46,554 nucleotides of DNA, taken from assembly GCA_016178625.1 (NCBI GenBank), contig JACOSX010000110.1, positions 1 through 46,554 on the forward strand, written 5' to 3'. The DNA is from Ignavibacteria bacterium. Its GTDB lineage: Bacteria > Bacteroidota > Ignavibacteria > UBA10030 > SZUA-254. Shown piece by piece: positions 1-46,554 of the stretch. Under the pieces are notes generated by a model. That model was not told the origin of the DNA and searched no databases. It saw nothing but the letters and a program-made list of their open reading frames with translations. The number at the start of each line of letters is the position of its first letter. Positions within the stretch are counted from its first letter, which is position 1. The position numbers and the translations under genes were made by a program.

Positions 1-1064
1 AAGCCGCCGGGGATGCCGATCTTGACCGGCATGCCGAGAACTTCGCGGGCAAGTTCAGCAGCACCCTTGATGAGTGCACCGCCGCCCGTCAGCACGACAC
101 CAGCAGAGAGGTGGCGTGAATAACCGGACCGCTTAATCTCCATCGCGGCGATTTCAAAAATTTCCTCCATCCTCGGTTGGATAATTTGGGCAAGCAATTT
201 CTTGTCGATCTCCAGCGGTGGTCTTCCTCCGATGCCCGGAATGGTAATAGGCTCATCGTCGACGACGCTGGATACGTACGCGAAACCGTGCTGGCATTTT
301 AACTTTTCTGCTTGTTCCGTCAGCACACCCAATCCTTTTCGAATATCGTTTGTCACCTGGTTTCCCGCAAAGGGGATGACTGCAGTATGACGGATCGTAC
401 GGTCTTCAAACACCGCAAGGTCAGTGGTTCCACCACCCACATCGAGCAGCGCGATGCCGACTTCTTTCTCTTCTTCTTCAAGGACAGCATAGCTTGACGC
501 AAGCGGTTCAAGCACCATGTCGCGAATATGCAAACCCGTGCGCTGGACACATTTGTAAATATTTTGTGCTGCTGTAACAAGACCTGTGATGATGTGAACA
601 TTTGCTTCAAGCCGTACGCCCGACATGCCGACCGGATCGAAAACGCCGTCCTGACCGTCGATAATGAATTCCTGTGGAATAACATGGATGATGCGTCGGT
701 CAGAAGGAAGGGCAACTCTCTTCGTATCCTCAATCAAGCGGCTGACATCCGCTTGTGTGATTTCATTCTCCGCTCCACTAACGGCAATAACACCACGGCT
801 TTGGAAGCTTTGGATATGGTCCCCTGCGATTCCCACAATCACAGACTGGATTTTTATTCCCGACCGCGACTCCGCTTCAGCCACGGCACTCTGAATAGAG
901 CGGACGGTCTTATCGATGTTGGTGACTACTCCGCGCGTCAATCCATCCGACGGGCTTCTGCCAACACCGAGCACGTTGAATCGCCCTCCTTCATCCACGG
1001 ATGCGACAACCGCACAGACTTTCGTCGTCCCGATATCCAATCCTACTATGATTTCTTGTTCCAT
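1..1064 (-). CDS. ftsA: Cell division protein FtsA (partial, C-terminus beyond left edge)
   Basis: FtsA is an actin-like ATPase that tethers FtsZ to the membrane and recruits the divisome. Reading the minus strand from the ATG at 1064 gives MEQEIIVGLDIGTTKVCAVV, the phosphate-1 motif of the actin fold. A second nucleotide motif, LLDVGGGTTDLAVFED, follows near residue 205, and a third, LTGGGALIKG, near the window edge. About 354 codons are present; the C-terminal membrane-targeting helix lies outside. It starts 26 nt after ftsQ, the standard ftsQ-ftsA order, and ftsZ would be expected next, off the left edge. The assignment is secure; only the end is missing. Confidence 0.95.
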   Translation of the reverse strand, partial: MEQEIIVGLDIGTTKVCAVVASVDEGGRFNVLGVGRSPSDGLTRGVVTNIDKTVRSIQSAVAEAESRSGIKIQSVIVGIAGDHIQSFQSRGVIAVSGAENEITQADVSRLIEDTKRVALPSDRRIIHVIPQEFIIDGQDGVFDPVGMSGVRLEANVHIITGLVTAAQNIYKCVQRTGLHIRDMVLEPLASSYAVLEEEEKEVGIALLDVGGGTTDLAVFEDRTIRHTAVIPFAGNQVTNDIRKGLGVLTEQAEKLKCQHGFAYVSSVVDDEPITIPGIGGRPPLEIDKKLLAQIIQPRMEEIFEIAAMEIKRSGYSRHLSAGVVLTGGGALIKGAAELAREVLGMPVKIGIPGG

Positions 1065-1090
1065 TCAGAAATTCCTTTCCGAAAAAATTT

Positions 1091-1900
1091 CTATAGTGAT
1101 GCCTTTGTCCGCGATTGTTGAGCGTCGTTTTGCCATTTCACAACCACTTGATCGTCGAATCGCAGATCGACGTAGCGCAATTTCTCTGTGCTTTGTGATT
1201 TACCAAAATTGTTCCAGAACGATTGCAGCGTGACAAGTTTCTTTTCAACATTTCCTCGACCGACAATGATCGGCACGCCGTCATCCGACGAGTAGAGGAT
1301 GATATCTTTACCACCGTTCATATTGATCTCTGAAATAAAATGATAGATCGTTGTATCAATCGCTTGCGCTGTTTGCAAGAGTACGATGGCTTGAGAGAGT
1401 TCGGCGTTTGAGATCGTTTGTCCAATTTGCATCTTTTGAACACCATCGATCCCACTGATCACCGGCACATCGAGCTTCATCGATGACTGGACGTACGGAA
1501 GAAGAACACGTTCTGCATCAATGTACCACAACTGACCGTCGTTGATTGTCGCGATTGGCTCTCGTTCGATGATGCGAATCCGTAGATGATCTGGGAATTC
1601 CCGGTTTACACTTACGGACTTCACGAAAGCTTGTCCAAGAATGTGCTGTCGAACATCGAACAGATCGATCCCCTGCATAGATGATTTCAACTGAACATTC
1701 GCGAGAGCATAGATTTGTGATGCTGTGAGAATACGAGTGCCTTCTACAACAATGTGATCAATCTTCAGAGTGCTTTTCCATTCCACAGAAAGAATACACA
1801 ACGCGATGATCCCCCCCACCAGAGGGATCATCAGCCAGATGCCTAACCGTTTGATAGGCTTCCGGTTCACTGTTTCAGTATTGATCGGAATGTTTTCCAT
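1091..1900 (-). CDS. ftsQ: Cell division protein FtsQ/DivIB
   Basis: A 269-residue single-pass protein of the divisome core (FtsQ-FtsL-FtsB). It has a short basic cytoplasmic tail, one membrane helix at about residues 19-39, and a POTRA domain at about 46-115 that opens LKIDHIVVEGTRILTASQIY. A beta-rich FtsQ domain follows. I chose the ATG at 1900 (MENIPINTET) over an upstream in-frame start at 2008. The longer form would run back into murB and add a basic stretch unlike FtsQ. It sits between murB and ftsA as in most dcw clusters. FtsQ sequences diverge strongly, so the call rests on architecture and position together. Confidence 0.88.
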   Translation of the reverse strand: MENIPINTETVNRKPIKRLGIWLMIPLVGGIIALCILSVEWKSTLKIDHIVVEGTRILTASQIYALANVQLKSSMQGIDLFDVRQHILGQAFVKSVSVNREFPDHLRIRIIEREPIATINDGQLWYIDAERVLLPYVQSSMKLDVPVISGIDGVQKMQIGQTISNAELSQAIVLLQTAQAIDTTIYHFISEINMNGGKDIILYSSDDGVPIIVGRGNVEKKLVTLQSFWNNFGKSQSTEKLRYVDLRFDDQVVVKWQNDAQQSRTKASL

Positions 1901-1916
1901 TATACGTACACTTCTT

Positions 1917-2828
1917 TTATAGCAGAGTCCGAGAATCCGAGAATCCGAGAAGCTTGACTTCCAGTTCAAGCGTGACGCCCTTTTTTTCCAACACCGTTTT
2001 CCGGGCAAGCTCGATCAACTCAAGTACATCCTTCGCCGTTGCACCGCCAAGGTTAACGATGAAGTTGGCATGTTTCTCTGAAATCTGTGCATTGCCGCGT
2101 CGTGTGCCTTTCAAGCCTGTTTCTTCGATCAGTTTCGCGGCATATGTCCCCGGCGGATTCTTGAACATGCTACCCGAGTTTGGAAAATTAACAGGCTGTG
2201 CACGGTTCCGCTTGATAAGGAGGTCGCGTCTGATGTTCATGACCTCTGCTTTATCACCGATCGGCAGTTTGAAACTCGCGCCGAGAACAATGTCGCCACG
2301 AAACCCAGAGCGGCGATAGGAAAATCCAGCCTCGTCTTTCCTGAGATAGATAACTTTTCCGTTCCTCAGCACTTCGATGTCGTATAGATAGTCGGAGATT
2401 TCTCCACCATACGCACCCGCGTTCATGATGATTGCCCCACCGATAGTTCCGGGAATCCCCGCAAGCATCTCAACTCCTTTGAAACCGCGTTGAACACAAA
2501 AGTCGACGAATCGTGCAATCGTGATCCCCGCATCGACATAGACCCGATCGCCCTCGACACGCATCGAGGTAAGCCCTGATTCCAAATTGATCACGGCACC
2601 ACGGATTCCCTCATCACTGACCAGCATATTGCTTCCTTTACCGACGATGATAAAAGGAATGTTCTGCTCATGAAAATAGTTGATAATCCTCACCACATCG
2701 TCCTTATCTGCAGGCTCCAGAAAGTAGTCCGCCGGACCGCCGATCCGGAACGATGTATATTTGTTCAGTGGCTCACTTATCGTAATGTGTCCACGGAAAA
2801 ATTGTTTTATGTCATCTATGTTAACCAT
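1917..2828 (-). CDS. murB: UDP-N-acetylenolpyruvoylglucosamine reductase MurB
   Basis: Flavoenzyme that reduces enolpyruvyl-UDP-GlcNAc to UDP-MurNAc with NADPH, the second committed step of peptidoglycan precursor synthesis. The 303 residues show the FAD-binding region (YTSFRIGGPADYF, then VGKGSNMLVSDEG), the GGAIIMNAGAYGGE loop, the YRRSGFRG segment and the C-terminal NSGSMFKNPPG motif with the catalytic serine, ending in a conserved Glu in TLELEVKLLG. The last seven residues lie beyond the conserved fold and are encoded by an 8-bp tandem repeat. It lies between murC and ftsQ; the 55 nt upstream hold no obvious promoter. Confidence 0.96.
   Translation of the reverse strand: MVNIDDIKQFFRGHITISEPLNKYTSFRIGGPADYFLEPADKDDVVRIINYFHEQNIPFIIVGKGSNMLVSDEGIRGAVINLESGLTSMRVEGDRVYVDAGITIARFVDFCVQRGFKGVEMLAGIPGTIGGAIIMNAGAYGGEISDYLYDIEVLRNGKVIYLRKDEAGFSYRRSGFRGDIVLGASFKLPIGDKAEVMNIRRDLLIKRNRAQPVNFPNSGSMFKNPPGTYAAKLIEETGLKGTRRGNAQISEKHANFIVNLGGATAKDVLELIELARKTVLEKKGVTLELEVKLLGFSDSRTLL
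1925..1948. repeat. 8-bp tandem repeat (three units) at the 3' end of murB
   Basis: Three consecutive copies of an 8-bp unit on the plus strand, GAGTCCGA then GAATCCGA twice, inside the last codons of murB. The unit length is not a multiple of three. Gain or loss of a unit would change the MurB tail after its conserved domain and the spacing to ftsQ. Confidence 0.8.
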
Positions 2829-2883
2829 GAATCAATTCAAAATTAAGAAGTCACAATTCAAATAATGTCTCAACCATTGTTTT

Positions 2884-4269
2884 TTACTTTTTATTTTTCA
2901 TTTGTCTTAAAAACTCCTCCCCATACTTCCAGATATCTCCTGCACCCATGCTGATCACGATGTCGTGGGGTTTCACAATCGCAATAAGCGCCTTTGGGAC
3001 TTCTTTCTTCTCGGGAACGTAGTGGACGTTTTTGTGACCATATTGCTTCGCCGCGTTCGCGATCAACTCGCCTGAGATACCCTGAATCGGTTCCTCGCGA
3101 GCAGGGTAAATGTCAGTTACAACAAGGACGTCTGACAACAAAAACGCCTTTCCAAACTCTTCATAGAAATCCCTCGTGCGGGAGTATAGATGCGGCTGAA
3201 ACACACACACCACGCGCCGTCGCCAGCCTGCTTTCGCACCTGAGAGCGTTGCCTTGCACTCAGTTGGGTGATGCGCATAATCATCGTACAACGTAATGCC
3301 GTTCACTTCACCTTTCTTTTCCCAGCGGCGGTAGACACCGGTGAACTTTTCAATTCCCCCCTTTGCTTTGACAAAAGGAATCCCAAGTTCCAATCCAACT
3401 GTGATCGCAGCGAGCGCGTTCTGCACGTTGTGTCTCCCGGGAATCTGTAGAGTCACGCGACCAAGCTCGTTACTTCCCTTTACAACAGCGAACATGGACG
3501 TGTTATCTTTATGATGAATGTCCACTGCTTGCACATCGGCTTGAGGGTTGAAACCGTAGCTGATCGTTTTCTTTTTGCTGAGTTGGGGCATGATGTCTTG
3601 GAGTGCTGGCTCATCGAGACAGATGACCACAAAACCATAAAAAGGGATCTTGTTCGCAAACTGTACGAAAGCACCTTTGATATCCTCAAGGTCACGATAG
3701 CAATCGAGGTGATCGGTCTCCAAGGTTGTGAGTACTGCAATCGTCGGTGTTATGGAGAGAAAAGAGCGGTCAAATTCATCTGCTTCAACCACAATAAAAT
3801 CGCCATGTCCGAGGCGGGCATTGGTGCCGCCGAGATCACTGAGTTTTCCACCGACGATCACAGTCGGATCAAGACCACCTTCCATGAGCACAAGGCTGAC
3901 CATCGACGTTGTCGTTGTTTTCCCGTGTGTCCCTGCGATACCAATACCGTATTTCAATCGCATCACTTCGGCAAGCATTTCCGCGCGCCGGATTACAGGA
4001 ATATTTCTTCGTTGCGCTTCCACCACTTCCGGATTATCTGAGGAAACGGCAGAGGAATAGACGAGCGCATCAACATCGGAGCAAATGTTCTCTGCTTTGT
4101 GGCCTTCAGCAATCTCGGCGCCAAGTGTTTGAAGACGTTCGGTGACTTCACTCAACGATTTGTCCGAACCGGTTACTTTGAAGCCTTGATCGAGTAAAAT
4201 CTCGGCAATGCCGCTCATGCCGATCCCGCCGATTCCTACAAAATGTATTTTCTTAATGGAACTGAACAT
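2884..4269 (-). CDS. murC: UDP-N-acetylmuramate--L-alanine ligase MurC
   Basis: ATP-dependent ligase that adds L-Ala to UDP-MurNAc, the first amino acid of the stem peptide. The 461 residues begin with the Rossmann motif IHFVGIGGIGMSGIAEIL that binds the UDP sugar. The Mur-ligase P-loop AGTHGKTTTTSM follows at about 112-123, then EADEFDRSFL, the LTTLETDHLDCY segment and the C-terminal DDYAHHPTE motif typical of MurC. An AAGGAT ribosome site lies just before the ATG at 4269. It is followed by murB, the common murC-murB order. About 80 nt separate it from the upstream permease gene, with no clear promoter. Confidence 0.97.
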   Translation of the reverse strand: MFSSIKKIHFVGIGGIGMSGIAEILLDQGFKVTGSDKSLSEVTERLQTLGAEIAEGHKAENICSDVDALVYSSAVSSDNPEVVEAQRRNIPVIRRAEMLAEVMRLKYGIGIAGTHGKTTTTSMVSLVLMEGGLDPTVIVGGKLSDLGGTNARLGHGDFIVVEADEFDRSFLSITPTIAVLTTLETDHLDCYRDLEDIKGAFVQFANKIPFYGFVVICLDEPALQDIMPQLSKKKTISYGFNPQADVQAVDIHHKDNTSMFAVVKGSNELGRVTLQIPGRHNVQNALAAITVGLELGIPFVKAKGGIEKFTGVYRRWEKKGEVNGITLYDDYAHHPTECKATLSGAKAGWRRRVVCVFQPHLYSRTRDFYEEFGKAFLLSDVLVVTDIYPAREEPIQGISGELIANAAKQYGHKNVHYVPEKKEVPKALIAIVKPHDIVISMGAGDIWKYGEEFLRQMKNKK

Positions 4270-4350
4270 ATCCTTGACGCTACTTTATCTACCTTCTCCG
4301 ACGTCACACGTTTTCCCTTCTGAATGAAAGAGTGGTGTGTCAGGGAGATC

Positions 4351-4713
4351 TTATTTTCCAAAAATCATTTTCAGTGAAATTAACATCAGCGCAATGCCGA
4401 ATACTTTTCGCAAGGTTTCTGCCGGGAGCTGGTTCGCGACAATACCGCCGAAATAGCCACCGACAAAGAATCCAATGCACATAATTGCCGCGACCCTTAA
4501 ATCGACGTGTCCAGCCTGATAATACTTCCATGCTGCAAGGATGCCGATGGGCGGGACAAGCATCGCAAGCGTCGTGCCTTGTGCCATATGCTGCTGCCAT
4601 CCAAAGATGAACACAAGGGCAGGAATGATAAACACTGCCCCGCCGATGCCCAGAATTCCAGCAAGTATACCGCCCACAAGTCCGACGAAGATATATTGTG
4701 CTATCTGCATCAT
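4351..4713 (-). CDS. Half-length TSUP (TauE/SafE-type) permease
   Basis: A 120-residue, four-helix membrane protein with the signature of one repeat of the TSUP/TauE-SafE family: VGLVGGILAGILGIGGAVFIIPALV near the start and FVGGYFGGIVANQLPAETLRKVFG near the end. Classical members are about 250 residues with two such repeats and move sulfite, sulfoacetate or related organic anions across the inner membrane. A single repeat would need to pair with itself to form a pore. A good ribosome site (AAGGA) precedes the tandem ATGs at 4713. It sits inside the dcw cluster between the PH-like gene and murC, an unusual place. The substrate cannot be read from sequence. Confidence 0.85.
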   Translation of the reverse strand: MMQIAQYIFVGLVGGILAGILGIGGAVFIIPALVFIFGWQQHMAQGTTLAMLVPPIGILAAWKYYQAGHVDLRVAAIMCIGFFVGGYFGGIVANQLPAETLRKVFGIALMLISLKMIFGK

Positions 4714-4747
4714 GGCTCATCCTTTCATAGTAAGTGCTCTTGACCGT

Positions 4748-5260
4748 CTACCGTAATCCGAACGCAAAGCGTTGTCCTTTCGGTAATCCCTCGGCAACCT
4801 GCTGCATCTCGGCAAGAAGTTCTTTCTCATGCTCGTATCGACCGATTCTGATGCGAAACAAACGCCGGCGGTTCTTGATCTTGAATACGATTACCTGCGA
4901 TCTGCCTGCCGTTTGCACAGCGCGTTCTCTACCGATATGGAACCACTCAATCTCGGAGAGTGCAATCCCGCGATCCCGATATTTGTTATGGAAGATGATC
5001 ATATCCTGTGCAATCACTAATTTACGGTCACGAGCTTTGTTCAACATCAGCACGATAAATGAGATTAACACGAACATGATAATGATGTACAACATCGGAT
5101 CCGCGCCGGGTGCCGGCAGGCGCTCGAATGTGAACGTTCCACGAATCGCACTATAAAAAACAAGAGTGATTAAATACAATAACGACTGTTGATAATAGAA
5201 ATCGAGTTTGTATTTGAACACCTTAGCGCCCGGAGGCAGTCGTTGATCATCCGGCATCAT
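4748..5260 (-). CDS. Membrane protein with two N-terminal helices and a PH-like cytoplasmic domain
   Basis: A 170-residue protein I cannot name. Two hydrophobic segments (about residues 26-41 and 57-72) form a hairpin. A soluble domain of alternating short strands follows, ending in an amphipathic helix. The stretch LVIAQDMIIFHNKYRDRGIA, then SEIEWFHIGR and VIVFKIKNRRRLFRIRI, is the pattern of a bacterial PH-like domain. Its ATG overlaps the murG stop as ATGA, so it is probably translationally coupled to murG. A role at the membrane near lipid II synthesis is suggested by position only. Confidence 0.75.
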   Translation of the reverse strand: MMPDDQRLPPGAKVFKYKLDFYYQQSLLYLITLVFYSAIRGTFTFERLPAPGADPMLYIIIMFVLISFIVLMLNKARDRKLVIAQDMIIFHNKYRDRGIALSEIEWFHIGRERAVQTAGRSQVIVFKIKNRRRLFRIRIGRYEHEKELLAEMQQVAEGLPKGQRFAFGLR

Positions 5261-6363
5261 CTCAGCCTTGCCAATTCTACGACGCGCTGAGCAATCGCTC
5301 GCGCTGCTTCTGGTTTACCAAGCTTTTTACTCTTCTCGCCCATCTCTTGCAACCGTACGCCTGCGAGGAGAGAGAGCACAACCGTTGATATCTTCTCGGA
5401 AACTTCATGATCATACACAACTACCGCCGCACCTGACTGAGCAAGCGATTCTGCATTTTCCACTTGATGGTTTGCCGCTGCATGTGGATACGGCACGAGT
5501 ATCGCAGGTTTACCAAGCCGTGTTAGCTCAGCGATCGTCGTTGCGCCTGCACGGCAGACAACTATATCGGCGACGGCATACGCGTAATCCATCCGATCGA
5601 TAAAGGCATTTACCCACACATCGGTAGTCGAGTATGTTCGACAAAGATTCCTTGCGTGAGAATAATCTTCAGTCCCAGTCTGCCAGATCACTCGAACCCT
5701 GTGTTTTATCAATTCATCAAGATGTCGTTCGATTGCCTTATTGATGGAATGAGCGCCGAGACTTCCGCCGAAGACAAGAACCGTCTTCACGTGCTCACCC
5801 TGTTTAAATCCGAAATACGTTAGTGCTGCTTGAATATTGACTCGTTCGAGATCTTCTCGCGTTGGATTGCCGCTAACAATGAGATTATCCGATCGCTGAA
5901 AATATTTCTTTGAGCTTTCAAACGTCAGATGTACTTCGTTAACTTTTTTCGCGAGTATCCGTGTCGTGACACCTGGATAACTGTTCTGTTCCTGAATGAT
6001 CGTCGGAATACCTGCCACCGTCGCAGCGCGGAGAACCGGACCCGAAACGTATCCACCCGTCCCCACAACAACATCAGGGTTGAACGATTTTATTATTGAC
6101 CGAGCTTGCATTGATGACACAATAACCTTTAACGGGAACAGCAAATTACTAAGTCGTAGTCCGCGGTGAAAACCGCTGATCCAGATCGAGCGAAACGCAA
6201 ATCCCTTCGATGGTACCACGCGCGCTTCAATCTTATCGTGTGTTCCGACAAATAATATTTCAGCATCTGGCACAAGTCTTCTGACGTGGTCCGCAATAGC
6301 AATAGCAGGGAAGAGGTGTCCCCCGGTTCCGCCGCCTGCAAAGATGACGCGCAAAGAAGGCAC
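5257..6363 (-). CDS. murG: UDP-GlcNAc:undecaprenyl-PP-MurNAc-pentapeptide transferase MurG
   Basis: GT-B glycosyltransferase that converts lipid I to lipid II on the inner face of the cytoplasmic membrane. The 368 residues start with VIFAGGGTGGHLFPAIAIA, the glycine-rich acceptor loop. QEQNSYPG follows near 115, the donor-site loop VFGGSLGAHSINKAI near 200, and the nucleotide-sugar segment CRAGATTIAELTRLGKPAIL near 270. Translation probably starts at the GTG at 6363, one base after the ftsW stop. The ATG two bases upstream is in another frame. The 3' end overlaps the PH-like gene by ATGA. Confidence 0.97.
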   Translation of the reverse strand: MPSLRVIFAGGGTGGHLFPAIAIADHVRRLVPDAEILFVGTHDKIEARVVPSKGFAFRSIWISGFHRGLRLSNLLFPLKVIVSSMQARSIIKSFNPDVVVGTGGYVSGPVLRAATVAGIPTIIQEQNSYPGVTTRILAKKVNEVHLTFESSKKYFQRSDNLIVSGNPTREDLERVNIQAALTYFGFKQGEHVKTVLVFGGSLGAHSINKAIERHLDELIKHRVRVIWQTGTEDYSHARNLCRTYSTTDVWVNAFIDRMDYAYAVADIVVCRAGATTIAELTRLGKPAILVPYPHAAANHQVENAESLAQSGAAVVVYDHEVSEKISTVVLSLLAGVRLQEMGEKSKKLGKPEAARAIAQRVVELARLR

Positions 6364-6364
6364 A

Positions 6365-7537
6365 TTAATAGACCTTTCCGATATTGACCTCGTCGGCGTT
6401 TACCGAGCCGACAACAGGTACCTCGCGCGCCCTCGGATGGAGATCTGTCTGTGACGAAATATTAAGCAAGACTCCAATCGCTCCCGCCGAGAATACCATC
6501 GACGACCCCCCGTAGCTGACAAACGGCATCGGTAATCCGGTAGTCGGGAACATTCCCAGCGTTACCCCTGCATTGATGAGCGCGTAACATGTTATCGCGC
6601 ATGTGATTGCTACCGCGAGATTTCGACCGAATATATCGGGAGCAACCTTTGCAATCCTAAACCCCCGGTACATAATCATGAGAAACAGCAGCATGAAAAA
6701 AATCGTCCCGATAAAACCGTACTCTTCTCCAACAATCGAGAACACAAAATCGCCGTACGATTCGGGTAGGAAGAAATCTCGCTGCTTGCTCTCACCGGGT
6801 CCAACACCGAAGATACCGCCATTGCCGAATCCCAGGATTCCTTGCCAGAGTTGGTAGTTTGTTTTCCCACTAGCATCCCCGCCTCCGTGGATGAAATTTA
6901 AGAAGCGATTCAATCGATACTCCGCACTGACCATGTAGAGGATAATCAATGGCAGAAGAATTGCAAAGGTCAATCCAAGATGCGAAAGCTTAGCCCGACC
7001 GATGAACAACATAATGAGGCTGAGGAAAAATATCATTGAACCCATACTGAAATTCGGCTGCAGCATAACAAGAACAGTCACCATTCCGATCCAGACCATC
7101 ATCGGAATGAAGCCGCGCTTGAAATCTCTGATTACTTCTTGCTTCACGGCAATGAGGGTACAGAGATGAAAGAGCAGAGCATATTTTGCAAACTCCGACG
7201 GTTGGAACCCGAGACTGCCAAACCGGAGCCACCGAGTCGCGCCTTTCGCTTCACCGCCCAGAATCAACGTTACCATGAGCAATCCCACAGCAACGATGAC
7301 AGCAGGTTTGGTGAGCCGCTGGAGTTTGCGGTAGTTGACCCGCATTCCGATAAACAATCCAACCATCCCGAGGAGAACCTTGATCGCATGGCTGGTAAGC
7401 ATCCGTTCGCTTTCCCCGTATTTCGCCAAAGCGTAACTCGCCGATGCACTGTAGACAACGCCGAGGCTCAACAGCATCAGCGCCAAGACGGCAATCAGGA
7501 TAACAATATCAATATGGTTTCGTTGACTGAACATCAT
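6365..7537 (-). CDS. ftsW: SEDS peptidoglycan glycosyltransferase FtsW
   Basis: Polytopic SEDS polymerase that builds septal glycan from lipid II with its partner FtsI. The 390 residues contain about ten membrane helices. Family blocks are TRWLRFGSLGFQPSEFAKYA (about 101-120), the periplasmic loop GFGNGGIFGVGPGESKQRDF with the conserved acidic region, SIVGEEYGFIG, and the terminal PTTGLPMPFVSYGGSSM. The AAGGAC ribosome site overlaps the end of murD. Location between murD and murG inside the dcw cluster favours FtsW over RodA. Confidence 0.96.
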   Translation of the reverse strand: MMFSQRNHIDIVILIAVLALMLLSLGVVYSASASYALAKYGESERMLTSHAIKVLLGMVGLFIGMRVNYRKLQRLTKPAVIVAVGLLMVTLILGGEAKGATRWLRFGSLGFQPSEFAKYALLFHLCTLIAVKQEVIRDFKRGFIPMMVWIGMVTVLVMLQPNFSMGSMIFFLSLIMLFIGRAKLSHLGLTFAILLPLIILYMVSAEYRLNRFLNFIHGGGDASGKTNYQLWQGILGFGNGGIFGVGPGESKQRDFFLPESYGDFVFSIVGEEYGFIGTIFFMLLFLMIMYRGFRIAKVAPDIFGRNLAVAITCAITCYALINAGVTLGMFPTTGLPMPFVSYGGSSMVFSAGAIGVLLNISSQTDLHPRAREVPVVGSVNADEVNIGKVY

Positions 7538-7541
7538 GTCC

Positions 7542-8948
7542 TTACAGTGAATTCACTATCTGCTTGAATACTCGTCCGCGGTGTTCGTAATTCTGGAACC
7601 AATCGAATGACGCGCATGCCGGCGAGAGCATAACGATGTCACCAGCTACAGCAAGTCTTGTCGCATGCTTCACCGCTTCTTCCATTGAAATTGCTCTCAC
7701 GACATTTTTCTTTGAACTAAATGCCTGATACACTTTTTCTGCCGACTCTCCAATAGCCACGATGGCTTTTACATGTTTTTCCACCAATACATTCAGTCGT
7801 GAATAATCATTTCCTTTATCGCGACCACCGAGCAACAGCACGAGCGGCTCCTTATACGCTTGAAGGGCATACCAAACGGAATCGACATTCGTTGCCTTCG
7901 AATCATTGACGTACTTCACGCCATTGACTTCCCGGACAAACTCTAATCTATGCTCGACACCTTTGAAATTTTTCAAGGTCGCCCGAAGCGATGGCGTTTT
8001 CACGTGCATCATCTGCGCAGCCAGTGTTGCCGCCATGGAGTTGTAGAGATTGTGGATCCCTCGAATGCTGATCTGTTCAGTTTCAACCATCTCCGTTCGA
8101 TCATTGCCAACCATCGTTACAAGCTTCCCGTTCTCAACATACGCACCTTCATCGAACTGCCGCTCAATACCGAACGGCAGTGTGTGAACGTGCAGACGTG
8201 CAAGGCGACCCACGTGTTCGCGGACTTCAATATCATCATAGTTGTAGATAAGGAAATCATCTTTTGTTTGGTTTTCAAAGATTCGGCACTTCGCGGCGAT
8301 ATATTTCGCGAAATTGTTTCCATATCGATCAAGATGATCCGGAGTCATATTGAGCAGAACTGATACTCTCGGATGAAACATCTCGATGTGTTCAAGCTGG
8401 AAGCTACTCACTTCCAATACTGCAACCGAGCTTGCATCAAGCTCATGAACAACAGATGAGAACGCTGTGCCGACATTTCCAGCGACAACATGTTTTCTCT
8501 TGGAATCATGCAGCATTCTTCCTACCAGTGTCGTCGTGGTTGTCTTTCCGTTTGTGCCAGTGATCGCAATGATGGGAGCTGTGCAGAACCAGCTTGCCAC
8601 TTCAAGTTCACTGACGATTTTCAACCCTCGACCCTCGGCTTCCCTGATGATAGGGATCGTTGATGGAACACCGGGACTGATCACCAGAACATCAGCATCG
8701 AGAACCCGTTGAGTATGTCCGCCTGTTTCGTACTCTATCTCGTCGGATGTGAGACGCACGATATGCGCTGCGAGTGTCTCCATCGAGCCGCTGTCGCTGA
8801 CAAACACGCGTGCACCCTTGTTCTTCAGTAATTGCGCCACAGCGACACCGCTGCGCGCGGCACCAATCACAGAGACCTTTTTTCCAGTAACAATGATATC
8901 ACTCATAGACTCAATATGGGCTTCGTCTACAATTTCCATCTGTGACAT
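7542..8948 (-). CDS. murD: UDP-N-acetylmuramoylalanine--D-glutamate ligase MurD
   Basis: Adds D-Glu to UDP-MurNAc-L-Ala. The 468 residues show an N-terminal Rossmann motif (VSVIGAARSGVAVAQLL), SPGVPSTIPI, the P-loop ITGTNGKTTTTTLVG at about 129-143, LNMTPDHLDRYG, and C-terminal YVNDSKATNVDSVWYAL and LLLGGRDKG motifs of MurD. The ATG at 8948 begins an N-terminal extension of about 20 residues before the fold; a start at residue 15 is also possible. It lies four bases after the mraY stop and just before ftsW. Confidence 0.97.
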   Translation of the reverse strand: MSQMEIVDEAHIESMSDIIVTGKKVSVIGAARSGVAVAQLLKNKGARVFVSDSGSMETLAAHIVRLTSDEIEYETGGHTQRVLDADVLVISPGVPSTIPIIREAEGRGLKIVSELEVASWFCTAPIIAITGTNGKTTTTTLVGRMLHDSKRKHVVAGNVGTAFSSVVHELDASSVAVLEVSSFQLEHIEMFHPRVSVLLNMTPDHLDRYGNNFAKYIAAKCRIFENQTKDDFLIYNYDDIEVREHVGRLARLHVHTLPFGIERQFDEGAYVENGKLVTMVGNDRTEMVETEQISIRGIHNLYNSMAATLAAQMMHVKTPSLRATLKNFKGVEHRLEFVREVNGVKYVNDSKATNVDSVWYALQAYKEPLVLLLGGRDKGNDYSRLNVLVEKHVKAIVAIGESAEKVYQAFSSKKNVVRAISMEEAVKHATRLAVAGDIVMLSPACASFDWFQNYEHRGRVFKQIVNSL

Positions 8949-8952
8949 TCTG

Positions 8953-10077
8953 TTATCGCACCTTAAACGTCGCCAAACTTAAAATCATCAATAAGATTGC
9001 GATGATGTAAAAGCGCGTTACGATTTTCGGCTCTGTCCACCCAAGCATTTCGAAGTGGTGATGCAACGGTGCCATCTTGAATACCCGCCTGCCTTCACCA
9101 TACTTCCGCCTTGTGTACTTAAAATAGTATCGCTGGATGATGACCGAAACGGTTTCCATCAAAAAAACGCCGCCGAGGGTCGGCAGCAACAGTTCTTTCT
9201 TGATCAGCACACACAAGGTACCGATCGCACCACCCAGCGCAAGCGATCCGGTATCGCCCATGAATACTTGCGCCGGGTAGGCGTTGAACCACAAAAAACC
9301 GAGCGACGCTCCCACCAGCGCCGCGCAGTAAATGCTGAGCTCGCCGTTCCCTCGTAAGAACGGGATCGTCAAATACTGGCTGAGATCAGCGCGCCCCGAT
9401 ACGTAACTGATGACCGCAAGCGTGAGTCCAACAATCCCTACTGTGCCTGCCGCTAAACCGTCAAGGCCATCAGTCAAGTTCACCGCGTTACTTGTTGCAG
9501 CGATGACAAAGACTACCATCGGGATATAGAACAACCCGAAATCAAACTCCATATGTTTGAAGAATGGCACCGTTGTGCTGGAGCTAAACTTCCACAGATC
9601 GGCATCGATGTATTGTGGAAAGAAATAAATGACGCTTCCCACAATCAACCCGACAACCACTTGACCGATGAGTTTGTATTCTTCAATGAGACCCTTCGGT
9701 TTTTTTTTTACAACCTTCAAATAATCATCTAGGAATCCAACAGCGCCGAGCGCTGCCGTTACAAAGATGATCAACTGCACATATCCATTCCTGATATCCG
9801 CCCAGAGCAATGCCGGGACAAGGATGCCCGAAAGAACAATCAATCCACCCATTGTCGGTGTGCCCGCTTTGCTGAGGTGGCTCTTCGGCGCTTCCACTTT
9901 TGCTGCTTCACCGATCTGATGTTTCCTCAGAAGCCTGATAATTTTCGGTCCAATCCAAAACGCGATGACCAATGCCGTGATCGCTGCTGCGCCAGCACGA
10001 AATGTGATGTACCGGAACAGACCGAACCCCGGAGGGTTCAATGTTCGGTGAATATATTCAAGCAAGTAATAGAGCAT
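8953..10077 (-). CDS. mraY: Phospho-N-acetylmuramoyl-pentapeptide transferase MraY
   Basis: Polytopic membrane enzyme that transfers phospho-MurNAc-pentapeptide to undecaprenyl phosphate, making lipid I. The 374 residues have about ten helices and all family motifs: KAGTPTMGGLIVL, the first acidic motif GFLDDYLKVVKKKPKGL, NAVNLTDGLDGLAAG, FNAYPAQVFMGDTGSLALGG, and the HHH motif MAPLHHHFEMLGW near residue 330. The ATG overlaps the stop of the preceding secreted-protein gene as TAATG, so reinitiation is likely. In most dcw clusters mraY follows murF directly; here one gene is inserted. Confidence 0.98.
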   Translation of the reverse strand: MLYYLLEYIHRTLNPPGFGLFRYITFRAGAAAITALVIAFWIGPKIIRLLRKHQIGEAAKVEAPKSHLSKAGTPTMGGLIVLSGILVPALLWADIRNGYVQLIIFVTAALGAVGFLDDYLKVVKKKPKGLIEEYKLIGQVVVGLIVGSVIYFFPQYIDADLWKFSSSTTVPFFKHMEFDFGLFYIPMVVFVIAATSNAVNLTDGLDGLAAGTVGIVGLTLAVISYVSGRADLSQYLTIPFLRGNGELSIYCAALVGASLGFLWFNAYPAQVFMGDTGSLALGGAIGTLCVLIKKELLLPTLGGVFLMETVSVIIQRYYFKYTRRKYGEGRRVFKMAPLHHHFEMLGWTEPKIVTRFYIIAILLMILSLATFKVR

Positions 10078-10577
10078 TACGGCACACGATGATAGTACCG
10101 GCGTTCTGTGTGCGTCGAATCGTTCTTCTCAAATTTCTGTGTAACCAAAATCATCAACGTATTCTTTTTGCCGAACTGCCACACGTCCGTTTGTGTATAA
10201 TGATGTTCACTGATTCCTTGTTTTTGAATTACCCGATTTGTAACAATCAGTTTCTGTCCTGTTGTCGTCCAGCCTGACTTGATCCAGCGCTGAGATCCGC
10301 GTTCCTTATCCTCGCGATACACTTCCGACCCATCGAACTTATAGATGGTTGGCGGTAACTTGAATTTTTGACCAGCTCCGGTCATTTCCGGCTGCATAAC
10401 CATTGAGTCTATCGTCTGGTTCACACTCAGGACGTATGACTGAAGACTTTTGAACGATTCCGGCAAATCTTTGCTGCTCTTCAAATCCAATTTCCATCTT
10501 CCAGAAAAATCAGCTCGTTGTTGTTGGAAACCGATCAAGCATACACTTATCAATAGAATAACAATACTCTTCTTCAT
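10077..10577 (-). CDS. Small secreted lipocalin-like protein inserted between murF and mraY
   Basis: A 166-residue protein of unknown function. A signal peptide (basic MKKS, then a hydrophobic core to about residue 17) is evident; the lone Cys at 13 lacks a good lipobox, so signal peptidase I cleavage is more likely. The mature part opens FSGRWKLDLKSSKDLPESF and contains alternating strands ending in TERRYYHRV, a pattern typical of small lipocalin-like or avidin-like barrels in Bacteroidota-type genomes. It overlaps murF upstream (ATGA) and mraY downstream (TAATG), so it is locked into translation of the dcw transcript. No catalytic motif is visible. Confidence 0.8.
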   Translation of the reverse strand: MKKSIVILLISVCLIGFQQQRADFSGRWKLDLKSSKDLPESFKSLQSYVLSVNQTIDSMVMQPEMTGAGQKFKLPPTIYKFDGSEVYREDKERGSQRWIKSGWTTTGQKLIVTNRVIQKQGISEHHYTQTDVWQFGKKNTLMILVTQKFEKNDSTHTERRYYHRVP

Positions 10578-11965
10578 GCAGCGTTTTTCTCCAAACGATC
10601 AACAAGGAACGTCACAACGTCTTCCATTTTCATTCCTCGGGATCCTTTCACAAGAACGATATCTCCGGCTGAGAGAAGTTCCGCCGCATATTCCGACAAA
10701 ATATTTTTTTGGTCGTAATGGATTTTCGTGCGTACATTCGCTCGCGTATAGATATGCCGTGCCATCTCGCCATACGTGAGCAAGAATTCAAACCCCATTG
10801 AACCGATTGCGTCGCCAATTCGCTCATGTTCCAGTTGTGAAGCATCACCAAGCTCGCGCATATCGGCGAGGATGACGATCTTTTTTCCTTTGCATTTCAT
10901 TGCCTGCAGAGCCTCAAGCGCAGAAAGCACAGAATCGGGATTCGCATTGTATGCATCGTTCACGATTGTTATATCACCGACTCTTACTACTTCCATCCGC
11001 TTGCCGACCGCGTTGAAGTTCTTTAGTGACTTTTGAATTTCTTTCGGTGGAACTTTAAACGTCAATCCGATTGCTGTGGCGGCGAGAGCATTTATCATTA
11101 CATGTTTTCCGGGGATTGAAAGCTGAATAGCAAATTTTTTTCCCTTCCCCGAGCTCACAGCAAATTCCGCACAGCCGTCTTCATGTACTCTCAAAAACTT
11201 ACCATGAATATCACTCGAACGCTTAGAGAAACTATAGGTCACTTTCTTCTGAACAGGTTTTGCCTGAGCGACAACCCGTTCATCGTCACGATTAATGAAT
11301 CCAACACCCGACTTACCTAACGCCGAGAACAATTCACCTTCTGCGCGAGCAACACCTTCAAGGTCGTGGAAGAATTGCAAATGTTCTCGTCCAATGTTGG
11401 TGATAATGCCGTGCGTCGGCTCAAGGATGTTACATAGGTACATGATTTCCCCAAAGTGGTTCGTCCCGATTTCTATGACAGCGACCTCATGCTTCGGTTT
11501 CAGATGGAACAGTGTCTGCGGCACACCAATATGATTATTCAGGTTGCCATGAGTGCTCAGGACAGTATACCGCGTGTTCAACACCGCTGTGATCATTTCT
11601 TTCGTTGTCGTCTTGCCGTTACTGCCGGCGACTGCCAGAACAGGAATACTGAACTTCTTCCTGTAGATATTTGCCAATCTGCCGAGTGTTTTTGTCGTGT
11701 CGTCGACCACGAGTACAGGCTTCGATTGCCAACGAGCGCTATCTGTACGAGCGTCAATCACAGCGCATGAAGCACCCTTCGCGAATGCTTGTTCGACAAA
11801 CTGATGACCATCAAAGTTCTCACCTCGTATAGCAATAAATACCTCGCCGCGTTTTACGCTGCGGGAATCAATAGAAACACCCGCAAACGTTTTCCTGCCT
11901 AATGTGTCGAGATGATAAGCAGCGGCGTTCTCAAGACACATCAAATCCTTGACAGTCAGGTTCAT
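10574..11965 (-). CDS. murF: UDP-N-acetylmuramoyl-tripeptide--D-alanyl-D-alanine ligase MurF
   Basis: Adds the D-Ala-D-Ala dipeptide to complete the UDP-MurNAc-pentapeptide. The 463 residues show SIDSRSVKRGEVFIAIRG (N-terminal MurE/MurF-type UDP-binding domain), the P-loop VAGSNGKTTTKEMI at about 112-125, LNNHIGVPQTLFHL and IGTNHFGEI typical of MurF, NIGREHLQFF, and the C-terminal VNDAYNANPDSVLSALEAL motif. It starts by an ATGA overlap with murE and ends by an ATGA overlap with the secreted-protein gene. Confidence 0.97.
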   Translation of the reverse strand: MNLTVKDLMCLENAAAYHLDTLGRKTFAGVSIDSRSVKRGEVFIAIRGENFDGHQFVEQAFAKGASCAVIDARTDSARWQSKPVLVVDDTTKTLGRLANIYRKKFSIPVLAVAGSNGKTTTKEMITAVLNTRYTVLSTHGNLNNHIGVPQTLFHLKPKHEVAVIEIGTNHFGEIMYLCNILEPTHGIITNIGREHLQFFHDLEGVARAEGELFSALGKSGVGFINRDDERVVAQAKPVQKKVTYSFSKRSSDIHGKFLRVHEDGCAEFAVSSGKGKKFAIQLSIPGKHVMINALAATAIGLTFKVPPKEIQKSLKNFNAVGKRMEVVRVGDITIVNDAYNANPDSVLSALEALQAMKCKGKKIVILADMRELGDASQLEHERIGDAIGSMGFEFLLTYGEMARHIYTRANVRTKIHYDQKNILSEYAAELLSAGDIVLVKGSRGMKMEDVVTFLVDRLEKNAA

Positions 11966-13518
11966 GCATGAGCGCCAAGATACTCTTCGACGACCTCGCG
12001 ATCACTAAAGTGAATCTTTCGGTCCCCGATCACCTGATAATCTTCATGCCCCTTGCCAGCAATGAGGACAACATCTCCGCCTTGAGCAAACTCAAGTGCC
12101 ATCCAGACAGCTTTTCTCCGATCAGCTTCACGATAAACCGTTGACCCCGGTTCGATTCCCGTCATCACTTCATTGATGATGGCTTCTGCGTCCTCGTGCC
12201 GAGGATTGTCAGAAGTGACGATGGTAATGTTACTGAGCATTGTAGCGACGCGCGCCATCTTCGGACGTTTGATGCGGTCTCGGTTTCCACCGCAGCCGAA
12301 GACCGTGATAATCCGCCCACGTTTACTCGAATCAAAAACATCGTGAACTGCCTTTAATGCCTTCTCCAGGGCATCAGGGGAGTGCGCGTAGTCAATGACA
12401 GCTGTCCACCCTTTCAGAGAGACGATTTGTTCAAACCGTCCCCGCACAGTCGTTGTTTTTCTGACTGCTTCTTGGAGAGTCGACTTAGGGATCCCAAGTG
12501 CAACTCCAGTACTAAACGCTGCGAGAATATTGCTTACGTTAAATCGTCCGATGAGAAACGACTCGATCGGCGTATGTTCGCCATTGTGAACAATTGTGAA
12601 CCGGGTACCTGTCATCGATAAGGAAATATCCGTTGCCTTGACATCAGCGTTCGAATATATTCCGTAGGAGATCGTCTGTGCCGATGTCAAACCGACAAGT
12701 TTTCTTCCCCAGTCGTCATCAATGTTAACAATTGCCCATGCATCGCGCGCGAGCACATTAAAAAGGATCTTTTTCGCGTCAAAATATTCATCCATTGTTC
12801 CATGATAATCAAGATGGTCCTGCGTCAGGTTCGTAAAGACCCCGGCTTTGAAAAGCATTCCGTCTACACGATGTTGATGCAGAGCATGGGAAGACACCTC
12901 CATCACCGCAGCTGCACAGCCATGCTCCACCATTCTCGCTAATAACTCATTAAGCTCAAGAGATTCTGGAGTTGTATGAGTTGCCTGAATAACCTCATCA
13001 CCAATCTGATACTCGATTGTTCCGATGAGACCCGTTTTTCTACCGTATGATTCCAGCATAGATTTCAACAAATGGGTCGTTGTCGTTTTGCCGTTCGTTC
13101 CCGTAACACCTACCATCGTCAGTGCGCGTGAGGGATGGTTGGTATAATTAGCAGACATTTGCGCAAGTGCGATTCGCGTATTCGGAACAACTACTTTCAC
13201 AACACCTGCGTGCATAAAATATGAATCCGGCATCGCACCATCATCTTCCACCACAACAATTTTTGCACCGTTGGAGACAGCATTGTTGATGAAACGGTGT
13301 CCATCCGCTTCGGTTCCGCGGATTGCCACAAAGAGATCGCCTCTCGTGACTTTCCGTGAGTCATACTGGATGCGGGGCACTTCAACGTCATGAGTGACAA
13401 CCATCTGTCCATACATGGTTTGGAACATCTTCGTCACCGTCACGCCATCCAATATATTTGATAAGCCCATGATGTTGATTTCGTTAGCAAGTTCATATTC
13501 TTCAACGACGCAACTCAT
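11962..13518 (-). CDS. murE: UDP-MurNAc-tripeptide synthetase MurE, DAP-adding type
   Basis: Adds the third stem-peptide residue. The 518 residues contain YDSRKVTRGDLFVAIRG near 52, the P-loop GVTGTNGKTTTTHLL at 137-151, MEVSSHAL, NLTQDHLDYHG, the FDAKK segment with the likely carbamylated lysine, and DYAHSPDALEKAL. The specificity motif DNPR at 437-440 is the signature for meso-diaminopimelate rather than lysine, so the cell wall is predicted to be the A1-gamma DAP type. About 15 residues precede the usual start; MGLSNILDG at residue 17 is an alternative. It overlaps murF by ATGA. Confidence 0.96.
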   Translation of the reverse strand: MSCVVEEYELANEINIMGLSNILDGVTVTKMFQTMYGQMVVTHDVEVPRIQYDSRKVTRGDLFVAIRGTEADGHRFINNAVSNGAKIVVVEDDGAMPDSYFMHAGVVKVVVPNTRIALAQMSANYTNHPSRALTMVGVTGTNGKTTTTHLLKSMLESYGRKTGLIGTIEYQIGDEVIQATHTTPESLELNELLARMVEHGCAAAVMEVSSHALHQHRVDGMLFKAGVFTNLTQDHLDYHGTMDEYFDAKKILFNVLARDAWAIVNIDDDWGRKLVGLTSAQTISYGIYSNADVKATDISLSMTGTRFTIVHNGEHTPIESFLIGRFNVSNILAAFSTGVALGIPKSTLQEAVRKTTTVRGRFEQIVSLKGWTAVIDYAHSPDALEKALKAVHDVFDSSKRGRIITVFGCGGNRDRIKRPKMARVATMLSNITIVTSDNPRHEDAEAIINEVMTGIEPGSTVYREADRRKAVWMALEFAQGGDVVLIAGKGHEDYQVIGDRKIHFSDREVVEEYLGAHA

Positions 13519-13563
13519 ACGATAACAGTTCTTACACGGCGGTGGATGCTTTCAACTCACGCA

Positions 13564-15612
13564 TCAGTTGATATTCAGTGCCACCGATGATCTCGGCTGG
13601 CAAATTAAGGTAATCTTCGTACCTGGTCTTGCAGGTTGTCCCGCCGGCGGTACTTGATTGATCACTGTGCCTGAGCCGTTGACAATCGGTTGGAACTTTC
13701 CGGTCATAAGAATTCCCACGGCGCGCCGTACGCTGTACCCTTTCACATCCGGGACGATACCCTTGGGATACCCGACGTTTCTTTCTTTCTCATCAACAGC
13801 TCTCTCTGTCTGTATTCTCTTCGATGATCTCACAGTGTTGCCACCGTTTGTTGTAACTGCACCCATTGTATCTTGGGGTACGAACATTTGTGAAGTATTC
13901 ATAAACCGTTCGGCAATAGCGCGGAACACCGGTGCACTCACAGTTCCACCGTAATAACTGCTGCCGCGCGGATTATCCATCATGACGAGGCAAACGAGTT
14001 GCGGATCATCAACCGGTAAGAACCCCACAAATGATGCTGTATAACTTCCCGTCTCATAGTGACCCTCAATATATTTTCTTGACGTCCCCGTTTTGCCCGC
14101 AACCTTGACCCCAGCGATCTGCGCAGGCACTCCAGTTCCATGCACAACTACACCCTCAAAAAAATTCTTGAGTATCCGCGCGGTCGCTGGCGAGATCACT
14201 CTCCGAATCTGTTGCGATTTCCCTTCACGCACAATTTGTCCTGACCCATCAGTTTCACGCTTGAAGAGATAGGGCTGCATTAAAATTCCATCATTCGCCA
14301 CGACAGCGTATGCAGCTACTATTTGTATGGGGGTTACCCCGACTTCATATCCATAGGCGATGGTGTTTAATGTTGTTCCAGACCATTCGATCGGCTTTTT
14401 GAGAACTCCTTTCGCCTCGCCGGGGAAATCTATGTTCGTTGCAATACCGAACCCATAATCGCGCGCCATCTTGTAGAACCGCTCTGGTCCAATCAGATCA
14501 CTTACTTTTGCCATGACGATATTACTCGAAACTTCCATCGCTTCCTGGAATGTCAACCATCCCTCCGGATGTGTATCGGCAATCGTCCGTTGCTTTCCGT
14601 ACGAGACAGGAACAACATACTTTCCATTCTCGGCAAAGAACCGTTTCTCAGGGACAACGATTCCATGATCGAGAGCAGCGGAGGCAGTGACAATCTTGAA
14701 CACAGAGCCTGGCTCAAAGACATCAGTTACTGCGCGAAGCTTTTGATCTTGCAGATCGAACGTGCCAAATTTGTTCGGATCAACATTTGGATATTGTGCC
14801 ATCGTCAGGACTTCGCCTGTCTTTGGCTGGATGACCACCACAAGTCCGTGGTCCGCTTTGTTTTGCTCGATCCCTTTCCTAAGCTCTTTCTCCGCAATTG
14901 CCTGTAGCCCCATGTCGATCGTCAGGATGATATTATGGCCGTTCACAGGCTCAACGCGCGGATAATCAACAGAGGGTCGTGCACGCCCCAAACCATCTCT
15001 TTGGAAAATTACGTAGCCATCGATTCCCCTGAGCTCTTTATCGTACGATAGCTCAATACCCGCCAGTCCGTTATTATCAACATCGGTACAGCCCACCAGT
15101 TGCCCGGCGACTTGGTCGTGGAAATACAATCGTTTTGGTTCATAGCGGACCACGATACCCTCAAGATCCTTCGTGTTGATCTTCTTGAGATAACGAACAT
15201 CAACCTGCCTTTCCAGCCATACAAACCGCGAATCAGATCGAAGTTTTTCGAGGTAATAACTCTTTGGCTTTCCGAACAGGTTCGAAAACTTACTTGCAAT
15301 CGCCCGCGCATCAGCAACAGCAAGCTGAGGATCGGCGGCAAATGACACGTATATTGAGTTAGTCGCGATGACATTTCCACTCCGATCATAGAGTGTTCCT
15401 CTTGCCGCGGGCAGAACTATTTTCGACTGATATTGCTTCTGTGCAATTTCACGATATTTTGGGAACTCGATGATCTGGATTTGAACAAGACGAAGCCCGA
15501 CAACGGCAAAAAACATGATCATCGAGAACTGCAGGATCCGCAGTCGAACCCGCAGTGTTTTCCCGAAAGTATTCTCAACAGAAGGTGATAAATGTTGTTC
15601 GTGTTCCGTCAC
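13564..15612 (-). CDS. ftsI: Septal penicillin-binding protein FtsI with C-terminal PASTA domain
   Basis: Monofunctional class B transpeptidase that cross-links septal peptidoglycan with FtsW. The 682 residues comprise a membrane anchor (about 27-45), a dimerisation/pedestal domain with PAARGTLYDRSGNVIATN, and the transpeptidase domain with active-site SVFK at 303-306, SSN at 362-364 and KTGTS at 507-511. A PASTA domain follows at about 619-672 (VPDVKGYSVRRAVG and VINQVPPAGQPARPGTKI). PASTA-bearing FtsI occurs in several phyla including the Chlorobi/Ignavibacteria line. Translation appears to start at a GTG at 15612, since no in-frame ATG lies upstream. It sits between ftsL and murE. Confidence 0.96.
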   Translation of the reverse strand: MTEHEQHLSPSVENTFGKTLRVRLRILQFSMIMFFAVVGLRLVQIQIIEFPKYREIAQKQYQSKIVLPAARGTLYDRSGNVIATNSIYVSFAADPQLAVADARAIASKFSNLFGKPKSYYLEKLRSDSRFVWLERQVDVRYLKKINTKDLEGIVVRYEPKRLYFHDQVAGQLVGCTDVDNNGLAGIELSYDKELRGIDGYVIFQRDGLGRARPSVDYPRVEPVNGHNIILTIDMGLQAIAEKELRKGIEQNKADHGLVVVIQPKTGEVLTMAQYPNVDPNKFGTFDLQDQKLRAVTDVFEPGSVFKIVTASAALDHGIVVPEKRFFAENGKYVVPVSYGKQRTIADTHPEGWLTFQEAMEVSSNIVMAKVSDLIGPERFYKMARDYGFGIATNIDFPGEAKGVLKKPIEWSGTTLNTIAYGYEVGVTPIQIVAAYAVVANDGILMQPYLFKRETDGSGQIVREGKSQQIRRVISPATARILKNFFEGVVVHGTGVPAQIAGVKVAGKTGTSRKYIEGHYETGSYTASFVGFLPVDDPQLVCLVMMDNPRGSSYYGGTVSAPVFRAIAERFMNTSQMFVPQDTMGAVTTNGGNTVRSSKRIQTERAVDEKERNVGYPKGIVPDVKGYSVRRAVGILMTGKFQPIVNGSGTVINQVPPAGQPARPGTKITLICQPRSSVALNIN

Positions 15613-15648
15613 AGTATATGAACCCGATGGGGATCTCCTTGATGTCTC

Positions 15649-16083
15649 TTATCGTAGATTTGGTGTGATGCGTTCGGCGTCGACCTCAAACCAAATCGGC
15701 TGTTCTTTTGGATAGACAAGACCCAACTGTCCGGTGGCAATCGTGGCAATACGCTCGAGATTGGATTTCTTATTGATCTCTGCGCGAAGGAATTCGTTTG
15801 TATTGAGCATCTTCTGATATTGATTCTGTAGATCATTGATTTCTACAACCAAGCGGTTCACGGCAATCTTGTTCCATACATAGAACACAATGAGGAGTGA
15901 AATTGTGAACAGTACGGCAATGATATTGAATGGCGATCGTTTTCGTCTTTTCACCCTCTTATTACCACGAGGCACAAATTCTCCATTGTGACTCACGGTT
16001 TCACCATTATATACGTAACGACGCTCGGTAAGCTCTGGGCTAGACGTTCCTTGTTCAGCCAATGTTGATGAATTCTTTGTCAT
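15649..16083 (-). CDS. ftsL: FtsL-like divisome protein
   Basis: A 144-residue bitopic protein: a hydrophilic N-terminus ending in a very basic stretch (NKRVKRRKRS), one membrane helix at about 52-70, then a predicted coiled coil at about 75-110 (RLVVEINDLQNQYQKMLNTN). The segment RIATIATGQLGLVYP resembles the conserved end of FtsL, where a leucine-zipper-like coil is followed by A.eLGmv.P. FtsL forms the FtsQLB complex that activates FtsW-FtsI. Primary sequence similarity within this family is low, so the call depends on topology plus position between rsmH and ftsI. Its ATG overlaps the rsmH stop (ATGA). Confidence 0.87.
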   Translation of the reverse strand: MTKNSSTLAEQGTSSPELTERRYVYNGETVSHNGEFVPRGNKRVKRRKRSPFNIIAVLFTISLLIVFYVWNKIAVNRLVVEINDLQNQYQKMLNTNEFLRAEINKKSNLERIATIATGQLGLVYPKEQPIWFEVDAERITPNLR

Positions 16084-17015
16084 GGGTATACGCGTTCCGC
16101 CACTCGTAATTTCGCACTTCGGGCACGCGGGTTATTCTTACATTCATCAAGCTGTGGCCCAACGGGCTTCTTCGTCAAGATAGCAACCTTTGGGTGCTTC
16201 GGTTGATCAGCAGAAAATTTGTTGCCTGATGGAATTGACGTTTTTGACTCCTCTCGAAAACGGTTCTTGACAATACGGTCTTCAAGGGAATGATACGAAA
16301 TCACCACAAGTCTTCCACCGGGATAAAGGATGTTGAGAATCTGATCCAATGCTTGTGCAAGATTCCCAAGTTCATTGTTCACTTCGATCCGGATGGCCTG
16401 AAAAACTCTCGCTAGCGATTTTTGCAAGAATTTCTCTCCGACTACCGACCGAATTACTTCTACCAAATCCTGAGTTGTATTAATCGCTCGCTGGCTCCGA
16501 ACAATATTTATTTCCCTGGCGATTCGGCGCGAATGCTTCTCTTCGCCATAGTTCCAGAGAATTTCCGCCAAATGTTGCTCTGTGTAATTGTTGACAACCT
16601 TCCATGCGTCTAGTAGCTGTTCTCGATTCATCCGCATGTCGAGTCGGCTCTCTGTTTGAAAACTGAAGCCCCGTTGTTTCTCGTCTATCTGGTGTGATGA
16701 TATGCCCAAATCCAAGAGGGCCCCACTGATGCGATCGACCCCAATGGTATGCAGGGCAGTTTCAATATGTGAAACGTTTTCGTGGAGATAGGTCACCTGA
16801 TCTCCAAATTGTCCTAGCCGCAATCGGGCGGATGCGATTGCCTCACGATCTTGATCAAACCCGATCAACCTTCCACCTGGAGAAAGCCGCATCAAGATTG
16901 CTTCAGCATGTCCGCCGCCTCCAAGTGTTCCATCCACGTAAATTCCATCAGGTACAGTTGGCAGGTAACGAAGAACCTCCTCAACCAATACCGGCGTGTG
17001 ATACTCGGGTTCCAT
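16080..17015 (-). CDS. rsmH: 16S rRNA (cytosine-1402-N4)-methyltransferase RsmH (MraW)
   Basis: SAM-dependent enzyme that methylates N4 of C1402 in the 16S rRNA P site. The 311 residues begin EYHTPVLVEEVLRYLP, followed by the SAM loop DGTLGGGGHAEAIL, GFDQDREAI, LLDLGISSHQIDEKQRGFSF, DMRMN, and the C-terminal VVISYHSLEDRIVKNRF block, all hallmarks of RsmH. It follows mraZ after about 60 nt and overlaps ftsL by 4 nt. Confidence 0.97.
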   Translation of the reverse strand: MEPEYHTPVLVEEVLRYLPTVPDGIYVDGTLGGGGHAEAILMRLSPGGRLIGFDQDREAIASARLRLGQFGDQVTYLHENVSHIETALHTIGVDRISGALLDLGISSHQIDEKQRGFSFQTESRLDMRMNREQLLDAWKVVNNYTEQHLAEILWNYGEEKHSRRIAREINIVRSQRAINTTQDLVEVIRSVVGEKFLQKSLARVFQAIRIEVNNELGNLAQALDQILNILYPGGRLVVISYHSLEDRIVKNRFREESKTSIPSGNKFSADQPKHPKVAILTKKPVGPQLDECKNNPRARSAKLRVAERVYP

Positions 17016-17074
17016 CCATTTTCTACGAACGTAATCAACATGTTGAATTTAACAACATCATTATTCTACGTATT

Positions 17075-17515
17075 CTACCGCATGACTTTTGCGGCAATGC
17101 TTTCGTACGGTTCAGGCTGAGTATTTTTGTAGTCATCGTAAATCTTCGGATCCCACAGCTCGATTTTATCGAGCGTTCCTATAATACGGACTTCATCCTG
17201 GATACTCGCATACTCACGGAGTTCCTGTGGAATAGAAAGACGAGCCTGACCATCGAGCTGACTCTCAGAAGCAAGCTCAAGCAGCGCTCGGATAAACCTC
17301 CGATGCTCCGGATCGTACGATGAGAGATTACGCAAGTTTCCTTCTAACTTGTTCCATTCATCAACTGGGTAGACGAACAAACATTTTTCAAATCCGCGTG
17401 TAATGACAAATGTTTCGTTCGCTTCAGGTGAAACATACTTCCGCAACTTCGCCGGAAGGTTAACTCTTCCTTTGTCGTCAACAGCATACATATATGACCC
17501 TTTGAAGGATGACAT
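17075..17515 (-). CDS. mraZ: Transcriptional regulator MraZ
   Basis: A 146-residue protein with two SpoVT/AbrB-like swapped-hairpin repeats, visible as DDKGRVNLPAKLRKY near residue 14 and DGQARLSIPQELREY near residue 93. MraZ forms ring oligomers and represses its own dcw operon in E. coli by binding direct repeats of TGGG spaced 10 bp apart. It is the first gene of the cluster, and a matching repeat set lies 50-75 nt upstream of its start, so autoregulation is likely. An AAGAG ribosome site precedes the ATG at 17515. Confidence 0.95.
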   Translation of the reverse strand: MSSFKGSYMYAVDDKGRVNLPAKLRKYVSPEANETFVITRGFEKCLFVYPVDEWNKLEGNLRNLSSYDPEHRRFIRALLELASESQLDGQARLSIPQELREYASIQDEVRIIGTLDKIELWDPKIYDDYKNTQPEPYESIAAKVMR

Positions 17516-17565
17516 TATCTCTTTATGAAGTCGTTATGAAACTATCGTAAATGAAAAAAATTCCA

Positions 17566-17590
17566 CACCAAATTTCCCCACTTTTCCCCA
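17566..17590 (-). promoter_or_regulatory. MraZ-binding box: three direct repeats at 10-bp spacing
   Basis: On the minus strand, TGGGG (17590-17586), five bases, TGGGG (17580-17576), five bases, TGGTG (17570-17566). This is the known MraZ operator layout (TGGGN, N5, repeated). It begins 13 nt downstream of the -10 hexamer, so it covers the expected transcription start and early leader of the dcw operon, a position suited to repression by MraZ. Confidence 0.85.
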
Positions 17591-17603
17591 CTGGTAACTT
17601 TCC

Positions 17604-17631
17604 AATTTAGAGAATTTTCTTTGAAAGTCAA
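17604..17631 (-). promoter_or_regulatory. dcw operon promoter
   Basis: Minus-strand TTGACT (17631-17626), 16-nt spacer, TAAATT (17609-17604), followed by GG. It lies about 90-115 nt upstream of the mraZ ATG and immediately upstream of the MraZ box. Written Bacteroidota-style it is TTG-N19-TAAATTGG. The same two hexamers recur upstream of the mntR-like gene. Confidence 0.7.
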
Positions 17632-17753
17632 GTTTATCGGTACATTTTCACGGTTTTTTAATGTGGGGATAACTAGAGGAGTTAAAACATCCAAAAAAGC
17701 TTCATTTCTCTCGGTTTTGACGGATTATTTCTTAGATGATAATACAGGTGAAG

Positions 17754-17768
17754 TGGGGAGGCTTGGGT
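17754..17768 (+). promoter_or_regulatory. Possible second MraZ-type repeat pair, opposite orientation
   Basis: Plus-strand TGGGG (17754-17758), five bases, TGGGT (17764-17768): the same spacing as the main MraZ box, but inverted and about 165 nt further upstream. A single TGGGG also occurs at 17663-17667 on the plus strand. It could be an auxiliary operator or chance. Confidence 0.35.
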
Positions 17769-17905
17769 AAGAATGTAAGTCACAACCATTAAGGTCACGC
17801 TTTACAGTATACGATGAGTTGTCAGCGGATGATTAATCGAAGAATGCTCCCAGAAAATTCACCACAGATATTTCATTCACTTGGCAGACGGCCCGACGGC
17901 GGCAT

Positions 17906-18562
17906 TCAATTGAGGAAATGATGATTCCGTATTTCGATCGAGTGGTGAATCTCAACAACCGCGTAGTAACCGTTTACAGCGGGTCCACAGTTAACAATCT
18001 TACTTTTTTCCAAGGAGTCCTGTCCTCGTGCTTCATGAATATGACCACAGATAACCACATCGGGTTGTTTTTCTTCGATAATCTCGCGGACAGCTGTGCT
18101 TCCAACATGAATGCCCAAGTGAATAATATCCACTCGCGTACCATACGGCGGAGCGTGAGGGACAAAGACTTTCACCCGGCATTGTTCCACATCCTGAAAT
18201 CCTTGTTTACTTCTCATCAAGATTTCTTCCTCTGAGATTTCATACGGTGTATGCAATCGTGAATACGGCGCAGCCGAGACTCCAAAGAACCCGACATCAC
18301 CTTGCGAAATCCCACAACCATTGATCGACACACCAAGAGAAGAAAATAATTCATCGTGTTGTGGTAGGTCCATATTACCTGCAACACATAAGACGAGCGG
18401 AGAAAGCGATTGGAATTTCTTAATCGCCCCTTCTGCTTCCTTCATCGAACCAACATTTGTCAGATCCCCACCTACGACGACAATATTTGGGTTCTCTTTC
18501 TTAACAATCTCTTCAGCCTGTCTATATGAACCGTGTATGTCGGTGAGAGCGAGAATTTTCAT
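17906..18562 (-). CDS. Calcineurin-like metallophosphoesterase
   Basis: A 218-residue binuclear metal phosphoesterase. Metal-ligand motifs are LALTDIHGSY (D and H near residues 7-9), VVVGGDLTN near 36, CVAGNMDLP near 62 (the GNxD form), FVPHAPPYGT near 134 and ICGHIHEARG near 176. The family acts on diverse phosphoesters; short cytosolic members like this are often annotated as YfcE-like or uncharacterised, and the substrate cannot be predicted. I chose the ATG at 18562 (MKILALTDIHG) because the first strand begins there. An in-frame start at 18649 would add 29 residues of poor fit. Confidence 0.88.
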   Translation of the reverse strand: MKILALTDIHGSYRQAEEIVKKENPNIVVVGGDLTNVGSMKEAEGAIKKFQSLSPLVLCVAGNMDLPQHDELFSSLGVSINGCGISQGDVGFFGVSAAPYSRLHTPYEISEEEILMRSKQGFQDVEQCRVKVFVPHAPPYGTRVDIIHLGIHVGSTAVREIIEEKQPDVVICGHIHEARGQDSLEKSKIVNCGPAVNGYYAVVEIHHSIEIRNHHFLN

Positions 18563-18782
18563 ATCGTATTGTAATTGTTCTCCAAATAATTTAACTTCTT
18601 CTAAATAGAAATCAAGAACACATGAGAAGAGTACGTGAAAGGATGCCAATCCGTTCCTATAGATTTCAGCTTAAGACGGAAGGATTCAACCACACATTTC
18701 GTGAGCTATTGACTTCCAGGATATTTCTCCATTCGTCTTTCGATTCCATCCATTAGTTGTAGCATACGCCCGCTGGCAATGT

Positions 18783-20627
18783 TCACTTCTCCCTCAACGA
18801 AATTGGCGGCAGATATAATCCCTTCAATTCTCTCTTCCACACTGCCCCGGTTGTGCGTCGTGTGGGGAAATCAGTGAAGTGGTATTCATACACAAGTGCG
18901 CGAATATATCGCGGCGGGCTTCCTGGAAATGGATTTCCCTCAAGAAGGTCAAGTACCTCAGGGGAGCCTTGTAGCAGCCTCACACACAAGTTGACAAACC
19001 ACGGACTACGTTCATAACTTCCCAGCGCCGCAAACCACATTTGCCAATCGAGGCGTGGCTGGTGCGGTGCGACCCACTGCGATGCTCGATTTACATCACC
19101 CGGTTTATATTTGAATCCGTACTCTAACCACCTTTTCCCGTCCGCGCTTCCCTCGATAATGATTTCGGGACGTGGGTCCGTCATGACCGCGAATAAACCA
19201 TAGTGGTTCACAATGCAGAAGGGTGCACACCAGCGAGCAAGAGTACTGAGAGGCTCTGAAACGTCCTCTCGTTGCAAGAAAAGTCTTACAAATTGATACC
19301 CATTCAGGATAATAACCACAGCAGTTATAGCCGTAATGACAACGTGACTGAACCGTGATCGCTGTAAAATCTGTCGATCACTGCCCCATAATCGAATTGG
19401 TAGGGCTCTTTTCACCATCTCATCATCAAGGAGTAATACGCAAAGCAGAATTGCCGACAGATTAAAGAAGGTATAATTTCCAGTAACGATGATAAGAAGC
19501 ATGAAGGTCGTAAAGATAGCGAAGGCGATCAAGCGTAATCGTCGAGGCGCAACAATGAGAAATGGAATTACCAATTCGATGACGAACATGAGTGCACACG
19601 ATGCTGTATGAAACCATATCGGGAGTTGATGCACGTACCAAGCGATTGGCGTGGGCAGAGGTTGCGTCTCGTAATGAAAGGTGAGTGTTGTGAGATCATG
19701 CCACGACGGATCGCCGCTTGCAAGCTTAACAACTCCGGAAAAGAACATCAACCGGAAGAGTAACAATCGAAAGAGCAATAGGATCATTTTCGAAGGTTGT
19801 GGCTCGTGGGAAAGTTTTGGAAGAAGTTGTGCCGGTGTAAGAAAGATTGTGAGAAACCCTATCTCGAGGAGGAGAATGTCCCACTGAAATGACAAGAACG
19901 TTTGCCCCGCAACAAAAAGCGACAAATAAAAGATCCACAGCAACACCGAGATGATTCTTGGTGCAATGCCAACCACGAGAACTAATGACAGCGCTGCTCC
20001 CCCCCAGCATAAGAATTGAAGAAACGCATCACTCGAACTAAACCATACCAACGTTGGGAACTCCCGGTAACGCTCTACTCCTGTTTGATGTGCAATCAAC
20101 TGTAGGAAATTTTCAATGGGTACAATGCCATTCTTCCCGATGAGCCCAAGGACTTGTGTCCCGAGCGAGAAGAACGCGATGAAATAGATTACCCCGACTA
20201 ACCGGAGGAAGATCCACCGTGTGAGAACGTATGAGGCTGGACCCACATGCGCTCCCCAGAGAAAGCGCGTCAGTGTATAAGCACCATCGCGGTGTTGTGC
20301 GATGAAACGATATGTCCATTCGCAGACAGACGCGACCCCAGGTATTGATTCATACACCCAAAGGATCCATCGCTTGCCAGGGGTGGAGGAAAGTGTCCGA
20401 AGAACTGCATGCGCTCCAGAAAGTACTTTGCCATCATCCTCTATGAATTGTACCGATTTGGCAAAATTCTCCTTCGGGATTTGAGGGAACCGATCAGCGG
20501 CTTTTTGATATGGAGCGTATTCCACATGGTCGCCTGTGATCTGTTTCCACCGATCGATCCAGATGCGACAAAAGCTGCAGTCACCATCATAGATGAGTGA
20601 CGGTTTTCTTGATGACTGATCGTTCAT
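18783..20627 (-). CDS. DCC thiol-disulfide domain fused to a lipase maturation factor (LMF) membrane domain
   Basis: A 614-residue fusion. Residues 1-120 are a DCC-family (DUF393) thioredoxin-like domain with the signature YDGDCSFC at 13-20, giving a CxxC pair (C17, C20). The remainder, with about eight membrane helices and a C-terminal soluble part, matches the lipase maturation factor family: QWDILLLEIGFLTIF, LLFRLMFFSGVVKLASGD, PSWHDLTTLTFHYETQPLPT, and the C-terminal RYIRALVYEYHFTD with WKRELKGLYLPP. Vertebrate LMF1 helps dimeric lipases fold in the ER; the bacterial role is unknown. A domain that can exchange disulfides joined to a folding factor suggests oxidative folding of exported proteins. 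It starts by ATGA overlap with the preceding flavoprotein gene. Confidence 0.9.
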   Translation of the reverse strand: MNDQSSRKPSLIYDGDCSFCRIWIDRWKQITGDHVEYAPYQKAADRFPQIPKENFAKSVQFIEDDGKVLSGAHAVLRTLSSTPGKRWILWVYESIPGVASVCEWTYRFIAQHRDGAYTLTRFLWGAHVGPASYVLTRWIFLRLVGVIYFIAFFSLGTQVLGLIGKNGIVPIENFLQLIAHQTGVERYREFPTLVWFSSSDAFLQFLCWGGAALSLVLVVGIAPRIISVLLWIFYLSLFVAGQTFLSFQWDILLLEIGFLTIFLTPAQLLPKLSHEPQPSKMILLLFRLLLFRLMFFSGVVKLASGDPSWHDLTTLTFHYETQPLPTPIAWYVHQLPIWFHTASCALMFVIELVIPFLIVAPRRLRLIAFAIFTTFMLLIIVTGNYTFFNLSAILLCVLLLDDEMVKRALPIRLWGSDRQILQRSRFSHVVITAITAVVIILNGYQFVRLFLQREDVSEPLSTLARWCAPFCIVNHYGLFAVMTDPRPEIIIEGSADGKRWLEYGFKYKPGDVNRASQWVAPHQPRLDWQMWFAALGSYERSPWFVNLCVRLLQGSPEVLDLLEGNPFPGSPPRYIRALVYEYHFTDFPTRRTTGAVWKRELKGLYLPPISLREK

Positions 20628-21778
20628 CGTTGGTGTAGAAGTCTCACGTAATTTTTTGGGTTGAATAACATTTCGTGATACGTTCGCTCGCCTGTCACCA
20701 CGGTGACCATAGCCTCACACAATCGCGAACCATAGTTACGGAATAGCCATGTGCGCATCGAGGAAAAATCGTAGAGAAGCTTCGAGAGTATCGACGCGGC
20801 GCGTATCTCGGGAAGGATAAATTTCTTTAATGCTGATGTGTAGATTCGACTGACGAGCGCTTGATCGAAATTCCCTTCAATGAGGGCGCCCGCGGCGAGC
20901 TGCCCGCTTTTGATCGCGAAGGTAATCCCCTCCGCAGTCACTGGATCGACGAAACCCGCCGCATCTCCGACCAACAGGACACGGTTTTTCACGAAGCTAT
21001 CCTTCCGCGGGCTCAGGGGAATCATGAAGCCGTGTCTTTCAGTGCGCGTGATGTCGGTAAGCCCTGTTATCATGAAATACTCTTTGATGTACTCATTGAG
21101 ATTGGCCGACCCTCTTCTTGTCGTTAATACCCCAACAGACAGATGATCACCTTTCGGGAAAATCCAGGCATATCCCTGAGGGACAATACCGAAATCGAAT
21201 CGTGCGGCGATGTTGAATCTTTGCAATATTTCTTGAGAGACAGAGACTTCGTACTCCAGAGCAGGTACGACTCTACGGTTTTCTTTCCATCCACATTTCT
21301 TGGCGACAATACTTGTCACACCATCTGCGGCGATAACAAATTTCGCAGAGATGTTTCCTTGAGTGGTCGTCAATGTGACCGAGTGGCGGTCTTGAGTTAC
21401 ATCCAGCACTTCACATTCTGCGAGAACAACCGCTCCGTCATCACGGGCAGTGTGTAGCAGGAGTAAGTCAAAGTCTTCCCGCATCGTCATAGTAATTATT
21501 GCTTCATGCCGCATCGCACGAAAATGAAGATCGGTGTCGTGCAGATGCAACTCTGCCACAGAACAGTTCTGCTTCACTACGCGATCGATATTCACAGGGA
21601 GAAGATTTCTCGCTCTCCGCACAACGCCACCGCCGCACGTTTTGTAGCGCGGCAGCGAAGCTTTCTCAACGATGAGGACGTTGAAGCCCTCTTTCGCCAA
21701 AGCGAGTGCTGCCGAGGAACCCGCAGGTCCGGAGCCGACGATGGCAGCGTCAAAATGATTTCCGGAAAATGAAACCAT
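20624..21778 (-). CDS. Geranylgeranyl reductase-family FAD-dependent oxidoreductase
   Basis: A flavoprotein of the GGR group, whose members hydrogenate isoprenoid chains of lipids, chlorophyll precursors or menaquinone. From the ATG at 21778 it has 384 residues: FAD dinucleotide loop AAIVGSGPAGSSAALALAKE at about 11-30, the GGR-type KTCGGGVVRRA segment near 46, FVIAADGVTS, FPKGDHLSVGV, and the second FAD motif VLLVGDAAGFVDPVTAEGI. The start at 21778 has a GGGGA ribosome site seven bases upstream. An in-frame ATG at 21871 would add 31 residues with no such site. It overlaps the DCC-LMF gene by 4 nt, so the two are probably co-translated. The substrate is unknown; menaquinone is a reasonable candidate. 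Confidence 0.88.
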   Translation of the reverse strand: MVSFSGNHFDAAIVGSGPAGSSAALALAKEGFNVLIVEKASLPRYKTCGGGVVRRARNLLPVNIDRVVKQNCSVAELHLHDTDLHFRAMRHEAIITMTMREDFDLLLLHTARDDGAVVLAECEVLDVTQDRHSVTLTTTQGNISAKFVIAADGVTSIVAKKCGWKENRRVVPALEYEVSVSQEILQRFNIAARFDFGIVPQGYAWIFPKGDHLSVGVLTTRRGSANLNEYIKEYFMITGLTDITRTERHGFMIPLSPRKDSFVKNRVLLVGDAAGFVDPVTAEGITFAIKSGQLAAGALIEGNFDQALVSRIYTSALKKFILPEIRAASILSKLLYDFSSMRTWLFRNYGSRLCEAMVTVVTGERTYHEMLFNPKNYVRLLHQR

Positions 21779-21889
21779 CTGGTTGTCCCCGATACTTCTA
21801 CAGTTGCATACAAAGCTTTTCAACCACTTTACTGGAAAGTTCCCTCCTTTGATTCTTTCACCTTCCTGCATTTGAGGAAAATAATAGTA

Positions 21890-24800
21890 TCATTCACGAT
21901 CTTTATGAACGAAGATTTCCTCTAATCTCTTTTTCGCGTCGTGCAACCGCTCATTTGTGCCGTCACCCTGGCGTTGAGTGAACCTCAATTTCAACGCGCT
22001 GCCTTCTTGTTGTAGCCGGACATCCTTCTTCCCATCAACCGCGACCTTTTTCATGATCTGCTGGAATGGCGCGCCTGCATCATCATGCTCACCGTAGAAC
22101 TGCTTGTTCGATTGATCAGGCAGCGTAATCGAGAGCGCGTTTCCTTTAAGCTCCACCTTCTGAAATCCGGCCCTCGCCGCAAGGAGTCGCAGCTCGACAA
22201 GCTGAAACAAATTTTCCACTTCCCCCGGATATTCGCCGAAACGGTCCTGCAACTCCGCACGCATGCTGCCGAGTTCATCTTCCGTCGTAGCCTTATAGAG
22301 CTTACGATACACATCGAGCCGCTCAGAGTCGGATTCGATGTAGAAGTCCGGGATGAGAGCCTCAATATCTGAGTCGATGACAGCCTCGGTGGATGGGCGA
22401 TGTACGATGTGCGATGTAGGTTGCTGAGATTGAAAGACGTCGCTGAATTCCTCCTGCCTCAGCTCGGCCACTGCTTCCTGGACGATCCGCTCGTACATCT
22501 CGAAGCCCATCTCCATGATGAACCCAGATTGCTCGCCGCCCAGAAGATTGCCCGCCCCGCGAATCTCAAGATCGCGCATGGCAAGGTTGAAGCCAGAGCC
22601 AAGCTCCGTGAATTCTTCGATAGCTTGCAGACGGCGCAGTGTAGCCTTTGGCATTACACTGAGAGGCGGCACAAGGAGATAGGCATACGCTTGCATATTT
22701 GACCTGCCGACACGGCCGCGCAACTGGTATAGTTCTGCCAATCCAAATCGGTCTGCGCGGTTGATAATGATCGTGTTGACGTTCGGGATGTCGAGGCCTG
22801 ACTCAATGATTTTCGTACACACAAGGACATCATATTGTTTCTCGAGAAATCCCAGCATCGTTTTTTCAAGCTGATGTCCCGTCATCTGTCCGTGGGCAAC
22901 GTGCACCTTCGCTTCAGGCACGTTCGCTTTTACCTGATCGGCAATCGCATCGATATTGTTGACGCGGTCGTGCACGAAGTAGACCTGACCGCCGCGGTGG
23001 AGTTCCCTCATGATCGCCTCGCGAATGACTTGCCATTGCAGGCGGTGAAGGCTATGATCGGCAGCGATTATTTCCGTTAGGATCGGCAGCCGGTTGCGCG
23101 GCGGTGTTGCGATGAGGGAGAGATCACGAGCACCGATCAGCGAGAAGTGCAACGTCCGCGGGATGGGCGTTGCAGTTAATGTCAGCGTATCCACGGTTGC
23201 TTTCAATTGCCGCAATTTTTCCTTCGCGGCAACACCGAAACGATGCTCTTCGTCGATGACCAACAGACCGAGGTCTTTCACGATAATGTCTTTCGAGAGG
23301 AGTCGGTGGGTTCCGATGATGATATCGATGGATCCTTTCGCAAGATCATCAACAATTTGTTTTTGTTCCTTCATCGATTTAAAGCGCGTAATGTTCTCGA
23401 CCCGCGTTGTGTATCGAGAGAGACGATCCTGGAAGGTGTTGTAATGTTGGATCGCAAGGATGGTTGTCGGCACGAGCAGCGCGACTTGCTTTCCGTCCAT
23501 CACAGCTTTGAAGGCAGCGCGGAGTGCAACCTCCGTCTTCCCGAATCCGACATCACCACAGATGAGCCGGTCCATCGGGGCGGGACTCTCCATGTCGTGT
23601 TTTACTTCGAGCGTTGCAGTCGCCTGGTCGATCGTATCTTCGTACATGAACGAGGCTTCAAGCTCTTTCTGCCAGTGCGTATCCGGAGAGAATGTGAAGC
23701 CCTTATCGTGTTTCCTTCTCGCGTACAACGCGATGATATCTCGCGCGATATCTTTGATACGACGTTTAGCTTTTGCCTTCGTGCGCTCCCAATCTGCTGC
23801 ACCGAGTTTGTTGAGCTTCGGGACATGTCCCTCTTGTGAAGAGTACTTCTGCACGCGGTTGATGAAGTTGAGATTCACATACAACACATCATTCTCAAGG
23901 AAAACGAGTTTCATCACCTCCTGCTCGACCCCACCGACCTTAATCTTGGAGAGACCTGTGAAGGTTCCGATTCCATGATCGATGTGAACAACATAATCGC
24001 CGCGTTTGAGTTGCTGCAACTCCTTTTGTGAGAAACCCTTGAAGCGGCGTCGTTTCAGCATTCCTCGGCGTTTCAGTCTGCCGAAGATTTGATGTTCAGT
24101 GAAGACGGCAAGGCGCGCCGGTTGGAACATAAATCCCAAATGGACGGATTCGCTGATGATTTCGTACCTGATGGCAGATGGTATGTGACTTGAGGTTTCT
24201 GATTGTGGTTCACCGACGCGAGTCTTCTCTTCTTCCACAATCTTCGACTTCGAATCTCCTACCTCTTCCGGACTGGTTATGACGTCCTCAATCAATTCCC
24301 TTAATCGAATTGCTCCATCCTTCGTATCACACGTGAGATAGATTTTGTATTCCTCACCGGAGAGTTTCCGGAGTGTTTCGACAAGCACATTGATACTGCC
24401 GTTGAATGCCGGCTGTGAGAGAGAATTAAAATTGGTGCTGCTGTTTACGTTCTTAATTTTGGACGTGCCGGTTCCAAAACTGGAACTGATGATCATGAGA
24501 AATTGTGCCCCACGGCGATATGTCTCGTCATACGTGAAGGGGGTTGATGTCGTTACCATCGCGAGTTCATCGATCTCACGCTTTATCATTGCCGGTTCAT
24601 CGAGGATGACGATTGCATCGTTCTGGAGATAGTCGAGCAGAGACGCAGTACGTACATGATGCTCTCGTTCTCCATTCTGATCGTGCTCATCGGAACCAGT
24701 GGATTCTTTGATGAGAGAGGGAATAATACTCGCCGACTCCAATTCGCGGATCGAGCGTTGAGAGAGTACATCAAATTCTCGGATGGATTCGACCGTGTCG

Positions 24801-25405
24801 CCCCAGAACTCAAGCCGAAGAGGGTTTTCTCCAACATACGGGAACACATCGACAATGCCGCCGCGGACGGCAATATCCCCATAGCTTTCGACGAATTCTT
24901 TTCTGATGAAGCCAAGCTCTGTCAGATGGTCAATCAATGATTGAAAATTGTGCTCTGCGTTTGCCCTCAGCTCGATGACGGTTTGCGCGAACTGCCGAGG
25001 AGGCGGTACCATCTCAACAATCGAATGAGGAGATGCGATCACGACGCACTTCATTCCTGAGGAGAGCGCTTTGAGCGTTTCGACTTGCGCAATGGTTGAT
25101 GTCATATCCAATCCTCCTTCGGCGGACGTCTGATGCATAGGTCTCGCACCAAATAAGCGCACACTGGCTTCCCCCATCAGAAGGGCACAATCATCGCGAA
25201 GCTTTTCAGCTTTGTCTTCATCCGAGGCAATCAATAACACTTGAGCCTGTCGTTTGTCAAACACTTTTGCCACGACAAATGCGAGCAGTGAGCCAGCGAC
25301 ACCGATGAGTGCAAGTGGGGCATCCGGTGAGAGACATCGTAACTGCTCGAAAAGTTCAGTAAATGTATCGGAACGATATATTTCGTCTTGTAACGCGTTT
25401 ATCAT
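21890..25405 (-). CDS. mfd: Transcription-repair coupling factor Mfd
   Basis: ATP-driven translocase that removes RNA polymerase stalled at DNA damage and recruits UvrA. From the ATG at 25405 it has 1171 residues: a UvrB-like N-terminal module (YGDIAVRGGIVDVFPY), a linker, the RNA polymerase-interacting domain (about 469-531, VVHIDHGIGTFTGLSKIKVG), the RecG-like motor with Walker A GDVGFGKTE near 626, DEEH near 718, TLTATPIPRT and GRVGRSNMQAYAYLLVP, and the C-terminal UvrA-binding-like domain. The stretch between D3 and the RID contains a polar insertion of about 30 residues. A longer reading to 25612 would run into arfB on the other strand and encodes an unlikely N-terminus. Confidence 0.97.
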   Translation of the reverse strand: MINALQDEIYRSDTFTELFEQLRCLSPDAPLALIGVAGSLLAFVVAKVFDKRQAQVLLIASDEDKAEKLRDDCALLMGEASVRLFGARPMHQTSAEGGLDMTSTIAQVETLKALSSGMKCVVIASPHSIVEMVPPPRQFAQTVIELRANAEHNFQSLIDHLTELGFIRKEFVESYGDIAVRGGIVDVFPYVGENPLRLEFWGDTVESIREFDVLSQRSIRELESASIIPSLIKESTGSDEHDQNGEREHHVRTASLLDYLQNDAIVILDEPAMIKREIDELAMVTTSTPFTYDETYRRGAQFLMIISSSFGTGTSKIKNVNSSTNFNSLSQPAFNGSINVLVETLRKLSGEEYKIYLTCDTKDGAIRLRELIEDVITSPEEVGDSKSKIVEEEKTRVGEPQSETSSHIPSAIRYEIISESVHLGFMFQPARLAVFTEHQIFGRLKRRGMLKRRRFKGFSQKELQQLKRGDYVVHIDHGIGTFTGLSKIKVGGVEQEVMKLVFLENDVLYVNLNFINRVQKYSSQEGHVPKLNKLGAADWERTKAKAKRRIKDIARDIIALYARRKHDKGFTFSPDTHWQKELEASFMYEDTIDQATATLEVKHDMESPAPMDRLICGDVGFGKTEVALRAAFKAVMDGKQVALLVPTTILAIQHYNTFQDRLSRYTTRVENITRFKSMKEQKQIVDDLAKGSIDIIIGTHRLLSKDIIVKDLGLLVIDEEHRFGVAAKEKLRQLKATVDTLTLTATPIPRTLHFSLIGARDLSLIATPPRNRLPILTEIIAADHSLHRLQWQVIREAIMRELHRGGQVYFVHDRVNNIDAIADQVKANVPEAKVHVAHGQMTGHQLEKTMLGFLEKQYDVLVCTKIIESGLDIPNVNTIIINRADRFGLAELYQLRGRVGRSNMQAYAYLLVPPLSVMPKATLRRLQAIEEFTELGSGFNLAMRDLEIRGAGNLLGGEQSGFIMEMGFEMYERIVQEAVAELRQEEFSDVFQSQQPTSHIVHRPSTEAVIDSDIEALIPDFYIESDSERLDVYRKLYKATTEDELGSMRAELQDRFGEYPGEVENLFQLVELRLLAARAGFQKVELKGNALSITLPDQSNKQFYGEHDDAGAPFQQIMKKVAVDGKKDVRLQQEGSALKLRFTQRQGDGTNERLHDAKKRLEEIFVHKDRE

Positions 25406-25579
25406 GTTCTCTTTCAAATCATTCTTTACCCTTGCCGGCAACATAAATCTCCGGGCAGAAAACACCCCACCCCTACTCCCGCGACTGAGTCGGGAAGTAA
25501 GGGACACCGAAAAGTACCAAAAGGAGAACGCAATTGCAATTGTCGACAGCGGCACGATGAAGGAAGTCGCCGAATTTCG

Positions 25580-25585
25580 TATCTT
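25580..25585 (+). promoter_or_regulatory. Possible -10/-7 element upstream of arfB
   Basis: TATCTT followed by TA, eight bases before the arfB ATG, matching the first seven positions of the Bacteroidota -7 form TAnnTTTG. The upstream element is weak (ATGAAG 17 bases before). If used, transcription would start at or next to the ATG, giving a nearly leaderless message. Confidence 0.35.
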
Positions 25586-25593
25586 TACATTCG

Positions 25594-26019
25594 ATGGGCG
25601 ACGTAATAACAATAAACGAGTCTTTGGCTATCCCAAGATCCGAACTGACGTTCAAGTTCGCACGCAGTGGGGGACCAGGTGGTCAGAACGTGAACAAGGT
25701 GGAGACACGTGTTGAACTGTTGTTTGATGTTCAGAACTCACCGAGCCTCAACGACGAGCAGCGCGAGAACATTAAGGGACATCTAAAATCGCGGATCGAC
25801 ACGGAGGGAATGCTGCATGTGGTCGCCCAGACTTCCCGCAGCCAGTGGAAGAACCGCGAGGAAGCAGTCGAGCGTCTTACCGATCTCTTGCGCCGCGCGT
25901 TGAAGCCGCGAAAAAAACGGATTAAGACGAAGACCACGAGGGCGGCAAAGGAGAACCGGTTGGAAGGAAAGAAACATCGCAGTCAAATCAAACAAATGAG
26001 AAGATTTGAAAGAGAGTAG
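25594..26019 (+). CDS. arfB: Alternative ribosome-rescue factor ArfB (peptidyl-tRNA hydrolase, YaeJ/ICT1 type)
   Basis: Codon-independent peptidyl-tRNA hydrolase that frees ribosomes stalled without a stop codon. The 141 residues show the release-factor catalytic loop FARSGGPGGQNVNKVETRV with the GGQ triplet near residue 30. The highly basic C-terminal tail (about 105-141, rich in Lys and Arg) enters the empty mRNA channel. Length matches E. coli ArfB (140). No Shine-Dalgarno is visible; a TATCTT element lies eight bases upstream. It is divergent from mfd and converges on thyX, with a shared hairpin after its stop. Confidence 0.95.
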   Translation: MGDVITINESLAIPRSELTFKFARSGGPGGQNVNKVETRVELLFDVQNSPSLNDEQRENIKGHLKSRIDTEGMLHVVAQTSRSQWKNREEAVERLTDLLRRALKPRKKRIKTKTTRAAKENRLEGKKHRSQIKQMRRFERE

Positions 26020-26021
26020 AT

Positions 26022-26057
26022 AACCTTGCGGAGGTTTCAAACCTTCGCAAGGTTTTT
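26022..26057 (+). terminator. Rho-independent terminator of arfB, overlapping the thyX 3' end
   Basis: A 15-bp stem (AACCTTGCGGAGGTT paired with 26040-26054, one G-T pair) with a 3-nt loop TCA and a run of five T starting inside the stem at 26053. It begins three bases after the arfB stop. The loop is exactly the reverse complement of the thyX TGA stop codon, and the 3' arm encodes the last ThyX residues. The minus-strand side lacks a T-tract, so termination is predicted mainly for arfB. Confidence 0.8.
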
Positions 26058-26897
26058 CAACTTTTCCAAAAACTCATCCGCCTCGCGTCCCTTCAATCCT
26101 TTACACTCGAGACTTTCCTTCGTGATTTTCTGGACATCGAGCTGTTCAGTGATTACCTTTAGCTCAAGTCGCGAAAATCTTTCACCCTTCAACACATAAT
26201 CCTCGAACGCTTCCCATGCCATCGGCGCGACTTTCTTCGTGATCTCAGCCATGGCTTCACCATACACCTGGATCTCGTACTGCGCGTGTGCATCCATCCG
26301 TAACCGTAAGAAATGGAAAAGGTTGTGCAAATCGATCTTCCAGTACCACTCGGTGTAGAGTGAGAGCGGAAGGTTAATGCGCGCGAGTTCGCGTGCGATG
26401 TCATCCTCAAGCATCTTTTGATATTCGCCGTACAATTGAGTGTGTGATGAGGTCAAAATATCCAACACTTTCCGGCGCAACTCTGGCGGGACGTCTTCTT
26501 TACGCCTGCCTTGCTTGTTCCGGAGACTCTGATAATGGATCGCTTCATGCTCGGGGACGTAGAACTCGTCCTTCATAATTGAATACCGTCCGGAGTACTC
26601 ATTCACGTTTGCCGTACGATGCCTGATCCATTGCCGCGCGACGAAGATGGGAAGCTTCACGTGGAATTTTAGCTCTACCATTTCGAAGGGCGTGGTATGC
26701 ATGTGGCGCATCAGGTACCGGATGAGTCCGCGATCTTCGTTGACTGTTTTTGTTCCCTTACCATAGGAAACGCGTGCAGCCTGTACAATCGATTCATCTC
26801 CCCCCATGTAATCGATGAGCCTGACAAAGCCGGCATTGAGACACTTGAATTCCTTGTCTAAAATTTCTTCCGCTTGAGGATTAGTTACGTGAGCCAT
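26037..26897 (-). CDS. thyX: Flavin-dependent thymidylate synthase ThyX
   Basis: Makes dTMP from dUMP using methylene-tetrahydrofolate and reduced FAD, without dihydrofolate as product. The 286 residues carry the ThyX signature RHRTANVNEYSGR (R92-H-R, then S102 and R104), which binds FAD and dUMP, preceded by MRHMHTTPFE and followed by SLYTEWYWKIDLHNLFHFL and RMDAHAQYEIQ. The C-terminal extension of about 50 residues after the core is longer than in Thermotoga ThyX. No ThyA is seen in the window. The stop codon lies in the loop of the arfB terminator. Confidence 0.97.
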   Translation of the reverse strand: MAHVTNPQAEEILDKEFKCLNAGFVRLIDYMGGDESIVQAARVSYGKGTKTVNEDRGLIRYLMRHMHTTPFEMVELKFHVKLPIFVARQWIRHRTANVNEYSGRYSIMKDEFYVPEHEAIHYQSLRNKQGRRKEDVPPELRRKVLDILTSSHTQLYGEYQKMLEDDIARELARINLPLSLYTEWYWKIDLHNLFHFLRLRMDAHAQYEIQVYGEAMAEITKKVAPMAWEAFEDYVLKGERFSRLELKVITEQLDVQKITKESLECKGLKGREADEFLEKLKNLAKV

Positions 26898-27051
26898 GTG
26901 TCTATTCTTGAATTGGAGTGATTGCGAATCAATGTACGGAGAAGGGCGGAAAAAAGCCAGAAGAAGTTTCTTCGAGAGTTAGTTTGTGGTTGAGGCATGA
27001 GGATTGTTTTGTAATTTTTTTCTCGAATAGTCGCCCTGAAGATGACGCTCG

Positions 27052-27080
27052 TTGTATTTCGCCTCCACTTTCGTTATCTT
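27052..27080 (+). promoter_or_regulatory. Promoter of the oxidised-guanine repair operon
   Basis: TTGTAT (27052-27057), 17-nt spacer, TATCTT (27075-27080) followed by TT; equivalently TTG-N20-TATCTTTT. The -10 ends six bases before the ATG at 27087, so the predicted start site falls on or beside the start codon, implying a leaderless or nearly leaderless transcript. Confidence 0.5.
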
Positions 27081-27086
27081 TTCTCC

Positions 27087-27497
27087 ATGATTCAAGTCGC
27101 AGTCGGTATCATTATGAAGAACGGAGAGGTTCTTCTTTGCCAACGCCATCAGCAAGCTCGCTACGGCTTGAAGTGGGAATTCCCCGGCGGAAAAGTAGAA
27201 ACGGAAGAAGAGACTAATGCCTGTTTACGTCGCGAATTGCATGAAGAACTTGCGATCGATGCAGTTGTGGGCGACTTGTACCATCAACAGCATGCTCTCT
27301 ACCCGGACAGCGGCACGTTCGATGTTTTCTATTATATCGTGCCTGCATTCACCGGTGAACTTGTCAACCATGTTTTTGAGTCATGTGAGTGGGTGCCGAT
27401 TCAGAACCTTGATCGCTACGATATCCTGGAAGGAAACAGAGATGTCGTTCAAAAGCTCATGAATGAGTATGCGAAAATTCCATCGCAGAACGATTAA
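27087..27497 (+). CDS. mutT: MutT-like Nudix hydrolase ((deoxy)nucleotide triphosphate pyrophosphohydrolase)
   Basis: A 136-residue Nudix protein of the MutT/8-oxo-dGTPase type, which cleanses oxidised dNTPs to monophosphates. The N-terminus MIQVAVGIIMKNGEVLLCQR and YGLKWEFPGGKVE are MutT-like. The Nudix box spans residues 34-57 with the REL-HEE core; the usual Gly before the final hydrophobic residue is Ala. I chose the ATG at 27087 because the fold begins there, rather than an in-frame start at 27042 inside the promoter. Its end overlaps the MutY-like gene by 35 nt. Close relatives include CTP/NUDG-type pyrophosphatases, so the exact substrate is not certain. Confidence 0.85.
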   Translation: MIQVAVGIIMKNGEVLLCQRHQQARYGLKWEFPGGKVETEEETNACLRRELHEELAIDAVVGDLYHQQHALYPDSGTFDVFYYIVPAFTGELVNHVFESCEWVPIQNLDRYDILEGNRDVVQKLMNEYAKIPSQND

Positions 27498-28410
27498 GGC
27501 TCTTCACCGAAACGTTCTCCGCTGGTATCGGAAACACCAACGGCAGTTGTTCTGGCGGTCGACCCGTGATCCGTACGAGATTCTTGTTTCCGAGATTATG
27601 CTGCAGCAAACCCAGGCGAGCCGCGTGCAGGAGAAGCTTCCACAGTTCCTCGATCGATTTCCAACACTTCGGACACTTGCGCACGCATCAAGGGCAGATG
27701 TCATTCGAGCATGGCGGGGAATGGGATACAATAATAGAGCTGTAAGACTTCGCGAACTTGCTAGAAAAGTAATTGAACGGCATGAAGGTCAACTGCCGTG
27801 CCGTATCGAAGAGCTCCTCCGTCTTCCGGGTATCGGGAAGTATACAGCACATGCGTTAACTTGTTTCGCATACGGGAGACGCATGCCGGTCGTGGACGTC
27901 AATATCCGACGCGTGCTCTCACGAGTGTTGTGGAAGACGAAGAGCACCGCCGAGTTGAGAACAGACGATGAGATATGGTCGGCGGCGGAGCGCATCCTTC
28001 CGAAGGATTCTTATTCTTGGAACCAGGCGTTAATGGATCTCGGCGCGACGGTGTGTACTGCCCGGCGACCAAAGTGCGAAGAGTGTCCGATCGCATCGAT
28101 CTGTTCCTCTCGTCATTTGCACAAGCTTGGAGTGATGAACGGCAGGCAAGCACATCAAGCAAAAAAAATGGAGCCGAGGTATAATGGGATTCCTCATAGA
28201 ATCTGGCGTGGGCGCATCGTTGAAGCTCTGAGGAATATGAGCAGTGAGAGTTCCTTTTCACTCGTTCGTCTTGGGCACATCATCAAGAGCGATTTCAGCA
28301 AGCGCGAACTTCCGTGGTTGAGCAGATTGATCGATGGCTTAGTGCGAGATGGTATCGCACACACATCCAAACATCGCAGTACTATTAGCGTCATGTTGGC
28401 GGGTGAATGA
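27463..28410 (+). CDS. mutY: MutY-like adenine (mismatch) DNA glycosylase
   Basis: Base-excision glycosylase of the HhH-GPD superfamily, expected to remove A opposite 8-oxoG. The 315 residues show SEIMLQQTQ with the catalytic Glu44, the helix-hairpin-helix LPGIGKYTAHAL at 121-132, catalytic Asp145 in VVDVNIRRVLSR, and an iron-sulfur loop of Cys 198, 205, 208 and 214 (CX6CX2CX5C). The usual Nudix-like 8-oxoG-reading C-terminal domain is missing. In its place residues about 247-315 look like a winged helix (RIWRGRIVEALRNM to SRLIDGLVRDGI), as in some short actinobacterial MutY forms. Tyr127 and the VDVN variant also recall archaeal MIG thymine glycosylases, so mismatch preference is open. It overlaps the ogg2-like gene by ATGA. 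Confidence 0.88.
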   Translation: MSMRKFHRRTIKALHRNVLRWYRKHQRQLFWRSTRDPYEILVSEIMLQQTQASRVQEKLPQFLDRFPTLRTLAHASRADVIRAWRGMGYNNRAVRLRELARKVIERHEGQLPCRIEELLRLPGIGKYTAHALTCFAYGRRMPVVDVNIRRVLSRVLWKTKSTAELRTDDEIWSAAERILPKDSYSWNQALMDLGATVCTARRPKCEECPIASICSSRHLHKLGVMNGRQAHQAKKMEPRYNGIPHRIWRGRIVEALRNMSSESSFSLVRLGHIIKSDFSKRELPWLSRLIDGLVRDGIAHTSKHRSTISVMLAGE

Positions 28411-29045
28411 AGAAGGTTATTCAGAAATTATCACTCGACGAACTCCGCACATTTCATCGCGAGCGGAAGAATGCAATCCGTCATCGACTGCGAGAGTTTT
28501 CAAGAATTCCGCAAACCGAATACTTCTATGAACTCGTTTACTGTCTCCTCACACCGCAATCAAGCGCTGTCAATGCTGAGAAAGCGGTGAAGCTGCTGAA
28601 AGAAACCGACTTTTTTCACGAGCCAGTCGATCCGGAGCCATTGCTTCACCAGAAAGAGTTCTATATCCGCTTCCATAAGACGAAAGCAAAACATCTCCTC
28701 CACACGCGTGAACAGTTTCCGCTGATCGCAGACCATCTCTCAAACGGCAGTTCAAGTGCCGAGCTTCGCGAATGGCTGGTACAGAACGTGAGAGGTTTGG
28801 GATGGAAGGAGGCATCGCATTTCCTCCGTAATGTCGGACACCGCAACCTCGCTATTCTTGACCGCCACATCTTGAAGAATCTTGTCCGTGTTGGTGTTCT
28901 CCGGCATCTGCCGAAAACGCTCACCGCAAAGCGTTACAAAATTATTGAGCAAAAATTTCATACATTTGCACGGCAGATCGGCATTCCCATGGATGAACTT
29001 GATCTTTTATTCTGGAGTATGGAAACCGGAGAGATACTAAAGTGA
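28407..29045 (+). CDS. N-glycosylase/DNA lyase, Ogg2 type (8-oxoguanine)
   Basis: Bifunctional glycosylase/AP lyase of the OGG2 family, which excises 8-oxoguanine from DNA. The 212 residues carry the family core VRGLGWKEASHFLRNVG with the Schiff-base Lys134, followed by LAILDRHILKNLV with catalytic Asp152. The N-terminal ELVYCLLTPQSSAVNAEKAV is also typical. OGG2 is best known from archaea and occurs in scattered bacteria. Its ATG overlaps the mutY stop (ATGA), so all three oxidised-guanine enzymes are made from one message. There is no clear terminator after the stop. Confidence 0.92.
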   Translation: MKKVIQKLSLDELRTFHRERKNAIRHRLREFSRIPQTEYFYELVYCLLTPQSSAVNAEKAVKLLKETDFFHEPVDPEPLLHQKEFYIRFHKTKAKHLLHTREQFPLIADHLSNGSSSAELREWLVQNVRGLGWKEASHFLRNVGHRNLAILDRHILKNLVRVGVLRHLPKTLTAKRYKIIEQKFHTFARQIGIPMDELDLLFWSMETGEILK

Positions 29046-29155
29046 CAATGCAAAATGAAAAAGTCAACATGCAAAAGTAACAACATGGCAAAGCATATCA
29101 TTCCATTGTTTCTGCTCTACACTTTACGCTCTACGCTTATCATCTGGAGGCTCAC

Positions 29156-30298
29156 GTGAAAGTCCTCGTTATCGGTGCAGGTATGATGGGAAGCGCAATG
29201 GCATACGATCTCGCTCATTCCAGCGGGGTCGAAACGATTACCCTCGCGGATATTAACGAGGAACGAGCATATAGCATCGCATCAGCGATTGGTAGGAACA
29301 TCGTGCCAAGAAAACTTGACACCAATGACTTCAATGAAGTCGTGCGGCTGATGAAAACAGTGAACGTCGCAATTGGTGCGACAACATATACACAGAACCT
29401 CTCCCTCACGAAAGCAGCGATCGAAGCGGGTATTCATTTCTGCGACCTCGGCGGGAATATGGATGTCGTGGACAGCCAGATCGAGTTACATGCACGGGCT
29501 CGAGCTGCCAATATCTGTATTCTTCCGAACTGCGGGCTTGCGCCGGGGATGGCCTGTGTAGTTGCTGCTGGCAGTGCAAAGAAATTTTCAAGCGTTGACG
29601 AAATTCATATCCGTGTTGGCGGGCTTCCGCAACATCCCCAACCACCGCTTCATTACCAGCTTGTGTTTTCGGCTGAAGGTCTCATCAACGAGTATCTCGA
29701 GCCGGCTGAAGTCATCCACAACAGCACCCTGAAACACGTCGACTCGATGATCGATGTGGAGGAATTGGAATTTCCACCGCCGTTCGGAAAGCTCGAAGCT
29801 TTCAACACCTCAGGCGGAGTCTCGATGCTGACACGAATATTCAAAGGAACGATTAAAGAACTTGACTATAAAACGATCAGATACAAAGGCCATTGCGAGA
29901 AATTCAAGACACTCCTCGACCTGGGGTTCGCCAGCACTGAGCCGATCATGGTCGGTAACTCTGTCCGCACGACACGTGAAGTGTTTGAGGAATTGCTTCG
30001 AAGGAAACTCCCCACCAATGGACCGGACGTCGTGCTCATGCGCGTAACGGTGATTGGTACACTTCAAGGAACACGCAAAACACTTGCGTATGAGATGATA
30101 GATTATTATGATGAGAAGGGAAAAATGACGTCGATGATGCGGACAACGGCATTTCCGACGTCCATCATCGCGCAGATGGTGGCAAATGGAACAATCACTG
30201 CACGGGGAGTTGTCCCACCAGAACAGTGTGTGCCGCTCGATCCGTTAATCGAGGAACTGAAGAAACGAAGCATCATCATCAAGGAAAAGATTTGGTAG
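29156..30298 (+). CDS. Saccharopine dehydrogenase-like oxidoreductase (lysine 6-dehydrogenase group)
   Basis: A 380-residue NAD(P)-dependent enzyme. The N-terminal Rossmann motif MKVLVIGAGMMGSAMAYDLA, the block AIEAGIHFCDLGGNMDVVD and the PNCGLAPGMACVVA segment are those of the saccharopine dehydrogenase/homospermidine synthase superfamily. The length and the glycine-rich middle (IRVGGLPQHPQPPLHYQL) fit the lysine 6-dehydrogenase or carboxynorspermidine-synthase-like subgroup. The reaction probably forms or oxidises a secondary amine or imine of lysine, but the substrate cannot be fixed. Translation starts at a GTG at 29156 with a GGAGG ribosome site. The stop codon lies inside a palindromic element. 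Confidence 0.88.
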   Translation: MKVLVIGAGMMGSAMAYDLAHSSGVETITLADINEERAYSIASAIGRNIVPRKLDTNDFNEVVRLMKTVNVAIGATTYTQNLSLTKAAIEAGIHFCDLGGNMDVVDSQIELHARARAANICILPNCGLAPGMACVVAAGSAKKFSSVDEIHIRVGGLPQHPQPPLHYQLVFSAEGLINEYLEPAEVIHNSTLKHVDSMIDVEELEFPPPFGKLEAFNTSGGVSMLTRIFKGTIKELDYKTIRYKGHCEKFKTLLDLGFASTEPIMVGNSVRTTREVFEELLRRKLPTNGPDVVLMRVTVIGTLQGTRKTLAYEMIDYYDEKGKMTSMMRTTAFPTSIIAQMVANGTITARGVVPPEQCVPLDPLIEELKKRSIIIKEKIW

Positions 30299-30338
30299 GA
30301 CAGGTCCTGTCCGGTCAGACTGGAAGGTCTGATCCTAC
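30295..30338. repeat. Three-armed palindromic element overlapping the gene end
   Basis: Outer arms GTAGGA (30295-30300) and TCCTAC (30333-30338) enclose a short hairpin, GGACAGG-T-CCTGTCC (30298-30312), and a second one, TCAGAC (30315-30320) with GTCTGA (30327-30332). The structure includes the TAG stop of the upstream gene. There is no T-tract, so it looks more like a dispersed palindromic repeat than a terminator. Confidence 0.7.
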
Positions 30339-30363
30339 AACAAGCATTACCGAGGAAAAGAAC

Positions 30364-30504
30364 ATGAAACGCCCGCTCTCAGTCATCATCATCACCAAAG
30401 ATAAGAAGACACAACAGGAAATCCATAACCGCTACGATGTCCAGACAAGTTTTCCGCATTTGAAGTTGCTCTCTATCTTCCTGCGGGCATTCTTTTCATT
30501 CTGA
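30364..30504 (+). CDS. Short ORF (46 aa), possible glycosyltransferase remnant
   Basis: A short frame with a fair ribosome site (GAGG eight bases before the ATG). It opens MKRPLSVIIITKDKKT, which resembles the first strand of GT-A family 2 glycosyltransferases (LSVIIITKNEE). The similarity stops within 15 residues and the frame ends after 46. It may be the stump of a deleted gene, a short peptide, or chance. It sits between a palindromic element and yajQ. Confidence 0.25.
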   Translation: MKRPLSVIIITKDKKTQQEIHNRYDVQTSFPHLKLLSIFLRAFFSF

Positions 30505-30516
30505 TATATATCTATT

Positions 30517-31014
30517 ATGGCAGACACGAGCTCATTTGATATTGTTTCAAAAGTGGATATGCAGGAAGTTGATAACGCGCTCAATCAGGCACGGAAGGAA
30601 ATCGCGCAGCGGTACGACTTCAAAGGCTCCAAGTCATCTATCGAGCTGAAACAAAAGGAGTCAGAGATCGTTGTTATTTCTGATGACGACTTTAAAATGA
30701 AATCGGTGATCGACATACTGCAAAACAAATTCGTGAAGCGTGGTGTGCCGCTGAAGGCGCTGACGTATGGTCCCATAGAACCTGCAGCGAGCGGGACCGT
30801 CAGACAAACGATCAAACTGCAGAACGGCATCGACAAAGAGAATGCAAAGCTCCTCGTGAAGATGATTAAAGACACCAAACTCAGAGTACAGGCACAGATC
30901 ATGGACGATCAGGTGCGGGTGAGTGGGAAGAGCAAAGACGACCTGCAATCTGTGATCGCAATGCTGAAGCAAGCCGACCTGAAGTTCGCTGTACAATGTG
31001 TGAATTTTCGATAA
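30517..31014 (+). CDS. yajQ: YajQ family nucleotide-binding protein
   Basis: A 165-residue protein with two ferredoxin-like domains. The N-terminus [20 protein letters not shown] and [13 protein letters not shown] are diagnostic of YajQ, as are VDILQNK-type and [15 protein letters not shown] segments. Xanthomonas YajQ binds cyclic di-GMP and acts with a transcription factor; other homologues bind GTP or nucleic acids, so the role here is not settled. No Shine-Dalgarno is visible at the ATG. It is followed after six bases by the amidase gene. Confidence 0.95.
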
Positions 31015-31020
31015 GACATA

Positions 31021-32595
31021 ATGTTCCGTAACGTATTATTCTTTCTCTGCTTCATCGTCGTTACTGCCGGCTACTCACAGAATTCTCTCCCTGTCATTTT
31101 TGTTCTTGACCATGCACGCAATACTCAAGTTGCAACACTCACCCGGAATGGGATCATCTACGGGTCCGTGAGCGATCTCGTTCGTGTCTTCAATCTTACA
31201 ACAATCTCCCACCCGGAGGCTCGCAAGATCGAGTTACGTTCCGATCAGTTCTCAGTGAAGATCTCTCCCGGGAACCCATTCGTAATCATTGTCGATCAAA
31301 AAGAGAATGCGAGCCTTGTGCAACTGCCAGTGGGCGTCATCGTGGTTTCCACCACCTACTTCGTTCCGATCGAGGCATTCATTCCTATCCTGAAAACGAT
31401 TCTTTCAGAAGAAATAGCATATGACCGGACGAAGATTATTGTCGGCCGCGCGCGACCCTCTTCTGCGTTTGACGTGACCGGACTCAGCTTCGAAGAGAAA
31501 TCCAACGGTTTCTTGATCAGAATCCACTGCGCAAAAAAGATTCCCGACTTTGAAAGCTGGCCTAAGCAGATCGGTGACAATACATGGCTGTATCTTACGC
31601 TTGCCAATGCACGCGCCGATGTCAATACTATTAAAAAGATCGCGCCAGCGGGAATGGTACGACAAATTCTGGTGTTCCAGTCACCAACATCTGTTCAGTT
31701 AACGTTCAAACTGAAAGGCGAGGTCAGCAATACTGAGCCGATTCCGGCAGAAAACGGCACTGATATCCTTCTCGCCATCCATACACCGACGGAGGAACAA
31801 CTGGCGAATAGAAAGGCGCACAACTACGAGCGCGAATTGCAACATGAACGAGACAAATGGAAGCTCGATGTCGTCGTGATCGATGCGGGACACGGTGGCG
31901 ATGACCCTGGGACGATCGGCATGATGAAGACGAAGGAGAAGGATATCACGTTAGCCATTGCTCTGAAGCTTGGGAGCTTAATCGAGAAGAATTTGCCGAA
32001 GGTACGAGTGGTTTACACGCGGAAAACTGACGCGTTTGTTGAGTTGTATCGACGAGGGCAAATTGCCAATCAAAACAGCGGGAAGTTGTTCGTCAGTATT
32101 CACTGCAACGCGATGCCGCGCAAGCCGAACTCAACCGATGGGTTCGAGATCTATCTGCTGCGGCCCGGGAAAAACGAAAATGCCCTCCGCATTGCTGAGC
32201 GAGAGAACTCGGTGGTTAGATTCGAAGAGGGGTATCAGAAGCATTATCAGGAATTGACTGAAGAAAATTTCATCTTGCTTTCGATGGCACAGAGCGCGTA
32301 TGTGAAATACAGCGAGCACTTTGCAGATATTCTCCAACAGGAGATGGGAAAACATCTCGACATCACGAACAATGGCGTGAAGCAAGCTGGGTTCTACGTC
32401 CTCGTCGGCGCGTCAATGCCGAATGTGTTGATCGAAACCGCGTATCTTTCTAATAAACACGACGAGAAAATTTTGAGGAGTCCGAAGGGACAACAGCGCA
32501 TCGCGGAGTCTCTCTTCAACGCTGTCCGACGTTACAAACTTGAGTATGAACGATCCCTGCAGGAAGGGAAAGATCTCGGTTTAGATTCTCGTTGA
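31021..32595 (+). CDS. Secreted N-acetylmuramoyl-L-alanine amidase (Amidase_3)
   Basis: Zinc amidase that cuts the stem peptide from MurNAc, used in daughter-cell separation or wall remodelling. The 524 residues have a signal peptide ending near GYSQ (about 1-20), an N-terminal copper-amine-oxidase-N-like domain (about 25-142), an AMIN-like region (about 150-255) and the catalytic domain from about 283. Zinc ligands are His291 in VIDAGHGGDDPG, Glu306 and His361 in FVSIHCNA, with catalytic Glu472 in VLIETAYLSN. The long segment between His361 and Glu472 resembles the autoinhibitory helix of AmiB/AmiC enzymes, so an activator is likely needed. The kinase gene overlaps its stop or starts a few bases after it. 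Confidence 0.93.
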   Translation: MFRNVLFFLCFIVVTAGYSQNSLPVIFVLDHARNTQVATLTRNGIIYGSVSDLVRVFNLTTISHPEARKIELRSDQFSVKISPGNPFVIIVDQKENASLVQLPVGVIVVSTTYFVPIEAFIPILKTILSEEIAYDRTKIIVGRARPSSAFDVTGLSFEEKSNGFLIRIHCAKKIPDFESWPKQIGDNTWLYLTLANARADVNTIKKIAPAGMVRQILVFQSPTSVQLTFKLKGEVSNTEPIPAENGTDILLAIHTPTEEQLANRKAHNYERELQHERDKWKLDVVVIDAGHGGDDPGTIGMMKTKEKDITLAIALKLGSLIEKNLPKVRVVYTRKTDAFVELYRRGQIANQNSGKLFVSIHCNAMPRKPNSTDGFEIYLLRPGKNENALRIAERENSVVRFEEGYQKHYQELTEENFILLSMAQSAYVKYSEHFADILQQEMGKHLDITNNGVKQAGFYVLVGASMPNVLIETAYLSNKHDEKILRSPKGQQRIAESLFNAVRRYKLEYERSLQEGKDLGLDSR

Positions 32596-32603
32596 GTGGA
32601 CAG

Positions 32604-34064
32604 ATGGTTCACACAACTCATCTATCGACCAAACTTCTTCTTACTATAGTCCCGCTGATTTTCGTCGCATTAGGAACTTCTGTCTACCTGAACAATCGCT
32701 ACCAGGAGCAAGTCATGCTGGATCAAGCGCGTGCCTCTGCGAAGACGTACAGCGATATCATTCGCGAATCCCTTGTAGATATGATGCTCACAAAAGAACG
32801 GGTGGACGATGCTTACCTCGCGCGACTGAATAGCATTCCGGACATTCAAAATCTTCGCATCCATTTTACCACTGCCGGCCTCCACCTTCGTGAAAGTTTC
32901 AACCAAGAGGAGCGTCTTGCTCGATTAAAGAAGCGCGAACAACCAGTGGCAACCCTTTCACCCAATGAGCAGCAAGTGTTCCGCACGGGCGAGCCGATCT
33001 GGGAACTCAAGGAGAATATGTTCAAGGCTCTTATTCCATTCAAGGCAGTAGCTAAGTGCCAGAATTGCCACGCTGTTCCTCTCAATCATGTCCTCGGTGC
33101 AGCCGAAATGGATATCTCCCTCGAGCGCATCTCCGCGTCGGTCAAGGACAATTGGCTTCGATCCTTTGTTGTATTCCTCATGTTCACAAGTGTCGCGATT
33201 GCGTTGAGCATCATCATGTACCGTACCCTGTTGGCGAGACGACTGAACAAACTCCTCGAGGCAACAAAGCTCATTGGAAGTGGAAATCTCGAAACCCCGC
33301 TCACGACCGACACATCCGGCGATGAGCTGGATGAGCTCACTAACGCATTGGACATGATGCGTATCCGTCTGAGAAAAGCCCAGCAACAGATTATTCACTC
33401 TGACCGGCTCGCAACAGTTGGACGAATGGCAGGCTCCATTGTCCATGACCTTCGGTCTCCCATGACCTCCATCAATCTCGCGATACAATCTCTCCAACGG
33501 GGTAAAGAATTCACGCCGGAAAAGACTCAGCAATGGTACAGAATCATCCATGTTGCAATTCACCACATGGCTACCATGGCGCAAGAGCTCCTCGATTTTT
33601 CTCGTGGCGAAGTTCACCTTAACAAATCGACTTATTCCATGGGGGAATTTACCGTACATCTCATCGGTAGCGTGAAGGAAAATCTCGAACGGGCGAACAT
33701 TCAGTTTCGTGTCCATGAACAGTATACTGGCACAGCTACGTTCGACCCCGATAGACTCCTTCGCGCACTCATCAATATCATTAACAACGCGCAAGAGGCA
33801 ATGCCGCAGGGAGGAAGGTTGGATCTTTCGGTCCGGCGGGAGAACAGCTCCATCGTCTTCGCAGTAGTGGACACCGGAGTCGGTATCCCATTGGAAATTA
33901 GAGACACAATGTTCAACGCGTTCGTAACGTCCGGAAAGATACGGGGGACCGGTCTTGGATTAGCGATCACCAAAAGCATCATCGATCAACACAGAGGCAC
34001 AATAGAAGTGGAAAGTGAATTGGGGAAGGGAACGAAGTTCACAGTGAGAATTCCAAGTTCGTGA
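32604..34064 (+). CDS. Sensor histidine kinase with periplasmic c-type haem motif
   Basis: A 486-residue membrane kinase from the ATG at 32604; an overlapping TTG at 32592 would add four residues. Order: membrane helix (about 9-30), periplasmic sensor of about 155 residues, second helix (about 187-207), HAMP (about 208-260), HisKA with VGRMAGSIVHDLRSP (His281), and HATPase with NIINNAQEAMPQGG, VVDTGVGIP and GTGLGLAI. The sensor contains one CxxCH, KCQNCHA at about 151-157, near the outer face of the second helix, the attachment motif for c-type haem. Such single-haem sensors are known or proposed to sense redox state or gases. No response regulator is nearby. Expression is probably coupled to the amidase gene. 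Confidence 0.92.
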   Translation: MVHTTHLSTKLLLTIVPLIFVALGTSVYLNNRYQEQVMLDQARASAKTYSDIIRESLVDMMLTKERVDDAYLARLNSIPDIQNLRIHFTTAGLHLRESFNQEERLARLKKREQPVATLSPNEQQVFRTGEPIWELKENMFKALIPFKAVAKCQNCHAVPLNHVLGAAEMDISLERISASVKDNWLRSFVVFLMFTSVAIALSIIMYRTLLARRLNKLLEATKLIGSGNLETPLTTDTSGDELDELTNALDMMRIRLRKAQQQIIHSDRLATVGRMAGSIVHDLRSPMTSINLAIQSLQRGKEFTPEKTQQWYRIIHVAIHHMATMAQELLDFSRGEVHLNKSTYSMGEFTVHLIGSVKENLERANIQFRVHEQYTGTATFDPDRLLRALINIINNAQEAMPQGGRLDLSVRRENSSIVFAVVDTGVGIPLEIRDTMFNAFVTSGKIRGTGLGLAITKSIIDQHRGTIEVESELGKGTKFTVRIPSS

Positions 34065-34116
34065 TCTTCTTCTCGGTGACTTCGCGGGCCACCAGAATGC
34101 TGTTGAAGATTCACCC

Positions 34117-35982
34117 TCACTCCTGCACTACCAGCACAGGTATCGATAGCCGATGCCTGACCTCCGAAATCGATGCACCAAAGAAAATATCTTTGATGCC
34201 ACGGTGGCGATGCCCGCCCATGACAAGCAAGTCGATTTTTGTTTCTTGTGCAAGCTTTACAATCTGTTCAGGCACATTTCCGAAACCGAGTGTCGGATGG
34301 ACTTCAACCCCTGATGCTCTCAACTGCTGAGCGATTGTTTCCAGATGCTCGACATCGCTCCGCGCCTCATTGTCGTACGCGTCTTTCCCATACAACTGAC
34401 CGCTCACACCTTCAACGATGTGAAAGAGGTACATCGATGCACCGTGCTGCGTTGCAAGTGTCCGGGCATGAGAAAGAACTTTAGCATCCATTACTCCATA
34501 ATCTAACGCTACACCAATCTTGGAATATTCCTGTGTCTTAATCTCGATCGGGATGGGAATCGGTGGCGCGACCTTCTTTCGTCGCCACGACTTTGGTATC
34601 GAAACGTACAGGAGCAATATACCGCATCCAACAGCAATCGGAACGACAGTGAGCCACAGCCAGATTGCTCCACTGCCAGCGCCTGCAATCCAATCCGCCA
34701 GCGTTGAAGTTACCAGCTTGGCATTCAAACCAACGATGATCGTTGCAGCAATCCATGCAAGGATCTGAACCCAGAGCTTGTTGCTGAACTCTCCCATCCG
34801 TGTTCGTTCACTTGTGAATTGAATAAGCGGAATGACCGCAAACGGTAGTTGTAAACTGAGAATGACTTGACTGAGTATGAGCAATCCATACGATCCCCCT
34901 TCTCCCTGACTTGCTATCACGATAATCGCGGGGACGATTGCAATCGATCTCGTTATGAGCCGACGGAGAACCGGACGAATCTTGAACTGCAAGAAACCTT
35001 CCATCACAATTTGTCCGGCAAGTGTGCCCGTGAGCGTTGAGCTTTGTCCGGCAGAAAGGAGAGCGATCGCGAAGAGTGTGCTGGCAAGTGTCGTCCCTAA
35101 TAATGGCGTGAGCAGTTGATGCGCCTGTTGGATCTCCGTGACAACTACCCCATTCCTGAAGAAGACTGCCGCAGAAACAATAAGGATAGCGCTATTCACA
35201 AAGAAGGCAGCGTTGAGGGCAATGCCGGTATCAACAAGATTCCACTTGCACGCCTGGCGTTTCCCTTCGTCTGACTGGTCAACATCCCGTGTCTGCACGA
35301 GCGCAGAGTGGAGGTATAGATTATGTGGCATGACGGTCGCGCCGAGAATTCCGATCGCAACGTAGAGACTTTCCCGTGTCAGGTGAGGGACGAAACCCGT
35401 TCCAACTTCTCGCCACATCGGTTGTGAGAGAAGGACCTCGATACCGAAACAGATGCCGATTGTGGATACGAGCATGAGGATGAAGGCTTCCATCCTTCTG
35501 ATGCCGAAATGCTGGATCACCAGGAAAATCATCGTATCAAAGCCGGTGATAATGACGCCGTAGAGCAGCGGCACTTTGAACAGCAAGTTGAGTCCGATCG
35601 CTGTGCCGAGAACTTCGGCAAGATCGCAGGCGGCGATGGCAATTTCGCATAAGACCCAGAGTGTGAGCGCGATTGGTTTCGGATAATGTTCGCGGCAGGC
35701 TTGTGCGAGGTCTCTGCCTGTAACAATACCAAGCCTCGCAGAGAGGGTCTGCAGCAATACAGCCATCAGGTTCGACATCAACAAGACCCAGATGAGCTGG
35801 TACCCGAAGCGCGCACCGCCCTCGAGGTCAGTTGCCCAATTGCCAGGATCCATGTAACCTACACTTACGAGATATGCTGGGCCAGCAAACGCAAGCATGC
35901 GCTTGATCATGCCGGCGCTTTTTGGAATTGCAACCGTCCGGTGAACTTCGGATAGCGAGACCGTGGATTCTTTGATTGTCAT
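34117..35982 (-). CDS. mntH: NRAMP divalent metal transporter fused to a universal stress protein domain
   Basis: A 621-residue fusion. Residues 1-462 are an NRAMP (MntH-like) proton-coupled Mn/Fe importer with the metal-site motifs MDPGNWATD (DPGN at 45-48) and ATVMPHNLYLHS (about 215-226), plus SAGQSSTLTGTLAGQ. Residues about 487-620 form a cytosolic UspA domain (SKIGVALDYGVMDAKVL to DLLVMGGHRHRGIKD and LSIPVLVVQE). Its ATP loop GGHRHRG...GAS departs from the canonical G-2X-G-9X-G(S/T) spacing, so nucleotide binding is uncertain. The Usp domain may gate the transporter. The gene overlaps the mntR-like regulator by ATGA and so falls under the same operator. Confidence 0.94.
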   Translation of the reverse strand: MTIKESTVSLSEVHRTVAIPKSAGMIKRMLAFAGPAYLVSVGYMDPGNWATDLEGGARFGYQLIWVLLMSNLMAVLLQTLSARLGIVTGRDLAQACREHYPKPIALTLWVLCEIAIAACDLAEVLGTAIGLNLLFKVPLLYGVIITGFDTMIFLVIQHFGIRRMEAFILMLVSTIGICFGIEVLLSQPMWREVGTGFVPHLTRESLYVAIGILGATVMPHNLYLHSALVQTRDVDQSDEGKRQACKWNLVDTGIALNAAFFVNSAILIVSAAVFFRNGVVVTEIQQAHQLLTPLLGTTLASTLFAIALLSAGQSSTLTGTLAGQIVMEGFLQFKIRPVLRRLITRSIAIVPAIIVIASQGEGGSYGLLILSQVILSLQLPFAVIPLIQFTSERTRMGEFSNKLWVQILAWIAATIIVGLNAKLVTSTLADWIAGAGSGAIWLWLTVVPIAVGCGILLLYVSIPKSWRRKKVAPPIPIPIEIKTQEYSKIGVALDYGVMDAKVLSHARTLATQHGASMYLFHIVEGVSGQLYGKDAYDNEARSDVEHLETIAQQLRASGVEVHPTLGFGNVPEQIVKLAQETKIDLLVMGGHRHRGIKDIFFGASISEVRHRLSIPVLVVQE

Positions 35983-36632
35983 ACGACGCGGACGAAAATA
36001 GATTTCGCGATGCGCTGACTGATGAACTGCTCCTTTGGTCCGACCTTCACAATCATTGAACCATCAAACTTCATTTTCTCTTTCACAGTTAAGTTTTTAT
36101 TCAAGCCCAAGCCGAGGGTCGCAGCGAGTTGAAGCACACCCTGATCATCGTCGACACGAATGATCTTCACCCGGTCGCCGACTTCAAACTCTGACAATGG
36201 ACTATAGGCTGTTCCATCAAACTCGCCGTTCATGGTTGGAATGGGGTCACCATGCGGATCGACCTTCGGATAGCCAAGCGCTTTATCCAGCCGACGCTCC
36301 ATCTCCTGTGAGGTAACGTGTTCGAGCCGCTCTGCCTCGTCGTGGATCTCATCCCACCGATAACCGAGAAACTTCACCAGGAACATCTCCCACAGCCGGT
36401 GCCGGCGAATCATCTGAACCGCCAATCTCTTGCCCGATGCTGTCAGCGACACACCTTTATAAGGCGTGTGGTGTACAAGTCTTTTGGCAGCGAGTTTTTT
36501 GATCATGCCCGTCACCGACCCGTCGCCGATCTTGAGATGTTTCGCAAGCTCGGAGGTGGCAACACCCTTGCCGTTGTGCTGGAGTTTATAGATTCCTTTG
36601 AGATAATCCTCTGTTGATTGGTTTTTCGCCAT
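35979..36632 (-). CDS. mntR: DtxR/MntR-family metal-dependent repressor
   Basis: A 217-residue metal-sensing repressor: N-terminal winged helix (STEDYLKGIYKL, GDGSVTGMIKKLAAKRLVHH), dimerisation domain (HRLWEMFLVKFLGYRWDEIHDEAERLEH) and C-terminal SH3/FeoA-like domain (about 150-217). Putative ligands align with MntR as D9, H78, E101, E104 and H105. DtxR/IdeR iron sensors carry Cys at the position of E101 (HDEACRWEH), so Mn(II) sensing is favoured. I chose the ATG at 36632; a start at 36659 would lie inside the operator. It overlaps the NRAMP gene by 4 nt. Confidence 0.93.
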   Translation of the reverse strand: MAKNQSTEDYLKGIYKLQHNGKGVATSELAKHLKIGDGSVTGMIKKLAAKRLVHHTPYKGVSLTASGKRLAVQMIRRHRLWEMFLVKFLGYRWDEIHDEAERLEHVTSQEMERRLDKALGYPKVDPHGDPIPTMNGEFDGTAYSPLSEFEVGDRVKIIRVDDDQGVLQLAATLGLGLNKNLTVKEKMKFDGSMIVKVGPKEQFISQRIAKSIFVRVV

Positions 36633-36648
36633 AACACGAACAGTTGAT

Positions 36649-36671
36649 TTTAGGTGCACCTAAATTTAGGT
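36649..36671. promoter_or_regulatory. MntR/DtxR-type operator: two overlapping perfect palindromes
   Basis: TTTAGGTGCACCTAAA (36649-36664) is a perfect 16-bp palindrome, and ACCTAAATTTAGGT (36658-36671) a perfect 14-bp one that shares its middle half-site, giving three half-sites of TTTAGGT type. This matches the general TTAGG/CCTAA form of DtxR-family operators. It overlaps the -10 element and lies 17 nt upstream of the regulator's ATG, so metal-dependent autorepression of mntR-mntH is predicted. Confidence 0.85.
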
Positions 36672-36691
36672 TTTGGCACGGAAAAAGTCAA
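36663..36691 (-). promoter_or_regulatory. mntR-mntH promoter
   Basis: Minus-strand TTGACT (36691-36686), 17-nt spacer, TAAATT (36668-36663). Both hexamers are identical to those of the dcw promoter. The -10 lies inside the operator palindromes. Confidence 0.7.
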
Positions 36692-36831
36692 GCGGAGGTG
36701 ATGATACTGGTACAGAAAGCATCGTAGGAGAGTCACAGGTTTCCGCTCCGCCGCGGGAGCGGCGGAACGAGAAAAACTTCCGACAACGATGCGGCTGATT
36801 GCTCTCGTAAGTGTCTCATCTGATTTCCACG

Positions 36832-38178
36832 TCAATGCACGCCGCCCATCAACCTCCGTATGGGCTTCACGACGAGGAACATCAGTGCGGCGGTTACAAG
36901 AAGCACGGCGGCAACCTCGCTGAAGAGCCGATCAAGCGGCATCGTACCGAAGAAGCCCGCCGCCCAACCTGCCAACTTGTTCCCGAACGCGTTCGATAAG
37001 AACCATACACCCATCATCAACCCGACGATGCGGGTTGGCGCAAGTTTAGTCACAGCGCTGAGGCCTACGGGATAGAGACAGAGTTCGCCGAACTCCGAGA
37101 TAGCGTAGGAAAGGACCAACCACCAGGGACTGACACGGACGCCGGGCGCACTCTGCGCAAACGAACCTGCCGGCACAAGCACGAGAAAGGCGATGCCCAT
37201 GAACAGAACGCCAATGGCAAGCTTGGCGGGCACTGATGGCTCGCGCTTCCCAAGCCGTACCCACATCCATGCGAATACGGGTGCAAGCGCGATGACGAAG
37301 ATCGGCTGCACCGATTGAAACCAGGACGATGGAAAGGAAAAACCAAACACCTCAAGACGTGTGTATCGATCCGCGAATAGATTCAGTGTCGAGCCAGCCT
37401 GCTCGTAGGCGCCCCAGAAGAGAATCGCGACGAAAAAGAAAATAAAAATCGCTCCTATGCGCTTCCATTCAGTAGCTGTAAACCCTCCACTTCCTGTGGT
37501 TGCTGTTTGAGTGCTGCTAATCTTCGTTTGCGATTCCTGAATCCGACCGACTGCTGACTGCAAACGTTTCCTTCCGACGACATACTGCGTCAAGCCAAGC
37601 ACCATGCCGACGCCGGCACAGGCGAAACCGATGTGCCAGTCGACGCGCTGCGCAAGATAACCAGCTATGAGTGGACCGAACAGTGCGCCGAGATTGATAC
37701 CCATATAGAAGATCGAGAAACCGGCGTCGCGACGGGAATCTTCTTGCTCGTACAGGGACCCAACGAGCGTACTCACATTGGGTTTAAGCAGCCCGGTGCC
37801 GATCACGATCATGGCAAGTCCGGAGTAAAACATCGGCAACGCCTTGAATGCCAGTGTGAAATGACCTAGGGCAATGATAATTCCACCGATCAGTACGCTC
37901 CGGTATTGCCCGAGAAACCGGTCGGCGACAATTCCCCCGAGAATAGACGCGCCCCACACGCTGCCAGTGTACGTTCCATAGATAGAGCCCGCATCCGCAT
38001 CAGCGAAGCCGAGACCACCCGCTGCGACCGGGGCCGTCATGTAGAGGATAAGGAATGCGCGCATACCGTAGTAGCTGAAGCGTTCCCACATCTCCGTGAA
38101 GAATAGAGTTGAAAGACCACGCGGATGACCCCAAAAAGTCTTTTCGTGTGCAGCGACAGGCGTGGATTCGTTCGTCAT
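36832..38178 (-). CDS. POT/PTR-family proton-coupled oligopeptide transporter
   Basis: A 448-residue major-facilitator protein of the peptide:H+ symporter family, importing di- and tripeptides. The ExxERFxYYG signature is present as EMWERFSYYG at 29-38, followed by GGIVADRFLGQYRSVLIGG and the PTR2 motif region GTGLLKPNVSTLVGSLY with FSIFYMGINLGALFGPLIAGY. Helix 10 carries FGELCLYPVGLSAVTKLAP. About 11-12 helices are evident; bacterial members often have 14 and about 490 residues, so the linker helices seem reduced. An AGGA ribosome site precedes the ATG. It is divergent from pckG. Confidence 0.93.
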   Translation of the reverse strand: MTNESTPVAAHEKTFWGHPRGLSTLFFTEMWERFSYYGMRAFLILYMTAPVAAGGLGFADADAGSIYGTYTGSVWGASILGGIVADRFLGQYRSVLIGGIIIALGHFTLAFKALPMFYSGLAMIVIGTGLLKPNVSTLVGSLYEQEDSRRDAGFSIFYMGINLGALFGPLIAGYLAQRVDWHIGFACAGVGMVLGLTQYVVGRKRLQSAVGRIQESQTKISSTQTATTGSGGFTATEWKRIGAIFIFFFVAILFWGAYEQAGSTLNLFADRYTRLEVFGFSFPSSWFQSVQPIFVIALAPVFAWMWVRLGKREPSVPAKLAIGVLFMGIAFLVLVPAGSFAQSAPGVRVSPWWLVLSYAISEFGELCLYPVGLSAVTKLAPTRIVGLMMGVWFLSNAFGNKLAGWAAGFFGTMPLDRLFSEVAAVLLVTAALMFLVVKPIRRLMGGVH

Positions 38179-38273
38179 GATCTGTTCCTATGAGGATTGT
38201 GGATGCATGAATTGTTTCAAGGTACTGAAACACACCGATAGAATCAAGAAGAACAGACCAGAGGCGGGCACTT

Positions 38274-38302
38274 TTGTTCCTCTCCCTTTTTTTCCGTATC
38301 TT
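38274..38302 (+). promoter_or_regulatory. pckG operon promoter
   Basis: TTGTTC (38274-38279), 17-nt spacer, TATCTT (38297-38302) followed by GG; equivalently TTTG-N20-TATCTTGG. It leaves a leader of about 48 nt containing the AAAGGA ribosome site just before the pckG ATG. Confidence 0.55.
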
Positions 38303-38356
38303 GGTTCGCTTTTGGGGAAGAAAATCGTTTCAGCAATAATCATCTAAAGGAATTTC

Positions 38357-40195
38357 ATGATGTTGTCAGCTGAACAGATCAATAATGAAAAGCTTCGTCT
38401 CTGGGTTGAGGACCTTACTCGCCTGTGCCAGCCAGACCGTGTTCACTGGTGTGATGGCTCGGATAAAGAATATCGCGATCTCTGCGGTCAGCTTGTGGCA
38501 TCTGGGACGTTCATTACATTGAATGAAAAGAAGCGACCAAACAGTTTTCTTTCTCGCTCGGATCCGGATGACGTTGCTCGCATTGAGGATCGCACGTTCA
38601 TCTGCAGTTTGCGCCAACACGATGCCGGACCCACGAACAACTGGATCCATCCAAAAGAAATGAAGAAGACGCTCATGAAATTGTTCCGCGGGTGTATGCG
38701 CGGAAGAACCATGTACGTTATCCCTTTCAGCATGGGCCCCTTAGGCTCATCGATCTCACACATTGGCGTGCAAATCACAGACTCTCCCTACGTTGTTGTC
38801 AGCATGAAGATTATGACCCGAATGGGAAAGAATGTCCTCGACGTGCTCGGCGATAGTGAGTTCGTCCATTGCCTTCATTCGGTGGGAATGCCGCTTCAGC
38901 CCGGACAACGGGACGTTCCCTGGCCTTGCAATAAGGATCATAAATATATTGTTCATTTTCCCGAAGAGCGATCCATCTGGTCATTTGGAAGCGGCTATGG
39001 TGGGAATGCTCTCCTTGGAAAAAAATGTTTCGCTCTGCGGATCGCTTCCACTATGGCGCGCGAGGAGGGATGGCTTGCCGAACATATGCTCATCCTCGGT
39101 GTTGAATCTCCGGAGGGCGAAAAGACATACGTTGCGGCAGCGTTTCCGAGCGCGTGCGGAAAAACCAACTTCGCGATGCTCATCCCACCAAAAGCACTCA
39201 AGGGATGGAAAGTCACCACCGTTGGTGACGACATAGCGTGGATCAAACAGGGACCGGACGGCAAATTGCATGCAATTAATCCCGAAGCGGGATATTTTGG
39301 CGTCGCTCCGGGGACGTCATCGAAAACAAATTCAAACGCGATGGAATGTATCCGTGCAAACACGATCTTCACCAATGTCGCTCTAACACCTGATGGTGAC
39401 GTGTGGTGGGAAGGCATGACCGATGCGCCACCACATTCGCTGATCGACTGGCGAGGGCAACCATGGACACCCAATAGTGGAAGTCCAGCCGCTCATCCCA
39501 ATGCGAGGTTTACTGCTCCTGCCACTCAAAATCCTATCATCGACCCCGCATGGGAAGATCCGAAAGGCGTCCCGATCAGCGCGTTCATCTTTGGCGGACG
39601 ACGAAGCAGCATTGTTCCATTAGTCTATCAATCAGCAAATTGGAACCTTGGTGTGTACTTGGCAGCAACGATGGGCTCCGAGACAACGGCAGCAGCAGTC
39701 GGAGAAGTTGGGAAGGTTCGTCGAGATCCCATGGCGATGCTTCCGTTTTGCGGATACCACATGGCGGATTATTTTAATCATTGGCTTCAGTTCGGACGCG
39801 AACTGCCCGACCCTCCGCGCATTTTTGCCGTGAATTGGTTCCGAAAGGATGAAAATGGAAAATTCCTATGGCCCGGGTTCGGTGAGAACATGCGCGTGCT
39901 GAAATGGATCGTTGATCGTGTGCGGGGACGCGGGCACGGCATTGAAAGTCCGCTGGGTTGGATGCCGCAACACGAGGACATTACATGGGACGGATTGGAA
40001 GAATTCACGCTGGAAAAATTCAACAAGCTCATGTCGGTTAATCGTGAAGAGTGGAAGCATGAGCTGCTTTCCCAGCAAGAGCTGTTTTCGAAATTGTATG
40101 ACAGGCTTCCCAAAGAATTTATTTTCATGCGTGAGTTGATATTGTCGAGCTTATGGCGATCGCCCGAGCATTGGGAACTTGCGCATGAGAGATGA
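38357..40195 (+). CDS. pckG: Phosphoenolpyruvate carboxykinase (GTP)
   Basis: Interconverts oxaloacetate and PEP with GTP/GDP, the entry step of gluconeogenesis. The 612 residues match the length of GTP-type enzymes. Motifs: the substrate loop [38 protein letters not shown], the kinase-1a P-loop FPSACGKTN at 263-271 with the reactive Cys267, kinase-2 VGDDIAW near 289, and the GTP-binding [14 protein letters not shown] and FCGYHMADY segments. Start codon choice is between tandem ATGs at 38357 and 38360. It overlaps the MDR gene by ATGA and is divergent from the peptide transporter. Confidence 0.98.
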
Positions 40196-41235
40196 GCTTT
40201 GTGAAAGCTGTTCGATTCCATAGTTTCGGAGACGCCAACGTTCTTCGCTACGAAGATGCACCAGTGCCAAGCATCGGTCCCACCGATGTTCTTCTTCAGT
40301 TGAAAGCTGCCGCGCTCAATCACCTTGATGTTTTCATTCGGAGTGGGTCGAGGGAAAAGAATATTCCTCTCCCGCACATCCCCGGGTCTGATGGAGCGGG
40401 GAACATCGCTGAAGTGGGAAGAGAGGTCAAGTCTTTTAAACCTGGTGATAGCGTGTTAATCTCTCCGGGGATATCGTGCTGCCAGTGTGAAATGTGTTTG
40501 GGTGGAAAAGATAACCTCTGCTCCAAGTACCATGTGCTCGGAACCAAAGAAGATGGCACCTACGCGGAGTTCGTGAAACTTCCTGCCGCGAATGTACTTC
40601 CAATTCCACACGGATTGGATTTTAATCAGGCTGCTGCCATTCCGCTCGTGTTCTTAACGGCGTGGCATATGCTTGTGACGTTGGTTAAAGTGCGCGAGGG
40701 GGAAACTGCGCTCATACACGGAGCGGGGAGTGGTGTTGGTTCTGCGGGAATTCAAATCGCGAAATTGCTTGGCGCTCGTGTTATCACTACTACAGGATCG
40801 GACGAGAAATTGATGAAAGCAAAAGCTCTTGGTGCGGACGAGATCATCAATTATCGAGAAAAAGATTTCACTGAGGAGGTAAAACGAATCACCGAGAAGC
40901 GTGGCGTGGATGTAGTGTTCGAGCACATCGGTGGGGAAGTATTTGAGAAGAGCATTACCATTCTTGGTAAGAGCGGAAGGTTGGTGACGTGCGGTTCAAC
41001 GACAAATTTCCTAAGCAAAGTTGATATCCGATATGTGTATTCTCGACAACAAACAATCTATGGTTCATGGATGGGTTGGAAACAGGAGCTGGTTGAAGTC
41101 CTCAAATTTTTTGAAGGCGGGAAGCGAAAACTCCAACCGGTAATTGATAGCGTTTTCCCCCTGGCTCAAGCCGCCGAAGCGCAGCGAAGGATGGAGGAAC
41201 GGAAGAATTTTGGGAAGATTGTGCTGAACGTATGA
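40192..41235 (+). CDS. MDR-superfamily dehydrogenase/quinone reductase-like enzyme
   Basis: A 347-residue medium-chain dehydrogenase with an N-terminal GroES-like domain and a C-terminal Rossmann domain ([20 protein letters not shown] near 172). The structural-zinc loop keeps four Cys (C96 or C97, C99, C102, C110, in [16 protein letters not shown]). The catalytic zinc site appears lost: the usual Cys position reads NHLD and the GHE motif reads GSD. NADPH-dependent reduction of a quinone or enoyl substrate is therefore more likely than zinc alcohol dehydrogenase chemistry. It overlaps pckG upstream and the dehydratase downstream, both by ATGA. The substrate is unknown. Confidence 0.88.
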
Positions 41236-42179
41236 TCTCTATCTCCGACATCGAATCTGCCTACAAAACTCTGAAGCCCGTCGTCCACAAGACGCCGCTG
41301 CTCTCATCGCGCACATTCAATCATCTCAACGGGAACGAGGTTTACTTCAAGGCAGAAAACTTCCAGCGTATCGGAGCGTTCAAGTTTCGCGGCGCGTATA
41401 ACAAGCTCTCCTCACTCACAGAAGCAGAACGAAAACGTGGCGTCATTGCACACTCCTCCGGCAACCATGCACAGGGAGTCGCACTCGCTTCTAAACTCTT
41501 CGGCATCAAGGCGGTCATTGTGATGCCTCACGATTCGGTGAAGAGCAAGGTCGAGGCAACGAAGGGTTATGGCGCGGAGGTTATCTTCTGCGGCACCACG
41601 ACAGACGACCGTGAGCGGACAACCGATGATCTCATCGATAAGTTCGGCTACACGCTCATTCACCCGTACAACGACGAAAAGTTGATCGCCGGACAGGGAA
41701 CAGTTGCTCTGGAGATTTTCCAGGATACCAAAGACCTCGACTATCTCTTTGTCCCCATCGGTGGCGGCGGATTGATTTCTGGCTGCGCACTTGCGGCGAA
41801 GAATCTTTTTCCGAATGCAAAAGTGATTGGCGTAGAAACAGAAGGGGCAAACGATTGCTTTCAATCCTTTCGAGCGAAGAAAATCATCAAACTCCAGTCG
41901 GTAAACACGATCGCCGACGGGATGCGCACGCTCTCCGTTGGCATGTTGAACTTCGAGATCATCCAGAAGTACGTCGACAATATCATCACCATCAAGGATG
42001 ACGACATCTACCCGATGATGAAGTTCTTTCTTGAGCGCATGAAGATTCTCGTCGAGCCGACGGGCGCTGTTGCACCGGCAGCGGTGATGAAAAACGCTCT
42101 CGACATCAGGGGGAAAAAGGTTTGTGCCATCATCAGCGGTGGGAACGTGGACCCCGATTTCCTGAAGAACATCCTTTGA
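41232..42179 (+). CDS. Threonine/serine dehydratase-like PLP enzyme (short, no ACT domain)
   Basis: Fold-type II PLP enzyme that deaminates threonine or serine to a 2-oxo acid, or racemises serine. The 315 residues show the lysine loop FKFRGAYNKL (Lys51), SSGNHAQGVALASKLFG, the phosphate-binding VPIGGGGLISGCAL, and EPTGAVAPAAV. The absence of a C-terminal regulatory domain places it with catabolic TdcB-type or serine-racemase-like proteins rather than biosynthetic IlvA. With pckG upstream and an ATGA overlap to the MDR gene, a role in turning amino acids into gluconeogenic precursors is plausible. A hairpin follows the stop. Confidence 0.92.
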   Translation: MISISDIESAYKTLKPVVHKTPLLSSRTFNHLNGNEVYFKAENFQRIGAFKFRGAYNKLSSLTEAERKRGVIAHSSGNHAQGVALASKLFGIKAVIVMPHDSVKSKVEATKGYGAEVIFCGTTTDDRERTTDDLIDKFGYTLIHPYNDEKLIAGQGTVALEIFQDTKDLDYLFVPIGGGGLISGCALAAKNLFPNAKVIGVETEGANDCFQSFRAKKIIKLQSVNTIADGMRTLSVGMLNFEIIQKYVDNIITIKDDDIYPMMKFFLERMKILVEPTGAVAPAAVMKNALDIRGKKVCAIISGGNVDPDFLKNIL

Positions 42180-42221
42180 CGATTTTGGATTTGTCCCGAC
42201 GAGCTCGTCAATCCGAAATCG
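42180..42221 (+). terminator. Hairpin after the pckG operon (terminator-like, no T-tract)
   Basis: CGATTTTGGATT (42180-42191) pairs with AATCCGAAATCG (42210-42221) with one G-T pair, enclosing GACGAG-CTCGTC (42198-42209) as an inner stem with TGTCCC bulged. A T-run does not follow, so termination strength is doubtful; it could equally be a dispersed palindrome. Confidence 0.5.
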
Positions 42222-42333
42222 ACACCTCGAGATCCGAAATGTTCGCTTGCCTCTTCTTCTAGTTTTCTGTACATTACTCCCACTAACAAGTCCACATCGC
42301 TACACAATTACTTAACATTCGTAAGGAGGGTTC

Positions 42334-42633
42334 ATGTATCTCGTACGAGACATTATGTACTGTAAGCCGGGACAGGTACGTCCCATGGTCGATAAGTTCA
42401 AACAGCTATCGAAGGTCATGAAGAAGATGGGGTTTACCACTCTACGGATTATGACAGATGTAAGCGCAGAGCGCTACTGGACTGTCGTGTCCGAGCAGGA
42501 GGTAGAGAGCCTTGAGAACTATGCAGAGATGTCACGCAAGACGATGACCAACAAAGACCTTCAGAAAATCATGAAGGATTACCACGAACTCGTTGAATCT
42601 GGACGGAGAGAAATTTACAAAATAGAGAAGTAG
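42334..42633 (+). CDS. Small ferredoxin-fold (NIPSNAP/ABM-like) protein
   Basis: A 99-residue soluble protein. The order MYLVRDIMYCKPGQVRPMVDKFKQ, then RIMTDVSAERYWTVVSEQEVES, suggests a dimeric alpha/beta-barrel (ferredoxin-like) fold of the NIPSNAP or antibiotic-biosynthesis-monooxygenase type. No catalytic residues can be assigned. A strong ribosome site (AAGGAGGG) lies close before the ATG at 42334, so it is likely well expressed. It stands apart from the pckG operon by about 150 nt. Confidence 0.8.
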   Translation: MYLVRDIMYCKPGQVRPMVDKFKQLSKVMKKMGFTTLRIMTDVSAERYWTVVSEQEVESLENYAEMSRKTMTNKDLQKIMKDYHELVESGRREIYKIEK

Positions 42634-42634
42634 G

Positions 42635-42882
42635 ATTCACTTGATATCATTGAAATGATTGAAACGGAAAACGCTCATATCTATTATGTCAATCATTTCA
42701 AGTGAATATCACTCCTCAAGTCTTTCTTCTCCCTAAACTTTAGCATCTTCTCCGTCGGCAGAACACGCTTGCGCTCGAGCTTCTCCTTTCCAAAATTGAC
42801 ATTGAAATGACAGAAGAATTGCTTGAGATGGAGTTATTTGAAATGATTGATATTGTTACAGGTCTCGTTTCAATTATTTCAA
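42635..42882. repeat. Two hairpins built from four copies of a 13-bp motif
   Basis: TTGAAATGATTGA occurs at 42650-42662 and 42838-42850, and its reverse complement at 42689-42701 (perfect) and 42870-42882 (one mismatch). Each direct/inverted pair forms a hairpin; the first is flanked by an added ATTCACTTGA/TCAAGTGAAT pair (42635-42644 and 42699-42708). The second overlaps the stop codon of the cystathionine lyase-like gene. The 240 nt between the two genes otherwise hold only a short minus-strand open stretch without a start codon. Confidence 0.75.
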
Positions 42883-44088
42883 GTGAATCTTTCCCAGCGC
42901 TTGCCGGAAGTCGGCGATCAAATCGTCGATCCCCTCCACGCCAACCGAAATTCTGATCATCCCCGGCGTTACACCGTGCTGTGCAAGCTCGGCATTAGTC
43001 ATGTTGATGTGGGATGAATAGACAGGAATGCTCACGAGTGTTTCCACACCCCCGAGCGACATCGCGTTGATCGCGACGTTGAGATTATCACACACCTTTA
43101 CTGCCGCCTTCACTCCGCCTTTCACTTCGATCGTCACCATCCCACCATATGCGGACATCTGTTTCTTTGCAAGCTTATGCTGCGGATGCGAGGGCAAGCC
43201 CGGGTAGAGCACGCGGGAAATCTTTGGATGTCGTTTCAATGCCCGTGCAAGTACATACGCGTTTTCATTTTGCCGCCGGACTCGAAGTTCAAATGTTTTC
43301 AAACTGCGATCGAGCAGAAACGACATAAACGGATCCGGCGTTGCGCCAAGATGCTTCGATAATCCTTTTGCCTTCTCGATGAATTGCTTCGTCCCGATCA
43401 GTACCCCCGCCATGATGTCCGCATGGCCGCCTAAATATTTCGTCGCACTTTCCATGATGACATCGACACCATATTCGAACGGCTTCTGGTTCAAGCATGT
43501 TGCAAATGTGTTATCGATGATAATAGTAATCGAGGTCCTATACTTCTTTTCCATCTGCCGGGTTATCTTCACCAACTGTTCGATATCGACGAGGCGAAGT
43601 GTAGGATTGGTGGGTGTTTCGAAGTAGACGACTTTTGTCTTGGACGTGATGAGGTGGAGCAGATCGTCAAGTGCGTTTGGGTTGATGTACTTCACGTGGA
43701 TGTTGTAGCCGTGAAGCGTGTCGCGATAAAACCGGTACGTCCCGCCATAGAGCGCCGGTGTGCTCACGATCTCATCGCCGCTCTTGCACAACGAGAGCAC
43801 AGCCGTCGAGATTGCCGCCATGCCCGAAGCGAACAGCGCGCACGCTTCGCCATTCTCCATCAGCGCGATCCGGTCTTCGACTTCGTTCGTTGTGGGATTA
43901 TGATAGCGCGTGTACACGAGAACGCTCGAGTCACCTTTCGCATAGCGGACTGCATCATTCGAGTTCTTAAACCGGTACGTGCTTGTTTGGTAGATCGGTG
44001 TCGCCACAGGACCTTTGAAGGCATGCAGATGCTTACCATGGATCGCGCGGGTAGCGAGAGAAAGATTGTATAGTTTAGTTTTCTTCAT
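42874..44088 (-). CDS. Cys/Met metabolism PLP-dependent lyase (cystathionine gamma-lyase/synthase-like)
   Basis: A 404-residue fold-type I PLP enzyme. Motifs: TPIYQTSTYRF, the YTRYHNPTTNEVED loop, ALFASGMAAIST, VYFETPTNPTLRLVD, IIDNTFAT and the Schiff-base SATKYLGGHADIMAGV with Lys217. The LYGGTY sequence has Gly where methionine gamma-lyases carry the key Cys (LYGCT), so cystathionine lyase or synthase activity is favoured, but these reactions cannot be separated by motif. The stop codon lies within an inverted repeat. A TACTTTTG element is seen seven bases before the ATG. Confidence 0.92.
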   Translation of the reverse strand: MKKTKLYNLSLATRAIHGKHLHAFKGPVATPIYQTSTYRFKNSNDAVRYAKGDSSVLVYTRYHNPTTNEVEDRIALMENGEACALFASGMAAISTAVLSLCKSGDEIVSTPALYGGTYRFYRDTLHGYNIHVKYINPNALDDLLHLITSKTKVVYFETPTNPTLRLVDIEQLVKITRQMEKKYRTSITIIIDNTFATCLNQKPFEYGVDVIMESATKYLGGHADIMAGVLIGTKQFIEKAKGLSKHLGATPDPFMSFLLDRSLKTFELRVRRQNENAYVLARALKRHPKISRVLYPGLPSHPQHKLAKKQMSAYGGMVTIEVKGGVKAAVKVCDNLNVAINAMSLGGVETLVSIPVYSSHINMTNAELAQHGVTPGMIRISVGVEGIDDLIADFRQALGKIHLK

Positions 44089-44095
44089 AGATCTT

Positions 44096-44103
44096 CAAAA
44101 GTA
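44096..44103 (-). promoter_or_regulatory. Possible -7 element upstream of the lyase gene
   Basis: Minus-strand TACTTTTG (44103-44096) is an exact TAnnTTTG match, ending seven bases before the ATG at 44088. No TTG is found 19-21 bases upstream, so support is partial. If active it would give a nearly leaderless transcript. Confidence 0.3.
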
Positions 44104-44163
44104 CGTGGGTAAATTTGTTCGGTATTAGAAATATTAAGACGTTGAGTCCATGAGATTTTGAGA

Positions 44164-44517
44164 TTATTTCGATAACCGTTTCTGTAGACCATACAGCATA
44201 GCGATAACTTCGTTGACCGATGAAACCGTTGTCGTATGAATTGTTTCGTCAATGAATTTGTTTTCCAGCGCAATATCTGAACAACCGAGACACTCAAATC
44301 CGGAACGAATTGAATAACCCAGAAATCGCATGAATTCTTTATTCGATGAATTCCCTGCTCCTTCAGCAATATTTAACACTATGGAATCAACTGCTCGCTT
44401 GAATTGTGCTGTCAATCCAAACAACTCATCCCTCGGAAATCCTCGAGTAACAGATCGTACAACATTAGTCAGTTTAAGTGCTTTTTGATATACCTTTAAC
44501 TCACCAAGACGATGCAT
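44164..44517 (-). CDS. Four-helix bundle protein (S23/23S rRNA intervening-sequence family)
   Basis: A 117-residue all-helical protein. The family pattern is clear: LKVYQKALKLTNVVRSVTRGFP, ELFGLTAQFKRAVDSIVLNIAEG, NKEFMRFLGYSIRSGFECL. Such proteins were first found inside 23S rRNA intervening sequences of Leptospira and Coxiella and also occur as free genes in many Bacteroidota and Ignavibacteria genomes. Their function is unknown; a similar fold is used by Avd of diversity-generating retroelements, but no reverse transcriptase or template repeat is present here. GGAGGA lies upstream of the ATG. Confidence 0.9.
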   Translation of the reverse strand: MHRLGELKVYQKALKLTNVVRSVTRGFPRDELFGLTAQFKRAVDSIVLNIAEGAGNSSNKEFMRFLGYSIRSGFECLGCSDIALENKFIDETIHTTTVSSVNEVIAMLYGLQKRLSK

Positions 44518-44599
44518 AAGTAGTTCCTCCCATGTTTACAGTTTGTTGAATCGATATGTATCTCATCATCTCAAAATCTTATTATCTCACTGTCTCCTC

Positions 44600-45367
44600 T
44601 TATCTCGCGCACGTCTGTGCTCGTCCGCCGTCGATGCTGAAGCTTCCACCGGTAATCCAGCCTGCGCGATCCGATGCAAGGAAGAGAATCAATTCAGCAA
44701 CTTCTTCCGGCTTGCCGACGCGCCCAAGTGGATGCGTTGTTGTACTGTGCTCGAGGAACAGACTATACTTTTGCTCGTCCATGCCGCTCGTGCGATGGAG
44801 ATTGGTCACCACGACGCCCGGATCAACTGCATTCACGCGAACGCCTTTTGGTCCAAGCTCCAATGCCGCACAGTGTGTCAGTTGGTCGACGCCGGCTTTA
44901 CTCACACAATACGCGAGCACGTTGGGAAACGCACGCACACCTGTTACGCTCGATACATTCACAATGTTACCTTTCCGCTTTATGATAGAAGGGAGCGCAA
45001 GCTGTGTGAGTCGGAAAACAGAGCGGAGGTTTATATCCATCATCTCATCCCACTGATCGAGTGTTGTGTTTTCAATCGTTCCGTTACCGATGACGCCGGC
45101 GGCGTTTACAAGCACGTCGATGTCGCCGAATCGCTTTAGCGTTTGATCGACGATGCGTTTGCGATCGGCTTCTTTGGTAACATCGGCAGAAATGGTTTCA
45201 CATGCATCGGCGTTGATCTGAGAGCAGAGAGCGGAGAGTTCCTTTTCTCGACGTGCAACAAAGGCAGCCTTGGCGCCGCGCTCGACAGCCAACAGCGCCG
45301 TCGCCTTGCCGATGCCGCTCGACGCGCCTGTAACGATGAAGATTTTATTTTCGAATTCTTTGCCCAC
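44600..45367 (-). CDS. Short-chain dehydrogenase/reductase (SDR)
   Basis: A 255-residue classical SDR. Cofactor loop TGASSGIG at 13-20, NAAG at 88-91, catalytic Ser140 in IVNVSSVTG, Tyr153 and Lys157 in AYCVSKAG, then VDPGVVVTNLHR and the terminal ITGGSFSIDGGRA. The Arg pair after the second strand (VARREKEL) suggests NADP(H). Substrate unknown. The best start is a GTG at 45367; an ATG eleven bases upstream is in another frame. Confidence 0.92.
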   Translation of the reverse strand: MGKEFENKIFIVTGASSGIGKATALLAVERGAKAAFVARREKELSALCSQINADACETISADVTKEADRKRIVDQTLKRFGDIDVLVNAAGVIGNGTIENTTLDQWDEMMDINLRSVFRLTQLALPSIIKRKGNIVNVSSVTGVRAFPNVLAYCVSKAGVDQLTHCAALELGPKGVRVNAVDPGVVVTNLHRTSGMDEQKYSLFLEHSTTTHPLGRVGKPEEVAELILFLASDRAGWITGGSFSIDGGRAQTCAR

Positions 45368-45383
45368 AAGTTTGCCATTTTTT

Positions 45384-45448
45384 ACCCTTCACCTCTTTGG
45401 TTCCCCTTCTCCCAGAATTGGGAGAAGGGGAAAGGGGTTGAGGGTTTA
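45384..45448. repeat. Long palindromic repeat between SDR and the broken glycosylase gene
   Basis: The core TTCCCCTTCTCCCA (45401-45414) pairs perfectly with 45419-45432 around a 4-nt loop; flanks ACCCTTCACCTCTTTGG and AAAGGGGTTGAGGGTT extend it imperfectly. Palindromes of this type (CCCTTCTCCC with GGGAGAAGGG) are widespread intergenic repeats. It could also act as a shared terminator. Confidence 0.75.
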
Positions 45449-45450
45449 TA

Positions 45451-46151
45451 TTATGATTCTTCTATGATTTTCTTCGCTCGCCGAAAAACGGTGTCAAACA
45501 TCTTCTCCGTCAGCTTGCCGGTAAACGTGTTCTGCTGACTCGGATGATACGACATGATGAGCATGTGTCGCTCAGGGACACCTCGTTCCCATGACCAAAC
45601 GTGGGACGCTTCGGCAACGACGTCATCTCCAATTCGCGGAACGCGTCGTACACAACGTTGGTGGCGAGATTGCCGAGTGCGACGATCACGCGAACGTTCT
45701 TCAACAACTTCAACTCCCTCAAAAGGAACGGACGACAGTTCAGCAGTTCCTTCGGCAGTAATTTGTTCGCAGGCGGCGCACACCGCGCCGATGCCGTGAT
45801 GTAGCAATCGGTGAGCTGCAAGCCGTCGCCGCGAGCAACGGACGTGGGCTGATTAGCAAAGCCAAACTTATGTAGTGCGCGATAAAGCCACTCGCCGCTG
45901 CGATCGCCGGTGAACATACGTCCCGTTCTGTTCGCGCCATGAGCGGCAGGCGCCAGCCCGACGACCAGCAGCCGCGCCTTCGGATCGCCGAAACCGGGCA
46001 CGGGTTTCCCCCAATACTTCTCTCCGCTAAAGCGGGGAGCTTTATGCTACGCAACCTCCTCGCGCCATGTAACGAGCCGCGGGCATAACCTGCAGACCGC
46101 AATGTTCCGATGGATTTGTTCAAGTAATGTGTTTGAGATTGTTTTCGGCAT
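45451..46151 (-). pseudogene. Family 5 uracil-DNA glycosylase (UdgB-like), interrupted
   Basis: The minus strand from the ATG at 46151 encodes a recognisable iron-sulfur uracil-DNA glycosylase: NIAVCRLCPRLVTWREEVA, then an in-frame TAG (46049-46047), then RFSGEKYWGKPVPGFGDP, motif A GLAPAAHGANRTGRMFTGD, YITASARCAPPANKLLP, IVALGNLA and PTFGHGNE. Near 45571-45581 the frame shifts (one base missing relative to an intact gene), and the last part, LIMSYHPSQQNTFTGKLTEK with motif B, is in the next frame. Both domains are otherwise well conserved, so inactivation is recent or the lesions are sequence errors. UdgB removes uracil and hypoxanthine from DNA. Confidence 0.85.
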
Positions 46152-46554
46152 AGAGGAGGTATTCAAAGTACAGAAAAATCCAGAATATTCAAACCACGTG
46201 TCGGTCAGCGGGGCACGTCTGTGCTGCAGGCGGGTTATTGGATTGACACTCCTTATGAGTCTGTTCAAAAAGAACATCGTAGAGTCCATTTCGTAAATGG
46301 ACTCTTTGGAAACAGAGCAGAACCGACATAGGTTCTGTCCGATTGCAAATCGGTCTACGACTCTTCGAGTCGTTAGACTCGTAGAGACTCTACATTTCCC
46401 GACTTTCTGGACAGCTTCCCACCTAAAAGGACAACACCTCATAGCGCGAGTACTTGATATTCGGAGATGCGATAAGTATATTCACTGAACCTTATTTCGG
46501 GGAGAAGAATGGAGAGGGTAGCTTGCCCAGCCGAGTGTACTACGTCGGGACAAG
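46152..46554. other. Gene-free right end with an array of hairpins
   Basis: No convincing gene is visible in these 403 nt; open stretches lack ribosome sites and family motifs. The main content is the run of five hairpins at 46281-46393, described separately. The remaining sequence to the edge shows no promoter or motif that I can name. Confidence 0.6.
46281..46393. repeat. Five consecutive perfect hairpins
   Basis: In order: AGAGTCCATTT/AAATGGACTCT, 3-nt loop (46281-46305); CAGAACC/GGTTCTG, 6-nt loop (46318-46337); CCGATT/AATCGG, 3-nt loop (46339-46353); ACGACTC/GAGTCGT, 3-nt loop (46357-46373); GTAGAG/CTCTAC, 1-nt spacer (46381-46393). The second and third recall the layout of the element at 30295-30338 (a GGTCCTGTCC or GGTTCTGTCC arm, then a second hairpin). 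Confidence 0.75.

Follow-up and report, generated by a model that had tools for sequence, protein, structure and literature searches.

A conserved mutT-mutY-ogg2 trio with a predicted winged-helix MutY in Ignavibacteria, probably an operon for oxidised-guanine defence

E. coli counters oxidised guanine with the GO system, encoded by mutT, mutY and mutM, in which MutY, like its Geobacillus and human counterparts, carries a MutT-like (Nudix) C-terminal domain with an FSH loop. The three genes lie far from one another and belong to different operons (PMC11078426), as the initial annotation of the locus described here had also held. Canonical MutY recognises 8-oxoguanine (8-oxoG) via the Nudix-like domain and the FSH loop (PMC10993402), whereas in archaeal MutYA and Eggerthella MutYX (PDB 8uuc) the same MutY catalytic domain is followed by a winged helix that replaces the Nudix domain, and MutYA is able to stand in for MutY in E. 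coli, according to a 2025 report (PMC12585504). The Ogg2 family of 8-oxoG glycosylases includes MjaOgg (3fhf/3knt), SsoOgg, TvoOgg and 3n0u; the described operon partner of Ogg2 in Thermoplasma volcanium is superoxide dismutase (PMC5069365), whereas the partners described here are MutT and MutY. The literature that we searched, which covers few subscription papers, yielded no paper on a mutT-mutY-ogg2 operon, and no description of MutYA or MutYX linked to MutT or Ogg2 was found in it.

Here, we describe such a trio in a 46,554-nucleotide stretch of DNA (hereafter the window) from an Ignavibacteria-related assembly. The three genes share their three predicted functions with the E. coli GO system, but they are gathered in one cluster rather than scattered; Ogg2 replaces Fpg, and the MutY lacks the Nudix-like domain (Table 1). 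The initial annotation had recognised them as overlapping MutT-like Nudix, MutY-like and Ogg2-type reading frames on the forward strand, an assignment that both the reading frames and family models confirm, and the two overlaps that it gave are present in the window. Divergence from relatives is in excess at third codon positions in all three genes, as expected of protein-coding genes. We propose that the trio is, with high probability, a single conserved operon serving the GO (oxidised guanine) pathway.

Table 1. Features of the mutT-mutY-ogg2 trio (window 27087-29045, + strand)
Feature	Position in window	Strand	Remarks
mutT-like Nudix hydrolase	27087..27497	+	136 aa; ORF open from ATG 27042
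MutY-type adenine glycosylase	27463..28410	+	315 aa; alternative ATG 27469
MutY C-terminal winged-helix domain (predicted)	28180..28407	+	residues ~240-315, replaces Nudix-like domain
Ogg2-type 8-oxoguanine DNA glycosylase/AP lyase	28407..29045	+	212 aa
mutT/mutY overlap	27463..27497	+	35 nt; 29 nt with ATG 27469
mutY/ogg2 ATGA stop/start overlap	28407..28410	+	4 nt

Two ATG codons, at 27042 and 27087, are candidate starts for the Nudix gene, which stops at 27497. Because the alignments of nearly all relatives begin at 27087, this ATG is the likely start; the earlier placement of the gene from 27052 found the right gene but put its start slightly off. For mutY, the sole later in-frame start candidate is a TTG within the conserved domain, and the overlap with mutT is therefore required. 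The trio lies downstream of a divergent thyX, and a saccharopine-dehydrogenase-like gene begins 111 nt beyond it. The initial annotation had placed the trio behind one promoter; a sigma-70 scan upstream of mutT found no site and the promoter and terminator scan returned sites at chance level, using a sigma-70 consensus that need not apply in this phylum. Just upstream, ThyX (26037-26897, - strand) is accompanied by the transcription-repair coupling protein Mfd (21890-25612, - strand), an arrangement that recurs within the family, at loci L144-L146, L148 and L039. Elsewhere in the window, translations indicate a division and cell-wall (dcw) cluster (1091-17015, - strand; FtsQ, MurB, MurC, MurG, FtsW, MurD, MraY, MurF, MurE, FtsI and RsmH) and an NRAMP-type metal transporter with a UspA-like tail adjoining a DtxR/MntR-like regulator (34117-36659, - strand), and a uracil-DNA-glycosylase-superfamily protein (45510-46001, - strand; PF03167, 3.8e-24) represents a further base-excision enzyme.

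Linkage was assessed in 60 relatives and 149 class genomes, 22 of them common to both sets, which together make 187 distinct genomes of the class. The three genes occur in the same order and on the same strand in 56 of the 187, spread over six families; for three of these genomes (G011, G012 and G014), part of the evidence consists of fragments at the ends of contigs. When only genomes in which all three genes were found at the search thresholds used are considered, the trio is linked in 56 of 73, so that the adjacency check proposed in the initial annotation came out in favour of conserved order. The remaining 17 comprise six with mutT and ogg2 linked and MutY elsewhere, one with mutT and mutY linked and Ogg2 on another contig, and ten without any linkage. 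The trio genes are unlinked in families f8, f11, f18 and f19 of the class. The annotation had also supposed fixed co-translation, and this does not hold: the five loci that show the mutY/ogg2 ATGA all belong to the window's own family, other families have gaps there, and the mutT/mutY overlap varies or vanishes among loci and gaps of up to ~300 nt occur.

An inherited synteny, in which an ancestral gene order is kept by descent without functional coupling, could produce much the same picture, and the downstream saccharopine-dehydrogenase-like, YajQ and amidase genes are indeed conserved in the window's order as well, as is the upstream thyX in part. We nevertheless regard this explanation as quite improbable, because in families f7 (L152 and L155) and f15 (L150 and L151) the trio persists, at ~37-55% identity, where the tested flanking genes of the window are absent within 3-4 kb, and because genomes that lost one gene still have the other two adjacent: mutT and ogg2 in 8 genomes without MutY, mutY and ogg2 in 7 genomes without MutT. 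The linkage thus looks selected rather than incidental, judging from these gene arrangements. The distances of the three proteins correlate over 37 loci (Mantel r 0.56-0.71, 0/2000 permutations), a pattern that fits shared descent. Among individual loci, we observed in-place losses in L144 (G008), L145 (G005) and L146 (G001): MutY is gone between mutT and ogg2 with the flanks kept, and in G001 MutT and MutY are both gone between thyX and ogg2. One genome carries a second mutT-mutY pair beside a complete trio (G006, C36:15-1233, - strand, and C175).

The first protein of the trio matches the Nudix family (PF00293, 8.8e-20) and carries the Nudix box GX5EX7REUXEEXGU as G35-K-V-E-T-E-E41 ... R49-E-L-H-E-E54-L-A-I, the last Gly being replaced by Ala. 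In the family alignment the catalytic Glu and Arg of the box (G35..E41..R49-E50-L51..E53-E54) are invariant; for each protein of the trio, invariance was judged on 28-34 aligned sequences. The closest solved structures are small MutT/NudG-like enzymes, with which the protein has the Nudix box and overall length in common; it differs in scoring below the curated MutT cut-off, and its substrate cannot be predicted with certainty. It could be that the enzyme is not MutT and acts on another nucleotide, for instance on modified CTP in the manner of NudG, leaving two GO arms only. The best PDB matches, 3ees (a probable pyrophosphohydrolase) followed by 2rrk (a CTP pyrophosphohydrolase), lean that way, as does a score of 91.7 bits with TIGR00586, a MutT model whose cut-off of 97.9 is narrowly missed, and the substrates of Nudix enzymes are in general hard to predict from sequence, those of the MutT type being promiscuous. 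On the other hand, Asn117, invariant in the family, aligns with an Asn that belongs to the 8-oxoG pocket of MutT, and the gene is constantly linked to two glycosylases of the 8-oxoG pathway. We therefore consider a substrate other than that of MutT unlikely and retain the MutT assignment.

The second protein has MutY as its best PDB matches and matches TIGR01084 (mutY, 1.2e-69), yet falls under the whole-protein cut-off of that model; it also matches PF00730 and the iron-sulphur family PF10576, and an HhH is present. Catalytic Glu44 and Asp145 and the [4Fe-4S] cysteines C198, C205, C208 and C214 are invariant in 34 aligned sequences. The initial annotation missed that this MutY is, on its predicted fold, a winged-helix enzyme without the Nudix-like domain that reads 8-oxoG. 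The tail of ~100 residues after the iron-sulphur motif is without any Nudix match: a Pfam scan found none after residue 214, where a canonical MutY requires its MutT-like C-terminal domain, and returned scattered single weak matches only over the C-terminal domain. The predicted model (24 sequences, pLDDT 90.9) shapes the tail as helix-helix-helix-strand-strand. Folded alone, the tail takes the same predicted fold, which resembles the winged helices of Z-alpha, ScpA and MarR/Rrf2 regulators (best Z 10.1), and 8uuc aligns with residues 9-312 of the MutY model (259 residues, rmsd 3.6, Z 23.2). Within the winged helix, P244 and R246 are invariant and R249 and G250 nearly so. Given the absent Nudix match and the predicted winged helix, we group the protein with MutYA and MutYX and not with canonical MutY, although it differs from the clusterless MutYX in retaining the four [4Fe-4S] cysteines. 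Near full-length matches come from Thermomicrobium (44% identity, full length), Natrinema, Nocardia and Tsukamurella, and in the three neighbourhoods inspected (Thermomicrobium, Natrinema and Tsukamurella) neither MutT nor Ogg2 lies beside MutY.

Since canonical MutY reads 8-oxoG by its Nudix-like domain and FSH loop, the MutY of the trio must do otherwise, and the winged helix is probably what gives it a preference for 8-oxoG. The only Nudix fold encoded in the trio is the separate MutT. It would be a long shot for this MutT, while catalytically competent, to do for MutY what the fused Nudix-like domain does in canonical MutY and help sense 8-oxoG in DNA, in a complex with MutY and perhaps Ogg2; if it did, the operon would keep as separate parts what other lineages fuse. 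We set aside the idea that the free MutT is a fission product of a Nudix-type MutY, noting that its Nudix box is intact and that winged-helix MutY occurs elsewhere without an adjoining MutT.

An enzyme that lacks the Nudix-like 8-oxoG-reading domain might have drifted to another mismatch, G:A or T:G, as in Mig. At the position of E. coli V45, where the V45A change weakens A/8-oxoG binding, the MutY of the window carries Ala52, the residue present in Mig, and its Tyr127 likewise agrees with Mig (PMC2714593). However, Val occupies position 52 in 27 of 34 relatives, which weakened a shift in specificity via Ala52 as a candidate, and Geobacillus MutY has the Tyr too. Gln188 (the E. coli Q182 position) and QQTQ are invariant in 34 sequences, MutY gives the best matches, and MutYA, which has a winged helix, can take over from MutY in E. 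coli according to the 2025 report (PMC12585504). Such drift therefore seems very unlikely, and we keep the reading of the protein as a MutY that would act on adenine opposite 8-oxoG.

The third protein is matched over its full length by Ogg2 structures, matches PF22175 (Ogg-HhH, 5.1e-50) and scores above the curated cut-off of NF002305 (N-glycosylase/DNA lyase). It shares with the Ogg2 family the catalytic Lys134 and Asp152 in the HhH-GPD motif and the C-terminal Lys212, all invariant in the family alignment. A search for Fapy_DNA_glyco found no match in the window's genome, which is 97% complete, while the same search found the domain in 8 of 14 control genomes. Fpg is present in 18 of 60 relatives, mostly of families f5 and f6, many of which also carry the trio. 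The use of Ogg2 instead of Fpg, put forward in the initial annotation, is thus borne out by gene content for the window's genome and most relatives, but it is not general, since many of those 18 have both Ogg2 and Fpg. The window's genome has no second MutY; Nth-like proteins are present. In a phylum-scale sample, Ogg2 was found in 50 of 395 genomes, only within the class, and no such MutT or MutY adjoins the Ogg2 loci of archaea, Fusobacteria and Kapabacteria, which lie outside the class. Near ogg2, some archaea carry an Nth-like gene (21-27% identity), and in Woesearchaeota and other archaea such a glycosylase gene lies just downstream of ogg2 (L065, L071, L073, L077, L081, L082 and L090). 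In G018 (C17:11194-11955) the Ogg2 match is in two pieces ~160 nt apart, possibly an insertion, a frameshift or an assembly error.

From these assignments we infer a division of labour in which MutT would hydrolyse 8-oxo-dGTP, keeping the oxidised nucleotide out of DNA, MutY would take out adenine mispaired with 8-oxoG, and Ogg2 would excise 8-oxoG opposite C, nick the abasic site and so substitute for the absent Fpg. Transcription as a single unit would benefit the cell by co-expression that keeps the three enzymes in step. An arrangement as one unit fits the way in which the enzymes depend on each other: where 8-oxoG was incorporated opposite A, MutY action would fix mutations unless MutT, by cleansing the nucleotide pool, holds that uptake low. 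Each part and the pathway are already known; what is new is the conserved arrangement with two non-textbook parts, not a new system.

Taken together, our findings suggest that a single genetic unit can unite all three arms of the defence against oxidised guanine, and that two components of this unit may be exchangeable, Ogg2 for Fpg and a winged-helix MutY for the Nudix-type MutY. Genomes with exactly one member lost make the dispensability of each arm testable, and a winged-helix MutY beside a free MutT offers a way to test how 8-oxoG might be read without a Nudix-like domain. The three genes also make up a cassette suitable for trial in laboratory strains of E. coli mutT mutY mutM.
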